Of a DNA stretch of 64,000 bases, positions 1 through 64,000 are shown piece by piece. The notes beneath the pieces are model-generated. The model was not told the DNA's origin and did not search any database. It saw only the letters and a program-made list of their open reading frames with translations. The stretch is from Arenibacter aquaticus (GTDB lineage Bacteria > Bacteroidota > Bacteroidia > Flavobacteriales > Flavobacteriaceae): NCBI RefSeq assembly GCF_003957295.1, contig NZ_RQPJ01000003.1, forward strand, positions 275,994 to 339,993. The letters are read 5' to 3'. Position 1 is the stretch's first letter. The number at the start of each line of letters is the position of its first letter. The translations under genes were made by a program, and so were the position numbers.

Positions 1-88
1 CATTCAAATTACATATTGGGCCAAGGGCAATCAATTACTTAAAAAAATTCAGTAAACTAATAACATTATCAAAAAAAATATCAACGTA

Positions 89-2551
89 ATGAACTTAAAA
101 TTCAAACTATTCATTCCTGTTCTTTTTGTAGGAATTCAGCTTATTGGACAAACACCCAATAACGTAACAACAAGCGCTACTTTGGGCGATAAAAGTATGG
201 ATCCGGCCAATACACTTTGGTTTGATGAGCCTGCTGCCAATTGGGAAGAAGCCCTTCCTGTTGGAAATGGCAGACTTGGAGCCATGGTCTATGGTAAAAG
301 TGGGGAAGAAAAAATTCAGTTCAACGAGGAGACCTATTGGACGGGAGGCCCCTACTCCACGGTGGTAAAAGGTGGCTACAAAGAGCTTCCAAAAATCCAG
401 CAATACATCTTTGAAGGCAAGCCCATTGAGGCCCATAAGCTATTTGGCCGCGCTCTAATGGGATACCCTGTGGAACAACAAAAGTATCAATCGCTGGCCA
501 ACCTTCATCTTTTTTTTGACAAGGACAGTATAACCAACTACAAAAGATCCCTAGACCTTAAAACCGGTGTAGCCACCGTTAAATACCAAGCCAATGGGGT
601 AAACTATACTCGGGAAATTTTTGCTTCTGCAATAGATCAGACCATTGCAGTACGCATTACCGCAGACAAACCAGGGAGTATTTCTTTTGATGCCGAACTT
701 AGAGGGGTAAGAAATAATTCACATTCCAATTATGCCACAGATTATTTCCGCATGGATGGTTTGGGAACCAACCAACTAAAATTAACCGGGAAGTCGGCCG
801 ATTACCTAGGTGTTGATGGAAAATTAAAATACGAAGCTAGGATAAAAGCCCTGCCACAGGGTGGAAGCATGAGCCTTAAGGGTTCTAGACTAAAAATTAA
901 AAACGCCAATGCCGTGACCCTATATTTTGTAGCGGCTACAAACTTTGTCAATTACAAGGATGTAAGTGCAGACGAACATGCCCGTGTAGAGAAAATGATG
1001 GCGCATTTGGAAGGAAACTCCTTTGCCAACATAAAGCAAAGTGCCCTTGAAGACCACAAAAAGTACTATGATAGGGTGTCACTGACCCTTCCTACTACAG
1101 ACAATTCCTATTTACCTACAGACGATAGGATGTCTAAAATCCAAACTGATCCGGACCCACAGCTTTCTACCCTATGTTATAATTTTGGTAGATACCTTCT
1201 AATTGCCTCTTCAAGGCCAGGAACACAGCCTGCCAACCTTCAAGGTATATGGAACAATGATATGAATCCTGCTTGGGATTCCAAGTATACCACCAATATT
1301 AATACTGAAATGAATTATTGGCCAGTAGAAACTGCCAACTTATCCGAACTTTCCGAACCTTTGATTACCATGGTAAAAGAACTTACCGATCAGGGAGCAG
1401 AGGTGGCCAAGGAGCATTATGGTGCAGGAGGCTGGGTATTTCACCAAAACACGGATTTATGGAGGGTAGCCGCTCCAATGGACGGACCAACCTGGGGCAC
1501 CTACACCGTAGGGGGTGCATGGCTCACCACTCACCTTTGGGAGCATTACCTTTTTACCCAGGACAAAGAGTACTTAAAGGAAGTATATCCAATCATCAAA
1601 GGGTCGGTTCAATTTTTTATGGATTTCCTAGTGGAGTATCCTGGAAAAGATTGGCTGGTTACCAATCCGTCCAATTCCCCTGAAAACCCACCTAAAGGAA
1701 AAGGGTACGAATACTTCTATGATGAAGTTACCGGGATGTACTATTTCACCACTATTGTTGCTGGTGCCACTATGGATATGCAAATACTAAAGGACCTTTT
1801 TGCCTATTACGGAGAGGCCTCTAAAATATTGGAAAAAGATGCTGATTTTGCCAAAGACGTCCTGGCAGCCAGAAAGCGTTTCCCACCCTCACAAATTGGT
1901 AAGGACGGAATGCTTCAGGAGTGGACCGAGGATTACGAACAAATGGAAGACAAGCACCGTCATTTCTCGCACCTATATGGTCTGTACCCTGGCAACGTTT
2001 TATCGCCCAACCGCAGTCCTGAATTCATTGAACCTGTTAAAAAGGTTTTGGAACAAAGAGGCGACGGCGGTACAGGTTTCTCTAGAGGCTGGAAAATGGC
2101 ACTATGGGCACGTTTAAACGATGGCGACAGGGCCAACTCCATATTCAAGGGATATTTAAAAGAGCAGTGCTACGCTTCCCTTTTTGCCAAATGTGGCAAA
2201 CCCCTGCAAGTAGACGGATCCTTTGGTGTAACCGCCGGAATTACCGAAATGCTTATCCAGTCCCATGAAGGCTATATAGAACTGTTACCCGCACTTCCCT
2301 CCGAATGGTCTGATGGCGAATTCAATGGGGTGTGCGCCAGGGGCGGATTTGAACTGGATTTTAGCTGGAAAAACAAGGAACTTACCTCCACAAAGGTACT
2401 TTCCAAGGCCGGTGAAAAGTTTAGGCTAAAAACCAATAAGAAGGTAAAGGTGTTCTTGGACGGAAAACCGGTAAACCTTAAAAAACGTCCTAACAAAATT
2501 ATTGAATTCAATACCGTTGAAGGTAAAACCTATACCATCAAAGAAATATGA
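89..2551 (+). CDS. GH95 family glycosidase (alpha-L-fucosidase / alpha-L-galactosidase)
   Basis: An 820-residue secreted exo-glycosidase expected to release terminal alpha-L-fucose or alpha-L-galactose. The N-terminus is a type I signal peptide ending around GQTPNN. The GH95 N-terminal beta-domain begins at WFDEPAANWEEALPVGNGRLG, and the (alpha/alpha)6 catalytic domain carries NLQGIWN, NINTEMNYWP, HRHFSHLYGLYPG and QVDGSFG. By analogy with Bifidobacterium AfcA, the two Asn of NINTEMN, Glu532 of NSPEN and Asp709 of QVDGSFG are the likely catalytic set; that assignment is from memory of the family. Length is normal for GH95. It is the first gene of a rightward block and overlaps the next gene by 4 bp (ATGA), so the two are translationally coupled. 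Fucose and L-galactose specificity cannot be separated by eye. Confidence 0.93.
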   Translation: MNLKFKLFIPVLFVGIQLIGQTPNNVTTSATLGDKSMDPANTLWFDEPAANWEEALPVGNGRLGAMVYGKSGEEKIQFNEETYWTGGPYSTVVKGGYKELPKIQQYIFEGKPIEAHKLFGRALMGYPVEQQKYQSLANLHLFFDKDSITNYKRSLDLKTGVATVKYQANGVNYTREIFASAIDQTIAVRITADKPGSISFDAELRGVRNNSHSNYATDYFRMDGLGTNQLKLTGKSADYLGVDGKLKYEARIKALPQGGSMSLKGSRLKIKNANAVTLYFVAATNFVNYKDVSADEHARVEKMMAHLEGNSFANIKQSALEDHKKYYDRVSLTLPTTDNSYLPTDDRMSKIQTDPDPQLSTLCYNFGRYLLIASSRPGTQPANLQGIWNNDMNPAWDSKYTTNINTEMNYWPVETANLSELSEPLITMVKELTDQGAEVAKEHYGAGGWVFHQNTDLWRVAAPMDGPTWGTYTVGGAWLTTHLWEHYLFTQDKEYLKEVYPIIKGSVQFFMDFLVEYPGKDWLVTNPSNSPENPPKGKGYEYFYDEVTGMYYFTTIVAGATMDMQILKDLFAYYGEASKILEKDADFAKDVLAARKRFPPSQIGKDGMLQEWTEDYEQMEDKHRHFSHLYGLYPGNVLSPNRSPEFIEPVKKVLEQRGDGGTGFSRGWKMALWARLNDGDRANSIFKGYLKEQCYASLFAKCGKPLQVDGSFGVTAGITEMLIQSHEGYIELLPALPSEWSDGEFNGVCARGGFELDFSWKNKELTSTKVLSKAGEKFRLKTNKKVKVFLDGKPVNLKKRPNKIIEFNTVEGKTYTIKEI

Positions 2552-3585
2552 AATCATATTTATTATACGGAAAAAAAGATGTAAGGTACTGTGATATACC
2601 CTACCCCGATGATACTGCCGATAACGAAGTTATAGTCAAAATAAAATCGGTTGGCATATGTGGTTCGGACATCCACTACTATAAAGACGGTAAAATTGGC
2701 GATTTCATACCTAGGGAACCTTTTGCCCTAGGGCATGAACTATCGGGGGTAATTGAAAAAGAATCTTCTTTATACCCTAAGCTTAAGAAAGGCACAAGAG
2801 TAGCTATAAATCCCTCTAGACCTTGCAAAACATGTGTTCACTGTAAAGCGGGAAAACAAAACCTTTGTCCTTCCATGAAGTACATAGGTTCTGCAAGTGT
2901 TTATCCACATTTAAACGGTGGTTTTTCCGAATACATAAAGATACCTGCTGAAAATTGTGTGCCGTTAAAAGACTTTATAAGTTTTGAAATGGCCTCCTTG
3001 TTGGAGCCACTTTCTGTAGTGCTACATGCTTTAAACCTAGCTGGCGATTTAGAAGGTAAATCGGTCCTTATTACCGGGGCAGGTACAATTGGGCAGCTTT
3101 GCCATATGGCGGCATCCCTATACACCACAGAACCTATTGTAATAACAGACATTAGAACCCCAGCCCTTATTAAGGCAACAAAAATTGGGGTAACGGCAGC
3201 CTTAAATCCACTGGAACCTGATTTTGAGGCCAATTTATCCTCTTTGGCCCCTCAAGGATTTGATATTTTACTGGAAGCCTCCGGAGCCAATAAGATATTG
3301 ACCAATACGGTGAAATTCATTAAAAAGGGAGGTAAAATAGTTCAGTTGGGCATGCATCACGACGATGCCCAATTTCCCTTTGCCGCCTGTATGAAAAACG
3401 AACTGACTTTTCAGTCTTCTTTTCGTTTTAACCAAGAGTACTCCTTGGCCGTGGAACTATTGGAGCAACAGAAAATAGACCTTACTAAAATAATAACAAA
3501 CCGATTTCCTTTCGATGAAATACCTGAAGCTATGAAAAGTGCCTCCGATTCCATTGAAGATATAAAAATCATTGTAGAAAATTAA
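2548..3585 (+). CDS. Zinc-dependent MDR dehydrogenase, L-idonate 5-dehydrogenase-like
   Basis: A 345-residue cytoplasmic medium-chain dehydrogenase expected to oxidise a polyol or aldonate with NAD(P). Catalytic zinc ligands are visible in GICGSD and GHE. The structural zinc site is the Cys cluster CKTCVHCKAGKQNLC, and the Rossmann glycine motif is GAGTIGQ. The stretches VAINPSRPC, YIGSASVYPHLNGGF and SSFRFNQEYSLAVELL closely resemble what I recall of E. coli L-idonate 5-dehydrogenase (IdnD), rather than alcohol or threonine dehydrogenases. It is coupled to the GH95 gene by an ATGA overlap and sits 7 bp before an L-galactose dehydrogenase-like reductase. A role as the second oxidation step (aldonate to keto-aldonate) in catabolism of the released sugar is inferred from this position. 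The true substrate is unknown. Confidence 0.85.
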   Translation: MKSYLLYGKKDVRYCDIPYPDDTADNEVIVKIKSVGICGSDIHYYKDGKIGDFIPREPFALGHELSGVIEKESSLYPKLKKGTRVAINPSRPCKTCVHCKAGKQNLCPSMKYIGSASVYPHLNGGFSEYIKIPAENCVPLKDFISFEMASLLEPLSVVLHALNLAGDLEGKSVLITGAGTIGQLCHMAASLYTTEPIVITDIRTPALIKATKIGVTAALNPLEPDFEANLSSLAPQGFDILLEASGANKILTNTVKFIKKGGKIVQLGMHHDDAQFPFAACMKNELTFQSSFRFNQEYSLAVELLEQQKIDLTKIITNRFPFDEIPEAMKSASDSIEDIKIIVEN

Positions 3586-3592
3586 GATTGGT

Positions 3593-4555
3593 ATGAGATA
3601 CAACACTTTAGGTGAAACCAATATAAAAATAAGCGAATTGGGCTTCGGAGCATCGGCAATTGGCGGTATGTTCAATAATGTTGAAATGGATGAAGCCATT
3701 AAAACTGTACATACGGCCTTTGATAGGGGAATTAACTATTTTGATACTTCCCCTGCTTATGGCAGAAGTGATTCCACCTACGGACCGGTAACCTCGGAAA
3801 CTATTTTAGGAAAGGGACTAAAAGACCTGAACCGTTCAGAAATAATACTATCAACCAAAGCGGGTAAAATCACTTCCTTGCCACCTAAGTTAAATTTTGG
3901 ATATAAGGCCATAATCGACTCGGTCGAAGCTAGCTTGAAACGCCTTCACACAGATTATTTGGACCTGCTATTTTTGCACGATATTGAATACAACAAGGGA
4001 ACTCATTTGGAAGTAGCATTGAATGAAGGCCTAGAAGCTCTTAGGGAGTTAAAAAAAGCAGGGAAAATTAGGGCTGTGGGCATCTCTTGCTATTCTATTG
4101 AGGTGCTCAACAAGGTAATTCCCAATTATGATCTGGATACCGTTTTGGTCCATAATCATTACACCCTTATCAACGATCAATTACTGGAGTTAATGCCAAA
4201 AATTAAAGAAAAGGGGATGGCCTTGGTAAGTGCTTCTCCCTTTGCTAGTGGACTACTGACCCATCAAGGTCCGCCCGATTGGTATCCAATTACCGATAAA
4301 GATTTGTGTGTAATAAACAAAACCCTTAATTTTTGCCAGGAAAACAATGTCCCAATAGAAAAATTGGCCATTCAATATGCCTTAAGCAACCCTGAGGTCC
4401 CAACTACTCTATTTAGTTGTAACCAGACAGATATTTTAAACAAAAACATAGATTGGAGTGAAGAGCCAATTGATACAATTATGATTGAAAAATTAAAACA
4501 AATTCTCCAACCTATCAGGAACAAGGATTTTGATTTTGGAGAATATAACGACTAA
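3593..4555 (+). CDS. Aldo/keto reductase, L-galactose / L-fucose 1-dehydrogenase-like
   Basis: A 320-residue cytoplasmic AKR-superfamily enzyme. The N-terminal strand GFGASAIGG, the catalytic-region motif NYFDTSPAYG (Asp and Tyr of the AKR tetrad) and GLLTHQGPPDWYP strongly recall plant L-galactose dehydrogenase and bacterial D-threo-aldose (L-fucose) 1-dehydrogenases. The expected reaction oxidises L-galactose or L-fucose at C1 to the lactone. L-fucose is 6-deoxy-L-galactose, so both sugars commonly fit this family. It lies between the idonate dehydrogenase-like gene and a sugar symporter in a tight operon, downstream of a GH95 that could release exactly these sugars. No lactonase or dehydratase follows, so the pathway is incomplete in this window. 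Confidence 0.85.
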   Translation: MRYNTLGETNIKISELGFGASAIGGMFNNVEMDEAIKTVHTAFDRGINYFDTSPAYGRSDSTYGPVTSETILGKGLKDLNRSEIILSTKAGKITSLPPKLNFGYKAIIDSVEASLKRLHTDYLDLLFLHDIEYNKGTHLEVALNEGLEALRELKKAGKIRAVGISCYSIEVLNKVIPNYDLDTVLVHNHYTLINDQLLELMPKIKEKGMALVSASPFASGLLTHQGPPDWYPITDKDLCVINKTLNFCQENNVPIEKLAIQYALSNPEVPTTLFSCNQTDILNKNIDWSEEPIDTIMIEKLKQILQPIRNKDFDFGEYND

Positions 4556-4556
4556 T

Positions 4557-6170
4557 ATGAGTACAGTAGACTTAATTATAATCCTTTTATACCTAGTAGG
4601 AATCCTTGTACTTGGTATTTTATCGGCTGGTAAAAGCAAAATGACTTCGGACAATTATTTTTTGGCCGGCCGAAGTTTAAACTGGATTGTAATTGGCGCA
4701 GCCCTTTTTGCCAGTAATATCTCTACCATTCATTTGGTAGGTTTGGCGGCTTCCGGGTTTGAAGATGGCCTGGTCTGGGGAAATTTTGAATGGATGGCCT
4801 CTGTGGTCCTGATATTTCTTGGCCTTATATTTGCCCCCTTCTACTTTAAGAGTCAGATCTCTACCCTACCCGAATTCCTGGAAAAAAGATATGGTTCCCC
4901 ATCAAGGTCTTTCCTGGCCTTTATGGCCATTTTAGGCGCCTTATTTGTACACATAGGGATGAGCCTCTACGCAGGGGCCATAGTATTCAAGTCTTTTTTT
5001 GGGATCGATGTTTTTGTCTCCATTCTAATCATATCGGTCATTACGGCCACCTATACCATCCTTGGGGGCTTAAAAGCTGTTGTCATCACTGAAACGGTAC
5101 AAACGGTGGTCTTGATAATAGGAGCTATAATCCTGACAATATTTGCCATTAACGCCCTGCCAGAAATTGGTGTAGATTCCTTGGCCGATTTTAAAGATAG
5201 GATAAAACCAGACCAATTAAGTATGATCAGGAGTGGTGAAAATGCCGGCAACTCCGGTTTATCCTGGTATGCCATATTCTTGGGCTATCCAATTTTGGGA
5301 CTTTGGTACTGGTGCTCGGACCAAACCATTGTACAGCGCGTATTGGCCGCAAAAAGCGAGGATGATGCCCAAAAAGGACCCATTTTTGCCGGTTTTCTTA
5401 AGATTCTTCCCGTATTTATAATGGTACTGCCTGGTGTTATTGGCTATGTATTGTTTGAAGATAAGATTAGTAGCAGTAATGAAACTTTGCCTGTGCTCAT
5501 CAATGAACTGCTTCCTATAGGAATAAAGGGCATTTTTGCCGCAGCACTGCTTTCTGCTTTAATGAGTACTATAGCTGCCGCACTCAATAGTTGTTCTACC
5601 TTGGTCGCAATCGACATTGCAAAAAGGGTAAAACCATCCCTTTCGGACAAAAAACAAGTACAAATAGGTAAGTATGTAGCAGTAATTGTAATGATATTGG
5701 CCATTGCCTGGTCTACCCAAGGGGGAAGATTCAATAGTATATTTGAGGCAATCAACAAGATTGCCGCCGCATTGGCACCACCCATTGCAACGGTATTCCT
5801 TTTTGGGGTATTTAGTAAAAGGGGAACCAAAGAAGCTTCCATCATTACCTTGATATTTGGTTTTATTCTAGGTATTAGTGCCTTTGCTGCCGATTTTATT
5901 CCATCCCTTTATGGAAATCCAAGTATTATAACAGATACTTGGGGAACCCCATTCATGATGCAGGCATGGTGGCTATTCTGTATATGTTCGGTAGTTTACT
6001 TTATAGTGAGTTACCTTACTCCCAAACCTAGTGCAGAGCAACTAAAGTATACATGGGACAACCCTTGGCAATTTTTAACCGACAAGGAATTTAAGGGTGT
6101 TAAGGATGTTCGTCTATATGCAGGTCTATTGTTTGTACTACTAATAATTCTTTACATCATATTTCAATAA
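4557..6170 (+). CDS. Sodium:solute symporter (SSS/SGLT family)
   Basis: An inner-membrane Na+-coupled transporter of about 537 residues, probably importing the monosaccharide released by the periplasmic glycosidases. About 13-14 hydrophobic segments are visible from the N-terminal DLIIILLYLVGILVLG onwards. SGLT signatures include DNYFLAGRSLNW, the ASNIST stretch of TM1 and YTILGGLKAVVITE. I place the start at the ATG one base after the preceding stop. An in-frame ATG at 4530 would overlap the reductase by 26 bp and add nine polar residues ahead of the first membrane segment. Substrate inference (L-fucose or L-galactose) rests only on the neighbours. Confidence 0.92.
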   Translation: MSTVDLIIILLYLVGILVLGILSAGKSKMTSDNYFLAGRSLNWIVIGAALFASNISTIHLVGLAASGFEDGLVWGNFEWMASVVLIFLGLIFAPFYFKSQISTLPEFLEKRYGSPSRSFLAFMAILGALFVHIGMSLYAGAIVFKSFFGIDVFVSILIISVITATYTILGGLKAVVITETVQTVVLIIGAIILTIFAINALPEIGVDSLADFKDRIKPDQLSMIRSGENAGNSGLSWYAIFLGYPILGLWYWCSDQTIVQRVLAAKSEDDAQKGPIFAGFLKILPVFIMVLPGVIGYVLFEDKISSSNETLPVLINELLPIGIKGIFAAALLSALMSTIAAALNSCSTLVAIDIAKRVKPSLSDKKQVQIGKYVAVIVMILAIAWSTQGGRFNSIFEAINKIAAALAPPIATVFLFGVFSKRGTKEASIITLIFGFILGISAFAADFIPSLYGNPSIITDTWGTPFMMQAWWLFCICSVVYFIVSYLTPKPSAEQLKYTWDNPWQFLTDKEFKGVKDVRLYAGLLFVLLIILYIIFQ

Positions 6171-6249
6171 ACACCCTATAGTATTCTAGCCTTCAAAAGT
6201 GCTGAATATTTTTATAACCCAATTATCCGTTCTTTAAATGAGCTTTCAC

Positions 6250-7776
6250 ATGAGAAAATCCAAATTAAATATATTTCGTCTTCTTGCAGTGTCAACAGTT
6301 GTTCTCCTGTCTAGCTGCAAAGAAAAAGTAACCAAAACGGAAGAAAAAAAACCCAATATCATTATTTACCTTACGGATGATTTGGGCTATGGGGATCTAG
6401 GCTGTTATGGAAGCCCAATAATAAAAACACCCGAAATTGATAAATTTGCCTCCGAAGGGGTATTATTGACCGATTGCCATTCTGCAGGAACTGTTTGCTC
6501 ACCATCCCGAGCCGGTCTATTAACCGGTAGAAATCCGTATAGAAGTGGTTTTTATTATATTCAAGGCGCTTATGGGGCGCATTTAAAGAAGGATGAAGTT
6601 ACCATTGCCGAGCTACTAAAATCCAGTGGCTACGAAACCGCCTTTATGGGAAAATGGCATTTGTCCAGACTGGAAAAAAGTAAAAAACATGATGAACCCA
6701 GTCCTAGCGATCAAGGGTTCGACTATTGGTTCGCCTCTACCCACAATGCTTTTGGAGGCCCCAAAAATTTTGGAAAATTTATTAGGAACGGGGAAGCTGT
6801 AGGAGAAGTGGATGGCTGGTATTGTGATGTACTTACCGAGGAAGCTACCAACTGGATTACCAATATACGTGACAAATCCAAACCCTTCCTACTCATTGTT
6901 TCCACCCATGAGCCCCATACTCCTATTGCTCCACCAGAAAAGTACAGTAAAATGTACGACAACGCCCAGGTGGACAGCTTGGAAAAATCAATTAAATATG
7001 GCGGAGTAGCGCGACCAGAATACGATATTACCCAAAACAAAAAGGAGTACTATGGTACGGTAACACAATTGGATGCCGCCTTTGGTAATCTAATGAAAAC
7101 GGTAGACAACGAAAACTTGGGCGACAATACTATGGTGATTTTCACAAGTGACAACGGTCCGGAACATCCCGTAAACCTAGAAGAATCCAAAGGCGAATGG
7201 GAAGACCCAATTCGCGACATGTCTTTTGGGACTCCAGGAATTTATAAGGGCATGAAACGATACCCTTATGAAGGGGGACACAGGGTTCCGGGTATAGTAC
7301 GTTATCCTGGTAAAATTCCCGCCGGAACCACTAGCAACGAATTTGTAGTGGGAACAGACTTTATTGCTACCGCCGCTAAGCTAGCCAATGTTAACACCCC
7401 AAGCGATATAAAAATGGACGCCGTAAACGCCTTTCCTGCATTTCTGGGTAAAAAAACGGAGCGCGACAAACCTTATTTATTTCTTTTCCCAACACATGAG
7501 GACACCTATTTTAGAATGCCTCATATGGCCATGCGCTATAACGATTACAGCCTTCTAGGTTGGTTCCCGGAAAACAAAGACGGTAGCAACCTCATTGATT
7601 GGATGAAAACCTCCGTACCGGAGAAATTTGCTCTCTACGATCTATCAACCGACCCAGAGCAAAAACATAACATAGCCGAATCACAACCTGAAGTGGTAAA
7701 CAAATTAAAGCCTTTGATGTTGGAACAATGGAAAGACATAAGGGATGAAGGACCTGATTGGGGGAGATCCAAGTAA
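6250..7776 (+). CDS. Sulfatase (S1 family), lipoprotein
   Basis: A formylglycine-dependent sulfatase of 508 residues that removes sulfate esters from the polysaccharide. A lipobox signal peptide (VVLLSSC) implies membrane anchoring. The metal-binding pair lies in LTDDLGYGD, the FGly Cys83 in TVCSPSRAGLLTGR, and later metal ligands in TSDNGPEH. The start at 6250 (MRKSKLN) is preferred over an in-frame ATG at 6238 because it gives a normal signal peptide and matches the next gene's length. It is very similar throughout to the following sulfatase, with the same ASTHNA and GWYCDVLTEEAT stretches, so the pair looks like a tandem duplication. It begins about 80 bp after the symporter and probably belongs to the same transcript. 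Confidence 0.95.
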   Translation: MRKSKLNIFRLLAVSTVVLLSSCKEKVTKTEEKKPNIIIYLTDDLGYGDLGCYGSPIIKTPEIDKFASEGVLLTDCHSAGTVCSPSRAGLLTGRNPYRSGFYYIQGAYGAHLKKDEVTIAELLKSSGYETAFMGKWHLSRLEKSKKHDEPSPSDQGFDYWFASTHNAFGGPKNFGKFIRNGEAVGEVDGWYCDVLTEEATNWITNIRDKSKPFLLIVSTHEPHTPIAPPEKYSKMYDNAQVDSLEKSIKYGGVARPEYDITQNKKEYYGTVTQLDAAFGNLMKTVDNENLGDNTMVIFTSDNGPEHPVNLEESKGEWEDPIRDMSFGTPGIYKGMKRYPYEGGHRVPGIVRYPGKIPAGTTSNEFVVGTDFIATAAKLANVNTPSDIKMDAVNAFPAFLGKKTERDKPYLFLFPTHEDTYFRMPHMAMRYNDYSLLGWFPENKDGSNLIDWMKTSVPEKFALYDLSTDPEQKHNIAESQPEVVNKLKPLMLEQWKDIRDEGPDWGRSK

Positions 7777-7817
7777 TTGGATACTTATAGCCACTTAACC
7801 AGAAACCTTCAAAATAA

Positions 7818-9350
7818 ATGATAAAAAAAATTACACCTCTTACCATTCTTTTTGTTTTGGTTTCTTTTGTAATTGGTTGCAATTCAAAAAAGGCAAAACA
7901 ACAAGTAAAAAAGGAGACTAAACCCAATATCATTATTTATTTGACTGATGATATGGGCTATGGGGATCTGGGATGCTACGGCAACCCCATTATTGAAACA
8001 CCTGCCATAGACAAGTTAGCCTCCGAAGGGGTATTGCTTACCGATTGTCATTCAGCGGGAACTGTATGCTCTCCTTCAAGAGCAGGTCTGTTAACTGGTA
8101 GAAACCCATACAGAAGCGGTATTTATTATCTACAGGGTTATCATGGAGCCCACCTACAGAACAGTGAAATAACGATGGCCGAAATGCTAAAATCTGCTGG
8201 TTACGAAACGGCCTTTATGGGAAAATGGCATTTATCAAGACTAAAACAAACCGCCAAAGCCAAAGAACCCAACCCGGGCGACCAGGGGTTCGATTATTGG
8301 TTTGCCTCTACCCATAATGCCTATGAAGGCCCCAAAAATTTCACTAAATTTATAAGAAACGGTTCTGCAGTAGGTGAAGTGGATGGTTGGTATTGTGATG
8401 TCCTAACCGAAGAGGCCACAGACTGGCTTAGCAACAAAAGGGACAAGGACAAACCCTTCTTACTGATTGTTTCCACCCACGAGCCACATGCTCCTTTATC
8501 GCCACCTGAGGAATACAGCAATGTTTACAACAACAGCAGCGTGGATTCATTGGAGCGCACTATTAAATACGGAGGAGTAGATAGACCCGAATACGATATA
8601 AGCAAAAACAAAAAAGAGTATTACGGTACCATTTCACAATTGGATAATGCCTTTGCCAACTTGATGAAAACGGTAGATCAGGAAAATCTAAAAGCCAACA
8701 CTATGGTAATTTTCACCAGTGACAACGGCCCGGAACATCCTGTAAACCTAGAAGAATCCAAAGGAGAATGGGAGGCCCCCACCAGGGATTTTTGTTTTGG
8801 AACTCCCGGTAATTTCAGGGGTATGAAACGCTACCCCTATGAGGGTGGCCATAGGGTTCCCGGTATTATCCGCTACCCTGGAAAGATTCCTGCAGGAATC
8901 AGTAGTAACGAACTGGTAGTGGCAACAGATTTCCTGACCACAATATCCAAACTTGCTAAAGTAGACCTGCCCAGTGACATTAGCTTGGACGGCACGGATG
9001 CCTTTTCGGCATTTTTAGGCCAAAAGACTACACGGGAGAAATCTTATCTATGGGTATTTCCCACTCATGAGGACACCTATTTCAGGATGCCACATATGGC
9101 CATGCGCTATGAGGATTATACGCTCTTGGGGTGGTTACCTGAAAAATTGGAACACAATACCCTAATGCAATGGATGAAGTCATCCCTACCTGTAAAATTT
9201 TCGCTCTACGACCTATCTAAGGATCCAGAACAAAAAAATGACCTCGCCGCATCCCAGCCGGAAATGGCAGATAAATTAAAGGCTTTGATGTTGGAACACT
9301 GGAAGGAAATAAGGGATGAAGGTCCGGATTGGAAAAAACTTAACAAGTAA
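7818..9350 (+). CDS. Sulfatase (S1 family), lipoprotein; tandem paralogue of the preceding gene
   Basis: A 510-residue lipoprotein sulfatase with lipobox LVSFVIGC. The active-site Cys84 lies in TVCSPSRAG, the N-terminal metal aspartates in LTDDMGYGD and the C-terminal ones in TSDNGPEH. Large parts match the upstream sulfatase residue for residue, including GKWHLSRL, ASTHNA, GWYCDVLTEEAT, EHPVNLEESKGEWE and FPTHEDTYFRMPHMAMRY. Differences cluster in the signal peptide and the C-terminal third. The expected role is desulfation of the same polysaccharide, possibly at a different position or linkage. The spacing of 41 bp after the previous stop fits an operon. Confidence 0.95.
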   Translation: MIKKITPLTILFVLVSFVIGCNSKKAKQQVKKETKPNIIIYLTDDMGYGDLGCYGNPIIETPAIDKLASEGVLLTDCHSAGTVCSPSRAGLLTGRNPYRSGIYYLQGYHGAHLQNSEITMAEMLKSAGYETAFMGKWHLSRLKQTAKAKEPNPGDQGFDYWFASTHNAYEGPKNFTKFIRNGSAVGEVDGWYCDVLTEEATDWLSNKRDKDKPFLLIVSTHEPHAPLSPPEEYSNVYNNSSVDSLERTIKYGGVDRPEYDISKNKKEYYGTISQLDNAFANLMKTVDQENLKANTMVIFTSDNGPEHPVNLEESKGEWEAPTRDFCFGTPGNFRGMKRYPYEGGHRVPGIIRYPGKIPAGISSNELVVATDFLTTISKLAKVDLPSDISLDGTDAFSAFLGQKTTREKSYLWVFPTHEDTYFRMPHMAMRYEDYTLLGWLPEKLEHNTLMQWMKSSLPVKFSLYDLSKDPEQKNDLAASQPEMADKLKALMLEHWKEIRDEGPDWKKLNK

Positions 9351-9362
9351 CTTTTCCAACTA

Positions 9363-9408
9363 ATATGGATAGTCCATATCGGCCTTAACGAATAAGTGCC
9401 AATTGGCA
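9363..9408. promoter_or_regulatory. Two short inverted repeats ahead of the third sulfatase
   Basis: The 106-bp gap before the sulfatase contains ATATGGA-TAG-TCCATAT (9363-9379) and the perfect palindrome TGCCAATTGGCA (9397-9408). Either could be an operator or part of a leader hairpin. Symmetry is all the sequence shows; no regulator can be assigned. Confidence 0.3.
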
Positions 9409-9456
9409 AACTTTAACAACAACACAAATCACATAAATTATTTTAATTAAATAAAA

Positions 9457-10992
9457 ATGAAAATCACCACCACATGTATAGTCGCTATTTTTATTCTACA
9501 CTTATATAATTCCACTTATGCACAAAAGAATTCGCAATCCAAAACGCGACCCAATATTGTCATTATCTATGCAGATGATATGGGATATGGGGATTTAAAT
9601 TGTCAAAATCCAAATTCTAAAATACCAACCCCTAATATAGACCAGTTAGCAACTGAAGGAATGCGGTTTACAGATGCCCATAGCTCTTCTGCCATATGCT
9701 CTCCCAGTCGTTTTGCCATGCTTACGGGGCAATACCATTGGCGTAGAACACATGGTATCGTTAAATCTTTTGGAGACCCACTGTTCAAGGATACAGATGT
9801 AACACTTCCTCAATTGTTAAAATCTGAAGGCTACGAAACTGCCGCTATTGGAAAATGGCATTTGGGATGGAACTGGAACTTTATTAATAAGGAACCATCT
9901 GGAGAACGAACATACTGGGGCCGAACCCACAAAACATACTTAGTGGAAGATATAAATTGGGAAGCACCTCTTAAAGGCGGACCACTAGATCGTGGATTTG
10001 ATTATTATTTTGGGGATGGCACTATTAACTTCCCTCCGTATGCCTGGGTTGAAAACGATAAATTTGTAAAGGCCCCAAACGATTTTTTCGAGTTTAACCA
10101 GTTTGAAAGAGAAGCGAAAGAAATAGATTGGGATTCGCGTCCAGGTCCTAAAGTAGCAGGCTGGAATCCATATACCGTACTACCGACGTTAACAAAAAAA
10201 ACAGTTGCTTGGATTGATGAACAAAAGAAGGATAAGCCATTCTTTTTATATTTAGCACTGCCTTCTCCCCACGCCCCCATTATACCCAATGATGAGTTCG
10301 ATGGCACATCACAAGCGGGTGCCTATGGCGATTTTGTGGTACAAACCGATTGGGTAGCGGGTCAAGTTTTAAAAGCCCTTAAAAGGAACGGTTTCGATGA
10401 AAACACCTTAGTAATTTTTAGTTCGGATAACGGGCCAGAAAAATTTGCCTATGAAAGAGCCGAAAAATTTGACCATTACAGTATGGGCGATTTTCGAGGT
10501 TTAAAACGGGATTTATGGGAAGGTGGACACCATATTCCATTTGTTATCAAATGGCCAAACCACATAAATCCAGGAACTGTTTCAGATGATTTAATTTCTC
10601 AGATCGATGTTATGGCTACGCTTTTAGATATTACGGAAACCAAAATTCCAGAAAAAGGGGCCATAGATAGTCAAAGTTTCTTACCAATCATAACAGGTGA
10701 ATCAAACCACAAGCATAAAAGAACAGCAACCATCCATAACACAAATCCAGGACGGTATGCGGTGCGAATGGGTAAATGGTTATATATTAATTACACTACT
10801 GGCTCCGTAGGAAGAATGCCCGAATCTTTTAAAAAATTAAGAGGTTATACTGATTTTACTACAGAAGGATTGCTATTTGATTTAGAAAAAGATCCAGAAC
10901 AGCGCATTAATTTATTTGAAACATATCCAGAGAAAATCAAAGAAATGGAAGCCTATTTACAACAAGAATTGGACAGAGGATATTTAAATTAA
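9457..10992 (+). CDS. Sulfatase (arylsulfatase A-like S1), secreted
   Basis: A 511-residue sulfatase with a type I signal peptide (cleavage near STYAQ). Features are YADDMGYGD (metal), Cys81 in [14 protein letters not shown] (formylglycine), GKWHLGW and SSDNGPE. It is closely related over its full length to the sulfatase at 51072-52601: both share [36 protein letters not shown] and RPGPKV-GWNPY. By eye its codons end in A or T more often than those of its neighbours, which hints at a separate origin. It is the last gene of the rightward block, separated from the previous gene by 106 bp containing two short inverted repeats. A terminator lies about 420 bp downstream. Confidence 0.95.
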
Positions 10993-11516
10993 AATAGGAA
11001 AACTATTCTCCAAAATAACACAAAAATGGACATTAAATACAAAGGCAATACCAAGGAAGAAAAAAAAATTAATGGTTTTTAAGAGCCATTGTTCCTCCTC
11101 AAACATTTTTAGAATACCCATCCATTAAACCACAGATTAAGCAGCGCTGAAACGCTTGTGCATAAAAGATTATTTCCTCATAATATTCTTATGTTAAAAG
11201 TATTCATGAACTTGGGATTTACCCCTTCCAAAGCCCATTCTAAATAACGGTATCGGTCATTTTGGGACACCTAGAAGTCGTAAATAAGGGGTTTTAGCTA
11301 GCATATACCAACTTCACCGGTACTTTTAGGAAGCTGAACACTATTTTAAGCCCCCAGCGCTCTTCGCACTGTGGTTTCCTATCTTATTTTAAAATAGAAG
11401 TTAAAAAAAAGAGCAGAGGTTAACCACTGCTCTTTTTTTATGCAATTTATAGCATTGCTATTACTAAAATATCCCAATACTACATTTCAATTTTACATCA
11501 CGATAGAACTGGCTAC
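10993..11516. other. Gene-free convergent intergenic region
   Basis: About 520 bases between two convergent genes. I find no coding frame with support. The only clear element is the bidirectional terminator at 11410-11440. The stretch 11100-11390 is somewhat richer in G+C than other spacers here and may be decayed coding DNA, but I cannot identify a parent gene. Confidence 0.6.
11403..11438. terminator. Bidirectional intrinsic terminator
   Basis: A stem of AGAGCAG/CTGCTCT with inner GGTTAACC forms a near-perfect 24-nt palindrome at 11410-11433. It is preceded by eight A and followed by seven T, so it can terminate both converging transcripts. Confidence 0.85.
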
Positions 11517-13937
11517 TTAAGGTTCCAATTTTATTTTCTCTGCTGCTTTCAATGTTACTTTCATTATCTTGTCCCCTACCCTTACACTGCAAGAGCCTCC
11601 ATTCTTTGAAAACAAGGAAGCTGACGTCAATTCCCCATTGCTCCACTCCATATCTACCTCAAAATTACCACGAGCTTTTAAGCCAGAAACCTTTCCCTGC
11701 GACCAAGCTGTAGGTATGGCCGGTAATAGGTGAATAATAAAGTTGCCATCAGCATCTTTTTTATGGCTTTGAATCAGCATTTCTGCAATACCTGCCGTAG
11801 CCCCTAAATTACCATCAATTTGAAAAGGTCCTATGGTGTTCATTAAACTATTCTTTCTTCCTCTAGACAATAAGGTCACCACACTCTTGTGGGCTTTCTC
11901 CCCTTCCAATAATCTGGCATGCATCAGCAAGGCATGTGCATAGGCCCATCCCATTCCCCCTTGTCCGTTTTTCTCTCTCCATTCCAGACTTTTACGGGCG
12001 GCTTCGTAAATTTCAGGGGTTTCATCCGTAATCAAATTAAAGGGATGTACCCCTAATAAATGGGAAAGATGTCTATGACCAGGTTCTTTTTCTTGCAAGG
12101 GTTCACGCCATTCCATAAGCCTTCCGTTATCGGGATCGATAGGGAAGCTAGGTAGTGCCGCTTGGGCTTTAAGAATACGATCACGCTGCTCCTGTCCTAC
12201 TTCCAAAATAGAGGCGGCCTCCAATGTTGCATTAAAAACCGCTTGGATTATGGACAAGTGATAGGTTGATGTAGAGGTGATTCGCATCATTTCTCCTGTA
12301 GCAAGGTCCTTGTATTGGTTTTCTGGTGATGAAGACGGCATATAGTGCAGTACTCCGTCCGCATCGGCCACCAAAACATCCAAAATAAACTCACTTGCTC
12401 CGGATAATAACGGATAAAGTCGGTTTTTAAGAAACTCCTTATCCTGTGAGAATTCATAGTGGTCCCATAAATTCATGGTCATCCAAGCTCCCGGTAGGGC
12501 ATCCAATACTCCATTGCTAAACTGGGAGGAAAAAGTAGATGCAGAAGGGGTCACCCTCCCGAACGGGTTTGAGGCATGGTGAGAAAACCAACCGTCGGAA
12601 CCGTACATTTCCTTTGCCAATGGTTTACTGGTCTCCGCAATACCCTCGAACCAATTGACCAATGGGTCCAATGTCTCGGGAATATTGGTGACATCTGCCG
12701 GCCAATAATTCATCTGCAGGTTTACATTTAAATGATAATCCGCTTCCCATGGCGCCCACATCCTTTCGCTCCAAATACCCTGTAGGTTAGCTGGCAATAT
12801 AGCATTGGAACGTGAACTTCCCAACAACAAATACCTGCCAAATTGAAACAATTGGGCTTCCAGTCCTGGGTCATTGGCTTCTTTTTTATAAGCCAATAGT
12901 CGCTGGTCCGTGGGAAGCGAATCTTTGGGGGAACTACCTAAGTCCAACGCAACTCGTTCGAACATATTTCTGTGATCTTCCACATGGGCCTGTCTGGACT
13001 CCTCCCACGTAGTAGCTATAGAATTTTTCAATATCCCATCGGCCAAGGCAGCAGGGTCTATATTAGCGTCAAAATTTAACTTGGATAAGTTATAATCGGT
13101 CGCCGCTGTTAGTTTTATAATAATTTCATCTGCATCCTTCACCACCAATTTATCTCCCATGGGTTCTATACTACCACCGGTGACTTCACTTTTCACCCTC
13201 GCAGCAAAACGCATGTGTTCTCCACCTGCTCCCGATCCGCCAGCATTTTCATCCCTGGCCATGGGCGCTTCTATATCTACAATTTGCCCATCCATATGAA
13301 GTATCCCATTGGGAAGTGCCTTGATAACGGCATCTTTTGCACGCTCCAATCCAATGCTGCAGTTAATCTTCTCCTTGCCTTTGGCTGCAATGCGTATATA
13401 CAAGGTATTATCAATAGCAGAGATAAAGGATTCGCTAATAATATCCGTTCCTGAACTACTGTAACTTACCTTATGAACAGCCTTTGACAAATCTAGTTCC
13501 CTTTTGTAATTTTGAACCGAATCCCTTTTATCAAAAGCAATCAATAAATCGGCCAATGGCTCGTAAGACCTAAAAGAAGTAGGTGCGGCAGTCATATTTT
13601 GAAGCCCGTATTCATTGGCCTCCACAATCTTTCCATCCAAGATAAGTTGTTGGATCTTTTTCAGTTTGGCATTATAATCCTTTGCATAGGGATTGCTAGG
13701 GCTTCCGGCCCATAATGTTTTTTCATTTAGCTGATAGCGTTCCACATCCGATCCTCCGTAGCACATAGCTCCCAATTGGCCGTTACCCAAAGGAAATGCA
13801 TCTGTCCACTTCTTTGCGGGAGTCCCATACCACAACACCATTTTATTGTTGTCTACTTCCTTTACCCCGTCCACACAACCTGTTAAGGAAATAAGAAGAA
13901 ATAGCGCCAAGAACACACGTATTTGATAGCTGTTCAT
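11517..13937 (-). CDS. GH95 family glycosidase, lipoprotein
   Basis: An 806-residue GH95 enzyme expected to remove terminal alpha-L-fucose or alpha-L-galactose. The lipobox LLISLTGC marks a lipoprotein, unlike the other two GH95 proteins in the window. Family motifs: WTDAFPLGNGQLGAM, NLQGIWS, NVNLQMNYWP, SSSPEN with Glu539, HRHLSHLLGVHP and QIDGNLG with Asp708. It is the last gene of a leftward block, starting 11 bp after the preceding GH95 stop, so the two are co-transcribed. The 77-120 region and the linker after the beta-domain differ from the other two copies, so the three may act on different linkages or sulfation contexts. Confidence 0.93.
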   Translation of the reverse strand: MNSYQIRVFLALFLLISLTGCVDGVKEVDNNKMVLWYGTPAKKWTDAFPLGNGQLGAMCYGGSDVERYQLNEKTLWAGSPSNPYAKDYNAKLKKIQQLILDGKIVEANEYGLQNMTAAPTSFRSYEPLADLLIAFDKRDSVQNYKRELDLSKAVHKVSYSSSGTDIISESFISAIDNTLYIRIAAKGKEKINCSIGLERAKDAVIKALPNGILHMDGQIVDIEAPMARDENAGGSGAGGEHMRFAARVKSEVTGGSIEPMGDKLVVKDADEIIIKLTAATDYNLSKLNFDANIDPAALADGILKNSIATTWEESRQAHVEDHRNMFERVALDLGSSPKDSLPTDQRLLAYKKEANDPGLEAQLFQFGRYLLLGSSRSNAILPANLQGIWSERMWAPWEADYHLNVNLQMNYWPADVTNIPETLDPLVNWFEGIAETSKPLAKEMYGSDGWFSHHASNPFGRVTPSASTFSSQFSNGVLDALPGAWMTMNLWDHYEFSQDKEFLKNRLYPLLSGASEFILDVLVADADGVLHYMPSSSPENQYKDLATGEMMRITSTSTYHLSIIQAVFNATLEAASILEVGQEQRDRILKAQAALPSFPIDPDNGRLMEWREPLQEKEPGHRHLSHLLGVHPFNLITDETPEIYEAARKSLEWREKNGQGGMGWAYAHALLMHARLLEGEKAHKSVVTLLSRGRKNSLMNTIGPFQIDGNLGATAGIAEMLIQSHKKDADGNFIIHLLPAIPTAWSQGKVSGLKARGNFEVDMEWSNGELTSASLFSKNGGSCSVRVGDKIMKVTLKAAEKIKLEP

Positions 13938-13948
13938 CCTCTTTATAT

Positions 13949-16387
13949 TTATTTAAATTCTTTTATTGTTTGTTTCTCCCCTGCAGCCAATTCAACTTCC
14001 ATGATTTTACTTCCTATGCGCAACTTAAGCGTTTTGGTTTCTTGTGACAGTAAGGCAACGGACTGTAAAGCTCCATTGCTCCAAACTATATCCACTTCAA
14101 AACCTCCCCTGGCTTTTAAACCTGTTACACTACCCTTAGGCCATTCCGAAGGCAATGCCGGTAGCAAGTTCATGATGTTGGTACCGTTCTCATCTGTTTC
14201 ATGGCTCTGCATTAGCATCTCGGCAATACCGGCAGTTCCTCCAAAATTACCGTCTATTTGAAATGGAGGGTGGTAATCGAACAAATTCTCTGCCGTAGAT
14301 TTGGCCAAAAGGGCCTTGATATTTTCATATGCCTTTTCTGAATTTTTTAAACGCGCATAAAAATTTATGATCCATGCCCTACTCCAACCGGTATGTCCCC
14401 CCCCGTTTGAAAGGCGATATTCTATACTTCTATTTATGGCATCTATATAATACGGGGTTTTGCTCTCGCTAAATTGATCACCTGGGTACAGACCGTACAA
14501 ATGACTCAAATGACGGTGTCCTTTATCCACCTCATCAAATTCTTGGGACCATTCCATTAAACGGCCATCAGAACCAATTTTTGGCAGGGATAGCTTGGCA
14601 AGTGCTGCCTCTACCCGATGTGTAAATTCATCCTCAATCTTAAGTATTTCCGCAGCTTCCAGAACATTGGTAAAATTGTCCCAAATTATTTCCTGGTCCA
14701 TAGCATTTCCCATATCCAAATTTGCAAACACTTCCGGATTCTTTGGGGTATAAAATTTATTCTCTGGTGAGGTAGAAGGGCCGGAAACCAATTTACCGGA
14801 CCTGGGATCCGTTGTTAACCAATCCAAAAGAAACTTGGCAGACTCCTTCATAATAGGGTAAGCTTGTTCTTTTAGGAATACGGTATCTCCATTAAACTTA
14901 TAATGCTCCATAAAATGACGGGTACACCATGCTCCCCCCATTGGCCACATGCCGTATTGCACCTTTCCAATGGGTGAGGTCCAATGCCATACATCGGTAG
15001 TATGATGAACCACAAAACCATCACTGTTATACACCTCCTTGGCCGTCTTCTTACCTGAAGGAACCAGGCTTTCTATAAAATCGAAAAATGGCTCATGGCA
15101 CTCTGAAAGGTTAGCCACCTCTGCTGGCCAATAATTCATCTGCATATTTATATTGGTGTGGTAATCACTGTTCCAAGGTGCCACTAAATGATCGTTCCAA
15201 ATCCCTTGTAAATTAGCTGGAAGGCTACCTGGTCTTGAGGAAGAAATAAGCAAATAACGCCCATATTGAAAATATAAGGCCATAAGGCTAGGGTCATCGG
15301 CGCCATTGGCAACTGCTTCCAACCTTTCGTTTGTAGGTTTCACTTCGCCTTTAATTCCGCCCAGATCCAAGCTTACCCTATTAAAAAACTGTTGATAATC
15401 GGTAATATGGGCCTGCTTCACTTTTTTAAGGGACCTTTTTGCCGCCTTTTTCAAGATGGAATTGCAAACCGCACCTAAATTTTGGGTCAAGGGAGAAAAA
15501 GGATCCTCGGCATTATAATCCGTAGCTGCTGAGATAAGAAGCACAACAGAGTTGGCCTTACTAATAGTGATGCTGCCATCACCTGATGTCATTTTTCCTC
15601 CTTTGGGCAGGGCCATTAATTGGGTTTCATATTTTACTCCCAGATGCTTGCCCTTCTGACTTACCTGTCCCCACATTTTTAATCTATTCCTGCCTATGGA
15701 AGCCACTTCAAAATCCGCTTTGCGAAGCAGTTCCAATTCCAAAGAAATGGATTTAGGTTGGTCTGCCGTCAACACAACAACTATTGCATCATCTATTGCA
15801 CTACTAAAGTACTCCCTAGTATAGTTGACGCCATTTACTGTAAAGCTTGTTTTTGCAATGGCATTGTTTAGGTTTAGCTCCCTCTTATAGTTTTGTGGTT
15901 CGCCTTGTAGGTTGAAATTCATGACCAAATCTCCCAATGTCTGATAACTTCTAGGGGCTATTCTGGGCCCCATCACATCATCCTGAACCAGTTTATTGGC
16001 TTCCTGATAATCGCCTTGAAAAATTAATTCCCTGGCCTTTTCTACAGACTTATGGGCACCTACCCTATTTTCAGGTATTGGCGGTCCTGCCCAAACTGAC
16101 TCTTCATTCAATTGAAGTTTCTCTTCTTTCACACCTCCAAAGACCATGGCGCCCAACCTACCATTACCAATGGGAAGAGCTTCCATCCACTTGCTGGCAG
16201 GGCTGGTATACCACAGGGAATTTTTGTTCTCCTGAATACTCCCTTCCGATCCAGAATTTGGGTTTTGGCCAGTTACGGCATATAAGTTTAAGAAAAGAAA
16301 ACAACCAAACATAAATGATGCCGCACTAGGTAGCTTCTTTAAAATGCCATTGTTCTTTTTAGTTTTGATTTGTAAATCCTTTTTCAT
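13949..16387 (-). CDS. GH95 family glycosidase, secreted
   Basis: An 812-residue GH95 enzyme. The N-terminus is basic and long, followed by a hydrophobic core (SFMFGCFLFLNLYAV) and cleavage near TGQ. Motifs are WMEALPIGNGRLGAMVFGG, NLQGIWN, NINMQMNYWP, STSPEN with Glu542, HRHLSHLYGLYPG and QIDGNFGGTAGIAEML with Asp712. It is the middle gene of the GH2-GH95-GH95 string. A 121-bp gap containing a nested hairpin separates it from the GH2 gene upstream, while only 11 bp separate it from the next GH95. Fucosidase versus L-galactosidase activity is undecided. Confidence 0.93.
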   Translation of the reverse strand: MKKDLQIKTKKNNGILKKLPSAASFMFGCFLFLNLYAVTGQNPNSGSEGSIQENKNSLWYTSPASKWMEALPIGNGRLGAMVFGGVKEEKLQLNEESVWAGPPIPENRVGAHKSVEKARELIFQGDYQEANKLVQDDVMGPRIAPRSYQTLGDLVMNFNLQGEPQNYKRELNLNNAIAKTSFTVNGVNYTREYFSSAIDDAIVVVLTADQPKSISLELELLRKADFEVASIGRNRLKMWGQVSQKGKHLGVKYETQLMALPKGGKMTSGDGSITISKANSVVLLISAATDYNAEDPFSPLTQNLGAVCNSILKKAAKRSLKKVKQAHITDYQQFFNRVSLDLGGIKGEVKPTNERLEAVANGADDPSLMALYFQYGRYLLISSSRPGSLPANLQGIWNDHLVAPWNSDYHTNINMQMNYWPAEVANLSECHEPFFDFIESLVPSGKKTAKEVYNSDGFVVHHTTDVWHWTSPIGKVQYGMWPMGGAWCTRHFMEHYKFNGDTVFLKEQAYPIMKESAKFLLDWLTTDPRSGKLVSGPSTSPENKFYTPKNPEVFANLDMGNAMDQEIIWDNFTNVLEAAEILKIEDEFTHRVEAALAKLSLPKIGSDGRLMEWSQEFDEVDKGHRHLSHLYGLYPGDQFSESKTPYYIDAINRSIEYRLSNGGGHTGWSRAWIINFYARLKNSEKAYENIKALLAKSTAENLFDYHPPFQIDGNFGGTAGIAEMLMQSHETDENGTNIMNLLPALPSEWPKGSVTGLKARGGFEVDIVWSNGALQSVALLSQETKTLKLRIGSKIMEVELAAGEKQTIKEFK

Positions 16388-16447
16388 TTGTAAATTTTAA
16401 TGTGCTATATAAAAACATTCTTGGACTGAAGGTTAATAAACTATCAA

Positions 16448-16484
16448 TTACCCCTAGGTAACCCAGGGGGTTGCAAAGGGGTAA
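16448..16484. promoter_or_regulatory. Nested intercistronic hairpin between GH2 and GH95
   Basis: Outer arms TTACCCCT (16448-16455) and AGGGGTAA (16477-16484) enclose inner arms AACCC (16460-16464) and GGGTT (16468-16472). There is no T-run on the minus strand, so it is more likely an mRNA processing or stability element than a terminator. Confidence 0.5.
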
Positions 16485-16508
16485 TGATTTGTTTTTATGC
16501 TATCATCG

Positions 16509-19001
16509 TCAAATTGATTTCCCTACAACTTTGGCGCCTTCCAGTCCGTCACTTTCTGCCGCTATACTAAATTGTCCGTTCTTTTTAGTGGCCTTAACAA
16601 TTATTATACATTTCCCGTTAAAAGCCTTTCTAGTATCGCCAACAAAGCTCTCCTCACTTTTTGGATCACCGTTATCTACGGCCAATATGGTTGCCTCTCC
16701 TTCCACTGTGAATTTAATTTGATTGGCTGCATCAGGAACAAAATTATTGTTGGCATCCAAGATATTTACCTCTACGTGTACCACGTCCTGTCCATTGGCA
16801 TTTATAACCTCATTATCAGCCAACAACTCAATTTTAGCAGGTGCTTCAGCTGTAGTTATGACTTTTTCACAGACTACCTTACCTTCTTTAATACCCTTTG
16901 CGATCAAGGTTCCCGCCTTATAAGGAACTTTCCACATTAGATCCATCTGGTCTCCCATTTCCTTTTTACCAAGCGACTGCCCATTTAGGAACAGTTCTAC
17001 ACTATCACAGTTGGAGTAAGCTACTACAGGAATTTCAACACCTTCCTTACCTTCCCAATTCCAATGGGGAAGAATATGGACCATTGGCTCCTCTGTCCAT
17101 TGGCTTTGATAAAAATAATAGGTGTCTTTTGGAAAGCCGCACATATCTATTATTCCAAAATTCCAAAGTTTTGCCGGCCATCCAAACATAGATTCCCCTA
17201 AGTAATCAAAGCCTGTCCATCTAAACTCCCCTGCCATAAAGGAAAAATCCCTTGTACGTCTCCAAGAATCCCTGGCAGAAATACGTACCATGGAATTATC
17301 ATAGGAAGAACTGTAATATTTACTGATATCACCAAAAACTTCCTCTTCGGTCAAATCTGGAACTTCCATAATACCTCCCAATGGATTCTTTCCACGGACC
17401 CATGATTTACTTTGATACACACCACGCGTCTGAAAGGTATGTGGTACTTCGGTAGCAACAAATTTTCTATCAGGGTAGGTTTCCTTATCTTTTTCATACA
17501 TAAAAGCAGAACCTCCGCCTCCATTGTAACCGGTTACATCCAAAAGGCTTGCAAATCCACTTTCGTTGGCCAAATGCATATGGGTGATTCCGCAGGTTAT
17601 AGGCCGTGTGGCATCATGCTCACGAACTACGGCCATAAGATTTTTTAAACGCTCGGTACCAACTTCGAAACAGGCGTCGGGAATTTCGTTTCCTACACTC
17701 CACAGAACTATGGATGGGTGGTTACGGTCTCTTTTAATAAGTTCCGTTAGGTCTTTTTCTGCCCATTCCTCAAAATACAGGTGATAACCGTATTTAGCTT
17801 TACCTTCTTTCTTTTTTCTTCCAAATGGCCAAGATTCAATCCACTCGTCAAAGGCTTCATCCATTACCATAAAGCCCATTTTGTCACATAAGTCCAATAG
17901 CACTTCACTAGGAGGGTTATGCGCAGTACGTATGGCATTACAGCCCATCTCCTTTAATATCTTTAGTCTTCTTTCCAAGACTTTATCGTTCATAGCTGCA
18001 CCTAGGGCACCCAAATCACTGTGATTATTAACACCTTTTAATTTGATATTGACACCGTTCAAGGTAAAACCGGTTTCCGAAGAAAAACTAAAACTGCGAA
18101 TCCCTAAGTTGGTAGTAACCACATCTACCACTTCGTCCTGTAATAAAACTTCCGTTTTAATGGTATACAAATAAGGGTTTTCCGGGGACCATAAATTAGG
18201 ATTATTTACGGTTAAATTCTGAAGTATTTCCTGTTCTTTATTGCTAGCAACTGTAGCTTCTGACTGATGCTCAGCTACCAATCCCCCATTGGCATCGTAT
18301 ACTGTATTGACCAAGGTAAATTCCTTGGAATCTTTCATTTCGTTTAGAACCTGTGTTTTTATTTCCAATGCAGCCTTATCCTTGGACACAGAGGGAGTTG
18401 TTGCATATACCCCATATCTATCAATATGTAATTGATTGGTTTTTACCAACCAAACATGCCTGTAGATACCAGATCCTGTAAACCATCTGGCACTGGGTTC
18501 CTTGGAATTATCAACCCTTACCGATAGTACATTGTCCCCTTCAAAATTAAGATAGGGGGTTAAATCATAATTAAAACTAATATAGCCATATGGCCGTTTT
18601 CCCAAATAATTGCCATTGATCCATACCTCACTGTTCATATATACACCTCCGAACTCGATGGTAACCTTGGATTCCTTATCCGATTTATCCAAGGTGAAAT
18701 TTTTTCTATACCAACCTATACCTCCAGGAGCATATGCCCCCACATTACCAGCTGGGTTTTCTTTTAAAAATGGTCCTGCAATACTCCAATCGTGCGGCAC
18801 GTCAACGGTTTGCCATTCACTGTCATTATATACCTTTTTTGATGCTTCTGGGAAATCACCTTTTGTAAATTTCCAATCAAAATCAAATTTGATTTTTTGT
18901 CTAGGTACTTTCGTTGGTGAAACCGAACTATTGCATCCGTAAATATTAAATGCAATTATTGATAGACCTACTGTAATTAAAAAATTTCTAAAAAAATTCA
19001 T
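16509..19001 (-). CDS. GH2 family glycosidase (beta-galactosidase-like), lipoprotein
   Basis: An 830-residue GH2 protein with lipobox FNIYGC. Domain order: N-terminal sugar-binding jelly roll (about 35-200, with VPHDWSI and FTGSGIYRHVWL), an Ig-like domain (about 205-310), a TIM barrel (about 315-620) and C-terminal Ig-like domains (about 640-830). The acid/base is Glu439 in WSVGNEIP and the nucleophile is probably Glu518 in VATEVPHT. GH2 covers beta-galactosidase, beta-glucuronidase and beta-mannosidase, and subclass cannot be decided here. It lies 334 bp after susD, behind two hairpins, so it may need read-through or its own promoter. It probably removes a beta-linked sugar from oligosaccharides imported by the neighbouring SusCD. 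Confidence 0.92.
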   Translation of the reverse strand: MNFFRNFLITVGLSIIAFNIYGCNSSVSPTKVPRQKIKFDFDWKFTKGDFPEASKKVYNDSEWQTVDVPHDWSIAGPFLKENPAGNVGAYAPGGIGWYRKNFTLDKSDKESKVTIEFGGVYMNSEVWINGNYLGKRPYGYISFNYDLTPYLNFEGDNVLSVRVDNSKEPSARWFTGSGIYRHVWLVKTNQLHIDRYGVYATTPSVSKDKAALEIKTQVLNEMKDSKEFTLVNTVYDANGGLVAEHQSEATVASNKEQEILQNLTVNNPNLWSPENPYLYTIKTEVLLQDEVVDVVTTNLGIRSFSFSSETGFTLNGVNIKLKGVNNHSDLGALGAAMNDKVLERRLKILKEMGCNAIRTAHNPPSEVLLDLCDKMGFMVMDEAFDEWIESWPFGRKKKEGKAKYGYHLYFEEWAEKDLTELIKRDRNHPSIVLWSVGNEIPDACFEVGTERLKNLMAVVREHDATRPITCGITHMHLANESGFASLLDVTGYNGGGGSAFMYEKDKETYPDRKFVATEVPHTFQTRGVYQSKSWVRGKNPLGGIMEVPDLTEEEVFGDISKYYSSSYDNSMVRISARDSWRRTRDFSFMAGEFRWTGFDYLGESMFGWPAKLWNFGIIDMCGFPKDTYYFYQSQWTEEPMVHILPHWNWEGKEGVEIPVVAYSNCDSVELFLNGQSLGKKEMGDQMDLMWKVPYKAGTLIAKGIKEGKVVCEKVITTAEAPAKIELLADNEVINANGQDVVHVEVNILDANNNFVPDAANQIKFTVEGEATILAVDNGDPKSEESFVGDTRKAFNGKCIIIVKATKKNGQFSIAAESDGLEGAKVVGKSI

Positions 19002-19226
19002 CTAGCTATATTTAAAAAGGAAAAATTTGAAATGATTATATATTATATCTTCTATTAATCAGAAACAGATAAAAATAAAGGCCTAAATTATTCCGTATTG
19101 GGTTATTATACAAACACTGAACTACTTTTATTAAATATTTAAAAAAGTACTAACACTGCCATATATTCCGTTCATTTTTTTAAATAAAAATATATTATCA
19201 TCAGCTTTAAAATGGCATTTTTACAT

Positions 19227-19242
19227 AAGCACCGAAGTGCTT
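19227..19242 (-). promoter_or_regulatory. C(UUCG)G tetraloop hairpin
   Basis: On the minus strand AAGCAC-TTCG-GTGCTT forms a 6-bp stem closed by the exceptionally stable cUUCGg tetraloop. It lies just downstream of the susD terminator. It may stabilise the 3' end of susCD mRNA or back up termination. Confidence 0.5.
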
Positions 19243-19250
19243 TTGTTAAT

Positions 19251-19295
19251 TATTAAAAAAAGGGGGTGTAAACAATTAGAATCCCACCCCCTTTT
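19251..19295 (-). terminator. Intrinsic terminator after susD
   Basis: On the minus strand AAAAGGGGGTG pairs with CACCCCCTTTT and runs into a T-tract. It sits about 40 bp after the susD stop, which would leave GH2 and the two GH95 genes expressed by read-through. Confidence 0.8.
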
Positions 19296-19335
19296 CACAA
19301 AGAAACTCGTATTATTTTAAGCTGTATAATAACAA

Positions 19336-21009
19336 TTAATACCCTGGATTCTGCTCCAATATTGCTCCCGTATTTCTTTCTATCTCACGGTTAGGTATTG
19401 GCCATAGGTTATGGTAATCCTCAATAGGATAACTTTCATATTTACCATTATTAAAAGGATGATGTAAAGTTCTTCTTTCATCTATTAATCCCAATCTATT
19501 CAAGGTCATTACCCTAGATTCTTCCCAAGTTAATTCCCTAGCCCTTTCGTCGAGAATATAGTCAATATCAACATCACCTTCTTCAACTGGCGTGGCATTA
19601 GCTCTTGCTCTAATAACATTAATATCCGCGGTAGCATTGGCCAAATCACCATTGTTTAGGTAGGCTTCCGCCCTTAAAAGATAAGTTTCTGCCAAACGAA
19701 TGTTATAATGATCCCTAAAGGTTTGAGACGCATTTCTTGTCACCTCACCTGTTTCAAAATCAACGAATACCTCATCTGGAAAATCGTTGATAGGCGTTGC
19801 TTTGGCGAAAATGGCATTCCAATACCTCTTGTATATTGTATTTCCACTCTCATCAAATGCATTGTCAGCAACGATATTCTTCCCAAAATATTCAGACTCA
19901 GGATTATCGGCCACTAGATCCCTAATAATGTTATATTCAGAATTACGCATATCATTGGGATCACTCTCCCAAATGTCCTCCAAAACATAATCTGAAGGGG
20001 CAAACCATCCTATACCTCTACCCCCATTCTGGGTTGTAGGAGCAAAAAATAGTGGTTTTCCATCCAATCCAGTTAAGTTATAATATCCAGGACAAAGAAA
20101 TTGAGTCAAAATACTACCCCGGCCACCACCGGTAACATTGTATTCATACTGCGCCACCCAAATAGCTTCGGTGTTTCCCGAATTGCGGTTTTGATTACCT
20201 CTTCTAAAAAGGTCACCATATACGTCACCTTCCAAATTCATTTTGTTTCCGAATCGTGAAGTCATCAAGGCATAGTCCGGGTTGTCTATAACCGCAGTAG
20301 CACTGGCAATTGCCTTATCATATTCACCCGTATTGATATATAATTCCGCTAAAAGATGATATGCAGCAGCATTAGTCAATCTACCCTCCTCCCACAAATC
20401 ACCAACATCAGGTAAATTTGCAGCGGCAAATTCCAAATCACTTATAATTTGAGCATACACCTCATCAAGGCTAGCCCTAACATAATCTCTTTTAGCCTCA
20501 GTAGTTTCTTCCAATACAAGGGGCACACCTCCGTATAAATTAGCCAAATTCCTATAAGAAAAGGCTCTAAGAAAACTTGCTTCTGCCTTTAGAATAGTAC
20601 GTTGCTCTTCTGTATCGAACTCGGTGTTCTCACCATCAATTCTTCCCAAAACAACATTGGCATCAAAAATGATGGAATAATAACGCGTCCAAATGTTCGT
20701 TACATACGTATTTTCCGGGGTAAGGGAAGCTGAGTACGAGTTAAGGCCTGCTGTAGCCGCTGTGGCCGCATAAGCCATATCCGTTGAAAAATTCCAAACA
20801 AATGGTCCGTACAACGCTGCCCAGACATTATACAAATCGGTCAGATTATACAAACTTGCCACCGCTTGATTGAATTGATCAAAAGTCTGATAAGAATTTT
20901 CCGCACTGTAGAAGTCCAAAACATCTTCTTCCAACCATTCTTCTTCCTTACAAGAAAAGAAACTAAGGAATAGGAATATAAAAACTATTGTATATCTATT
21001 TTTTTTCAT
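19336..21009 (-). CDS. SusD/RagB-family glycan-binding lipoprotein
   Basis: A 557-residue outer-membrane surface lipoprotein that captures oligosaccharides for the partner SusC channel. The start at 21009 (MKKNRYTIVFIF) gives a clean lipobox (FLSFFSC); an ATG at 21033 would overlap susC and prepend a non-signal sequence. The N-terminal SusD fold (about 75-250) contains typical TPR-like helices, such as ILKAEASFLRAFSYRNLANLYGGVPL. The RagB C-terminal part contains YLLRAEAYLNNGD and ends in NPGY, a common SusD ending. It lies 10 bp after the susC stop and forms a standard tandem pair. Binding specificity cannot be read from sequence. Confidence 0.95.
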   Translation of the reverse strand: MKKNRYTIVFIFLFLSFFSCKEEEWLEEDVLDFYSAENSYQTFDQFNQAVASLYNLTDLYNVWAALYGPFVWNFSTDMAYAATAATAGLNSYSASLTPENTYVTNIWTRYYSIIFDANVVLGRIDGENTEFDTEEQRTILKAEASFLRAFSYRNLANLYGGVPLVLEETTEAKRDYVRASLDEVYAQIISDLEFAAANLPDVGDLWEEGRLTNAAAYHLLAELYINTGEYDKAIASATAVIDNPDYALMTSRFGNKMNLEGDVYGDLFRRGNQNRNSGNTEAIWVAQYEYNVTGGGRGSILTQFLCPGYYNLTGLDGKPLFFAPTTQNGGRGIGWFAPSDYVLEDIWESDPNDMRNSEYNIIRDLVADNPESEYFGKNIVADNAFDESGNTIYKRYWNAIFAKATPINDFPDEVFVDFETGEVTRNASQTFRDHYNIRLAETYLLRAEAYLNNGDLANATADINVIRARANATPVEEGDVDIDYILDERARELTWEESRVMTLNRLGLIDERRTLHHPFNNGKYESYPIEDYHNLWPIPNREIERNTGAILEQNPGY

Positions 21010-21019
21010 GATTATCTTT

Positions 21020-24000
21020 TTAAAATTCAACATTTAGACCTAGTGAATAATTTGCCATTACAGGACTATATCCCCAAGTATAGGTTGACCCTACTTCTGG
21101 ATCCCATCCACGCCATTTTGTAAACGTATGCAAGTTCTTTCCACTTATGAATAGTCTTAAACTACTAAAACCAAGTTTTTCAAGAACTTTCTTATCAACA
21201 TCATATGATAGGGAAACATCCTGAATACGCACAAAGTTTCTTTGCATATATCTGTTAGGCTCGTAGGTTGCGGCAACATCCAACCTTCTAAACCTGGCAT
21301 CTGTATTCTCTGGCATCCAATAATCCCATGCTCCTGTTGGAAAATTCTGAGAATCGAATCGCTCCAGAATAGTGTTCGATCCAAAAATCAAAGCATCGGT
21401 TCCATAATAGTAATCCTTTCCTCCCTGAATGGAATTGATAAAGGCGTACAAACTAAAATTCTTGTAACGAACCGTATTAGCGATACCAAAACGATAACCA
21501 GGGTCATTATATCCCAAAATTTTTCTGTCATCAAGGGATGAATAAGCGCCATCATCATTTAAATCGGCAATCTTATAGGTACCGGGAAAAAAACCATTGG
21601 GAATATTCCCAGCTTCTTCATCGGCCAATTGCCACATACCTGTAATCTCATAATCATAGACCACATTGGTAGGCTCCCCTATGAACAACTGATCTGAAGT
21701 TAAATCATCTTCTATACCATCTCCATCATTATCTATCCCCAAGACTGATACAATTTCATTTCTGTTTCTGGAATAGTTAAACGTAGTTTCCCATTTCAAA
21801 TCCTTATTATTGATCCATTTACTGGTCAAAGAAAATTCAAGTCCATGGTTTTTAACTTCACCAATATTGGTATTGATACTACTAAAACCAGAAGTAGTGG
21901 GCAAATCAATAGCATAAAGGATATCTTTTGTAGAATTGTTATAATATTCCACATTACCCGTAAGCTTTGAATTAAAAAAGGCAAAATCAGCACCAAGATT
22001 CAATCCTGTTGTAGTTTCCCAGCCTAATTCATTATTAGCCAAAGACGAGATCGACTGTGTTATGGTGGTTGTTCCGCCGTCTCCAAAAACATAACCATAA
22101 TTACCGTCTACCGTTGCATTTACTACAGCCTGGGTATCATACCTACCTATACCCCTACGACCTGTAGTACCATAGGACCCCCTAAGTTTCAAATAATTCA
22201 ACAATTTGGAATCTCTATTGAAAAAGTTCTCCTCACTAACTACCCAGCCAAAAGCCATGGATGGAAAGACACCAATTTTATCCTCTGTACCAAAACCAGA
22301 GAAACCATCTCTCCTTACGGTACCCGTCAACAAATATTTGCTATCGTAGTTATACTGCAAACGTCCCATGGTATATAAACTCGTTTCCTTTTCCGCACCT
22401 GTATTAACCCCGTACAGACTAGCATCACCGGCCTCTAGGGAATTATACCCTAATATATCATTGGTAAAATTTTGTGCATTCACATTGGTAAAAGAATAAT
22501 TGCGCTCTTCCACACCATAAAGAAGTGTAGCGCTTATATTGTGCACCCTATTAAAAGTCTTGTCGTAACTTAAAATATTATCCACTGTCCAATCATAATA
22601 AGTTGCCCCATTTTTATAACCATAACCCGTGAAATTTGCATCTGTTGGATCAAAATTATTATGATTAACCGTTCTATAATTTTGTGAAAAGTTGATTCGA
22701 TAATTCAAACCATCTATCGGCAATTTAACGTCTGCATGTATGTTGGCAAATAGGTTTAAGTGCTTCTCCTCATCATCGGTTTCAAGATCCAACAAAGGAT
22801 TGGTCCATGTAGCCTGAAGTATTTGCCTGGGGGTAACACCATCATCCTCGTACAAAGGTGTCCATGGCATTACCAAAGACGCAGTAGCTACACGTGGGGT
22901 CTCACCATCATAGTCACTGGTAGTAACAAATGTTTCTGTACCTACCTTCAACCAATCATTGATAGTAGCATCCAAGTTCATACGATAATTCACTTTCTTA
23001 TATGTATCGTTTATTACAAATCCCTGAACATCCGTTAGACCTCCTGAAAAGAAGTACCCAAAATTCTCAGACCTACCGGTAACACTAAGATTATGATTAT
23101 TGATATAGCCATCGCCCGTAAGCATATCGTACATACTATTATCCGTGCCATTATTGTAGCCGTCTATCATTTGGTTTGTAGGAAAGAATTTAGTAATATC
23201 AAATGTAGGATCTGAATCCAAATACCCAGACTCTTCTGTTCTAGAACCATTTTCCCAATAAGCATCAGGTAAAAACCCTTTCAATTCGGCCGCACCCATT
23301 GGCTCCAAAGCCGTATTGGTAGGGGTTTGAACCGCATAACTAGCAGAATAACTTATCTGGGGCTTGCTAACAACTTTACCTTTTTTGGTGGTTATCAATA
23401 TCACCCCATTGGCAGCCTGTGAACCATAGATGGCAGCAGAACTGGCATCCTTTAAAACATCTACCGATTCAATATCCGCCTTGTTCAAATCAACAAGATT
23501 TCCCCTATATATAATTCCATCCACTACAATTAGAGGTTGATTTGCCGCCGAACCGCTGGAAAGCGAATTCTGCCCCCTAATAGAGATGGTTGGATCTTCA
23601 CCGGCTGCATCTGTAGCGCCAATATTCAATCCTGCGACAGAACCTTGCATGGCAGACAAAATAGAAACATTGGGAACTTCCGCCATTCTTTCCACATCAA
23701 CACTAGTAACAGCTCCGGTCAGGTCACTTTTCTTGGCAACACCATATCCGATGGCCACAAATTCTTCCAAACCAATAATATCCGATTCCATGCTAACATT
23801 CATAGAATCACCTGTCACCGTAACTTCAAGGGTTTTCATACCTATGTATGAGAAAACCAAGACGTCATTGGCAGCAGCAGAAATAGAATAGTTTCCATCA
23901 AAATCCGTAACCACCCCTGTACTTGTACCTTTTACAACCACAGAAACACCTGGTAAAGGACCATCAAACTCATCTACCACCACCCCTGTAACAGTATTCT

Positions 24001-24394
24001 GAACTACTTTATTGGGAGTCGTCATACTTTTGGGCGAAATGATAATCTGCTTATCCATTAAGGAAAAGGCTACATCTTCACCGGCAAAAAGATTCTCGAG
24101 GATTTTGGAAATTTTCCACTCATCCACATCTATACTTACCTTCTTCTCTACATTAACTAGATTATTGTTATAAACAAAGAAAAACTCACTGCTTTCTTCA
24201 ATTTGGGTCAACACCTGTTTAATGGAAGTATTCGTCACATTAAGCGACAGCTTCGTATCCTGCGAATAACTGGATGACGGAGCCGCCATAAAAGACGACA
24301 AACACATAATTAAAACAATTAATTTCATAATGAGGAACATTTTGGAAGACGGAAACACCTTTAAGGCTTTCCCTACCATTAACTTTTTTTTCAT
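21020..24394 (-). CDS. SusC/RagA-family TonB-dependent receptor with STN domain
   Basis: A 1124-residue outer-membrane importer. After the signal sequence (cleavage near SSYSQ) there is an STN domain (about 47-120, LSLNVTNTSIKQVLTQIEE). A carboxypeptidase-D-like regulatory domain follows (about 130-215, VTGVVVDEFDGPLPGVSV), then the plug (VAIGYGVAKKSDLTGAVTSV onwards) and a C-terminal beta-barrel ending in an aromatic residue (LGLNVEF). The STN domain is the part that contacts FecR anti-sigma factors in transducing receptors. A FecR and an ECF sigma gene lie directly upstream, so substrate-sensing control is expected. It is paired with SusD 10 bp downstream. Length is typical for STN-containing SusC. 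Confidence 0.96.
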   Translation of the reverse strand: MKKKLMVGKALKVFPSSKMFLIMKLIVLIMCLSSFMAAPSSSYSQDTKLSLNVTNTSIKQVLTQIEESSEFFFVYNNNLVNVEKKVSIDVDEWKISKILENLFAGEDVAFSLMDKQIIISPKSMTTPNKVVQNTVTGVVVDEFDGPLPGVSVVVKGTSTGVVTDFDGNYSISAAANDVLVFSYIGMKTLEVTVTGDSMNVSMESDIIGLEEFVAIGYGVAKKSDLTGAVTSVDVERMAEVPNVSILSAMQGSVAGLNIGATDAAGEDPTISIRGQNSLSSGSAANQPLIVVDGIIYRGNLVDLNKADIESVDVLKDASSAAIYGSQAANGVILITTKKGKVVSKPQISYSASYAVQTPTNTALEPMGAAELKGFLPDAYWENGSRTEESGYLDSDPTFDITKFFPTNQMIDGYNNGTDNSMYDMLTGDGYINNHNLSVTGRSENFGYFFSGGLTDVQGFVINDTYKKVNYRMNLDATINDWLKVGTETFVTTSDYDGETPRVATASLVMPWTPLYEDDGVTPRQILQATWTNPLLDLETDDEEKHLNLFANIHADVKLPIDGLNYRINFSQNYRTVNHNNFDPTDANFTGYGYKNGATYYDWTVDNILSYDKTFNRVHNISATLLYGVEERNYSFTNVNAQNFTNDILGYNSLEAGDASLYGVNTGAEKETSLYTMGRLQYNYDSKYLLTGTVRRDGFSGFGTEDKIGVFPSMAFGWVVSEENFFNRDSKLLNYLKLRGSYGTTGRRGIGRYDTQAVVNATVDGNYGYVFGDGGTTTITQSISSLANNELGWETTTGLNLGADFAFFNSKLTGNVEYYNNSTKDILYAIDLPTTSGFSSINTNIGEVKNHGLEFSLTSKWINNKDLKWETTFNYSRNRNEIVSVLGIDNDGDGIEDDLTSDQLFIGEPTNVVYDYEITGMWQLADEEAGNIPNGFFPGTYKIADLNDDGAYSSLDDRKILGYNDPGYRFGIANTVRYKNFSLYAFINSIQGGKDYYYGTDALIFGSNTILERFDSQNFPTGAWDYWMPENTDARFRRLDVAATYEPNRYMQRNFVRIQDVSLSYDVDKKVLEKLGFSSLRLFISGKNLHTFTKWRGWDPEVGSTYTWGYSPVMANYSLGLNVEF

Positions 24395-24430
24395 AATTTT
24401 GGTATGGTATTAATTAATACTATGTTACTT

Positions 24431-24495
24431 CCTGAATTCTCAGTTCAGGGGAATCTTTAGACAGGGAAGTGCGACAACACTTTCCTGTTTTTTTT
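24431..24495. promoter_or_regulatory. Two hairpins in the susC leader region
   Basis: CCTGAA/TTCAGG arms at 24431-24449 and a longer stem ACAGGGAAGTG/CACTTTCCTGT at 24461-24488 lie between fecR and susC. The longer stem is followed by eight T on the plus strand, not the minus strand. In the susC direction it is therefore a leader hairpin rather than a terminator. Confidence 0.5.
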
Positions 24496-24553
24496 AACTA
24501 TACTTCATTGGCTCAATTGTTTTGGTTGTTTTTATTAGAGTTTTGCTGTTTTG

Positions 24554-25609
24554 TTAATTTTTCACGGACAGTACAACCTTCCTTCTACTAAAGCTACCAT
24601 CCTCTTGTTTTTGGGATCCCCCTATTTTATACTCCATTGGAGACGACAAGCTTAATAACTTAAGCACCTGCTCCAGGGATTCGTCATTAAACGTTGCCGT
24701 AAAGCGGTAATCCTTTAATTCACTATCCGCAATTTCTATGTCAACGTTGTACCATTTTTCCAGTCTACTTACCACTTTCTCTATGTGATCTCCGTAAAAG
24801 ATAATTTTGCCATCCTTCCAGGCGGTATACTTGGCTATTTTAGCCTCTCTGCTACGGGACAATTTTCTCTCAGCAACATTGCACTCCACCACATCATTGG
24901 GCTTAAGGACCATTAACTCTTTTCGGTTTTCACTTTCTCCCTGTACCAGACTCACCTTGCCTTCCACCAATGCTACTTCCATAGTATCATATTCTTCGTA
25001 GGCGGAAACATTAAAAGAGGTACCGTACACCTTTACATCCACGTTGGATGTGTTTACTATAAAAGGTTTTGATTCATTTTTAGTTACTTCAAAATAGCCT
25101 TCCCCATCCAGATCCACTACCCTTTCATCTGTACTATCAAAATTAATGGGGAACCGCAGCGTACTTCCAGAATTAAGCCATACCGTGGTGCTGTCTGACA
25201 AAAGCAATTTGGTTCTAGTTCCATAAGACGCCTTAACCTCTTGGTATACTATTTCAGAGCTACCACTTATTAGTTGATTTGCCCCTAACAGATAATTGAA
25301 CAAAAATCCTAAGGCCATGGCCAGTATTAACACTGCCGCAACCCGAAGATTGCTATAGCCTGATTTACTTTTAAACCTAAATTCCGGTATACGTTTTTTT
25401 GTTTCTAATAGGGACGCCTCTATGTCAATAGAATTGGAAAGCACCAATTGCCCCGATCTTTTCCATAATTTCTCGTAAACATCAAACTTATCCTGATTCT
25501 CCTTAGACAAGGATATCCATTGGTCCAAGAATGTTTTTTCCTCTGAGCTTAGCCTACCTTGAAAAGATTTGGCTATCATTTGTTCAATATTTTTTTCCTT
25601 TTTTTCCAA
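24554..25609 (-). CDS. FecR-family anti-sigma factor
   Basis: A 351-residue inner-membrane regulator. An N-terminal cytoplasmic segment (about 1-85) contains FLDQWISLSKENQDKFDVYEKLW. A single membrane span follows (about 88-107, RVAAVLILAMALGFLFNYLL). The periplasmic FecR domain (about 120-220) has YGTRTKLLLSDSTTVWLNSGS and PFIVNTSNVDVKVYGTSFNVSAY, and a C-terminal DUF4974-type domain (about 265-340) has YNVDIEIADSELKDYRFTAT. It should bind the ECF sigma factor encoded upstream and release it when the STN domain of the adjacent SusC signals substrate. Its start lies about 420 bp from the sigma gene, more than is usual for such pairs. Confidence 0.95.
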   Translation of the reverse strand: MEKKEKNIEQMIAKSFQGRLSSEEKTFLDQWISLSKENQDKFDVYEKLWKRSGQLVLSNSIDIEASLLETKKRIPEFRFKSKSGYSNLRVAAVLILAMALGFLFNYLLGANQLISGSSEIVYQEVKASYGTRTKLLLSDSTTVWLNSGSTLRFPINFDSTDERVVDLDGEGYFEVTKNESKPFIVNTSNVDVKVYGTSFNVSAYEEYDTMEVALVEGKVSLVQGESENRKELMVLKPNDVVECNVAERKLSRSREAKIAKYTAWKDGKIIFYGDHIEKVVSRLEKWYNVDIEIADSELKDYRFTATFNDESLEQVLKLLSLSSPMEYKIGGSQKQEDGSFSRRKVVLSVKN

Positions 25610-26030
25610 TAGCTTTATAAATGCGGTTCAATAAGATGACGATCCTTAAAGCCCCCTACCCTACGTTTGTGTAAAAAAAAAGTTAAATTATTGTTTTAAA
25701 ACCATTCAAAAACAATCAATAAAGCATTGCCCAAGGCCTTAACCTCCCCAACAAACACAAGGGCTTAAGACATATACTCAAAAGAAACTTTAAAAAAATA
25801 GTAAATGTGAAAAAAATTGGCAAAAAACCAGTTTTTTTTCAAACAGAACTAACAAAAGCCTGCTATTAGATAAAAAGACGTTACAAGAACACCAATGAAA
25901 TGACACGGACAAGATTCCAGAAAGACTGGAAAATAGTATTACATAAAAAGTAGAAGATAGGCCTTGTAATTTAACACTAACTATATGCATGCTCAATATC
26001 ACAGCCCTTTGGACCAATAAGTAAATTGAC
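25610..26030. other. sigma-fecR spacer
   Basis: About 420 bases, A+T rich, with no supported gene. An uninterrupted leftward frame at 25790-26077 encodes a Cys/Phe-rich, low-complexity peptide overlapping the sigma gene and is not credible. The region probably holds the promoter of fecR-susCD. I could not identify a TAnnTTTG element in the correct orientation. Confidence 0.6.
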
Positions 26031-26648
26031 TTACAATTTTGAAGCAAAAAACAAAATAGCCAGTAACAAGATAGCAAAATAGGGTTGTAGATCTTTACGC
26101 AGCAGCCTTAATGCCCTACTTAAAAGTGCTTCGACCGCTTTACTTGAAATATTCATTTTATCACCAATTTCCTTATAGGTAAGATTCTCGAACCTACTGT
26201 ACTCAAAAGCCATTTTACTCTTTTTGGGAAGAGCGGAAATAGCATTAACCAGTAACTCCTCAAATTCCCGGGTCAATAGGGTGTTCTCCGCGTTTACCAC
26301 AAACTCCTCCATTTCCAGTTTATCATGGAGTTTTTCCAAGGTCTTCATTTGCCGTATATGATCTATACACCTGTTTCGGACCATAGTAGACAGATAAGCA
26401 GGAAGGCTCTTTATGGTATCTGCATTATGCCGATTGGCCCATAGGCGTACAAAACAATCCTGCACCAGACTTTGAGACTGATCCACATCATAAACATAGT
26501 TAACGGCATAGGCACAAAGTCCCTTATAGTACTTTCGAAAAATACTATCAAAGGCTTCTTCCTTTCCATTTTTCAATTCTGAAATCAAGAATTCATCGGG
26601 GGCTTGTTCTTTACATTTCATAGTCTCACTTTTACTTAGGCTTGCCAA
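26031..26648 (-). CDS. ECF sigma-70 factor (FecI-like, Bacteroidota type)
   Basis: A 205-residue extracytoplasmic-function sigma factor. Region 2 is at about 25-90 (FDSIFRKYYKGLCAYAVNYV, DQSQSLVQDCFVRLWANR) and region 4 at about 135-190 (ALPKKSKMAFEYSR, LTYKEIGDKMNISSKAVEALLSRALRLL). The C-terminus ends in a hydrophobic stretch (FAILLLAILFFA) after DLQPY, which could associate with the membrane. Translation could also start at Met10 (26621). It lies upstream of fecR and the STN-containing susC and very probably drives that operon. Confidence 0.94.
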   Translation of the reverse strand: MASLSKSETMKCKEQAPDEFLISELKNGKEEAFDSIFRKYYKGLCAYAVNYVYDVDQSQSLVQDCFVRLWANRHNADTIKSLPAYLSTMVRNRCIDHIRQMKTLEKLHDKLEMEEFVVNAENTLLTREFEELLVNAISALPKKSKMAFEYSRFENLTYKEIGDKMNISSKAVEALLSRALRLLRKDLQPYFAILLLAILFFASKL

Positions 26649-26713
26649 CTGTCATCAAACCTGTGCCAACAACAGTTAGCAATGGGACAATCATACTACA
26701 TTCCCCCAAATGC

Positions 26714-28294
26714 TTATTTAATGAATGACAAAATTCTCTTTCTCACTTTAAACCAACCGTTGTTTAAATCACCGTCACATTCCTCTATCAATATTTTTTT
26801 CAATTTCTCAGCTACCTCCTCATTACCTTCAAGTAGATTCTTCTCTTCCTTATAATCCTCTGGCAGATAGTATAATTGAAATATTTCATCGGCTGCAAAA
26901 TATCTGAGTTTCCAACCATCGTTAGACACAATTGCAGGACCCATAAACGAAGAGTACACTACATAATCATGCTCTTTGTGATTTTCACCTAACAACTCAG
27001 GAAGGTAAGAAACCCCATCTTTAAACTCAGGCAATTCAAAACCAACCAAATCGGCCATAGTAGCCATAAAGTCGTAGTTTGCAACCAAGGCATCGGAAGT
27101 TACTCCCTCCTTAATTTTTTCTGGCCACCTCACCATCAATGGCACTCGCACGCCTCCTTCCCAATTACTCCTTTTAACACCGGCCATACCATCATTGCCA
27201 TCAAACACATCACCCGCCAATTCACTATAATATTTGGTATTGACATCATCAAAGAACTCCCCGGTCTGCATATTTCTAACCGGCTTCAATATTCTACCTT
27301 CCTTGGTATAGTATATTTCATGGCCATTATCACCGGTAAAAACAACCATAGTGTTATCATCCAGCCCCAAAGCTTTTAATTCATTCATAATAATCCCCAC
27401 ATGGTCATCCAACATTTTCACCATAGAAGCATATTCCTTCTCTATCTGTGTAAGCCTGTCGTCATTTACAAAATCTTCATGCACGCTAGGTATAGCAACG
27501 GGACCATGAGGTAATTGGGTTGGATGGTACAAGAAAAATGGCTTGTCCTTATTATCCCTTATAAACGATACTATTTTTTCTATAAACAGATTTTGGGAAT
27601 AAACGGCCTTACCTTCCATATTCCATCGCTCAGCATAAGCTTTCTCTGTTTCCTTCTCCATAGTCTTTCCACAATTGGCCCAGGTATTACCTTCTATATT
27701 GACCAAATTGCCATTTTCAAATAGAAAAGGAGGGTAAAAGCCATGACAACGTACATGATCCAAGTATCCATAATAATAATCCCAACCATGTCTTTTCATC
27801 TGCTTATCTGTGGTAGAAAAACCCCATTCCAGTTTACCAACTTCCCCTGTAACATAACCTGCACTCTTGAAGATTTCAGCTAGAAAGACTTCATTTTCCG
27901 GAATCTCACCCAATTGATCGTTCAACTTCCGTTCTATTTCTTCTTGATCCATCTTGCCTCTGGAAATATTCATATAGGCACCTCCAGCAGTTATTTTCCA
28001 ACGATCTATTTGCGCATCGTGGTACCCAGAAATTAAACTAGCCCTTGCCGGAGCACAAAACATGCCTCCATAGGCATTTTCAAAACGCATGCCTTCCTTG
28101 GCTATATTATCAATATTAGGTGTGCTAATTATCTTCTGCCCTTCAGAGGACAGTAAGCCCCTGCCTAGATCATCTGCATAAATAAGTATCACGTTGGGTT
28201 TTTCCACCTTGCTATTTACTTCCTTTTTTACACCCGAACAACCTACAATTACCAAAACCGCGGTCAATAATCCAAAACAGTTTTTTACACTCAT
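26714..28294 (-). CDS. Sulfatase (S1 family), lipoprotein, CxPAR-type active site
   Basis: A 526-residue lipoprotein sulfatase with lipobox AVLVIVGC. Metal aspartates lie in YADDLGRG, the formylglycine Cys80 in FCAPARASLISGY and late metal ligands in TGDNGHE. The active-site motif is C-A-P-A-R rather than the C-S-P-S-R common in this window; Cys, Pro and Arg are retained, so activity is still expected. It is the first gene of the leftward block, 65 bp before the ECF sigma gene, and could share its transcript. The partner sulfated sugar is unknown. Confidence 0.93.
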   Translation of the reverse strand: MSVKNCFGLLTAVLVIVGCSGVKKEVNSKVEKPNVILIYADDLGRGLLSSEGQKIISTPNIDNIAKEGMRFENAYGGMFCAPARASLISGYHDAQIDRWKITAGGAYMNISRGKMDQEEIERKLNDQLGEIPENEVFLAEIFKSAGYVTGEVGKLEWGFSTTDKQMKRHGWDYYYGYLDHVRCHGFYPPFLFENGNLVNIEGNTWANCGKTMEKETEKAYAERWNMEGKAVYSQNLFIEKIVSFIRDNKDKPFFLYHPTQLPHGPVAIPSVHEDFVNDDRLTQIEKEYASMVKMLDDHVGIIMNELKALGLDDNTMVVFTGDNGHEIYYTKEGRILKPVRNMQTGEFFDDVNTKYYSELAGDVFDGNDGMAGVKRSNWEGGVRVPLMVRWPEKIKEGVTSDALVANYDFMATMADLVGFELPEFKDGVSYLPELLGENHKEHDYVVYSSFMGPAIVSNDGWKLRYFAADEIFQLYYLPEDYKEEKNLLEGNEEVAEKLKKILIEECDGDLNNGWFKVRKRILSFIK

Positions 28295-28800
28295 ACCTTA
28301 TATATATCAAATAAAATTCAAAAAAAAAATCAAACAGTCGTAAACAATAATAGTTCACAATAGGCAAAAATTCCAAGTCTATTTTTCGAAATATGTATTT
28401 TGCACCACTTATTAATGACAAATTAATATTCTATAACAAACAAGGCACAACCCAGTTCTTAAAATATTTTATAAATATAAATAAATAAGCGCAAAACATT
28501 TTGTTTAAAATTAATGTTAATTTAAAACTATACAACAAATATCTGATTATCAATTATTTAAATGTCCAAAAATATTACACAAAGTAATTTTAATGCATAA
28601 ATTTTTCTATGAAACTTGTCCATCTTCCTGATTAAACCTACTTTTAAATCATATTTTACAAAGTATTATTCATGCATTGTAGTTTTCACAGCGAATACGA
28701 TTTCGTAATTAGGAATATATGGATTCAAAAAAAAGAACCTTACATACCTCTTAAAATTTAGAAACAAGTCCATAAGAAATTCGATACCATCATTATAGAT
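28295..28800. promoter_or_regulatory. Divergent intergenic region between blocks B and C
   Basis: About 505 bases, extremely A+T rich, separating divergent sulfatase genes. It should contain the promoters for both directions. One weak minus-strand TAnnTTTG match exists (28567-28574), but its upstream spacing is wrong for a -33 TTTG, so I do not call it. No gene is supported. Confidence 0.6.
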
Positions 28801-30360
28801 ATGAAACATTTGAACAAATTTGCTGTTCTGGGTTTAACACTATTCTGTTCCCTTTTTTATTCCTGTGCGGAAAAAGAAGAAACTGCCCTGAGCACTGCCC
28901 CCAATATTCTTTTTATACCTGTAGACGACCTTCGTCCGGAACTTGGTTGTTACGGCAACACCGCTATTAAAACGCCCAATATTGATCGTCTGGCACAGGA
29001 GGGTGTTGTATTTAATAGAGCATATTGCCAACAGGCCGTTTGCAACCCTTCCAGAGCAAGTTTGCTAACAGGCTTGCGGCCCGATTCCATACAAGTATGG
29101 GATTTAGCCACCAAGTTTAGGAACAATGTGCCAAACATAGTTACCCTGCCGCAATATTTTAAACAAAATGGCTACACCACCATTGGCCTGGGCAAGACCT
29201 TCCATAATGATATACCCGACTCCATATCTTGGACAGAAAGACCTCATTTAAAGGGATTTCCTTATGACCCCGACGCTGTTTATGCCACCCAAGTAAATCT
29301 AGATATACAGGAAGCCAAAAAGCAAAAACTGATTTCCCAGGGTAAAATTAAGTTGGATCCTCTAGGCCAATGGTACCTTAAGGCCAATGCTACCGAAAGT
29401 GCGGATGTGGATGACGATGCGTATTACGATGGGGCACAAACCACCTATGCCATTCAAAGATTACAGGAATTGGCCACGGAGAAAAAGCCATTTTTTCTTT
29501 CTGTAGGCTATTACAAACCTCATTTACCATTTAATGCACCCAAAAAATACTGGGATCTTTATAATAGGGACTCCATCCCCTTGGCAGATAATCAATATCC
29601 ACCAAAAGGCAGTCCAAGTTTTGCCGTTCATGGCGACCAAGAATTAAGAAATTATGACGACAGCCATGGGTTGCCCAAACCAGCAGAACAGCCCTGGGAC
29701 ATAAACAGACAACGAGAATTAAAACATGGTTACTATGCCAGTGTTTCCTATACCGATGCCCAAATAGGCCGCCTGATGGATGAGCTAAAAAGATTGGATC
29801 TATTAAAGAATACTATTGTAGTTCTTTGGGGTGATCATGGATGGAAACTGGGCGAACACAATGGATGGGGAAAAATGACCAACTATGATATAGATGCCCG
29901 AGTACCTATGATTGTAGGTGGTGGCAAGATCAAGGCAAAAGGCCAAAAAAGCAACGCCCTTACCGAGTTGGTAGACATATACCCAACACTGTGTGAACTG
30001 GCCGGATTACCCGTACCGTCACATTTACAGGGAAAGAGTTTTGTTCCTCTACTGGACAAACCGGAGCAAAAATGGAAATCCGCTGCCTATAGCCAATATC
30101 TTCTTGGCAGATTTGGGCCCAAAGAATATAGGAAAAATGAGCGAATGGGATATTCCGTAAGAACAGACCAATATAGGTACATTAGATGGTACCTATGGGA
30201 CAAGACTTCAAAAACCAAGGGTGAATTTCTAGGTCATGAGCTTTTTGATCACTTTGCAGACCCTCAAGAAAACATCAATTTGGCCAATGAAGCAGAGGCA
30301 AGTGAAGAAGTAGATGCGCTTACAGCACTAATTCATAAACAATTTAAACTAAACAATTAA
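28801..30360 (+). CDS. Sulfatase (S1 family, iduronate-2-sulfatase-like), lipoprotein
   Basis: A 519-residue lipoprotein sulfatase with lipobox CSLFYSC. The N-terminal metal motif is PVDDLRPELGCYG and the FGly Cys81 is in AVCNPSRASLLTGLRPDS. The late metal motif is WGDHGWKLGEHNGW, so the ligand is His where arylsulfatase A-type enzymes have Asn. The VDDLRPELG and LGEH features match what I know of iduronate-2-sulfatase-like enzymes, which often act on exo-positioned uronic acid 2-sulfates, but that subfamily is broad in marine Bacteroidota. It is the first gene of the rightward block C. Confidence 0.94.
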   Translation: MKHLNKFAVLGLTLFCSLFYSCAEKEETALSTAPNILFIPVDDLRPELGCYGNTAIKTPNIDRLAQEGVVFNRAYCQQAVCNPSRASLLTGLRPDSIQVWDLATKFRNNVPNIVTLPQYFKQNGYTTIGLGKTFHNDIPDSISWTERPHLKGFPYDPDAVYATQVNLDIQEAKKQKLISQGKIKLDPLGQWYLKANATESADVDDDAYYDGAQTTYAIQRLQELATEKKPFFLSVGYYKPHLPFNAPKKYWDLYNRDSIPLADNQYPPKGSPSFAVHGDQELRNYDDSHGLPKPAEQPWDINRQRELKHGYYASVSYTDAQIGRLMDELKRLDLLKNTIVVLWGDHGWKLGEHNGWGKMTNYDIDARVPMIVGGGKIKAKGQKSNALTELVDIYPTLCELAGLPVPSHLQGKSFVPLLDKPEQKWKSAAYSQYLLGRFGPKEYRKNERMGYSVRTDQYRYIRWYLWDKTSKTKGEFLGHELFDHFADPQENINLANEAEASEEVDALTALIHKQFKLNN

Positions 30361-30491
30361 CCCAAGCAGCTAGACTGGTGTAAAGGATTAAATAGTTTAT
30401 AATGCACACAAAACTAATCCATACTAAACATAGGGTAAACCCATATATCATACGTCTCTTAAATAAGATAGCCATATTTATCCAATCCACA

Positions 30492-31952
30492 ATGATTCCA
30501 AGCATGATAGCAACACAATTAAAAAAAAGAGCACTATTACTTTTCGTAATTTGTGTGTCATTCTTTTCCAATGCCCAAAACCCCAATACCAATGTCGTTT
30601 TTATACTAGTTGATGATCTTGGCTGGATGGATATTGGTGCCAATGGCAGCAGCTTCTACGAAACTCCCAATATAGATCAGCTAGCCAAAGAAGGTATTCG
30701 TTTTACACAAGCCTATGCTTCTTCCCCTATTTGCTCCCCAACCAGGGCTTCCATTCTAACTGGAAAGAACCCTGCCAGGATAGATCTGACGCAATGGATT
30801 GGAGGTCCTGGGAATCCGGAATATAAAAGAAACCTGCCGTTGGAAGAAGTATTGTTCCCTGAACTGCTTCAGGAAGCAGGCTACAAAACCGCTTTTATGG
30901 GCAAATGGCACTTGAACAATATTGAAGGCGGAAAGGCCTTTTGGCCCAACGAACAAGGATTTGATGTAAATGTAGCTGGACATTTTAGAGGAGGACTTTA
31001 CATTAAGAACAAGTATTTCTCTCCATGGAATATTCCCAACTTGGAAAACGGACCCAAGGGGGAATATATGACCGACAGGTTGGCGGACGAAGCTGTTAAG
31101 TTCATAGACCAGAATGCACAGAACCCCTTTTTACTGTACTTTTCATTTTACCAGGTACATGCCCCATTTAGCGCCCCTGCAGATAGAGTTGAGAAATACA
31201 ACAAAAAGAAAGATAGGTTTGGGTTTACTGACGAAGAACGTTTTGCTGAGGAAACAAGTGGAGAAAAACCATTTACCTACAGAAAAACCCAGGACCACCC
31301 CACATATGCGGCCATGGTAGCATCTATGGACATGGCCGTTGGTAAAATACTTAAAAAGATAAAGGACGAAGGTATTGAGGACAATACCGTAGTAGTATTC
31401 TTTTCGGATAATGGTGGACTCTCTACCTCAGAAGGTACCCCTACGGCCAACACTCCCCTAAGGGCCGGTAAAGGATGGCTTTATGAGGGAGGAATACGGG
31501 AGCCGGCCATTATTAAATGGCCTGGAGTGGTAAAACCTGGAACTGTATCCGATGCCATTATAACCAGTAATGACTTCTATCCTACCATTTTGGAAATGAC
31601 CGGCCAACCCCTAAGACCGGATTTGCATGTAGATGGAAAAACTATAGTTCCCATATTAAAAGGAGAATCCAAAAACATACACGAATCTACCTATTTCCAC
31701 TACCCACATAAATCCAACCAAAAAGGAGGTCCAAGTAGTGCCATTAGGGACGGGGATTACAAATTGATCGTCTTTTTGGATAATTACAAAATGGAACTTT
31801 ACAACATAAAGGATGATATTGGCGAAAGAAAAGATCTAGCTTCAGAATTACCGGAGTTAAGGGATCATTTATACAAAAAACTATACAAATGGTGGGATGA
31901 GGTCGATGCTAAATTCCCAATGGAATTCACAAAAATAGCACCGACGAATTAA
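30492..31952 (+). CDS. Sulfatase (S1 family), secreted
   Basis: A sulfatase of about 486 residues with a type I signal peptide (LLLFVICVSFFSNAQ). An in-frame ATG at 30402 would put 30 non-signal residues ahead of it, so I choose 30492; 30504 is also possible. Active-site Cys81 lies in SPICSPTRASILTGK. Metal motifs are LVDDLGWMDIGANGS and FSDNGGLST, and GWLYEGGIREPAI is the typical sulfatase strand. The [17 protein letters not shown] form resembles N-acetylgalactosamine/galactose sulfatase-like proteins, though this cannot fix the substrate. It is followed 25 bp later by the triple esterase. Confidence 0.93.
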   Translation: MIPSMIATQLKKRALLLFVICVSFFSNAQNPNTNVVFILVDDLGWMDIGANGSSFYETPNIDQLAKEGIRFTQAYASSPICSPTRASILTGKNPARIDLTQWIGGPGNPEYKRNLPLEEVLFPELLQEAGYKTAFMGKWHLNNIEGGKAFWPNEQGFDVNVAGHFRGGLYIKNKYFSPWNIPNLENGPKGEYMTDRLADEAVKFIDQNAQNPFLLYFSFYQVHAPFSAPADRVEKYNKKKDRFGFTDEERFAEETSGEKPFTYRKTQDHPTYAAMVASMDMAVGKILKKIKDEGIEDNTVVVFFSDNGGLSTSEGTPTANTPLRAGKGWLYEGGIREPAIIKWPGVVKPGTVSDAIITSNDFYPTILEMTGQPLRPDLHVDGKTIVPILKGESKNIHESTYFHYPHKSNQKGGPSSAIRDGDYKLIVFLDNYKMELYNIKDDIGERKDLASELPELRDHLYKKLYKWWDEVDAKFPMEFTKIAPTN

Positions 31953-31977
31953 ATCTATAATACCTTAAAAATTTAAA

Positions 31978-34545
31978 ATGAAGCAAATAAAACTTATACT
32001 GCTATTTTTATTCTTTCTTCCCCTAGCCACTTCCAATGCGCAGAAATCCAAAAAGATCAAAGTAGCCTGTATTGGAAACAGTATCACCTTTGGATATGGG
32101 ATAAAAGACCGATTGAAGAATGCCTATCCCGAACAATTGGCCCGTATGTTGGGAGAGGGGTATGAGGTAAGGAACTTTGGTATTAGTGGTCGCACCCTAT
32201 TATCTAAAGGGAACATGCCATACATAGAAACCCAGGCCTATAAAAATGCCCTAGCCTATAATCCGGATATCGTTATCATAAAGCTGGGCACCAATGACAG
32301 CAAGGATTTTAATTGGGTGCACAAGGATGATTTTGAAGGAGATTATCTAAAACTCCTTGAATCTTTTCAAAAGTTAGAGTCCAACCCCAGTATTTATCCC
32401 TGTCTGGCAGTTCCTGTCTATAAAAAGGGCAGGAAAATAAGTGCAGAGGTCGTAACCAATGAGGTGAACCCCAGAATAAAGGAAATTGCCAAAGAACAAG
32501 GTTTAAAATTAATAGACCTTTATACGCCTATGCTGGACAAAGGGGAAATGTTCCCTGACGCCATACATCCCAATGGAGAAGGGGCTGGTGAAATAGCCAA
32601 AATTATTTATGAGAACCTTACCGGTAAAGAGGCTGTATTGGTGGATCAGAATTTCCCCGGAAAAAAGTCGGACTGGAAAGGATTTACCAAATACAGTTTT
32701 GAATTTAATGGAAAGGATGCCTTTGTAATAGAGCCTAACAAACCACTAGCGGGAAAACCATGGGTTTGGAGAGCACGATTTCCCGGATGGCATACCGAAA
32801 TGGACAGTATTTTAGTATCCGAAGGCTACTACATTGCATACTTGAACACCAATAACCAATTTGGGAGCCCTAAGGCCGTGAAGTCTTGGGACAGGTTCTA
32901 CAAGTATCTGATAAGATCACATGACTTTAATAAAAAAGTAGCCTTGGAAGGTGTGAGCAGAGGCGGATTATTTATCTACAATTGGGCCAAAAAGAATCCG
33001 GAACTAGTTAGTTGTATTTATGCTGAAGCCCCAGTTTGTGATTTTAAAAGTTGGCCTGGCGGATTTGGAACTGGTATAGGTTCTGAAAAAAGCTGGAGCA
33101 TTCTAAAAGAGGAATACGGATTTAAATCTGATGCCGAAGCAAAAAAATATGCCAACAACCCTATAGATAATCTTGATGCCTTGGCCCAGGCAAAAGTTCC
33201 TATCCTGCATATGATCAGCTTGACCGATTCTGTTGTTCCTTCAACAGAAAACACCCTACCCTTTGTTAACAAATATCTGGAACTGGGAGGCATAGCAACA
33301 GTGGTCACCTGCACAGAAGGCAAACAAACCCTTCACGGACATCATTTTCCCATTGAAACGCCACGATTGGGAGCAGACTTTATTAAGTACTATAATACTC
33401 CTGAAGCCAAGCCTTTACAGTCTTCGGCCTACCATCAATTAAGGGGAGGCCTACAAAACAGTCAGATCAAATTTGAACACGAGAAAAAAGGCAGGGTGGC
33501 CTTTTTAGGTGGATCCATTACCTATAACGGGGGTTGGCGAGATAGCATTACCAATTATTTAAAAAATAGGTTTCCAGAAACCCAGTTCGAGTTTATTGCA
33601 GCGGGCATTCCCTCAACAGGTTCCACTCCGGGTGCCTTTAGGATGAAACGTGATCTTTTTAAAGATGGGCCAATAGACCTTTTATTTGAAGAGGCAGCAG
33701 TGAACGATGCTACCAATGGCAGAACAGATGAGGAGCAGATCAGGGCCATGGAGGGCATTGTACGCCATGCCCGTAACCTAAACCCAGCAACCGATATCGT
33801 ATTCATGCATTTTGTGGATCCCGGTAAAATGAAATTATACCGTCAGGGCAGAACACCCAAAGTGATAAAAAATCATGAAAAGGTGGCCGAGCATTACGGC
33901 ATACCCTCTATAAATCTCGCCTTGGAAGTAACGGAGAGGATAGATGCTGGAGAATTTACATGGAAGGATGATTTTAAAAACCTTCACCCCTCCCCTTTTG
34001 GACAAGGGGTTTATGCACGCTCCATGATTGCCTTTTTGGAAAATAACTGGACGGGACCTGCTGCCGAAGACGATAAGATTAAAAGCCATAGGCTGCCCAA
34101 ACCCTTAGACGAACTAAACTATGACAATGGGGAGCTTATAGATATTTCCAAGGCCAAAACCAGTGGAGATTGGGAAGTGGTATCCAATTGGAAGCCACAA
34201 GATGGCAAGGGTACCAGACCCAACTACACAGATGTACCGATGCTTATAGGCGAAAAAACAAACAAGGGGAAAGCCACGTTGAACTTTGTTGGCAATACTG
34301 TAGGAATTGCCGTAGCAGCCGGACCTGATGCCGGAATTATTGAATATAGAATTGACAATGGGAAGTGGAAAAAATTGGATCTGTTGACCAATTGGAGCCG
34401 CAGCCTGCATCTGCCCTGGTTCTTTACCTTGGCAAGTGGATTGGAAAACAAACAACACAGATTACAAATTAAAATAGCGGAAAAAGATGACCCAAAAAGA
34501 ACCGGGAACACTTGCAGGATACGCTATTTCTACATAAACAAATAA
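31978..34545 (+). CDS. Triple-hydrolase fusion: SGNH esterase - alpha/beta hydrolase - SGNH esterase
   Basis: An 855-residue secreted protein (signal peptide to about SNAQ22) with three apparent hydrolase modules. Module 1 (about 27-215) is an SGNH/GDSL lipase-like domain: Ser35 in CIGNSITFGYG, LGTNDS and DAIHPNGEG. Module 2 (about 235-455) is an alpha/beta hydrolase: nucleophile Ser327 in GVSRGG, candidate Asp in SLTDSVVP and His near LHGHHFP. Module 3 (about 490-700) is a second SGNH domain: Ser513 in LGGSITYNGG, AVNDATNG and His670 in LHPSPFGQG. A C-terminal beta-rich part follows. All catalytic nucleophiles are present, so all three modules may be active, most plausibly removing acetyl or other acyl groups from the polysaccharide. 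I do not know a named family with this exact order. Confidence 0.85.
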   Translation: MKQIKLILLFLFFLPLATSNAQKSKKIKVACIGNSITFGYGIKDRLKNAYPEQLARMLGEGYEVRNFGISGRTLLSKGNMPYIETQAYKNALAYNPDIVIIKLGTNDSKDFNWVHKDDFEGDYLKLLESFQKLESNPSIYPCLAVPVYKKGRKISAEVVTNEVNPRIKEIAKEQGLKLIDLYTPMLDKGEMFPDAIHPNGEGAGEIAKIIYENLTGKEAVLVDQNFPGKKSDWKGFTKYSFEFNGKDAFVIEPNKPLAGKPWVWRARFPGWHTEMDSILVSEGYYIAYLNTNNQFGSPKAVKSWDRFYKYLIRSHDFNKKVALEGVSRGGLFIYNWAKKNPELVSCIYAEAPVCDFKSWPGGFGTGIGSEKSWSILKEEYGFKSDAEAKKYANNPIDNLDALAQAKVPILHMISLTDSVVPSTENTLPFVNKYLELGGIATVVTCTEGKQTLHGHHFPIETPRLGADFIKYYNTPEAKPLQSSAYHQLRGGLQNSQIKFEHEKKGRVAFLGGSITYNGGWRDSITNYLKNRFPETQFEFIAAGIPSTGSTPGAFRMKRDLFKDGPIDLLFEEAAVNDATNGRTDEEQIRAMEGIVRHARNLNPATDIVFMHFVDPGKMKLYRQGRTPKVIKNHEKVAEHYGIPSINLALEVTERIDAGEFTWKDDFKNLHPSPFGQGVYARSMIAFLENNWTGPAAEDDKIKSHRLPKPLDELNYDNGELIDISKAKTSGDWEVVSNWKPQDGKGTRPNYTDVPMLIGEKTNKGKATLNFVGNTVGIAVAAGPDAGIIEYRIDNGKWKKLDLLTNWSRSLHLPWFFTLASGLENKQHRLQIKIAEKDDPKRTGNTCRIRYFYINK

Positions 34546-34569
34546 CACCTATAACATTAAGAGTACCCA

Positions 34570-37191
34570 ATGATCAAGCAATCGATAAAACAATTTTTCA
34601 GCAGACTTTCAATACTTTTAGTAGTAATGCTCTGCCTAGGCCTTAAATCTAATGCCCAACAACCTCTTAAAGTCATTATTTTGGCCGGACAGTCCAACAT
34701 GCAAGGCCATGGAGAAATGGAAAAAGGGGAAAAAGGGGAAAAAGGCAATCTAAGATGGGTAATTAACAATGACCAAGAAGGTGCATACCAGCACCTAGTG
34801 GACGAAAATGGAGAGTGGTCGCAACGCGATGATGTGTTTATCCATACTTGGGATAAATTCAATACCATTAAAACAGGAAAGTTAAGTGCGGGATACGGTG
34901 CATTTGATACCACTATTGGTCCGGAACTGGGCTTTGGCCATGTTGTGGGAGATCATTATGACAACAAGGTACTCCTTATTAAAACCTCTTGGGGCGGTAA
35001 GAGCCTGGCGGTTGATTTTCGCCCTCCTTCAGCGGTAAGCGATTCAGGGTACAAACGCCTACCTGCCCAACCAAAGGATACCGGATACTACTATGTACAA
35101 ATGCTTTCCACCATCCACAAAGTACTGGACAATTTGCACCAATATGTTCCCGAATACCAAGGAGAAGGGTATGAACTAGCAGGCTTTGGATGGCATCAGG
35201 GATGGAACGACCGTGTTACCAAAACCGCCAACAAATACTATGAACAAAATTTAGTGCATCTTATCAAGGACATCCGAAAAGATTTGGGCGCCCCCAACCT
35301 TCCTTTTGTTATTGCCACTACTGGGATGAAAGGATGGGAAGACAAGGACCCAAGGGCTATTTCTCTAATGAATGCCCAAATGGCAATGCCCTCTTACCCA
35401 GAATTTAAGGATAATGTATCCGTAGTAGACACACGGGATTTTTATATACCTATAGATGATTCACCTTCAAAACAGTTCTATCACTGGAACAGAAACGCAG
35501 CGTCTTACCTCAAGATAGGTGAAGCATTGGGGAAGGCTATGATTGCCTTAAAGGAGAAACAAGCTGCTAAAAACATACATCAAGAAATAAGAAATGTAGC
35601 TAGCTTTGACAGTAAGTACCTAACCCCTACCCCACCTATGGGTTGGAATAGCTGGAATGCATTTGAAAAAGACATTGACGAAAACAAGATAAAGGAAATT
35701 GCAGACATCATGGTAAGTTCCGGAATGCGCGAGGCAGGTTACAAATACCTTGTCCTGGACGATGCCTGGATGGCAGCGGACAGGAATGAAAAGGGTCAAT
35801 TGGTAGCCGATTCCATCAAATTTCCAGGAGGTATGAAGGCCATTGGCGATTATATCCACAGTAAGGGACTTAAATATGGTATTTACGAATGTAGGGGTGA
35901 TAAAACCTGTCAGAACCTACCGGGAAGTTTTGAGCACGAACAAACGGATATGAATTCCTTTGCGGAGTGGGGCGTGGACTATATTAAACTGGACGCCTGT
36001 TTTGCCAGAAAAAATGGAAGATTATCCTCAGAGGATTTTGATGTTTACCATCAGGCTATCCTTCAAACGGGAAGGCCTATGATATTAAGTATATCAGACT
36101 TCGGTAGTGGCGCCTGGGCATGGGGAGGTAAAAATTATGGCCAACTGTGGCGTACCTCCATGGATATCTACCCTAGGATACAATCTGTATATCGCTGTGC
36201 AGAAACCTCCGGAGGAGATGGTGCCATTCACCCAGCATTTAAGGGGTTATGGCAATTTGCCGGACCAGATAGCTGGAACGATCCGGACATGTTACAAGTA
36301 GGCAACCTAAAAAGTACCGTGGAGGACAAGGTTCATTTTAGCCTATGGAGTATTTTGGCCGCCCCCATCATGGCGGGGAACGATCTTCGTTCCATGTCAA
36401 AAGAGATTAAAGACATTCTATTGGCAAAAGAGGTTATCGCCGTTAATCAAGATCCTAGGGCACACCAAGGGTACCAGGTGTATGATAAGGATAGCCTTGA
36501 AATATACAACAAGCCGCTATCAGATGGTACTACTGCCGTATTGCTGCTCAATAAAGGGCAAAAAAAATCGGATTTAACAGTGAACTGGGAACAAATTGGT
36601 TTAAGTGGCCCCCAAAATGTAAGGGACCTGTGGCTAGAAAAAGACCTTGGTACATTCAACGGTTCATTTACCGCCAAGAATTTAGGAAAACACGAACACC
36701 TATTACTTAAAATAGGTACAGTTGGGAGTACCATTGTGCCAGGTCCAACCCCCATACCGGAGGAAAAGTATACGGTGACCCAAGAAGGAACCACTTACCT
36801 AAGTGATATTTACTATATGCTAAAAAAAGGAAATGCCCCGGTAGTGGACAAAACCTATCACGGCAAACCTATCAAAATAAGCGGTAAAAAATATAGCAAG
36901 GGTCTAGGGGTCAAAAGTAAATCGGAAGTGATGTACAGGCTGAATGGAAAGGCAGATCGTTTTCAGGCAGTAGTGTCACTGGATAAAAGTTCACCAAAGG
37001 GAGAGACGGGCAGATTTCAAGTGATGGTTGAAGAAAAATTTGGCGGAAGGATACTATTTGATAGTGGCCAAATTAAAAAAGGAAAAGTTAAAATTGATAT
37101 AGACGTTAGCGGCCTAGACTTTATACTACTGGATTTTTCCGGAAAAAAAGTATTTGGTAATTGGGGTAATGCCAAAGTAATATCAAAATAG
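34570..37191 (+). CDS. Esterase (SASA/DUF303) - GH27 glycosidase - NPCBM fusion
   Basis: An 873-residue secreted modular enzyme. After a signal peptide to about SNAQ30, residues 33-320 form a sialate O-acetylesterase-like SGNH domain (Ser42 in ILAGQSNMQGHG, FGWHQGWND). Residues about 350-700 form a GH27 clan-D barrel: TPPMGWNSWNAF, LVLDDAWM, nucleophile Asp475 in YIKLDAC, Arg528-x3-Asp532 as substrate-binding Arg and acid/base, NDPDML and INQDPRAHQGYQ. Residues about 735-873 form an NPCBM carbohydrate-binding domain (KGLGVKSKSEVMYRL). GH27 includes alpha-galactosidase and beta-L-arabinopyranosidase. The fusion suggests coupled deacylation and release of an acylated galactosyl residue. A 9-base in-frame repeat (EKG x3) sits in the esterase loop after GQSNM. 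Confidence 0.9.
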   Translation: MIKQSIKQFFSRLSILLVVMLCLGLKSNAQQPLKVIILAGQSNMQGHGEMEKGEKGEKGNLRWVINNDQEGAYQHLVDENGEWSQRDDVFIHTWDKFNTIKTGKLSAGYGAFDTTIGPELGFGHVVGDHYDNKVLLIKTSWGGKSLAVDFRPPSAVSDSGYKRLPAQPKDTGYYYVQMLSTIHKVLDNLHQYVPEYQGEGYELAGFGWHQGWNDRVTKTANKYYEQNLVHLIKDIRKDLGAPNLPFVIATTGMKGWEDKDPRAISLMNAQMAMPSYPEFKDNVSVVDTRDFYIPIDDSPSKQFYHWNRNAASYLKIGEALGKAMIALKEKQAAKNIHQEIRNVASFDSKYLTPTPPMGWNSWNAFEKDIDENKIKEIADIMVSSGMREAGYKYLVLDDAWMAADRNEKGQLVADSIKFPGGMKAIGDYIHSKGLKYGIYECRGDKTCQNLPGSFEHEQTDMNSFAEWGVDYIKLDACFARKNGRLSSEDFDVYHQAILQTGRPMILSISDFGSGAWAWGGKNYGQLWRTSMDIYPRIQSVYRCAETSGGDGAIHPAFKGLWQFAGPDSWNDPDMLQVGNLKSTVEDKVHFSLWSILAAPIMAGNDLRSMSKEIKDILLAKEVIAVNQDPRAHQGYQVYDKDSLEIYNKPLSDGTTAVLLLNKGQKKSDLTVNWEQIGLSGPQNVRDLWLEKDLGTFNGSFTAKNLGKHEHLLLKIGTVGSTIVPGPTPIPEEKYTVTQEGTTYLSDIYYMLKKGNAPVVDKTYHGKPIKISGKKYSKGLGVKSKSEVMYRLNGKADRFQAVVSLDKSSPKGETGRFQVMVEEKFGGRILFDSGQIKKGKVKIDIDVSGLDFILLDFSGKKVFGNWGNAKVISK
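34720..34746 (+). repeat. In-frame 9-nt tandem repeat (three units)
   Basis: Three copies of a gaaaaaggg-type unit encode Glu-Lys-Gly three times in a loop just after the esterase nucleophile of the GH27 fusion protein. Copy-number change would keep the frame. Confidence 0.8.
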
Positions 37192-37260
37192 TTGATTTTA
37201 CTGTTAGCTACCCATCAACATACCTTTTAAAAAAAGAGGCAAGAGGTATAAATTTATAGA

Positions 37261-39822
37261 ATGTATTCCATGAAAAAGAACAAATCCACCATAAAAATGA
37301 ACAATCTGCGCTACAACTTAATTTTAATGGTATCCATTGTGGTAATCTGCCATATAGCCCTTTTTGGCTATTACAATTCCACTAGAACAACCATTGGTAA
37401 AAGTTCCGATTTGGCTATCAATAGTTTATCGGATAGTGAAATATTAGAGGAGCTACAAGGCAATGATTTTTTAAATGCCAACGCTCAGGACTTAGACGAT
37501 GCCTATTGGATTACGGACAACCGTAAGCTACCAAAAAAAGATTCCCTCTTTTACCTTGACCGCCCCGCTCCTATTTTTAGAAAGGAGTTTAAGACCAAGA
37601 ACAAGCTAAAAAAGGCAACGCTCTATATTACCTCCGCTGGTTATTACAAAGGAAGCATAAATGGGGAACCAATTGGTAAAAACATTCTGGATCCGGCTTG
37701 GACAGATTATAGCAAGAGAACGTATTATACGGAATACGATATCACCTCACAGGTAAAAAAAGGCAGCAATAGCCTTGGGGTAAGTTTGGGCAATGGTTTC
37801 TACAATCCGCTACCTCTAAGAAAGTGGGGGAGAAGAAATTTAAGGAAGGACCTTAGTGTTGGCAAACCTACTTTTATTGCTAAACTGGTATTGCAATATG
37901 AGAACGGTGATACCCAAAGTGTCGTAACGGACGATTCATGGAAGTATTCCTACGGACCAATCATTAGAAATAGTGTCTATTTGGGAACAGTCTATGATGC
38001 CAGACAGGAAATAAGCGGATGGCAAAAAGCAGGGTTTTCTGACTCCTCTTGGACTCCGGCCATTATTGGCAAGGGGCCTGGCGGCAACTTGCAAAAGGCC
38101 TTTTTCCCACCGGTACAAGTTACAAAGACCGTAACACCTGTTTCGGTAAACACGCTGGAAAACGATGTTCATATAGTAGATATGGGCGTTAATTTCACGG
38201 GAACTTATAAGATTAAACTTACTGGTAAGGTAGGTGACACCATAAAATTTAGGTTTGGGGAGCGTATTTATGATGATGGTAGCTTAAACCCCATGACCAC
38301 CGTTATAGGCCAGATAAAAAGAAAGGGCGTAGGCGGTCCCGGTGCCCCGGACATAGCTTGGCAAACAGACAGTTATGTTATGGGCAAAAATGGTACTGCT
38401 TGGTTTGAACCAGAATTCACCTATCACGTTTATAGATACATGGAAATTAAAGGTTTAAAAAAAGCGCCAAAAACTTCCGACATACAAGGTCTTTACTTGC
38501 ATTCCAACGTAAGTAATGCAGGTGATTTTAGCAGTTCTTCGGACCTACTTAATAAGATTCAAGAGATTAGTGAAAGAAGCTTTTTAACCAATTTGGTAAG
38601 TGTTCAATCTGATTGCGCGGCCCGAGAAAAATTTGGATATGGTGGCGATTTAAATGCTACCAGCGAATCGTATATCAACAATTACGATATGCGCGGTATA
38701 TATCGTAAAACGGTCTACGACTGGATAGATGCCATGAAGGATTCCTCTTTTGTGGATACCGCCCCATTTGCAGGGGTTCAATACTGTGGTATTAGCTGGG
38801 AATCTGCCTACCTTACCACCCAATATTATCTATATCTCTACTATAATGATACTGATTTTGTCAAGGAACTTTATGAGGAGAACAAGAAATGGATGGAAAA
38901 AGTGGCCAGCATTCACCCGGAGGGAATGGTAAACAAGGGATTAAGCGACCATGAGTCCTTAGAGCCCGTGCCTGTACAGCTTACAGGTACTGCCCACTAC
39001 CTTCAATGTGCTGAAATTATGGAAACCTTCGCCAAAGAAGTGGGCGACAAAGCCAATGAAAAGAAATACAATAGTCTGGCCAAAAAGCTTCGCGGTCTCA
39101 TAAAAGCGAAATTCTGGGATAAACCGGTCACGGATAAAATAAATAGGCAAACATTATTTTCTACTTTGCTCTACCACAACATTATACCAGAAAACCAATT
39201 GGAAGCCGCCAAGGACTCTCTGCAAAAAGCTTTGAAAAATGGCCCTAACGGCCACCTAAATACTGGGATTTTTGGTACCAAATACGCCTTGGAGACCATT
39301 TCCAAGCACCTTTCGCCCGAAACGGCCTTTGAGGTAGTAAACAGCAGGGAATTTCCAGGATGGGGATTTATGGTAGACAACGGGGCAACGACCATTTGGG
39401 AAACGTGGAAAGAAAGCGATGGCGTTTTTTCCAATAACCATCCCATGTTCGGCTCTGTATCAGAATGGTTCTATAGATGGTTGGGAGGTATACAACCAGA
39501 TCCTGAGCATCCTGGTTTCAAAAAATTCATCCTATCCCCTTCTACACCAGCCGGACTGGATTATGTGAATACCAAATACGAATCCCCTTTTGGAACTATT
39601 GTTTCCAATTGGAAGAAAACAGCTGAAAACACATATAAATATTCCGTTGTAGTTCCAAAAGGAAGCTCCGCCGAGCTTAGGTTAGGTTTAGATAACTCAC
39701 AAAACTTAAAGGTTTATAAGGGCAAAGAGGTATTGGGCTCCATTTCGGATAAAGCGCTTAAATCAGGAAATTTTGAACTTAAAGAAGGTAGCTATACGTT
39801 AATTGTATCACCAAAATTATAA
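37261..39822 (+). CDS. GH78 alpha-L-rhamnosidase-like protein
   Basis: An 853-residue protein expected to release terminal alpha-L-rhamnose or a related sugar. The N-terminus has one hydrophobic segment (YNLILMVSIVVICHIALFGYY), either a signal anchor or an uncleaved signal; starts at 37270 or 37297 are also possible. The N-terminal beta-domains (about 95-400) contain FRKEFKTK, ATLYITSAGYYKGSINGEPIG and LDPAWTDYSKRTYY, typical of Bac_rhamnosid N and inner domains. The (alpha/alpha)6 domain (about 430-760) contains SDCAAREKFGYGGD, the counterpart of the usual DCPxRExxGW region with Ala for Pro, and GATTIWETWKESDG with a catalytic Glu. Block C position and 12-bp spacing to the next gene indicate an operon. 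Confidence 0.88.
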   Translation: MYSMKKNKSTIKMNNLRYNLILMVSIVVICHIALFGYYNSTRTTIGKSSDLAINSLSDSEILEELQGNDFLNANAQDLDDAYWITDNRKLPKKDSLFYLDRPAPIFRKEFKTKNKLKKATLYITSAGYYKGSINGEPIGKNILDPAWTDYSKRTYYTEYDITSQVKKGSNSLGVSLGNGFYNPLPLRKWGRRNLRKDLSVGKPTFIAKLVLQYENGDTQSVVTDDSWKYSYGPIIRNSVYLGTVYDARQEISGWQKAGFSDSSWTPAIIGKGPGGNLQKAFFPPVQVTKTVTPVSVNTLENDVHIVDMGVNFTGTYKIKLTGKVGDTIKFRFGERIYDDGSLNPMTTVIGQIKRKGVGGPGAPDIAWQTDSYVMGKNGTAWFEPEFTYHVYRYMEIKGLKKAPKTSDIQGLYLHSNVSNAGDFSSSSDLLNKIQEISERSFLTNLVSVQSDCAAREKFGYGGDLNATSESYINNYDMRGIYRKTVYDWIDAMKDSSFVDTAPFAGVQYCGISWESAYLTTQYYLYLYYNDTDFVKELYEENKKWMEKVASIHPEGMVNKGLSDHESLEPVPVQLTGTAHYLQCAEIMETFAKEVGDKANEKKYNSLAKKLRGLIKAKFWDKPVTDKINRQTLFSTLLYHNIIPENQLEAAKDSLQKALKNGPNGHLNTGIFGTKYALETISKHLSPETAFEVVNSREFPGWGFMVDNGATTIWETWKESDGVFSNNHPMFGSVSEWFYRWLGGIQPDPEHPGFKKFILSPSTPAGLDYVNTKYESPFGTIVSNWKKTAENTYKYSVVVPKGSSAELRLGLDNSQNLKVYKGKEVLGSISDKALKSGNFELKEGSYTLIVSPKL

Positions 39823-39834
39823 ACAATCCACCCT

Positions 39835-42237
39835 ATGAAATCCATCCCTTTATTACACAAAGCGCCCATTTGGGTCGGGATATTTTTAGTATCACTTTGG
39901 AACACACAAGCTCAAAATAAGCTTACAGCTGGTGCAGACGAACGCACCCCTTCCAAAGCCCAATATTTTAGTTGGATAAACAACACCAATGAAGGTCCTA
40001 CCGCTGAGCATACAAAGATCAACTTGGACTTTTTTGGTTGGCTTAAAAGCCAATATGGTATGCAATTGGATATTTATGCCATGGATGCCGGAGCCATAGA
40101 TGGTAAAAATTTCTATGGCAGCATATACTCCGATAGATTTAAAAAGCAATTCCCTCAAGGCTTCGATCCTCTTTACCAACAGGCAAAGGCCCTGGATATT
40201 CGCTTAGGGGTCTGGGGCGGACCTGATGGGTTTGGCGATACACCAGAGGAAGAAAAGGCACGAATAGACCAAATGGTAAAGTTGTGCAGGGATTATGATT
40301 TTGCTCTTTTTAAGTTCGATGCAGTTTGCGGCCCCCTACGCCCCGAAAAGGAAGATGCCTTCATTGAAATGATGCAACAGGCCCGTGAATACAGCCCAGA
40401 CCTTATTTTATTAAACCACCGCCTAGGCCTGGATAAAGCCAAGCCCTATGCCACTACATTTCTATGGGGAGGCAATGAAACCTATATAGACGTTCATATG
40501 GCTAATACCATGACGGCTCCACACAATAGAGCACAGGCAATGTCTAGAGGGCTTGTTCCCCACTTACAACGCTTAACGGAAGACCATGGTGTTTGTATTT
40601 CTTCATGTATTGATTATTGGGAGGACGATTTAATATTACAATCCTTCAATAGAAGTTTAATTCTCTCCCCTGAAATTTATGGAAACCCATGGCTTTTGAA
40701 TGACGATGAATTTTCCAAATTGGCCCAAATCTACAACCTGCATAGGAAGTACAGGGATATTCTAGTTGAGGGAAAAGTGCTAAGTGATTCCTACGGACCC
40801 AATGCCGTTTCCAGAGGGGATGGAAAAACCCAAATATTAAGCCTTAGAAATTTAAATTGGGACTCGGCCACATATTCCATAACACTAAACGAAGAAATAG
40901 GTCTTAAGGCTGAAGGGGATATAACTCTTCTTCAATTACATCCTACCGAAAAATTGATCGGGACATTTTCAAAAGGGGAAACCATACCCGTTGAAGTGCT
41001 CCCCTTTAGATCGGCCTTGTTCTTGGCAAGTACAGAAGAATACAAGGACCCAGTTATCACTGGGGCCGACTTTAGAACGATACGAAATATTTCTAATGCC
41101 CCTATTGAAATAGAAGTATTGGGAATGCCAGGGACCACATCCAACATTGGCCTATTAAACCCAGACCAATATACTTCTGCTCAGATCGATGGTAAAAATG
41201 CCGATCGTTTACTAAAAGGCAAAAAGCTGAAACTCAATTTTCCCGGTGACAAATTAAAACATAACTTTCATCGCCAACTAAATCCGTTTGCAGAAATAGC
41301 CATTCCGGAAGATGTAGCATCCCTGTACGAAGCCACGATTTTTGCCGCTGATAACAATGCACTTGAAGTAAGGTCCTTGCAACGGTCTGGAGAAACCAAC
41401 ATCCCAGAAGTAAAAGCTGCCCGTGATGCATTTTTTAATCAAGAAGCTTTTGTAAATAGGGGTGTTTGGGACAAGAATTTATTTGACGGCGATTTGGAAA
41501 CCGGGTTTTGGCCTCAAAAGAAATATCGTTTGGACACCCGTATTGAAGGGGGTACCCTACGATTGGATTTGGGAGCGGTAACCTTTTTGGATAAACTTAT
41601 CATCACGGTCCCCAATGAATTTGCCTTACAGCCCTTACTTGTTGGGGAAGGTAATTTTGTTGAAGTCTCTACCGATTTGGTAAATTGGGAAGAGCTCACC
41701 TACTTGGCCGAAAAGCAATCCGAAGTGAACATAGGAAAAAAAGTGCGTTATCTAAGGTTTAGAAACTTCCCACAGCAAATAGTAGAAATTGAAGGCTTGG
41801 CCAACGGACAAAAATTGGATAGGAGCCAATGGAGAGCTTCCAACCTGTTTGCACATCCCAGTAGAAAAAAGGCAAAAAAAGTATGGAAGTCCAGAATAGT
41901 ACTGGACGAAATAGCCGAAGGTAGTTATCTATCAGTAGCCCTGAACGGAAAACATGGCATTGAAGGTGCCTATGCCGCCGCCAAGGTAGGAGAAGAATAT
42001 TTAGGAGCCGATAACCGTGCTTCGTCCTTTCCCGCCAATAACTGGGAATTTATGACCGCCAGACGCGACAAGAACTACACCTATTTTATTCCTTTGGACA
42101 AAAGCATGATTGGAAAGGAAATAGAAGTTTTTGTAATGGGATATGATGAAGACAACCTGAATTTTGATCCGGAATTATATATCACGGCCTACCCACATCC
42201 TTGGAAAAAAATAAAACTAACCCTTAATAAAAAGTAG
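39835..42237 (+). CDS. Putative TIM-barrel glycosidase with C-terminal discoidin-like domain, family unassigned
   Basis: An 800-residue secreted protein (signal peptide to about NTQAQ). Residues about 30-330 look like a (beta/alpha)8 barrel with alpha-galactosidase-like features: YFSWINNTNEGPT, LDIYAMDAGAIDG, LGVWGGPDGFGD, and Asp162 in LFKFDAVCG at the place where clan GH-D enzymes carry the nucleophile. A beta domain follows (about 335-400). Residues about 540-670 look like an F5/8 type C (discoidin) domain, with LFDGDLETGFWP and GTLRLDLGAVTFLDKLII. I cannot name the CAZy family: it does not carry the GH27 signatures of its neighbour. It is packed 12 bp after GH78 and 10 bp before an esterase. 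Confidence 0.65.
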   Translation: MKSIPLLHKAPIWVGIFLVSLWNTQAQNKLTAGADERTPSKAQYFSWINNTNEGPTAEHTKINLDFFGWLKSQYGMQLDIYAMDAGAIDGKNFYGSIYSDRFKKQFPQGFDPLYQQAKALDIRLGVWGGPDGFGDTPEEEKARIDQMVKLCRDYDFALFKFDAVCGPLRPEKEDAFIEMMQQAREYSPDLILLNHRLGLDKAKPYATTFLWGGNETYIDVHMANTMTAPHNRAQAMSRGLVPHLQRLTEDHGVCISSCIDYWEDDLILQSFNRSLILSPEIYGNPWLLNDDEFSKLAQIYNLHRKYRDILVEGKVLSDSYGPNAVSRGDGKTQILSLRNLNWDSATYSITLNEEIGLKAEGDITLLQLHPTEKLIGTFSKGETIPVEVLPFRSALFLASTEEYKDPVITGADFRTIRNISNAPIEIEVLGMPGTTSNIGLLNPDQYTSAQIDGKNADRLLKGKKLKLNFPGDKLKHNFHRQLNPFAEIAIPEDVASLYEATIFAADNNALEVRSLQRSGETNIPEVKAARDAFFNQEAFVNRGVWDKNLFDGDLETGFWPQKKYRLDTRIEGGTLRLDLGAVTFLDKLIITVPNEFALQPLLVGEGNFVEVSTDLVNWEELTYLAEKQSEVNIGKKVRYLRFRNFPQQIVEIEGLANGQKLDRSQWRASNLFAHPSRKKAKKVWKSRIVLDEIAEGSYLSVALNGKHGIEGAYAAAKVGEEYLGADNRASSFPANNWEFMTARRDKNYTYFIPLDKSMIGKEIEVFVMGYDEDNLNFDPELYITAYPHPWKKIKLTLNKK

Positions 42238-42247
42238 CAACCTACCT

Positions 42248-43669
42248 ATGTTTAAAAAGACCGCCATATACCGTACACTGATCCTTTGTCTGCTGAGTTG
42301 TTCGCAATGGGCCAAAGCTGAAGTAAAGCTACCTGCACTATTTGCTGACAATATGGTATTGCAACAACAATCGGATGCTGCTATATGGGGAACGGCTTTG
42401 GCCAACAACACCGTAAAGGTGACCACCTCCTGGGATAACAAGACCTATTCTACCAAAACCGATAGTACAGGAAAATGGCAGTTAAAGGTCCATACCCCTA
42501 TTGCTGGAGGTCCTTATGATATTACAATAACAGATGGTACTCCCTTTAAGCTTACTGATGTCCTAATTGGGGAAGTATGGGTGTGTTCCGGTCAATCCAA
42601 CATGGCAATGACCTTTAAAGGTTTCATAAACCAGCCGGTACTGGATGCTAACAAAACAATAGCCCTATCCACCAATAATTCCATTCGCCTTTTCAAGGTC
42701 AAAAGCAAGGCTAGCCTAAAAAGAATGGAGGATTTATCCGGGGAATGGCTAAGGAGCAATCCTGAAAACGTTTCCAATTTTAGCGCTACCGCCTATCATT
42801 TTGGTAAAATGCTGCAGGAAGTACTGCAGGTCCCCGTAGGCCTCATATGTTCTAGTTGGGGTGGCACACGAATTGAACCTTGGATAAGTAAAGACGGGTT
42901 AAAGGAATTTGATTGGGTTCCGGAACCCGCAGTGGATAAAAAAGGAAGGGTAACACATAGAATACCCACTGCCATCTTCAACGGAATGATAAATCCTATG
43001 GCCGGATATGCCATTAAGGGCGTTATCTGGTATCAGGGAGAATCCAATAAAGCGGAATACAAGGAATACGAAAAACTAATGCCCGGTTTAATAAACAACT
43101 GGCGTGCTGAATGGGGCATAGGCGATTTTCCCTTTTACTACGCTCAGATAGCTCCTTTTAATTACAATGTACCAGGGTTAAATTCAGCCTTTTTAAGAGA
43201 GGCCCAACTCAAGGCTTCCACGGCCGTTAAAAACACCGGAATGATCAGTTTAATGGATATAGGGGAAAAGAAATATATTCACCCTGCCAATAAACAGGCT
43301 GGTGGGGAACGATTTGCCTATTTGGCCTTGGCCAAAACCTATGGCATAAAGGGAATAACTTATTCCGGTCCCGTTTTAAAAGAGATGAAAATAGACGGAC
43401 CCACGATTAAACTGAGCTTTGACCATGCCATTAATGGCCTTACTACCTTTGGTAAAGAATTGACCAATTTTAAGATAGCAGGAAAAGATAAGCGCTTCTA
43501 TCCTGCCCACGCTACCATTAATTGGCAGGGCATAACCCTGTTTTCGGCCTTTGTACCCAATCCAGTAGCTGTTAGATATGCCTTTGACGACTTTGTGGTA
43601 GGGGAACTCTATAACAATGCAGGCTTACCCGCCTCTTCCTTTAGAACCGACGATTGGGAGGTAGAATAA
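42248..43669 (+). CDS. Sialate O-acetylesterase-like carbohydrate esterase
   Basis: A 473-residue secreted SGNH esterase (signal peptide to about AKAEV). The opening FADNMVLQQQSDAAIWGTA and a short beta-domain are typical of SASA proteins. The nucleophile is Ser117 in WVCSGQSNMAM; ICSSWGGTRIEPW and WYQGESNKAEY are the other conserved blocks. In PULs such enzymes usually deacetylate plant or algal glycans, and no sialic-acid genes are present, so a polysaccharide deacetylase role is inferred. It follows the barrel protein by 10 bp and ends just before the sulfatase gene. Confidence 0.92.
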   Translation: MFKKTAIYRTLILCLLSCSQWAKAEVKLPALFADNMVLQQQSDAAIWGTALANNTVKVTTSWDNKTYSTKTDSTGKWQLKVHTPIAGGPYDITITDGTPFKLTDVLIGEVWVCSGQSNMAMTFKGFINQPVLDANKTIALSTNNSIRLFKVKSKASLKRMEDLSGEWLRSNPENVSNFSATAYHFGKMLQEVLQVPVGLICSSWGGTRIEPWISKDGLKEFDWVPEPAVDKKGRVTHRIPTAIFNGMINPMAGYAIKGVIWYQGESNKAEYKEYEKLMPGLINNWRAEWGIGDFPFYYAQIAPFNYNVPGLNSAFLREAQLKASTAVKNTGMISLMDIGEKKYIHPANKQAGGERFAYLALAKTYGIKGITYSGPVLKEMKIDGPTIKLSFDHAINGLTTFGKELTNFKIAGKDKRFYPAHATINWQGITLFSAFVPNPVAVRYAFDDFVVGELYNNAGLPASSFRTDDWEVE

Positions 43670-43710
43670 CCGTAATTAAGCCTTCCTTAAACCTATTTAT
43701 ATTATCCACT

Positions 43711-45477
43711 ATGATTGCTACCAAAAAAATCCTATATGCTGCTCTATGTCTTTTTATTTTAATAGGATGTTCAGAGGAATCAAAGAAGACAAAAAGACCT
43801 AATGTCATCATTGTTGTAACGGACGACCAAGGTTTTGGCGATCTGGGATACTATGGCAATCCACACATACAAACCCCTACCCTGGATGGTTTTGCAAAAG
43901 AAAGTGTACGCTTTGACCAGTTTATAGTATCCCCGGTCTGTGCACCAACACGCGCCTCTTTAATGACCGGTAGGTACTCCCTAAGAACTGGGGTTAGGGA
44001 CACCTACAGAGGAGGAGCCATAATGGCAACAGGAGAAATAACCGTAGCAGAAATGCTTAAGGAGGCAGGTTATACCACCGGTATGGTAGGCAAATGGCAT
44101 TTGGGGGACAACTATCCTTCCAGACCTCAGGATCAAGGTTTCGATTTTACCCTCCGGCATTTATCAGGAGGAATAGGCCAACCGGGAGATTGGCCCAATA
44201 CCAAAAAAGGGAAGCGTAGCTATTTTGACCCCATGCTTTGGAAAAACGGGGAGATGTTCCAAAGTAAGGGCTATTGTTCCGATGTATTTACGGAAGCAGC
44301 TATGGACTTTGTAGAGCAGAACAAAGAACAACCATTTTTCCTATACCTCTCCTACAACGCGCCACATGCCCCCTTACAAGTACCCCAAGAGTACTATGAT
44401 CGCTATAAGGATATTGATCCTTCCACAGGTTTTGAAAATGACGGAAGACCTTTCCCGGAAATGGATGAACGGATGAAAGAAAATGCCAGAAAGGTGTATG
44501 CCATGGTAAACAATATAGACGACAACCTTAAAAAGCTTTTTAACCAATTGGAAGATTTAAAGTTGGAAGACAATACCTTGGTTATATTTATGACAGACAA
44601 TGGTCATCAGCACTATCGTTATGCCGCTGGAATGCGGGGGCGAAAATCTTTCGTCTATGAAGGTGGGGTAAGGGTTCCCAGTTTCTGGAGACTTCCTTCC
44701 AGATTTAAAGGCAATAGGGATATTGAAACCCCGGCCGCCCACTATGATGTACTACCTACCCTGGCAGATCTATGTAATGGTCAATTGCCTACCGATAGAA
44801 TTATAGACGGAAAAAGCCTTGTCCCTTTATTGTCCAATGAAAATTCCAGTTTGGACAATCGCAGCCTGCCACGTAGTTGGGTAAGGGGCGGACCTGAAAA
44901 ATACAATAACATCTCTATTAGAAAAAATCCATACAAACTAATTGGAAATACTGGGGAAACAGCAGGAATAGAACAGTTTGAACTTTACAACATATTGGAT
45001 GACCCTTATGAACAAAACAATTTAGTTGGGGCTAAGACTATGGAAGCCCAAAAATTAAAAAGTGAAATGGATATTTGGTTTGATGAGATGACCAATTCCC
45101 CCAACTTTATAAAAGCCCAGCCGGCAATTATAGGGACAGCTTATGAAAACCCTTCTGTATTGAATTTAAACGATGCTGTATTTGCAAAAAACCAGGATCT
45201 GGAGCAAGATGTAGCCGGATGGGAAATAGAAGCCACAGAGGCCGGGAATTACGATATACAAATTAATACGGGCCGTAAGCAGTTATCCCAGATTTCCTTA
45301 ACCTTAACTGTTGGGGAATTGGAAATAAAAAGAGAATATAAGGAGCTGGCCGATGGTATTATAGACCTAAAAAATATTGAGTTACAGAAGGGAGCAACCA
45401 AACTAACCCCACTAATAACTGGAAAAAATGGAGGATATATTAAACCTTTTTATGTCAAGATGACCAAGACAAATTAG
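43711..45477 (+). CDS. Sulfatase (S1 family) with extra C-terminal domain, lipoprotein
   Basis: A sulfatase of about 588 residues. I choose the ATG at 43711 because it gives a lipoprotein signal (LCLFILIGC); the in-frame ATG at 43654 overlaps the preceding gene and adds 19 non-signal residues. Metal motifs are VTDDQGFGDLGYYG and MTDNGHQHYR. Cys77 in SPVCAPTRASLMTGR is the FGly site. The first about 460 residues are the sulfatase; the last about 110 form a beta-rich domain (WEIEATEAGNYDIQI, LTVGELEIKREY) that looks like a CBM6-type or similar carbohydrate-binding module. It is the last gene of block C. Confidence 0.93.
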   Translation: MIATKKILYAALCLFILIGCSEESKKTKRPNVIIVVTDDQGFGDLGYYGNPHIQTPTLDGFAKESVRFDQFIVSPVCAPTRASLMTGRYSLRTGVRDTYRGGAIMATGEITVAEMLKEAGYTTGMVGKWHLGDNYPSRPQDQGFDFTLRHLSGGIGQPGDWPNTKKGKRSYFDPMLWKNGEMFQSKGYCSDVFTEAAMDFVEQNKEQPFFLYLSYNAPHAPLQVPQEYYDRYKDIDPSTGFENDGRPFPEMDERMKENARKVYAMVNNIDDNLKKLFNQLEDLKLEDNTLVIFMTDNGHQHYRYAAGMRGRKSFVYEGGVRVPSFWRLPSRFKGNRDIETPAAHYDVLPTLADLCNGQLPTDRIIDGKSLVPLLSNENSSLDNRSLPRSWVRGGPEKYNNISIRKNPYKLIGNTGETAGIEQFELYNILDDPYEQNNLVGAKTMEAQKLKSEMDIWFDEMTNSPNFIKAQPAIIGTAYENPSVLNLNDAVFAKNQDLEQDVAGWEIEATEAGNYDIQINTGRKQLSQISLTLTVGELEIKREYKELADGIIDLKNIELQKGATKLTPLITGKNGGYIKPFYVKMTKTN

Positions 45478-45696
45478 CGTTAACATCCTTCCCTAGATCA
45501 CCTTTTTTCCTTAGGCTGATTCAAAGTGATGTGCTTTTGACAATTACAGTGTTCACTGTTTTCCTTCACCGGAACAAGCAGATTGCCGCGCAGCTCCGGC
45601 CCTATATGTGCGACTTTCCAGTGTCCTGAAAAAGGACTCTATCAAGGGGAAGTTGAAAGGTATTGACAATAATTTTAAAGTAATGAGGTCTCGACT

Positions 45697-45810
45697 CCGC
45701 TAGTCCTGACAAACCTGGACTCTACTCCTGACAAACCCGGACTCCGCTCCCCCTTAACGGAACGGGCAGGCCTGTCTGCCGATAGGCAGGCTCGACCTGA
45801 CAAACCTCCC
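45697..45810. repeat. Intergenic GC-rich palindromic repeat cluster
   Basis: Three copies of CCTGACAAACC (45705, 45727, 45796) alternate with GACTCYRCT-type segments. They flank a hairpin whose core is CTGCC-GATA-GGCAG (45776-45789). The pattern resembles REP/MITE-like intergenic repeats of Flavobacteriia, in which CTGCC...GGCAG palindromes recur; that family link is from memory and not verified. Confidence 0.55.
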
Positions 45811-45855
45811 CTGTAGCGGTTTACTCAGAAACAGGATCGACTTTCACTATACCAT

Positions 45856-45895
45856 ACAAAAAAGTAAAACCCACCTCAATTGAGGTGGGTTCTAT
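45856..45895. terminator. Terminator between convergent sulfatase genes
   Basis: The arms AACCCACCTCAA and TTGAGGTGGGTT form a perfect 24-nt palindrome at 45868-45891. On the minus strand it runs into TTTACTTTTTT, and on the plus strand into TCTATTTAT, so it best serves the leftward transcript and probably both. Confidence 0.85.
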
Positions 45896-45939
45896 TTATA
45901 ATAGATTAAAATGTCTTAATATGAACCGCAGAAGCCGCT

Positions 45940-47415
45940 CTATTTATTCAACGATGGGCCTTGGGGTTTTGCATCTTTGCCATAGTCTATATACCCGGCA
46001 GCGTTTAAATTATAATTCCACTTATCAATATAATACTGCCTTGGCTTAAATTCGTCGCCTATTTTTTCCAACTCCTTTTGTAAGGTAACTTCCATTTGCT
46101 TCTGCAATTCCTTATACTCTGGCTTATTGATCAAATTGTTTATTTGAAGGGTATCCTTTTCGTTGTCGAATAGAAATAATGGACCATCCAAGGTTTTTAC
46201 ATAGGCGTAACGACTGGTGTATACCCCCCTATATTCATCCGATTTACCTGCAAAGGGGGAAACGTTCATGACCAGTGTTGCCTTATCCTTTTTAAGCCCA
46301 GGATTTTTGATCACATCTACCATACTCTCTCCATCAATAAATTCGGGCACTGGCAAGTCGGCTAGAGACAAAAGTGTTGGAAGAATGTCAGGAGCGTTTA
46401 TGGGAGCATCCACTTCAATCTTCTTTTTTCCTAGAAGTGCCGGATACTTTAAAAGAAAAGGTATACGCACCGATTCTGCCCAGGGCACTTGTTTTTGTTT
46501 GGGTCGGATATGATGCGAACCAAGCATTTCACCATGATCGGAGGTAAAAACTATGATAGTGTTATCGGAAATTCCGGCATCTTGGATCGCCTTTTCCAAA
46601 TCACCAATACACCTGTCCAAGGCAAGGATATGGGAATAGTACCCCACTGCTTCCTCTTTGGCTTTTTCACTCATATCATCTGCAACATTGCCCCGTAGTA
46701 TTATATCCTCTTTATTAAATTGCCTTTGAAATTCTTTAGGAGCACTGGCATGAGGAAAGTGGGGAGCCCCCCAAGCGAGAACCATAAGAAAAGGATCCTC
46801 TTCCTCAGCATTTTTCTGGATATAGGAAATGGCATCCTGGGTCTCGGCATAGGGACCATAACCTTCCCATTTTTTCTTTTCACTATTGTTGCCTTCATAA
46901 TAAATTAGGTTGTTGTAATCATGTGAGCATTCCAAGGCCTTCCAGTAATCAAAACCTTGTCTTCTTTCCGGGGGGGTATAGTCAAATCTTCCCATACCAT
47001 CAAGATGCCATTTACCTATGTAGCCAGTTTTATAACCAGCGTCTTTAAATAATTCCGCAAGGGTAACGGACTCATCAGGTAGATGCAGATCATTAAAAAT
47101 CATACCTGTAGTGGTTGGATACTGGCCTGTAAGGAATGCTGCCCTAAATGGGGTGCAAACAGGTGTGACGGAAATGGCATTTTTAAAGTTTACTCCTTCT
47201 GCCGCCAGTTTGTCCAAGTTAGGTGTCTTCCCTACAAGGTTGGGGTCCCCGTTATAGCCCGTGGCCTGGGCCCTCCATTGGTCGGCCAGCACAAAGACTA
47301 TATTAGGTTTCTTGGCCTTTGTGACAACAGTTTCCTTTGTTCTGGTGTCTTTGCAGGATGATAAGACACCAATGCAAATTATCAAAAACATTACTATGCT
47401 ACTTGTTCTCTTCAT
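45940..47415 (-). CDS. Sulfatase (S1 family, CTPFR type), lipoprotein
   Basis: A 491-residue lipoprotein sulfatase with lipobox CIGVLSSC. The metal motif is VLADQWRAQATGYNGD, with Asp-Gln in place of Asp-Asp. The FGly site is Cys87 in PVCTPFRAAFLTGQYP, and the late metal motif is TSDHGEMLGSHHIRPKQ. The ADQWR, CTPFR and DHGEMLG set marks the branch that also contains choline-sulfatase-like and heparan N-sulfatase-like enzymes, and differs from the arylsulfatase A-type copies here. It is the last gene of the leftward block D. Confidence 0.94.
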   Translation of the reverse strand: MKRTSSIVMFLIICIGVLSSCKDTRTKETVVTKAKKPNIVFVLADQWRAQATGYNGDPNLVGKTPNLDKLAAEGVNFKNAISVTPVCTPFRAAFLTGQYPTTTGMIFNDLHLPDESVTLAELFKDAGYKTGYIGKWHLDGMGRFDYTPPERRQGFDYWKALECSHDYNNLIYYEGNNSEKKKWEGYGPYAETQDAISYIQKNAEEEDPFLMVLAWGAPHFPHASAPKEFQRQFNKEDIILRGNVADDMSEKAKEEAVGYYSHILALDRCIGDLEKAIQDAGISDNTIIVFTSDHGEMLGSHHIRPKQKQVPWAESVRIPFLLKYPALLGKKKIEVDAPINAPDILPTLLSLADLPVPEFIDGESMVDVIKNPGLKKDKATLVMNVSPFAGKSDEYRGVYTSRYAYVKTLDGPLFLFDNEKDTLQINNLINKPEYKELQKQMEVTLQKELEKIGDEFKPRQYYIDKWNYNLNAAGYIDYGKDAKPQGPSLNK

Positions 47416-47527
47416 ATCTGTAGTTACTATAAATATTTATTTTCCAAATTCCTTATTACTTAGTTGAAAATAGGTGCAAGGCTATTGGCTGCCCCAATAA
47501 ATTATATTGATAATTACGGCCTATTCA

Positions 47528-49207
47528 TTATTCTTCCCACCCCTGTTTTGTTACAATTGGAACATAACCTACTTCCATACCAGCTGGCGGGGTTACTATT
47601 AGGGCCCCATCTATATTGGCCAGTTCCCCTGTTCTTGGGGGTGGAAGATATTCCTGTTCCTTGGTCCATTTCCTATGTAATTTTTCTACACGCTTCTGAA
47701 GCTCCTCCCTTTCCGCATCCGAGAGATCGGCATTTAGCAATGCAGGCTGATCAACGAATCGATACCAATAGTAGGTGACTGTACTTCCGTCTCCTATTTT
47801 GGTATTGAATGGTCCTGCTACAGGTCCTGGTTTTTTCCAATTGCTCTCCTCACCTTCCGGAGTAATGTAAGGTTTCAAAGGCTTATCCGTAGAGGCAAAG
47901 CTAACCTTGTCCAGTCCGGATTGCGCAGGCACCTCCTCCGGTTGTATAGCTACCCAATGAGGTTTACCGTCCTTTCTTTTCTCCAGGTGATAGTATTCCG
48001 GAAGCGTCATCAACTGACCATCCTTGGTATTTGTCTTTGTTACCAATTGTTTGTTCCACTTGTAGCCAAAGGTGGTTGAATCCAAAGCTACTGGAGTGGC
48101 CATGGAGTTCCAGTCTATGGGCCATCTCTGATCTTTTGGCACACCCTTGGAGTATAGTTTCCAACTAGAACCTGCCTTTCCCTTAAAGGTATGCACAACG
48201 GCTTGTTTGGGGTCAATGGCACCACTTACCGCTGGACCGTTATTCTCCAACCACTGTTTTACTCCATCCCAAAGGGCACTCTTTTTATATGCTGTCATTT
48301 GGTGTATTAGCACTGATTCCCCTTTTGGTCCAGCTGGAAAGGAGGTCGGCGCCAGCCTTGCATATACCTCCCCATTGCTATCTGTGTATTGTACGCTAGG
48401 AATATGCTGGGTTTCCATTTGTACCGGCTTGTTTGGTTTAGCAGGTCTTGTATCCAAGAACATCCCGGCCAATTCCGGCTCTTCCAAGATGGGTTTTGAG
48501 AAAAAATAAGGTGTAAAAAAGGCTACAGGCCCTTTAAAGTTACCGGTGTTCAAAAACAAGGTCCAAGAATTATCCCCTGTGGGTAAATTTTTGCCCGCCG
48601 TGGTAGTTTTGGCTTTGATAAGCGGCAGGGGCAAATAGCCGTAGCCAAATAATTCTCCACAGGTCCCCTGTTCAAGATTCAGACCATCTGGAGGCCATAA
48701 AACCCAAGGGCTGAGTTGAGCAACGCCATACTTCCCTTTTGGCTTATCCCAGTCCCTTCCTTTTCCTGCTCCGGGGCCATTGGCCCAAGCACTGAAATTC
48801 AGCGCTACGCCACCCATTATAAATTTAGGTGTTTCGGTTGCAAAACGTGTATCCCGCCACCAGCCAAGTCCGCCTTCTATGTCATTGTACAATTTTCTAT
48901 CGGGTTTAGGTATATCGAAACTGGGATGCATCCAGGTACCAAATAGACCTGTCTGAAAACTATTTCCCGGATACTCCTTTAATAAGGGCCATGCAGCCAC
49001 ATAGGTAGAGAAACCTCCGTTGTAACTCTCTGGTACCTTATTGATCCCTACCATAAGATAACCGTTCATGGAAACCTTATCTGCCTTGGTCGATGCCTCA
49101 TTGCCTTGCGAATGGCCAAGGTTTGCACCAAAAATTACAACGGATAGGAAAAGTCCCTTTAGAATATGACTCTTTGTGCACCTCCCGTTAATCTTGTTTT
49201 TTTTCAT
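47528..49207 (-). CDS. Secreted protein of unknown family
   Basis: A 559-residue protein with a signal peptide (LFLSVVIFGANLGHSQ). I do not recognise a family. The N-terminal half is rich in Gly, Trp and Pro (YNGGFSTYVAAWPLLKEYPG, GGLGWWRDTRFATETPK, AQLSPWVLWPPDGLN), and the whole chain looks beta-rich and soluble. Near the C-terminus is a charged helical segment (DAEREELQKRVEKLHRKW). No SGNH, sulfatase or TIM-barrel motif is visible. Flanked by sulfatases and in line with the second SusCD, it may bind or cleave the polysaccharide. It is a candidate for the missing endo-acting function, but that is speculation from context. Confidence 0.85.
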   Translation of the reverse strand: MKKNKINGRCTKSHILKGLFLSVVIFGANLGHSQGNEASTKADKVSMNGYLMVGINKVPESYNGGFSTYVAAWPLLKEYPGNSFQTGLFGTWMHPSFDIPKPDRKLYNDIEGGLGWWRDTRFATETPKFIMGGVALNFSAWANGPGAGKGRDWDKPKGKYGVAQLSPWVLWPPDGLNLEQGTCGELFGYGYLPLPLIKAKTTTAGKNLPTGDNSWTLFLNTGNFKGPVAFFTPYFFSKPILEEPELAGMFLDTRPAKPNKPVQMETQHIPSVQYTDSNGEVYARLAPTSFPAGPKGESVLIHQMTAYKKSALWDGVKQWLENNGPAVSGAIDPKQAVVHTFKGKAGSSWKLYSKGVPKDQRWPIDWNSMATPVALDSTTFGYKWNKQLVTKTNTKDGQLMTLPEYYHLEKRKDGKPHWVAIQPEEVPAQSGLDKVSFASTDKPLKPYITPEGEESNWKKPGPVAGPFNTKIGDGSTVTYYWYRFVDQPALLNADLSDAEREELQKRVEKLHRKWTKEQEYLPPPRTGELANIDGALIVTPPAGMEVGYVPIVTKQGWEE

Positions 49208-49343
49208 TTTTTAAATCTTTTATGTTTAGGTAATGGGAAAAACGATGTTCCTCTCACTTATTACCATTACCTATTATTTCCTCAACATTGGAACAGCTCC
49301 AAGTAAACACTCTGTTTTAATTGGCCCACCCAATTGTCTATAA

Positions 49344-50945
49344 TTATTTTTTGGTTTTACTCCCCAATTCTTTCACTTTAGTAATACCAATGGGCTGTCT
49401 ATTTTTTGGGGCACTGCGGCCACTAATTTTTAAGTGATTTAGCAGCTGCTGTAGTTCTATACGTTTCGCTTCGTTGGCATAATAAAGGTTTGTAGTCTCC
49501 CCCGGGTCTTCCGTTAGGTTGTATAATTGTCCTGCTGCACCAACAGCCGTTTCCGGTAAGGCATATTTTTTCATAAACCCTTTTTTATAACCATTGCCTC
49601 CAGAACCTTCATGGTCCAAGTATTTCCAGTTACCTTGGCGAATTTGAAACTCCCCTCTAAAACTTTGGGTCAATAAATGCGGCCTAATGGATTTATGATT
49701 GTCCTGCACCCCTAACATGGCCGGCAACATATCAAAACTGTCGGTTGCATCCTCATCGCTTAGCTCATACCCAACAACAGAGGCTAACGTGGCAAAAATA
49801 TCCGTGATGTTGGTCATCTGCGAGGAAACCAGACCTTTTGGAAACTTACCAGGCCAACGGGCAATAAAGGGTACCCTATGCCCTCCTTCCCAAGCATCGC
49901 GCTTCATTCCCCTCCAGCCACCAGAAGGATCATGGTCATGATCTTCGCGCATCCAATTTACATGAACAATTTCAGCACCATTGTCCGAGCTAAACATGAT
50001 CAGTGTATTATCATCTATCCCCAAATCATCTACCAAATCCAGAACCCGTCCTACAATAACATCCAGTTCACGGACAAAATCCCCTCTGGGACCAGCCTCG
50101 GTAAGTCCGTTAAACTCGGCTGCCGGAAGTACGGGAGCGTGGGCTATTTGAGTGGAAAGGATGGCAAAGAATGGCGTGTCGGGTGATTTTTTACGGTGTT
50201 CCGTAATAAAGTTCCTTGTCTTGTCATAGAAGAGAAGATCGGCTTCCATAAAATTGTATCCAGGGGACATCCAGCCCTCATCGTTGTCCCATCGCCACTT
50301 GCCACCAGGGTTTGGCAGATTATCCCTCTTATGCCTAACACTTGCAGGGACAGGAACCATACCATTTTCTATATAGACATATAATGGGTCTGTGGTAGGA
50401 CAGTTGGGTGTAATAAAGGATTCATCAAAGCCCCTTGCATTGGGGCCATCAATTAGCGGGGTACTTTTTTCATAATCGATAAGCAATGCGTTATCATAAC
50501 CCCCTCCCAATCTCTTATTATTTTTATCGAACCAACTAAGACCTACATGCCATTTTCCGAACACTCCCGTTCTATATCCCTTTTTCTGTAGCATTTGTGC
50601 AATGGTAAGGGTCCCTGGCTTTAGATAACTGGGGCCTCCCGGTCCTTCAAAAGCTGGTCCTCCCCTACCGGTAGAACGATAGATTTGTTGCCCGGACAAG
50701 AGTCCGTACCTTGAAGGTGAACAGATGGTAGACGGACTATGGGCATCGGTAAACATAACACCTTCCCGGGCCATTTTATCCAATCGGGGGGTCTTATAGG
50801 CCGATTCCCCATTATAGCAAGACAGGTCACCGTACCCCAGATCATCTGCATAAATAATGATAATATTAGGTAGCTCTTGAGCCAAGCCGCTAAGAGAAAT
50901 AAGAATAAAACTTAAGGTGAGTAACTGTATCTTAATTTTTGTCAT
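49344..50945 (-). CDS. Sulfatase (arylsulfatase A-like S1), secreted
   Basis: A 533-residue sulfatase with a type I signal peptide (LSFILISLSGLAQ). Metal aspartates lie in YADDLGYGDLSCYNGES, the FGly Cys75 in TICSPSRYGLLSGQQ and late ligands in SSDNGAE. GKWHVGLSW replaces the GKWHLGW of its paralogue. It contains a long insertion after the active site (STGRGGPAFEGPGGPSYL) and a Cys-Pro-rich ITPNCPTTDPLYVYIENG that may shape the substrate pocket. It lies between a sulfatase and the unknown 559-residue protein, about 130 bp from each. Confidence 0.94.
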   Translation of the reverse strand: MTKIKIQLLTLSFILISLSGLAQELPNIIIIYADDLGYGDLSCYNGESAYKTPRLDKMAREGVMFTDAHSPSTICSPSRYGLLSGQQIYRSTGRGGPAFEGPGGPSYLKPGTLTIAQMLQKKGYRTGVFGKWHVGLSWFDKNNKRLGGGYDNALLIDYEKSTPLIDGPNARGFDESFITPNCPTTDPLYVYIENGMVPVPASVRHKRDNLPNPGGKWRWDNDEGWMSPGYNFMEADLLFYDKTRNFITEHRKKSPDTPFFAILSTQIAHAPVLPAAEFNGLTEAGPRGDFVRELDVIVGRVLDLVDDLGIDDNTLIMFSSDNGAEIVHVNWMREDHDHDPSGGWRGMKRDAWEGGHRVPFIARWPGKFPKGLVSSQMTNITDIFATLASVVGYELSDEDATDSFDMLPAMLGVQDNHKSIRPHLLTQSFRGEFQIRQGNWKYLDHEGSGGNGYKKGFMKKYALPETAVGAAGQLYNLTEDPGETTNLYYANEAKRIELQQLLNHLKISGRSAPKNRQPIGITKVKELGSKTKK

Positions 50946-51071
50946 GGTCCGGTTTGTAAAAGAATTTATAAATGCCTTTTTAAAATGTTATCTTTCCTTC
51001 TATGTTCATTTCATATAAACTGCAAATAAGCCAATGATATTACCGATAAATAAAGCTGCTCTAGTAGCATT

Positions 51072-52601
51072 TTACTTGGATGAACGTTGAGTAGAATACC
51101 CTTGTTCTTGATAGGTTTTCAAGACATCCTGCATGCCTTTAATAACTTCCGGATATTGATTATAGAGGTTATTTCTTTGTTCTTCGTCAATTTGCATATC
51201 GAACAATAAACCGTCCGAATCAAAATCCTTGTACCCTCTTAGTTTCTTAAAACTATCAGGCATTTTGGAATGCTCGCCTGAAGGTCCGTCTATATAAAGC
51301 CATTTTCCCTGTCGCAGTGCCCAGATTTTCTTATTGGTATTCTGTACCGTAGCTTCTCGCAAAGGGGAGCTATAGGTCTTGCCTTTTAAAAGCGGGGTTA
51401 AATCATAACTATCCGGTGCCGCATTTGCAGGCAAGTCTGTATTGGTAATGGATGCCAATGTTGCCATGATATCTACTTGGGATATTACTTCTTTGGAAAC
51501 AGCCCCGGCCTTAATGTGATTTGGCCATTTTACAATAAAGGGAACATGGTGCCCCCCTTCCCAGACATCTCGTTTTAGCCCTCTAAACTGGCCCATACTG
51601 TAGTGTCCATATTTTTTGGCCCTATCAAAAGCATAATGTTCCGGTCCGTTATCGGCACTAAAAATGACTATTGTATTCTCTTCCAATCCTTTTTCTTTTA
51701 AAGCCTGTAGGATTTGGCCTGCAACCCAGTCGGTTTGATAAACAAAATCCCCATAGGGTCCGGCCTCAGACTTCCCTTTAAATTCCTCATTGGGGATAAT
51801 AGGGGCATGTGGAGAAGGAAGGGCGAAATATAAAAAGAAAGGCTCATCACTATCCTGATTTCCAATCCATTCCACTGTTTTTTTGGTAAGCGTAGGCAAC
51901 ACTTTATAAGGATTCCAACCTTCTACCTTGGGACCAGGTCTAAATTCCCATTCCCCTTCCTCAATTCCGAAGCCCACATTATGTACATCCATAACGCTTT
52001 CCGGAAGCTGTATAAAGCGGTCGTTTTCCATCCAGGCATAGGGCGGAAAATTAATGGTGCCGTCCCCAAAATAATAATCAAATCCCCTATCCAAAGGGCC
52101 GCCGCTAATAGGCTGACTCCAATCTACATCCTCAGGCTGGTAAAATTCACGCATTCTACCCCACTGCTTTACCCTTCCAGAGGGTTCATTTTTAAATTTC
52201 CAGTTCCATCCCAAATGCCATTTTCCAATACACGCAGTTTTATATCCATTGTTTTTAAGAACTTGGGGCAAGGTAACATCAGTTTCATCAAAAAAAGGTT
52301 TACCAAAGGCGCCTACTATTCCAAATTGTCTCCTCCAATGATAGGTACCGGTAAGAAGTGCATACCTACTGGGCGAGCAGATAGCCGAAGAGCTGTGGGC
52401 ATCCGTAAAACGCATACCTTCAGCTGCCAATTGGTCTAAATTAGGAGTTGGGATTTTTGAATCGGGGTTTTGGACGTTAAGGTCCCCATAGCCCATATCA
52501 TCGGCATAAATAATAACGATATTAGGGCGTTCTTGCGCCATGCATCCCATGGGCGCAATACCAAAACTTAAGGTCATTAACAGTAATCCGATTTTTTTCA
52601 T
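51072..52601 (-). CDS. Sulfatase (arylsulfatase A-like S1), paralogue of the 9457-10992 enzyme
   Basis: A 509-residue sulfatase. The signal could be type I (cleavage after MAQ) or lipoprotein (APMGC). Metal motif YADDMGYGD, FGly Cys75 in [19 protein letters not shown] and late ligands in SADNGPE. It shares long stretches with the block A sulfatase ([49 protein letters not shown]), so the two are dispersed duplicates probably cutting the same kind of sulfate ester. It is the first gene after the second susD, behind the terminator at 52689-52720. Confidence 0.95.
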
Positions 52602-52687
52602 ATTTTCATGTTTATTAGATTTATAAATGCTTCCTTACAAAGCTCCCTTATCCTCTAGGTCTATTGCGAAGTACCAATAAACAATAT

Positions 52688-52720
52688 TAAAAAAAAGCTG
52701 GCACAGTAATGTAGCCAGCT
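52688..52720 (-). terminator. Intrinsic terminator after second susD
   Basis: On the minus strand AGCTGGC pairs with GCCAGCT across an 11-nt loop and is followed by an eight-T run. It lies about 30 bp after the susD stop, mirroring the arrangement after the first susD. Confidence 0.85.
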
Positions 52721-52748
52721 CTTTTAAAATAAACACTATACTATATTA

Positions 52749-54458
52749 TTACCAATTGGGATTCTGGGTCAAATTCTCATTCAATGTTAATTCGTCAATA
52801 GGTAGGGGAAGTAAATAATCCCTATCAGGATTAAAACCATAGGCTCCTCCACTTAAGAAATCAACATAGGGATCCAAAAATCCTTCACCATTAACCGTCA
52901 GATTAGGATATTCAGCCTCAATCTCAGCAGTATAAGTGGTACCTAATGGTCTAGTGCCAACAAATAAATTGTGTGCTCTCCAGCGCATTAAATCATCCAA
53001 GCGGTTCCCTTCACCAAACAACTCAACCACACGCTCTCTTCTTACCTCTTGTACATAATCAGGTATGGTATATCCATAATCTGGCCATTCCGGATCAGGA
53101 GTAATGGCATTTAATGTTAGATGTGGCATACCTACCCTATCCCTTAAAAGGTTGATGGATAAATCAAGATCCGTTTGGGTAATCGTTCCCAATTCGGCCT
53201 TGGCCTCAGCATATATCAATAGGGTCTCGGCATATCTAAACAAAATATAGCCAATATCACGGGTTCTTTGGTTGTTCTCAACTATTTCCTTGGACCTCCA
53301 TTTCTCTATGGAATAACCTGTAGGGTTACGGGTCATATCAGGAATGCTAAAATAGGACTCATCGCCATTTAATGCCACAATATCCAAATCCCCTGGTGCC
53401 ATTACTGATTGGGCCAACCTAGGATCACGATTTACTTCAATTTCATCCAAGGTAGCATCGCCCACAAACTCATCACTTACAGAAATAGGATCTCCATCAG
53501 AAGCGAGGTAGTACTTGGTCATCTCCCGGGTCATACCGGACAAATTAGGCTGGTTCCACAAGGAATTCTGTATGTTATAGGTTAAATAATCATAATGCTT
53601 ATATAACATAACTTCTGGGTTACCACTATAATCTGTCTGAACAAATAGATCATAATAGGCTTTATCCACATCGCCGGTAGCAATAGAATAATTACCTGCA
53701 TCCATTACGGTCTTAGCCGCATCTGCCGCTATTTGCAAAAATCCTGATCCATCAGTGCTTCCGGCAAAATCGGTGCCTTGATGATACTTCTCCCAAGTTC
53801 CTTCGTACAAGGCTACCCTAGCTTTAAACTGAGCGGCTATATCCTTATTAATTCTGGATGGCCCTACTTCAGAAGCATATTCCAATTTAGCAATTGCCAA
53901 ATCAAGTTCATCTAGGATAAAATTGGCTACCTCAGTTCTGGGACTACGTGCTCCATATAAAATAGTCTCATCCTCCAAGTCCAATACCTCTGTTATTATA
54001 GGTAGGTCTCCAAATTTCTTGAACAGATCAAAATAGTACCAAGCTCTGAAAAAATGTCCCTCACCAACATAATGGTCGATTAAATTTCCAGTTTCTGCAC
54101 GTGCTGCGTTTTCAAGAAAATAATTTACATTTCTAATATTGGTCCAGCTCCAACCACCACCGGAGGCAGGTACAGATACTGTTCCATCCAATCTACCGGC
54201 ATTTGATGCCCCAAACCAGGTACTGGATTGGGCTATAATGTCCGTTCCAACATCAAGGGAAGGTGATGCACCTGCACTGGGCCAACCTGGTAAAGTGTTA
54301 TATAGGCGATTTAGGTACAATTGTAAATCTCCTTCAGTCTTCCAGAAATCCGCATCGGAGATCTGGTCTAGAGGTGTTTTTTCCAACAACTCATCGTCAC
54401 AGGAATTAAAAGATATTCCCGCAATCAATATTGTGATTATATATATTATCCTTTTCAT
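52749..54458 (-). CDS. SusD/RagB-family glycan-binding lipoprotein
   Basis: A 569-residue surface lipoprotein with lipobox AGISFNSC, followed by DDELLEKTPLDQISDADFW, the classic opening of mature SusD proteins. Helical repeats appear in FFRAWYYFDLFKKFGDLPII and ILFRYAETLLIYAEAKAELG. The C-terminus ends LTQNPNW, as expected. It lies 10 bp after susC. It is clearly different from the first SusD in this window, so the two pairs probably recognise different oligosaccharides. Confidence 0.96.
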   Translation of the reverse strand: MKRIIYIITILIAGISFNSCDDELLEKTPLDQISDADFWKTEGDLQLYLNRLYNTLPGWPSAGASPSLDVGTDIIAQSSTWFGASNAGRLDGTVSVPASGGGWSWTNIRNVNYFLENAARAETGNLIDHYVGEGHFFRAWYYFDLFKKFGDLPIITEVLDLEDETILYGARSPRTEVANFILDELDLAIAKLEYASEVGPSRINKDIAAQFKARVALYEGTWEKYHQGTDFAGSTDGSGFLQIAADAAKTVMDAGNYSIATGDVDKAYYDLFVQTDYSGNPEVMLYKHYDYLTYNIQNSLWNQPNLSGMTREMTKYYLASDGDPISVSDEFVGDATLDEIEVNRDPRLAQSVMAPGDLDIVALNGDESYFSIPDMTRNPTGYSIEKWRSKEIVENNQRTRDIGYILFRYAETLLIYAEAKAELGTITQTDLDLSINLLRDRVGMPHLTLNAITPDPEWPDYGYTIPDYVQEVRRERVVELFGEGNRLDDLMRWRAHNLFVGTRPLGTTYTAEIEAEYPNLTVNGEGFLDPYVDFLSGGAYGFNPDRDYLLPLPIDELTLNENLTQNPNW

Positions 54459-54468
54459 TGTTTTAGTT

Positions 54469-57400
54469 TTAGAAGTTAATGTTTAATCCTAATGAAACCA
54501 TCTTACTTATAGGATATTGGTCACCAATACGTCCGTCTCTTCCATCGAAAGCTTCAGGGTCATAGATCATTAAATCTGTAAATGTGAGCAGGTTTTCTCC
54601 AGAAACATATATTCTGGCACTGGACATTTTAGCCTTACTGGTTATCTCTTTTGGGATGGTATAACCAATTTGAACATTTTTCAACCTCAAATAAGCTCCA
54701 TTTTGCAAATACCTTGTGGTTGGGTAACGATAGTTTTTATTGTTTTGACCAGTAAATTGGTTATACGAATTAGGGAAATAGCCATCGGTATTGGGTCCTA
54801 ATGGATTTGCAGTGTCTTCTGCCCTAAAATAATCCAAATGCTCTGTATAAACATTGGCATGAAGCGGTCCGTTGGCAGGTCCCCTGAAGGTTCCAAGTCC
54901 CCTTAGGTCCAAATCACGCTTGCCTACACCTTGTACAACAAAAGAAGCATCAAACCCTTTCCAGGAAGCATCGGCACTTAAACCAAATTGAAAACGCGGG
55001 GTACTATTACCAATTACTTTTCTATCACCAGGATTGTCCTTGGTATTGTCCCCTATATCAATAACATTATCACCATTTAAATCCATATATTTTACGTCTC
55101 CAGGGAACCAGGCTCCAGAGTAAACAAAGGATTGGTCATTTTCCCATCCAGCTACGTCATCGGCAGTTTGGAAAAGACCTGCTGTTTCCATACCCCAGAT
55201 TTCATTGAGTTGCATCCCTTCGTAATAATTATTCAATATTTTCGTAGGGTTGTTATATTTAGTTATCTCACTTTTATAATCGGATAAAACACCTCTTACA
55301 CCATAAGAAAAATCATTGGAAGTATTTCTCCAAGAAACTTCAACCTCCCATCCAGTAGTAGTTACTTCACCACTGTTTATCTTTGGCACAGAAGTACCTA
55401 AAACATCAGGCACGGATTCTCCTGGTCCAACAAGGTTATCTATCTTGGATTGGTACCAGTCAAAAGTTACACCAAGCCTATTATTAAGGGTTCTAAGATC
55501 TAGCCCAAAATCGACCGTATTTACTTTTTCCCACGTTAAATTAACACTGGAAAGATTAGGTATTCCAACGGTCCACAATTGTTCTCCGCCAAATAACCAA
55601 GATGATTGCCCAATTGGCAAGGATGGTACATATAAATAATTACTTACATTTTGGTTACCAATAGAACCATAGGAACCTCTAAATTTCAAGAATTCTATTT
55701 GATCCTTCAAAGGATAGAAGTTCTCTTTGGACAGCACCCAACCACCAGAGAATGAAGGAAAGGTTCCCCATCTACTATCGGTCTCGAACTTAGATGAACC
55801 ATCCCTTCTAACATTCATCTCAAATAAATATTTTTCGGCATAATTATAGTTAAACCGTCCAAAAACACCTTGGGTAGACCAATGACCTTTACCATCGCTT
55901 ATGGTCTTTTCACCAACGGAGGTATTAATTGAGGGAATGGCATCGGTCAACAAATAAGCCGACCTAGCAAATAAATTGGAATATTTATACTTTTCCTGCT
56001 GATATCCTGCCATTGCATGAAAATTATGGTTTCCAAAGCTCTTGGTATAGGCCGTATAGATATTTGGAGACAAATAGGTATTGGTCCATAGCGTAGAATA
56101 ATAGCGGGTATTTTGCTGATTGGAAGAGGTAATTATTGAGCCTCCTTCGCCATCAGGTAATGCTGTGGGCACCGTTGGGAATCTGGATTGTTGACTATTG
56201 TCATTAGTACGGTAGTTAAACTCTATATTGGTAACCCAATCCTTAATCGGTTCAAGGGTCACCCTAGGAGAAAGTATTAACTGTCTCTTTGTTTCAAGGG
56301 ATTTTTGCAATTCCTGCTCTCCAATCCTACCGGTCCAAACATCGGTCCCTGGGAAAAACGCCGGCTTGGTAGGTTTAAGTCTGGTCATTAACAATGTTAC
56401 AAAAGATCTTCCTGATCCAGAAGTAGCGTGCGCGGGATATTCCTGCTCTTCATACTTATATTTTGTTAAAAGGGAAATATCCATCCAAGGAGTGGCCTTG
56501 GTGCTTATTTTGGCATCAATATTATAACGTGTAAAATAATCCTGCCCCACTTTCAATAGACCTTCTTCATCATAATACCCACCGGACACATAATAGGACA
56601 TTTTATCCGTACCTCCAGAAAAACTCAGGTTATGCTTAATTCGGGAACTGGTTTCTTTAATAAGGAGAGACTCCCAATCTGTAGCTGCAGAAGCATTAAG
56701 TCCGTCTACACCAAGATTCCAACGCAAACCATTTGCAGTCTCTTCAACTTCTGGGGCACTACCGGGATTGGCCAAATTCTGAGCTATATATTCCAATCTA
56801 GTCTCACTGTAATAAGGACTACCACCTGCATTTTCACTTGCCTGGTTCATGGTATAGGCAAATGACAGGGCATCTGCATTTTGTGGCATGTTCATGGGGG
56901 AAGTGATAGCATAATTGGTTGAATAGGAAATATTGACCCCATCGCCTTTCTTACCACTTTTGGTGGTAATCAAAATAACCCCAAAAGCAGCTCTTGCCCC
57001 ATAAATGGCAGAAGCCGCAACATCTTTCAATATAGATATGGTTGCAATATCATTAGGATCAATATCATTGATGCCCATTGGAATATTATCCACTAGGACC
57101 AAAGGAGCGTTCCCTCCCTCTAGGGATGTTAAACCCCTAATGCTCATGTTCATTGAAGCTCCAGGCTCACCTGTTGCACTGGAAGTAGAGATTTGTAGGC
57201 CCGGGGAGGCACCTTGCAAAGCTTGTTGCGCATTGGCCACTGGCCTATTGTCAAACATTTCTTCGCCTACAATTGAAACGGATCCAGTTAAATTTTCCTT
57301 TTTCTGTACTCCGTAACCTACAACTACCGCCTCATCCAAGGCTTGGGCATCTTCCTGTAAAAATCCGTCTACAGTAGTGTTACCACCTACCGGAACTTCC

Positions 57401-57657
57401 AAGCTTTGGTAACCTAAATAGGAAAATACCAATGTCTTTTCTCCTTCCGTCAAGGTAAGTTCATACACTCCATCAAAATCGGCAATTGCCCCATTTGAAG
57501 TTCCCTTTTGGATAACACTGGCACCCGGTAAGGGTCCGTCATTACTGGTTACTGTCCCAGTTACCGTCTGAGCTATTACTCCTATCGTACCGAAAAGGAA
57601 TAAAAGCATTGCATTGCAAAGTTTCAATTTGCAACTAATTTTACGTTTTTCTTTCAT
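54469..57657 (-). CDS. SusC/RagA-family TonB-dependent receptor without STN domain
   Basis: A 1062-residue outer-membrane importer. The signal peptide is followed directly by the carboxypeptidase-D-like regulatory domain (about 30-110, VTGTVTSNDGPLPGASV). The plug (VVVGYGVQKKENLTGSVSIV) and the beta-barrel ending in LGLNINF come next. It lacks the N-terminal STN domain of the other SusC and has no adjacent FecR or sigma gene, so its control should differ. It is preceded by a 689-bp gene-free region. It forms a tandem pair with SusD 10 bp downstream. Confidence 0.96.
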   Translation of the reverse strand: MKEKRKISCKLKLCNAMLLFLFGTIGVIAQTVTGTVTSNDGPLPGASVIQKGTSNGAIADFDGVYELTLTEGEKTLVFSYLGYQSLEVPVGGNTTVDGFLQEDAQALDEAVVVGYGVQKKENLTGSVSIVGEEMFDNRPVANAQQALQGASPGLQISTSSATGEPGASMNMSIRGLTSLEGGNAPLVLVDNIPMGINDIDPNDIATISILKDVAASAIYGARAAFGVILITTKSGKKGDGVNISYSTNYAITSPMNMPQNADALSFAYTMNQASENAGGSPYYSETRLEYIAQNLANPGSAPEVEETANGLRWNLGVDGLNASAATDWESLLIKETSSRIKHNLSFSGGTDKMSYYVSGGYYDEEGLLKVGQDYFTRYNIDAKISTKATPWMDISLLTKYKYEEQEYPAHATSGSGRSFVTLLMTRLKPTKPAFFPGTDVWTGRIGEQELQKSLETKRQLILSPRVTLEPIKDWVTNIEFNYRTNDNSQQSRFPTVPTALPDGEGGSIITSSNQQNTRYYSTLWTNTYLSPNIYTAYTKSFGNHNFHAMAGYQQEKYKYSNLFARSAYLLTDAIPSINTSVGEKTISDGKGHWSTQGVFGRFNYNYAEKYLFEMNVRRDGSSKFETDSRWGTFPSFSGGWVLSKENFYPLKDQIEFLKFRGSYGSIGNQNVSNYLYVPSLPIGQSSWLFGGEQLWTVGIPNLSSVNLTWEKVNTVDFGLDLRTLNNRLGVTFDWYQSKIDNLVGPGESVPDVLGTSVPKINSGEVTTTGWEVEVSWRNTSNDFSYGVRGVLSDYKSEITKYNNPTKILNNYYEGMQLNEIWGMETAGLFQTADDVAGWENDQSFVYSGAWFPGDVKYMDLNGDNVIDIGDNTKDNPGDRKVIGNSTPRFQFGLSADASWKGFDASFVVQGVGKRDLDLRGLGTFRGPANGPLHANVYTEHLDYFRAEDTANPLGPNTDGYFPNSYNQFTGQNNKNYRYPTTRYLQNGAYLRLKNVQIGYTIPKEITSKAKMSSARIYVSGENLLTFTDLMIYDPEAFDGRDGRIGDQYPISKMVSLGLNINF

Positions 57658-58346
57658 TTTGAGTTGTTATTTAGATTAATATTAATTAAACTATTTTGAC
57701 ACTTGTTTTTAATTTCAATTAGTCGCTCTAATTAAAATGACTTTAAAAATCAAGTAGTTATTTGAGTTGTTTTTAAATCGCCTGCCGTTGTTACTCAATC
57801 CACATTAACACGAACCCTTTTTTTTACCCGATTAAATTTTGGACTTTAGATTAATAGGCTGAGCATTTATTATTTTAATCTACATTTAATAGTTACAAAG
57901 ACGCAACTTGTTGTTTTTCAGTTTTATAATTTCAACACTTATCCAATCATTACTCTTCTTCATAATATTTTGTTAAAAATATTATGAAATTACCACAACA
58001 CTATCCTGTACTGTGCTGCTTTTATATATCATATTATTAAGTATTCCTAATGTTAGTGTTTATATACAATTAAGTGGTCTATAGAGCATACAAACAATAT
58101 ATAACTGATTCTCACGGACCTACCATTTGTTTTTAAAAGAACATTAATAAATTAATTAAAGTAAAGTCTTGAAGAACCCTCTGGCCAACCCTAAATACTA
58201 CCGTATAACCTTCAAAAAAAATAGATTCTTACGTTTTACCCTACCTCATATATCTCCTACTTTTTATTATTAAAATAGACTAGTATATACTCTTCACACT
58301 GGCTTACATACCACATCATGGCTACAGTTAAAATTGCTTATAATTA
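57658..58346. promoter_or_regulatory. Long leader/promoter region of the second susCD
   Basis: A gene-free 689 bases, very A+T rich, upstream of susC on the minus strand and downstream of an esterase gene. It contains a perfect inverted repeat (57961-57986). No supported short gene was found. Promoter elements could not be fixed by eye. Confidence 0.6.
57961..57986. promoter_or_regulatory. Perfect AT-rich inverted repeat, possible operator
   Basis: The 11-nt arms CATAATATTTT and AAAATATTATG are separated by GTTA and lie about 300 bp before the susC start. It is a candidate binding site for a PUL regulator, although A+T-rich DNA can produce such symmetry by chance. Confidence 0.4.
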
Positions 58347-59180
58347 TTACTTGGACTTAACCTTATTTTTCCTAAGCAAGGCTATCATTGATTTCCCCAT
58401 CTTTTTACCCAGCCATATATTGGATTCTGAGTTAAAATGGGTATTATCCTCCCAGGTTTCAAGTTTATCTGTATTTATGATACGGACATATTTATCAGCT
58501 GCGGCCACCCTTTCCTGAGCTGCCTGGACCACCTCGGTAAAATCAAAGTTCCAAGGGGTTTTTCTTAGAAGGCCAATAGAGATACGCCCCATAACTATAG
58601 GTAGGTTATCTTTCCCAGTCTCCTTTCTTACGTCATTATAGAGCAGTTTTAAATTGTCCTCATAGGCATTTGCCCATTCCAAAAACTCCGCATCGGATTC
58701 CCCTTGCATCCACAACATCCCAGAAATTTCATAAGACCTTCCCTCACCCTTTAAATTTTCAAGGGCGTTTTCCATATTCTTGAGAAATCTTACATACATG
58801 GGTTTGCCGGGAAGCCAATGTTTCCACAACTTGGTACCACCTCCGGAGGTCTTTACTATGGCTATGGTATGTTTCGGATATTTTTTGGCAAGTAGATGGG
58901 TAAAAGCAATTTCGGGACCGAATTTGAACTTTCTACGTTCTGCAAAAGTGTCGGTTCCCAATGTGACCCACATTTTCTTTTTATTGTCCCAGATCATACT
59001 ATTTCCCGGGGGCACAGCATACTCCTCTGGCAGCCCTTCAGCTCTTCCGGTACCATCCATATTGGACTGTCCTCCAAGAATAAAGACCTTTACGGGCCGG
59101 GGAGAATCTATTTGCGCTATACAAGCCACACTTGCCAAAGCAAATAGAAGAAATAATAGTGGGGAAACTTTATATCTCAT
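58347..59180 (-). CDS. SGNH carbohydrate esterase (SASA/DUF303)
   Basis: A 277-residue single-domain secreted esterase (signal to about SVACIAQ, with a Cys that could alternatively be lipidated). The nucleophile is Ser39 in FILGGQSNMDGTG. Other blocks are VKTSGGGTKLW, LWMQGESDAEF and the C-terminal DNTHFNSES, which carries the catalytic His. It is the short form of the domain found at the N-terminus of the GH27 fusion protein. It lies 46 bp after a sulfatase and likely deacylates the same polysaccharide. Confidence 0.9.
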   Translation of the reverse strand: MRYKVSPLLFLLFALASVACIAQIDSPRPVKVFILGGQSNMDGTGRAEGLPEEYAVPPGNSMIWDNKKKMWVTLGTDTFAERRKFKFGPEIAFTHLLAKKYPKHTIAIVKTSGGGTKLWKHWLPGKPMYVRFLKNMENALENLKGEGRSYEISGMLWMQGESDAEFLEWANAYEDNLKLLYNDVRKETGKDNLPIVMGRISIGLLRKTPWNFDFTEVVQAAQERVAAADKYVRIINTDKLETWEDNTHFNSESNIWLGKKMGKSMIALLRKNKVKSK

Positions 59181-59226
59181 TTTTCTACATTTTATATGGG
59201 CCCTACAAAAGCAGCGCCCTTATTTA

Positions 59227-60804
59227 TTATTCGGTCACCAATGCAGTGGTGTCCTTATATTGCTCTCTTAAACCGGCCAATTTTTCATGAAGATCTTGGG
59301 TTATATCACCATAGCCTTCTTGTCCGTATATATTGTGCATCTCTGTGGGGTCTTCTTTAAGGTCATAAAGCTCCCATTGATCTATATTATTGTAAAAGTG
59401 GATCAACTTATACCTATCTGTCCTTACCCCATAATGTCTTTTTACAGAATGCGGACCTGGGTATTCATAGTAGTGATAGTACAATGCATCTCTCCATTCC
59501 GTTTTTTCCTTCCCTTCCAAGATTGGCAGTAAAGATTTACCTTGCATATCCTCGGGCACTTCTACACCGGCCAATTCAAGAAAAGTAGGGGCATAATCTA
59601 TATTTTGCACTAATTGGTCCACTGTTCCTGTTTTAAACCTGGATGGTAGTTTCATCACCAATGGTGTACGGAAGGATTCCTCATACATAAACCTTTTATC
59701 GAACCAACCGTGCTCTCCCAAATAAAACCCTTGATCCGAAGTGTACACTACAAGAGTGTTTTCTGCCAAACCATTTTCTTCCAAATAATCCAATATTTCA
59801 CCTACACTATCATCTACGGAAGCAATACATCTTAGATAATCTTCAAGATATCTCTGATACCTCCATTCCATTAACTCCTTTCCACTAAGGTTGGCTTCCT
59901 TGTAATACTTTATCTCCTTATCATAAGCCTTGTCCCAGGCCGCACGTTGCTCTGGATTCATACGGTTTATTTGTCTTTCAAAATACTTACGGAGTGGTCC
60001 ATCTATTTCCCCTTCCTTATCGTACATCTTTAGATCGTTCACCGGACAGAAATCTTTTATATGCATCTTCTGGCTTGCCGCCGCCGTTCTATTATCGTAA
60101 TCATCGTAGAAATTATCGGGCAGGGGAAACTTTACATCGTTATATTTTTCCAAATAGGTAGTATCTGGCATCCAACATCTATGCGGAGCCTTATGGTGCA
60201 TCAACATAGCGAAAGGCTTTTCCTGATCCCGGTTTTTTAACCAATCCAAACTAAACTTGGTAATGAGTCCTGTTACATAACCCTCTACCCTTTCTTTTAC
60301 CCCCATTTCATTGAAATCAGGGTTATAATAATCTCCCTGTCCAGGTAAAATGTTCCAATAATCAAAACCAGTAGGGTCACTTCCCAAATGCCATTTACCT
60401 ATCATAGCGGTTTCATAGCCTTCTTTTTGCAACAACTTAGGAAATGTCATCTGGCTGCCATCAAATCTCTGACTATTGATCTGCTGCCCGTTCAAATGAG
60501 AAAATTTACCGGTAAGCATAACAGCCCTACTTGGAGAACAAATGGAATTGGTAACAAAACTTCTGGTAAACTTTACACCCTCATTGGCGATCCTATCAAT
60601 ATTAGGGGTTTGGTTCAATTCCCCATTATAAGCGCTCATAGCCTGGTAGCCATGGTCATCTGTCATAATATAGATAATGTTCGGTTTTTTGGTGGCCACG
60701 GCCACCTTTTCCCCCTTACAGGACGAAAGACCCACAAGCAGTATCAAACCAAAAAGAATTAAACAAATATGCGATATCTCAAAAGTTGAATTTCTCTTTG
60801 ACAT
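59227..60804 (-). CDS. Sulfatase (S1 family, SDQG/LGEHG type), lipoprotein
   Basis: A 525-residue lipoprotein sulfatase with lipobox LVGLSSC. The metal motif is MTDDHGYQAMSAYNG, the FGly site is Cys89 in SICSPSRAVMLTGKFSH, and the late motif is TSDQGFYLGEHGWFDKRFMYEE. Gln in SDQG and the LGEHGWFDKR block place it with sulfatases related to N-acetylglucosamine-6- and iduronate-type enzymes rather than arylsulfatase A. A helical insertion (about 250-320) rich in charged residues lies between the two metal motifs. It follows the modular peptidase-like gene by 50 bp. Confidence 0.94.
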   Translation of the reverse strand: MSKRNSTFEISHICLILFGLILLVGLSSCKGEKVAVATKKPNIIYIMTDDHGYQAMSAYNGELNQTPNIDRIANEGVKFTRSFVTNSICSPSRAVMLTGKFSHLNGQQINSQRFDGSQMTFPKLLQKEGYETAMIGKWHLGSDPTGFDYWNILPGQGDYYNPDFNEMGVKERVEGYVTGLITKFSLDWLKNRDQEKPFAMLMHHKAPHRCWMPDTTYLEKYNDVKFPLPDNFYDDYDNRTAAASQKMHIKDFCPVNDLKMYDKEGEIDGPLRKYFERQINRMNPEQRAAWDKAYDKEIKYYKEANLSGKELMEWRYQRYLEDYLRCIASVDDSVGEILDYLEENGLAENTLVVYTSDQGFYLGEHGWFDKRFMYEESFRTPLVMKLPSRFKTGTVDQLVQNIDYAPTFLELAGVEVPEDMQGKSLLPILEGKEKTEWRDALYYHYYEYPGPHSVKRHYGVRTDRYKLIHFYNNIDQWELYDLKEDPTEMHNIYGQEGYGDITQDLHEKLAGLREQYKDTTALVTE

Positions 60805-60854
60805 TTAGAAAATTTAAGTGTTATATAATTGGTTTTTCTATTCTTATTAATTTC

Positions 60855-63800
60855 TTAAAACTTTACATCCACAGTAGAGAACCATTTTCTTCTAAGGTAT
60901 TCCTCCACTCCCTTTCTTTCCCATTCCTCAAGCTCCCTATCCAAAAGAATCATTTCGGCTATAGACCCCTCCCAAAGACCTTCGGTCCTGGCCAGACCCG
61001 AACTGGACTTGGATTCCAACTGCACCGTTAGGATACAAAACTCCATTGGGTTTGGCGTATTGAACGGATCTATTTGAATTCCGTTCAAGAACACCTTTCC
61101 ATTTTTGGTTTTGGGATCTATATTATCCTTGTCGAAAATAGCCTTGCCAGAGTCCTTACTTTTTCCCAACCAAGCATTGGACCCCCTAAAGAGGCTTGTT
61201 CCCGGGAAGGACATACTACTTTCCTTATAGACCATAATGATGGTTTGATAATCCTTCACCTCTTCTTTCATAATGGACACCCATACATGATCAAAAGCAG
61301 CAACACCTTTGCCATTCAATTTATTGGGCTCATATTTCATGAACAACTCGTTGGGACTCCTTCTAAGCTTATCTTTCCAATCCCCTACCGGCCCACGTTG
61401 AGGGTACACCTCATCTACCTTGCCATTCCCATCAATATCACTGGCATCAAACCACATCTTAATACTCTCATACCCCAATTCTGATGGCTCTATTGCAATA
61501 GGTCTTTTGTTGGCCAAGTCGTCCACTCCAAAACCGATCCTATTAACACTCTCCGCCCTGGATAGATTGTTCTGTGCAGCCACATAATAATTTCCGGTTG
61601 CACTGGGCTTAAAAGAATTACCTATAGCCAAAGGCTCTTCATAGGACTCGCCTTTTGTTTTCCGTGCATCGGCTGCATACCACTTGTAGGTATATCCTGG
61701 AAGTGGGTCCACGACAGACACGGCCCCTTCCATATTTTCAATTTCCAAATTATCAATCTCAAAAGGATATACTTCCGGAACCGTAACAGTACCCTCCATT
61801 AGCTCGTCTTCGCTATCTGTTACCATATAACTGTACTCCCCGGGCGCCAGATTTATTCTTTTATCATCAATGCCCATCTTGGACCTAACACTACTAGGTA
61901 CCCTTAAATAATTAATATTGGGAATAGACTGTCCATTGGAAACAATTGCCACTTTGTTTACACCTTCATGGAGGTATACTTTCATGGTCGCCACATCCCA
62001 TCCCGTATATAATGGCCTGGTCTGGTTAAAGTGTATAGTCTTGGATTCCAATTTCCCATTAACGGAAATCTGGGCATCCGACCCCTTTAAGTTGATACCG
62101 CCATAAATTACATCTACAGGATAAAAACCACTATTGGCCACTTCCACATCCCAAGACACGGAACCTTCACCTCCCTTACAATCCAAATAGGAATTGTCAC
62201 TGGCGCTAAAAAATGTCTTTATTTGATGTTCTGGAAGCGTTATGGTCGCATTTTCAGGCTCATATATAATGCTTTTCCCATATTCATAAACTGCATTTTT
62301 CCACTTTACGGTATAGGGCGACTGACCACCGATAACACTCAGGGCTATGGTTCCATTATCTTTATTGATTTCTGAAGCCTTAACATCTGCCACCACCGCT
62401 ATAGTGGATTTCTTCTTTTTATTTTTCTTGGATTTTTTGGTTGAACCAGCACTCCCCAGGCTACTTTCATAAATAGAGGCACGGGCCTTAGCAGTTCTAA
62501 ATTCGCTATCCATTACCACAACGTCATAGATACCCACTCCAACTTCGTCCAATGATTCTGAGGTGCTTCCGTTGGTCCATTTGTAGGTAAATGGTGGGGT
62601 TCCTCCAGAAACAACGGGCTCCACATTAAAAAGTCCAGCTTGCTTACTAACTTTCTTAGTACGGGTTGTCACCTCCAATGGCTTGGCATCAGAAGTTGGT
62701 GCGGTATTTAATATATTCCATTGCACCTCAACCTTTGGGAATCGGGCAAATGGTGGATCAGGTCTAATATTTGGGGTTTCATCTGTAATGGAACAAACAA
62801 GTTCATATTCTTCAATTTCCCCAAATTCAACTTCCAGTTCATCGGTCCCGCTTGCAATCAATTTTCCATTTAAAAACCATCTTACCACTTGGGTATTGGG
62901 TTCCGGCACAATATGATCTACCGCAAACCGAAGCTTTTTATTACCTGCAATTTCAATTGATTTTTGTTCAGGGACAGTACTTTTAATAATATCCACCAGG
63001 TCATACGCCCTCATGGAAACCCTTTGGTTACATATGGGGCACATTTCCTCCGTATTATCAAACACCCCTGCACCCATTATACAACCTTGGGCAGTGGACC
63101 TATAATAATCCACAAGGTGATACTGATTTCCTTCAAAGGCACCTACCTTATCCAGGTATTGCGCTTCATAAGGAGTTGGCAATGGAGTACTGGGCTCTAT
63201 CCACTTTCTCCATTTAATTTTTTCCCTTTCATATTCCAGTTCGGACGCGTAGGTAGGAAAGGCTGAGGTTCCTGTTGCTCCGGTGGTATACTCATCCCCC
63301 AAACTCATACAGGTATGGGAAATCTCGTGTAGCATTTTTCCTATTCCATTCCCAGCAATGACTGCATTACCTACCCGTTTCTCTAAATTACGGGCAGCTC
63401 CTCCGCCACCCTTCTCACGGTTGGGCATTATCAAAAAAGTAACCCATCCCCGGTGTTCACTTTTCCATGGCAAAAACAGCTTGTCGCGGATGGCATCCAT
63501 AGCCTCCAAGTCTATCCCTTTTTTCCACTCAGGAGTATCGGGCATCCAAAGCCCATAAACATTAAAAAACTCTTTGTAATGGGAATATGCCGTTTGCGCT
63601 CTTTCATCTCCGTAAGTAAGGGCCGCGACCAAGGATTCCTCTATATCCTTTACAAATTCGCCCCTCATATCAGGGGAATTATAAGGCTCCTCCTCCCTAG
63701 AGGTCCATTGGTTCACAATAACTACGTTAATCCTATTGTCCTTATCCCCTGTTACCTGTATAGGAATTAATTCGGACATTTCAATAAACGCATCAATTTG

Positions 63801-63896
63801 AGCCTCTGTCCATTTTTCAGCCTTTCCCCTATTCTGGGTATAGCCTTGAAAGAACATCAAAGAAGCAAAACCAATAAACGCTATCCATTTTTTCAT
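60855..63896 (-). CDS. Modular secreted protein with M64-like zinc peptidase domain
   Basis: A 1013-residue secreted protein (signal peptide to about QGYTQ). The N-terminal third contains HEISHTCMSLGDEY, with His190, Glu191, His194 and Asp201-Glu202; this is the HExxHxxxxLxDEY signature of M64 (IgA peptidase-like) metallopeptidases. Two Ig/SprB-like repeats follow (about 310-480; VVSGGTPPFTYKWTNGS). A Lys-rich linker (KKSKKNKKKK) and a CBM6-like domain (about 560-680; SWDVEVANSGFYPVDVIYGG) come next. The C-terminal LamG/concanavalin-like part (about 800-1013) opens with IKMWFDASDIDGNGKVDE. It could trim glycoproteins or cell-wall protein associated with the polysaccharide. It is the first visible gene of block D. 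Confidence 0.8.
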   Translation of the reverse strand: MKKWIAFIGFASLMFFQGYTQNRGKAEKWTEAQIDAFIEMSELIPIQVTGDKDNRINVVIVNQWTSREEEPYNSPDMRGEFVKDIEESLVAALTYGDERAQTAYSHYKEFFNVYGLWMPDTPEWKKGIDLEAMDAIRDKLFLPWKSEHRGWVTFLIMPNREKGGGGAARNLEKRVGNAVIAGNGIGKMLHEISHTCMSLGDEYTTGATGTSAFPTYASELEYEREKIKWRKWIEPSTPLPTPYEAQYLDKVGAFEGNQYHLVDYYRSTAQGCIMGAGVFDNTEEMCPICNQRVSMRAYDLVDIIKSTVPEQKSIEIAGNKKLRFAVDHIVPEPNTQVVRWFLNGKLIASGTDELEVEFGEIEEYELVCSITDETPNIRPDPPFARFPKVEVQWNILNTAPTSDAKPLEVTTRTKKVSKQAGLFNVEPVVSGGTPPFTYKWTNGSTSESLDEVGVGIYDVVVMDSEFRTAKARASIYESSLGSAGSTKKSKKNKKKKSTIAVVADVKASEINKDNGTIALSVIGGQSPYTVKWKNAVYEYGKSIIYEPENATITLPEHQIKTFFSASDNSYLDCKGGEGSVSWDVEVANSGFYPVDVIYGGINLKGSDAQISVNGKLESKTIHFNQTRPLYTGWDVATMKVYLHEGVNKVAIVSNGQSIPNINYLRVPSSVRSKMGIDDKRINLAPGEYSYMVTDSEDELMEGTVTVPEVYPFEIDNLEIENMEGAVSVVDPLPGYTYKWYAADARKTKGESYEEPLAIGNSFKPSATGNYYVAAQNNLSRAESVNRIGFGVDDLANKRPIAIEPSELGYESIKMWFDASDIDGNGKVDEVYPQRGPVGDWKDKLRRSPNELFMKYEPNKLNGKGVAAFDHVWVSIMKEEVKDYQTIIMVYKESSMSFPGTSLFRGSNAWLGKSKDSGKAIFDKDNIDPKTKNGKVFLNGIQIDPFNTPNPMEFCILTVQLESKSSSGLARTEGLWEGSIAEMILLDRELEEWERKGVEEYLRRKWFSTVDVKF

Positions 63897-64000
63897 TCTA
63901 GGGAAACTTTAATTTTTATTTTTCGCAAATGTCCAAGCTTGAAAATCCCATTGACTCCAAGAAAAAGACTCTATTACATCATCCTAGATTATTTAAACCA

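Follow-up and report, generated by a model that had tools for sequence, protein, structure and literature searches.

The closest described counterparts of the metallopeptidase studied here are BF3526 of B. fragilis and BACOVA_00663 of B. ovatus (PDB 9qdi/4df9 and 3p1v), which also come from Bacteroidota hosts and, by alignment, share with it the catalytic zinc ligands, the general base, the Tyr that follows the motif, and a structural zinc site of one Glu and three Cys. In the parts of PMC12402451 (2025) drawn on here, BF3526 acts on pre-digested proteins, BF3526 and its homologues lie outside PULs, and the roles described for M64 enzymes are the cutting of IgA and the trimming of pre-digested proteins. 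According to the same excerpts, BF3526 comprises an N-terminal beta-sandwich and an M64 domain, whereas the extra modules of our protein, CBM35 included, are C-terminal and its gene sits in a PUL. The M64 IgA peptidase ThomasA of Thomasclavelia ramosa, so far as its excerpted description goes, is alike in its order of M64 then beta domains, its motif positions and its second zinc site, and differs in that it cuts IgA in the gut and that the crystal did not show the catalytic zinc.

PULs are normally seen as polysaccharide machines, and the original prediction for this locus regarded peptidases as unusual in them. That statement holds only in part: excerpts of PMC6298971 interpret co-located peptidases in a marine PUL as pointing to a possible glycoprotein substrate, and those of PMC12269599 describe M60-like putative O-glycopeptidases in B. 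caccae PUL25, which the authors took to hint at a proteoglycan target. The latter, compared here by that description only, resemble the present case in that metallopeptidase genes lie within a glycan locus, and belong to a different peptidase family. For M64, our search of the open-access literature found no report of a PUL-linked member.

The M64 gene lies in a sulfatase-rich PUL

The window (the whole 64,000-nucleotide stretch analyzed, from the marine bacterium Arenibacter aquaticus) contains the M64 gene and its closest PUL neighbors as follows.

60855..63896, minus strand: M64-type metallopeptidase gene, 1013 aa (intact ORF, with orthologs)
59227..60804, minus strand: sulfatase, the next gene after M64 across a 50-base gap (PDB matches)
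58347..59180, minus strand: SASA-type carbohydrate esterase (Pfam)
54469..57657, minus strand: SusC-type receptor (the other M64-bearing Arenibacter genomes, and no further ones, have an ortholog at 91-94%)
52749..54458, minus strand: SusD-type protein (Pfam, locus comparison)

The predicted PUL setting was borne out: 11 sulfatase (PF00884) genes and two SusC/SusD pairs lie inside the window, three further sulfatases and two further SusC/SusD pairs occur in the 30 kb past it, and the M64 gene is surrounded by SusC/SusD and degradative enzymes. (In one sulfatase search the query was 417 aa long, taken from a 466-aa ORF and truncated where locus L002 ends.) The enzyme families of the locus are GH95, alpha-galactosidase, rhamnosidase, GH2, esterases and sulfatases. 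These presumably differ from the families expected for an arabinogalactan-protein, so the algal arabinogalactan-type protein originally suggested as a substrate was set aside; the resemblance of the adjoining sulfatase to GlcNAc-6-sulfatases lends it no support either.

The best PDB match of the adjoining sulfatase is the mucin-desulfating sulfatase 7p24, followed by 9s03 and the GlcNAc-6-sulfatase 5g2v; the alignments to the GlcNAc-6-sulfatases 7p24 and 5g2v cover nearly its whole length (E 1.5e-195 and 7.5e-174), and by sequence it appears closest to enzymes of this specificity. In the excerpted text of PMC10154612, S1_11 sulfatases of aquatic origin recognize L-galactose; by analogy, the putative substrate of the adjoining sulfatase could instead be L-galactose-6-sulfate, in which it would differ from 7p24 and 5g2v.

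Domain organization of the M64 protein

The M64 assignment proposed originally is upheld by a Pfam match to PF09471 (Peptidase_M64; E 2.2e-12, 47.2 bits against a cut-off of 26) that spans 96 of the 302 profile positions, and all five Arenibacter copies exceed this cut-off. A match to an M6 domain model (NCBIfam, E 0.052, far under its cut-off) was rejected and put down to the common HExxH. The protein divides into the following regions.

63834..63896, minus strand: signal-peptide-like N-terminal stretch, residues 1-21 (judged by eye)
62967..63776, minus strand: M64 catalytic domain, residues ~41-310 (Pfam and alignment)
62697..62966, minus strand: beta domain 3' of the catalytic domain, residues ~311-400 (columns 324-393 common to ordinary M64)
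62280..62696, minus strand: SprB-type repeat region and Lys-rich linker, residues ~401-539 (Pfam, alignment)
61884..62279, minus strand: CBM35 module by predicted fold, residues 540-671 (PDB sequence match and fold match)
61497..61883, minus strand: Ig-like region, residues ~672-800 (Ig_7 match under cut-off)
60858..61496, minus strand: C-terminal module, residues 801-1013 (well kept, with 83-87% identity among Arenibacter)

We infer that the protein is exported; by eye, no lipoprotein Cys was seen, and no type IX C-terminal sorting domain was listed in searches of Pfam to E 0.01 and NCBIfam to E 0.1. Of the "Ig/SprB repeats" in the original prediction, the SprB repeat exceeds its Pfam cut-off (30.9 against 28), whereas the Ig assignment falls short of it (Ig_7, 17.8 against 27.3). 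In a relative from a metagenome-assembled genome (MAG), the SprB/linker region is largely absent and the Ig-like region is absent.

The assignment of the module described as CBM6-like was refined to CBM35. The sequence of residues 540-671 matches the CBM35 structure 2vzp (E 1.4e-6), and in the predicted model the same residues match 2w1w (Z 16.4, 124 residues aligned, rmsd 2.4) and 2vzp (Z 15.2), with CBM6 chains scoring lower on this region (Z about 12 and under). A fifth or more of the matches listed for the full-length model in this fold comparison cover residues 539-671 only. On the model, residues 540-671 are predicted to form a CBM35 fold, and the close CBM35 matches include the glucuronic acid-bound 2vzr and the delta-4,5-anhydrogalacturonic acid-bound 2w47. 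The C-terminal ending may resemble LamG-type modules; the LamG-like module originally proposed was not confirmed, as residues 801-1013, which are poorly modeled in the full-length AlphaFold model, gave no significant match in a Pfam scan of seven members, a PDB profile search or an hhalign comparison with one LamG-type domain.

Catalytic and structural zinc sites

Two groups of residues carry the predicted zinc sites.

63288..63329, minus strand: zinc motif HEISHTCMSLGDEY, residues 190-203, with H190, E191, H194 and D201, plus E202 and Y203
63030..63083, minus strand: C272, C286 and C289, which with E202 correspond to the structural zinc site of BF3526

The M64 family motif is HEXXHXXXGXXD (as given in the excerpts of PMC12402451), and residue roles were mapped onto the BF3526 residues named in the same source. 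H190, H194 and D201 would bind the catalytic zinc, E191 would act as the general base and Y203 would assist in binding the scissile carbonyl. E202, C272, C286 and C289 align with E323, C398, C409 and C412 of BF3526 and would hold a structural zinc. These catalytic and structural-zinc residues are invariant in all seven aligned proteins of the clade formed by the window protein and its closest relatives (window included), and in 20/20 ordinary M64 proteins.

The "full M64-type zinc signature" of the original prediction is complete in its zinc ligands and not letter-perfect, Ser198 occupying the Gly position. Ser is found there in 8/8 clade proteins, and because the aligned position is also non-Gly in 17 of the 20 ordinary M64 proteins, its weight as an M64-defining feature is limited. 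Matches to solved M64 structures (3p1v and 4df9/9qdi) are divergent, with E about 6e-4 to 3e-5, and the AlphaFold models are weak (mean pLDDT 46.8 for the full length and 46.2 for the M64 domain, seven sequences each).

Distribution, synteny and selection

Full-length orthologs at 79-83% identity occur in four of the 17 other Arenibacter genomes, which argues that the M64 gene is not there by chance. The gene and the SusC ortholog (at least 91% identity) share the same five of 18 Arenibacter genomes. Absence of the gene from otherwise syntenic loci had been named in the original prediction as evidence that would speak against it; the gene was found in all five Arenibacter genomes with the SusC ortholog. 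It is absent from the other 13 of the 18, which live without it, a point against a PUL-dedicated peptidase. Two extra SusCD pairs adjoin M64 solely in the window genome among the five compared.

Outside Arenibacter, a further genus of the family carries the gene together with the same sulfatases and esterase, and a homologue 51% identical is found in Ginsengibacter, of another class, beside three sulfatases (one of GlcNAc-6-sulfatase type), an alpha-galactosidase, a NAGLU-type enzyme and an M1 peptidase. At least one sulfatase lies within 8.5 kb of M64 in 8/8 clade loci. The MAG locus is a 6.7-kb contig with an incomplete neighborhood. The clade relatives named are a lower bound, since a scan with two short peptide patterns missed one relative (G243).

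The catalytic domain is the most conserved part of the protein (91-92% to the four Arenibacter copies, 68% to Ginsengibacter and 74% to the MAG). Its dN/dS is 0.019-0.035 in three of four comparisons, dS being saturated in the fourth. The SprB and Ig regions give 0.10-0.21, and the peptidase domain is the part under the strongest selection.

Proposed role and alternative explanations

We hold it to be an even chance that the protein is an exported M64 zinc peptidase working as part of the PUL and cleaving the polypeptide of a sulfated glycoprotein or proteoglycan. A rare zinc-peptidase gene beside sulfate-removing enzymes suggests that what the cluster breaks down is a sulfated glycoprotein and not plain polysaccharide. 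The glycoprotein or proteoglycan target named in the original prediction is also the reading best supported by context, with M64 retained wherever the SusC ortholog occurs in Arenibacter (5/5) and peptidases and sulfatases recurring in Ginsengibacter. It is also favored by the contrast between the clade loci, all with a sulfatase close by, and 20 loci of ordinary M64 proteins, in which screens detected neither sulfatase nor SusD even though 18 of the genomes encode sulfatases. The CBM35, and probably also the C-terminal module, would anchor the enzyme to the glycan, possibly via uronic acid; the anchored enzyme would then cut the protein part, the neighboring sulfatases, esterase and glycosidases would strip the sugar side, and SusCD would import the products. 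Because BF3526 acts on pre-digested proteins in the excerpts of PMC12402451, it should not be taken for granted that the enzyme would cut within a glycoprotein chain.

The same behavior of BF3526 (PMC12402451, as excerpted) fits a different and rather unlikely role, in which the peptidase removes or processes proteins in the surroundings of the PUL machinery (the cell's own surface proteins, competitor or host enzymes, or peptides freed by other proteases) and not a glycan-carrying substrate. Loci of ordinary M64 proteins (~460 aa) are in keeping with this role: a BLAST screen with the window PUL's own proteins as references found no sulfatase or SusD in 20 of them, and HMMs for SusD and sulfatase from the PUL found none across their 253 ORFs; belonging to M64 does not in itself imply a link to glycans. 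This set is non-random, consisting of 18 of the 53 out-of-clade matches (the 20 best by E-value minus G020, on a 9.9-kb contig, and G428, a 310-aa open frame) and the two best of nine other outside matches. Sulfatases (PF00884, genome tallies) occur elsewhere in at least 18 of the 20 genomes. As a positive control, the same HMMs detected sulfatase in 6/6 and SusD in 4/6 clade loci (L070-L075). A divergent SusD is possible in the ordinary loci because both screens missed SusD in the Ginsengibacter locus L073, though a 539-aa gene follows SusC there. SusC references were matched in six of the 20 ordinary loci via proteins of ~2,100 aa; for the two inspected, the best BLAST match spans 217 and 104 residues. 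The CBM35 that the protein carries and the sulfatase neighborhood retained across two classes argue instead for a glycan-carrying substrate.

Adaptation of the M64 fold to a non-peptidase task, such as a glycan-binding scaffold or hydrolysis of another bond, is improbable. The replacement of the motif Gly by Ser and the divergence from solved M64 structures would be expected of such a change, but the Gly is also missing in most of the ordinary M64 proteins examined, the aligned zinc ligands, general base and putative carbonyl-binding Tyr are all retained, and the M64 domain is under the strongest selection. Chance presence of a hitch-hiking gene is very improbable and already disfavored: the surrounding gene content is fluid, as the extra SusCD pairs in one of five genomes illustrate, yet M64 is kept in all five syntenic Arenibacter loci, recurs alongside the same sulfatases and esterase in a second genus, and has related neighbors in Ginsengibacter.

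Returning to the PUL-associated peptidase, we tentatively propose a more specific form of it, in which this PUL-dedicated M64 subfamily acts as a glycopeptidase whose CBM35 and C-terminal modules would recognize a sulfated glycan and put the M64 site on a glycosylated stretch. Such enzymes would be an independent counterpart of the M60-like O-glycopeptidases, opening sulfated glycoproteins in marine and soil bacteria. A sulfatase-rich PUL that keeps its peptidase gene, with the strongest selection on the catalytic domain and relatives in two Bacteroidota classes, offers a concrete and testable candidate for a single locus that deals with a sulfated glycoprotein as a whole, sugar and protein alike. 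Such a role would extend M64 past the two given in the excerpts of PMC12402451.

Separately, the region upstream of M64 has a perfect inverted repeat at 64243 (243 bases past the window, in joined-contig coordinates). Its counts over 94 kb are too weak for a regulon operator: it occurs once exactly and three times at up to two mismatches, where 10 shuffles average 0.4. At up to three mismatches there are 17 occurrences (shuffle mean 4.6), several of them within genes.

The M64 protein and its predicted zinc sites

The gene is a single intact ORF of 1013 aa at window positions 60855–63896, on the minus strand. Pfam matches Peptidase_M64 at residues 156–247 (E 2.2e-12) as well as the SprB repeat, with Golvesin_C and Ig_7 both below the cut-off. 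The nearest solved M64 structures are 3p1v (E 1.6e-4) and 4df9/9qdi (B. fragilis BF3526, E 6.3e-4) in a single-sequence search of the PDB, and the same entries in a profile search (E 5.2e-5 and 3.4e-5, respectively). Orthologs are present in Arenibacter palladensis, A. troitsensis, A. algicola and Arenibacter sp. ARW7G5Y1; with the window protein and relatives from G243 (a genome of another genus in the same family), Ginsengibacter hankyongi and a MAG, they form the clade compared here with ordinary M64 proteins (~460 aa, from 20 loci outside the clade).

According to PMC12402451, the catalytic zinc of BF3526 is held by H311, H315 and D322, with E312 as the base and Y324 on the scissile carbonyl, and a second zinc is held by E323, C398, C409 and C412. 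In HMMER and multiple alignments, H190, H194, D201, E191 and Y203 of the window protein fall at the catalytic places and E202, C272, C286 and C289 at the second-zinc places, making the two proteins alike at both sites by sequence alignment. All nine residues are invariant in 7/7 clade proteins (the window's and six others) and in 20/20 ordinary M64 proteins; predicted structures of the M64 domain were too low in confidence to use. The full M64 zinc signature of the original prediction is thus borne out for the zinc ligands and base but not for the motif Gly, which is replaced by Ser198. Serine occupies this position in all eight clade proteins, and Gly in just three of the 20 ordinary ones. 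M64 clusters are stated to keep the motif, save for one cluster that lacks the catalytic residues and some in which Glu replaces Asp (PMC12402451, section 7); in the sequences sampled here, Gly is looser than this statement implies, and Ser198 is no evidence that the enzyme is dead. By sequence, the clade shows every M64 membership feature compared except the motif Gly, and the window protein is best called an M64 variant with a C-terminal CBM35, encoded in a polysaccharide utilization locus (PUL).

Domain architecture and selection

Regions following the M64 catalytic domain
Beta domain: directly after the catalytic domain; columns common to ordinary M64 proteins in the multiple alignment
SprB region: between the beta domain and CBM35
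CBM35: residues 540–671; predicted fold matches 2w1w (Z 16.4, rmsd 2.4, 124 residues)
Ig-like region: after CBM35; site of the sub-threshold Ig_7 match

The proposed CBM6-like module is by its predicted fold a CBM35; chains with glucuronic acid and delta-4,5-anhydrogalacturonic acid bound also ranked highly in the fold comparison. The C-terminal module is conserved; searches against Pfam and the PDB, and an hhalign comparison with one LamG-type domain, found no significant match for it, leaving the LamG-like assignment unproven. With these corrections, and those of strand and Ser198, the original observation stands.

In the MAG relative (765 aa), the Ig region is missing and the SprB region largely so; it retains M64, the beta domain, CBM35 and the C-terminal module, which points to these four as the working parts of the protein. 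Identity to the window protein peaks in the M64 domain (91–92% in the four other Arenibacter, 68% in Ginsengibacter, 74% in the MAG), where dN/dS is also lowest (0.022, 0.019 and 0.035, the fourth comparison being saturated). The C-terminal module is second lowest (0.047–0.063), and the maximum, up to 0.21, falls in the SprB and Ig regions, plus the beta domain in one comparison; all these ratios are rough because dS is mostly above 1.

The M64 gene in its PUL

From M64 onward, the window encodes a sulfatase, a SASA esterase, SusC, SusD, two sulfatases, an unmatched protein and a further sulfatase, and the order M64–sulfatase–esterase–SusC–SusD–sulfatase is kept in the four other Arenibacter genomes. 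The M64 gene is present in five of 18 Arenibacter genomes (its own included), and the identical five carry a SusC ortholog of at least 91% identity; eight others have SusC at just 38–46%, and five have none at that threshold. The G243 protein (65% over the full length) is encoded alongside the corresponding sulfatases and esterase, its SusCD pair lying ~7 kb further on the opposite strand. In Ginsengibacter (Chitinophagia, as against Flavobacteriia for Arenibacter), the 51%-identical M64 lies in the order sulfatase, sulfatase, M1 peptidase, sulfatase, M64, alpha-galactosidase with NPCBM, NAGLU-type alpha-N-acetylglucosaminidase, SusC-like. The M1-family peptidase (L073:6008–7669), two genes ahead of M64 and flanked by sulfatases, is a second peptidase of this locus.

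Directly upstream of the window M64, two extra tandem SusC/SusD pairs lie just past the window's right end (L002:5905–15803); the four other Arenibacter genomes carry no such pair at the corresponding position. Also upstream of M64, at ~64243 (243 bases past the window end), is a perfect inverted repeat, TTATTAAA-N5-TTTAATAA, with exact or near copies (by eye, ≤2 mismatches) at the matching place in those genomes; it is possibly an operator, or merely AT-rich sequence.

Other peptidases have been reported near PULs: those co-located with a PUL of a marine flavobacterium were read as a glycoprotein hint (PMC6298971), and M60-like genes lie inside B. caccae PUL25 (PMC12269599). BF3526 and its homologues are described as outside PULs in PMC12402451, whereas this M64 clade is found within them. 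A sulfatase lies within 8.5 kb of M64 in 8/8 clade loci; a BLAST screen of the 20 ordinary loci (~17.5–18 kb each) found neither sulfatase nor SusD near M64, nor did a scan of their 253 ORFs with HMMs of the SusD and sulfatase proteins of this PUL. Genome tallies place sulfatases elsewhere in 18 of these 20 genomes (up to 69 in one). Near M64 in six ordinary loci (L101, L102, L110, L112, L113, L114) is a ~2,100-aa protein that in part resembles SusC. At L105 (Flavobacteriaceae, 7299–11414), an ordinary short M64 gene adjoins a GH95-like gene 38% identical to window 13949–16387, the sole such match among the 20.

The clade is rare. At E < 1e-200, only the window's genome and G243 were matched among 397 family genomes, a sample in which the four other Arenibacter carriers are not among the matches, and the window's genome alone among 395 phylum and 395 class genomes, the three samples overlapping.

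Sulfatases and the likely substrate

The sulfatase after M64 best matches 7p24, a 'mucin-desulfating sulfatase' (E 1.5e-195), then 9s03; 5g2v, 'N-acetylglucosamine-6-sulfatase' (E 7.5e-174), also matches and L-galactose-6-sulfatase 7lha ranks lower (E 6.9e-103). For the Ginsengibacter counterpart, 7p24 and 5g2v likewise rank at the top; we take these to be the S1_11 enzymes BT3177 and BT4656. According to PMC10154612, subfamily S1_11 takes 6-sulfate off GlcNAc, but in its members from aquatic habitats the same triad serves for L-galactose. Upstream of both extra SusCD pairs is a sulfatase that best matches 6hr5 (alpha-L-rhamnosidase/sulfatase; E 1.6e-116 for a 417-aa piece), and the window further encodes three GH95-type enzymes, one GH2-type, an alpha-galactosidase with an esterase domain, a rhamnosidase and additional esterases. 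From these enzyme families we infer a sulfated heteroglycan with fucose or L-galactose, galactose and rhamnose, probably acetylated and perhaps containing GlcNAc; the peptidase itself points to a protein part. A glycoprotein or proteoglycan substrate, as originally envisaged, is the best reading of this context, to which we give close to an even chance; its algal arabinogalactan-type protein version is not supported.

Two window sulfatases, 26714–28294 (−) and 49344–50945 (−), do not match a simple maturation-motif pattern. Two proteins without a Pfam or PDB match, at 39835–42237 (+; 800 aa, kept in three of the four relatives, with the sequence from the remaining one ending short of it) and 47528–49207 (−; 559 aa, seen among the four in genome G007 only), are candidate unknown enzymes.
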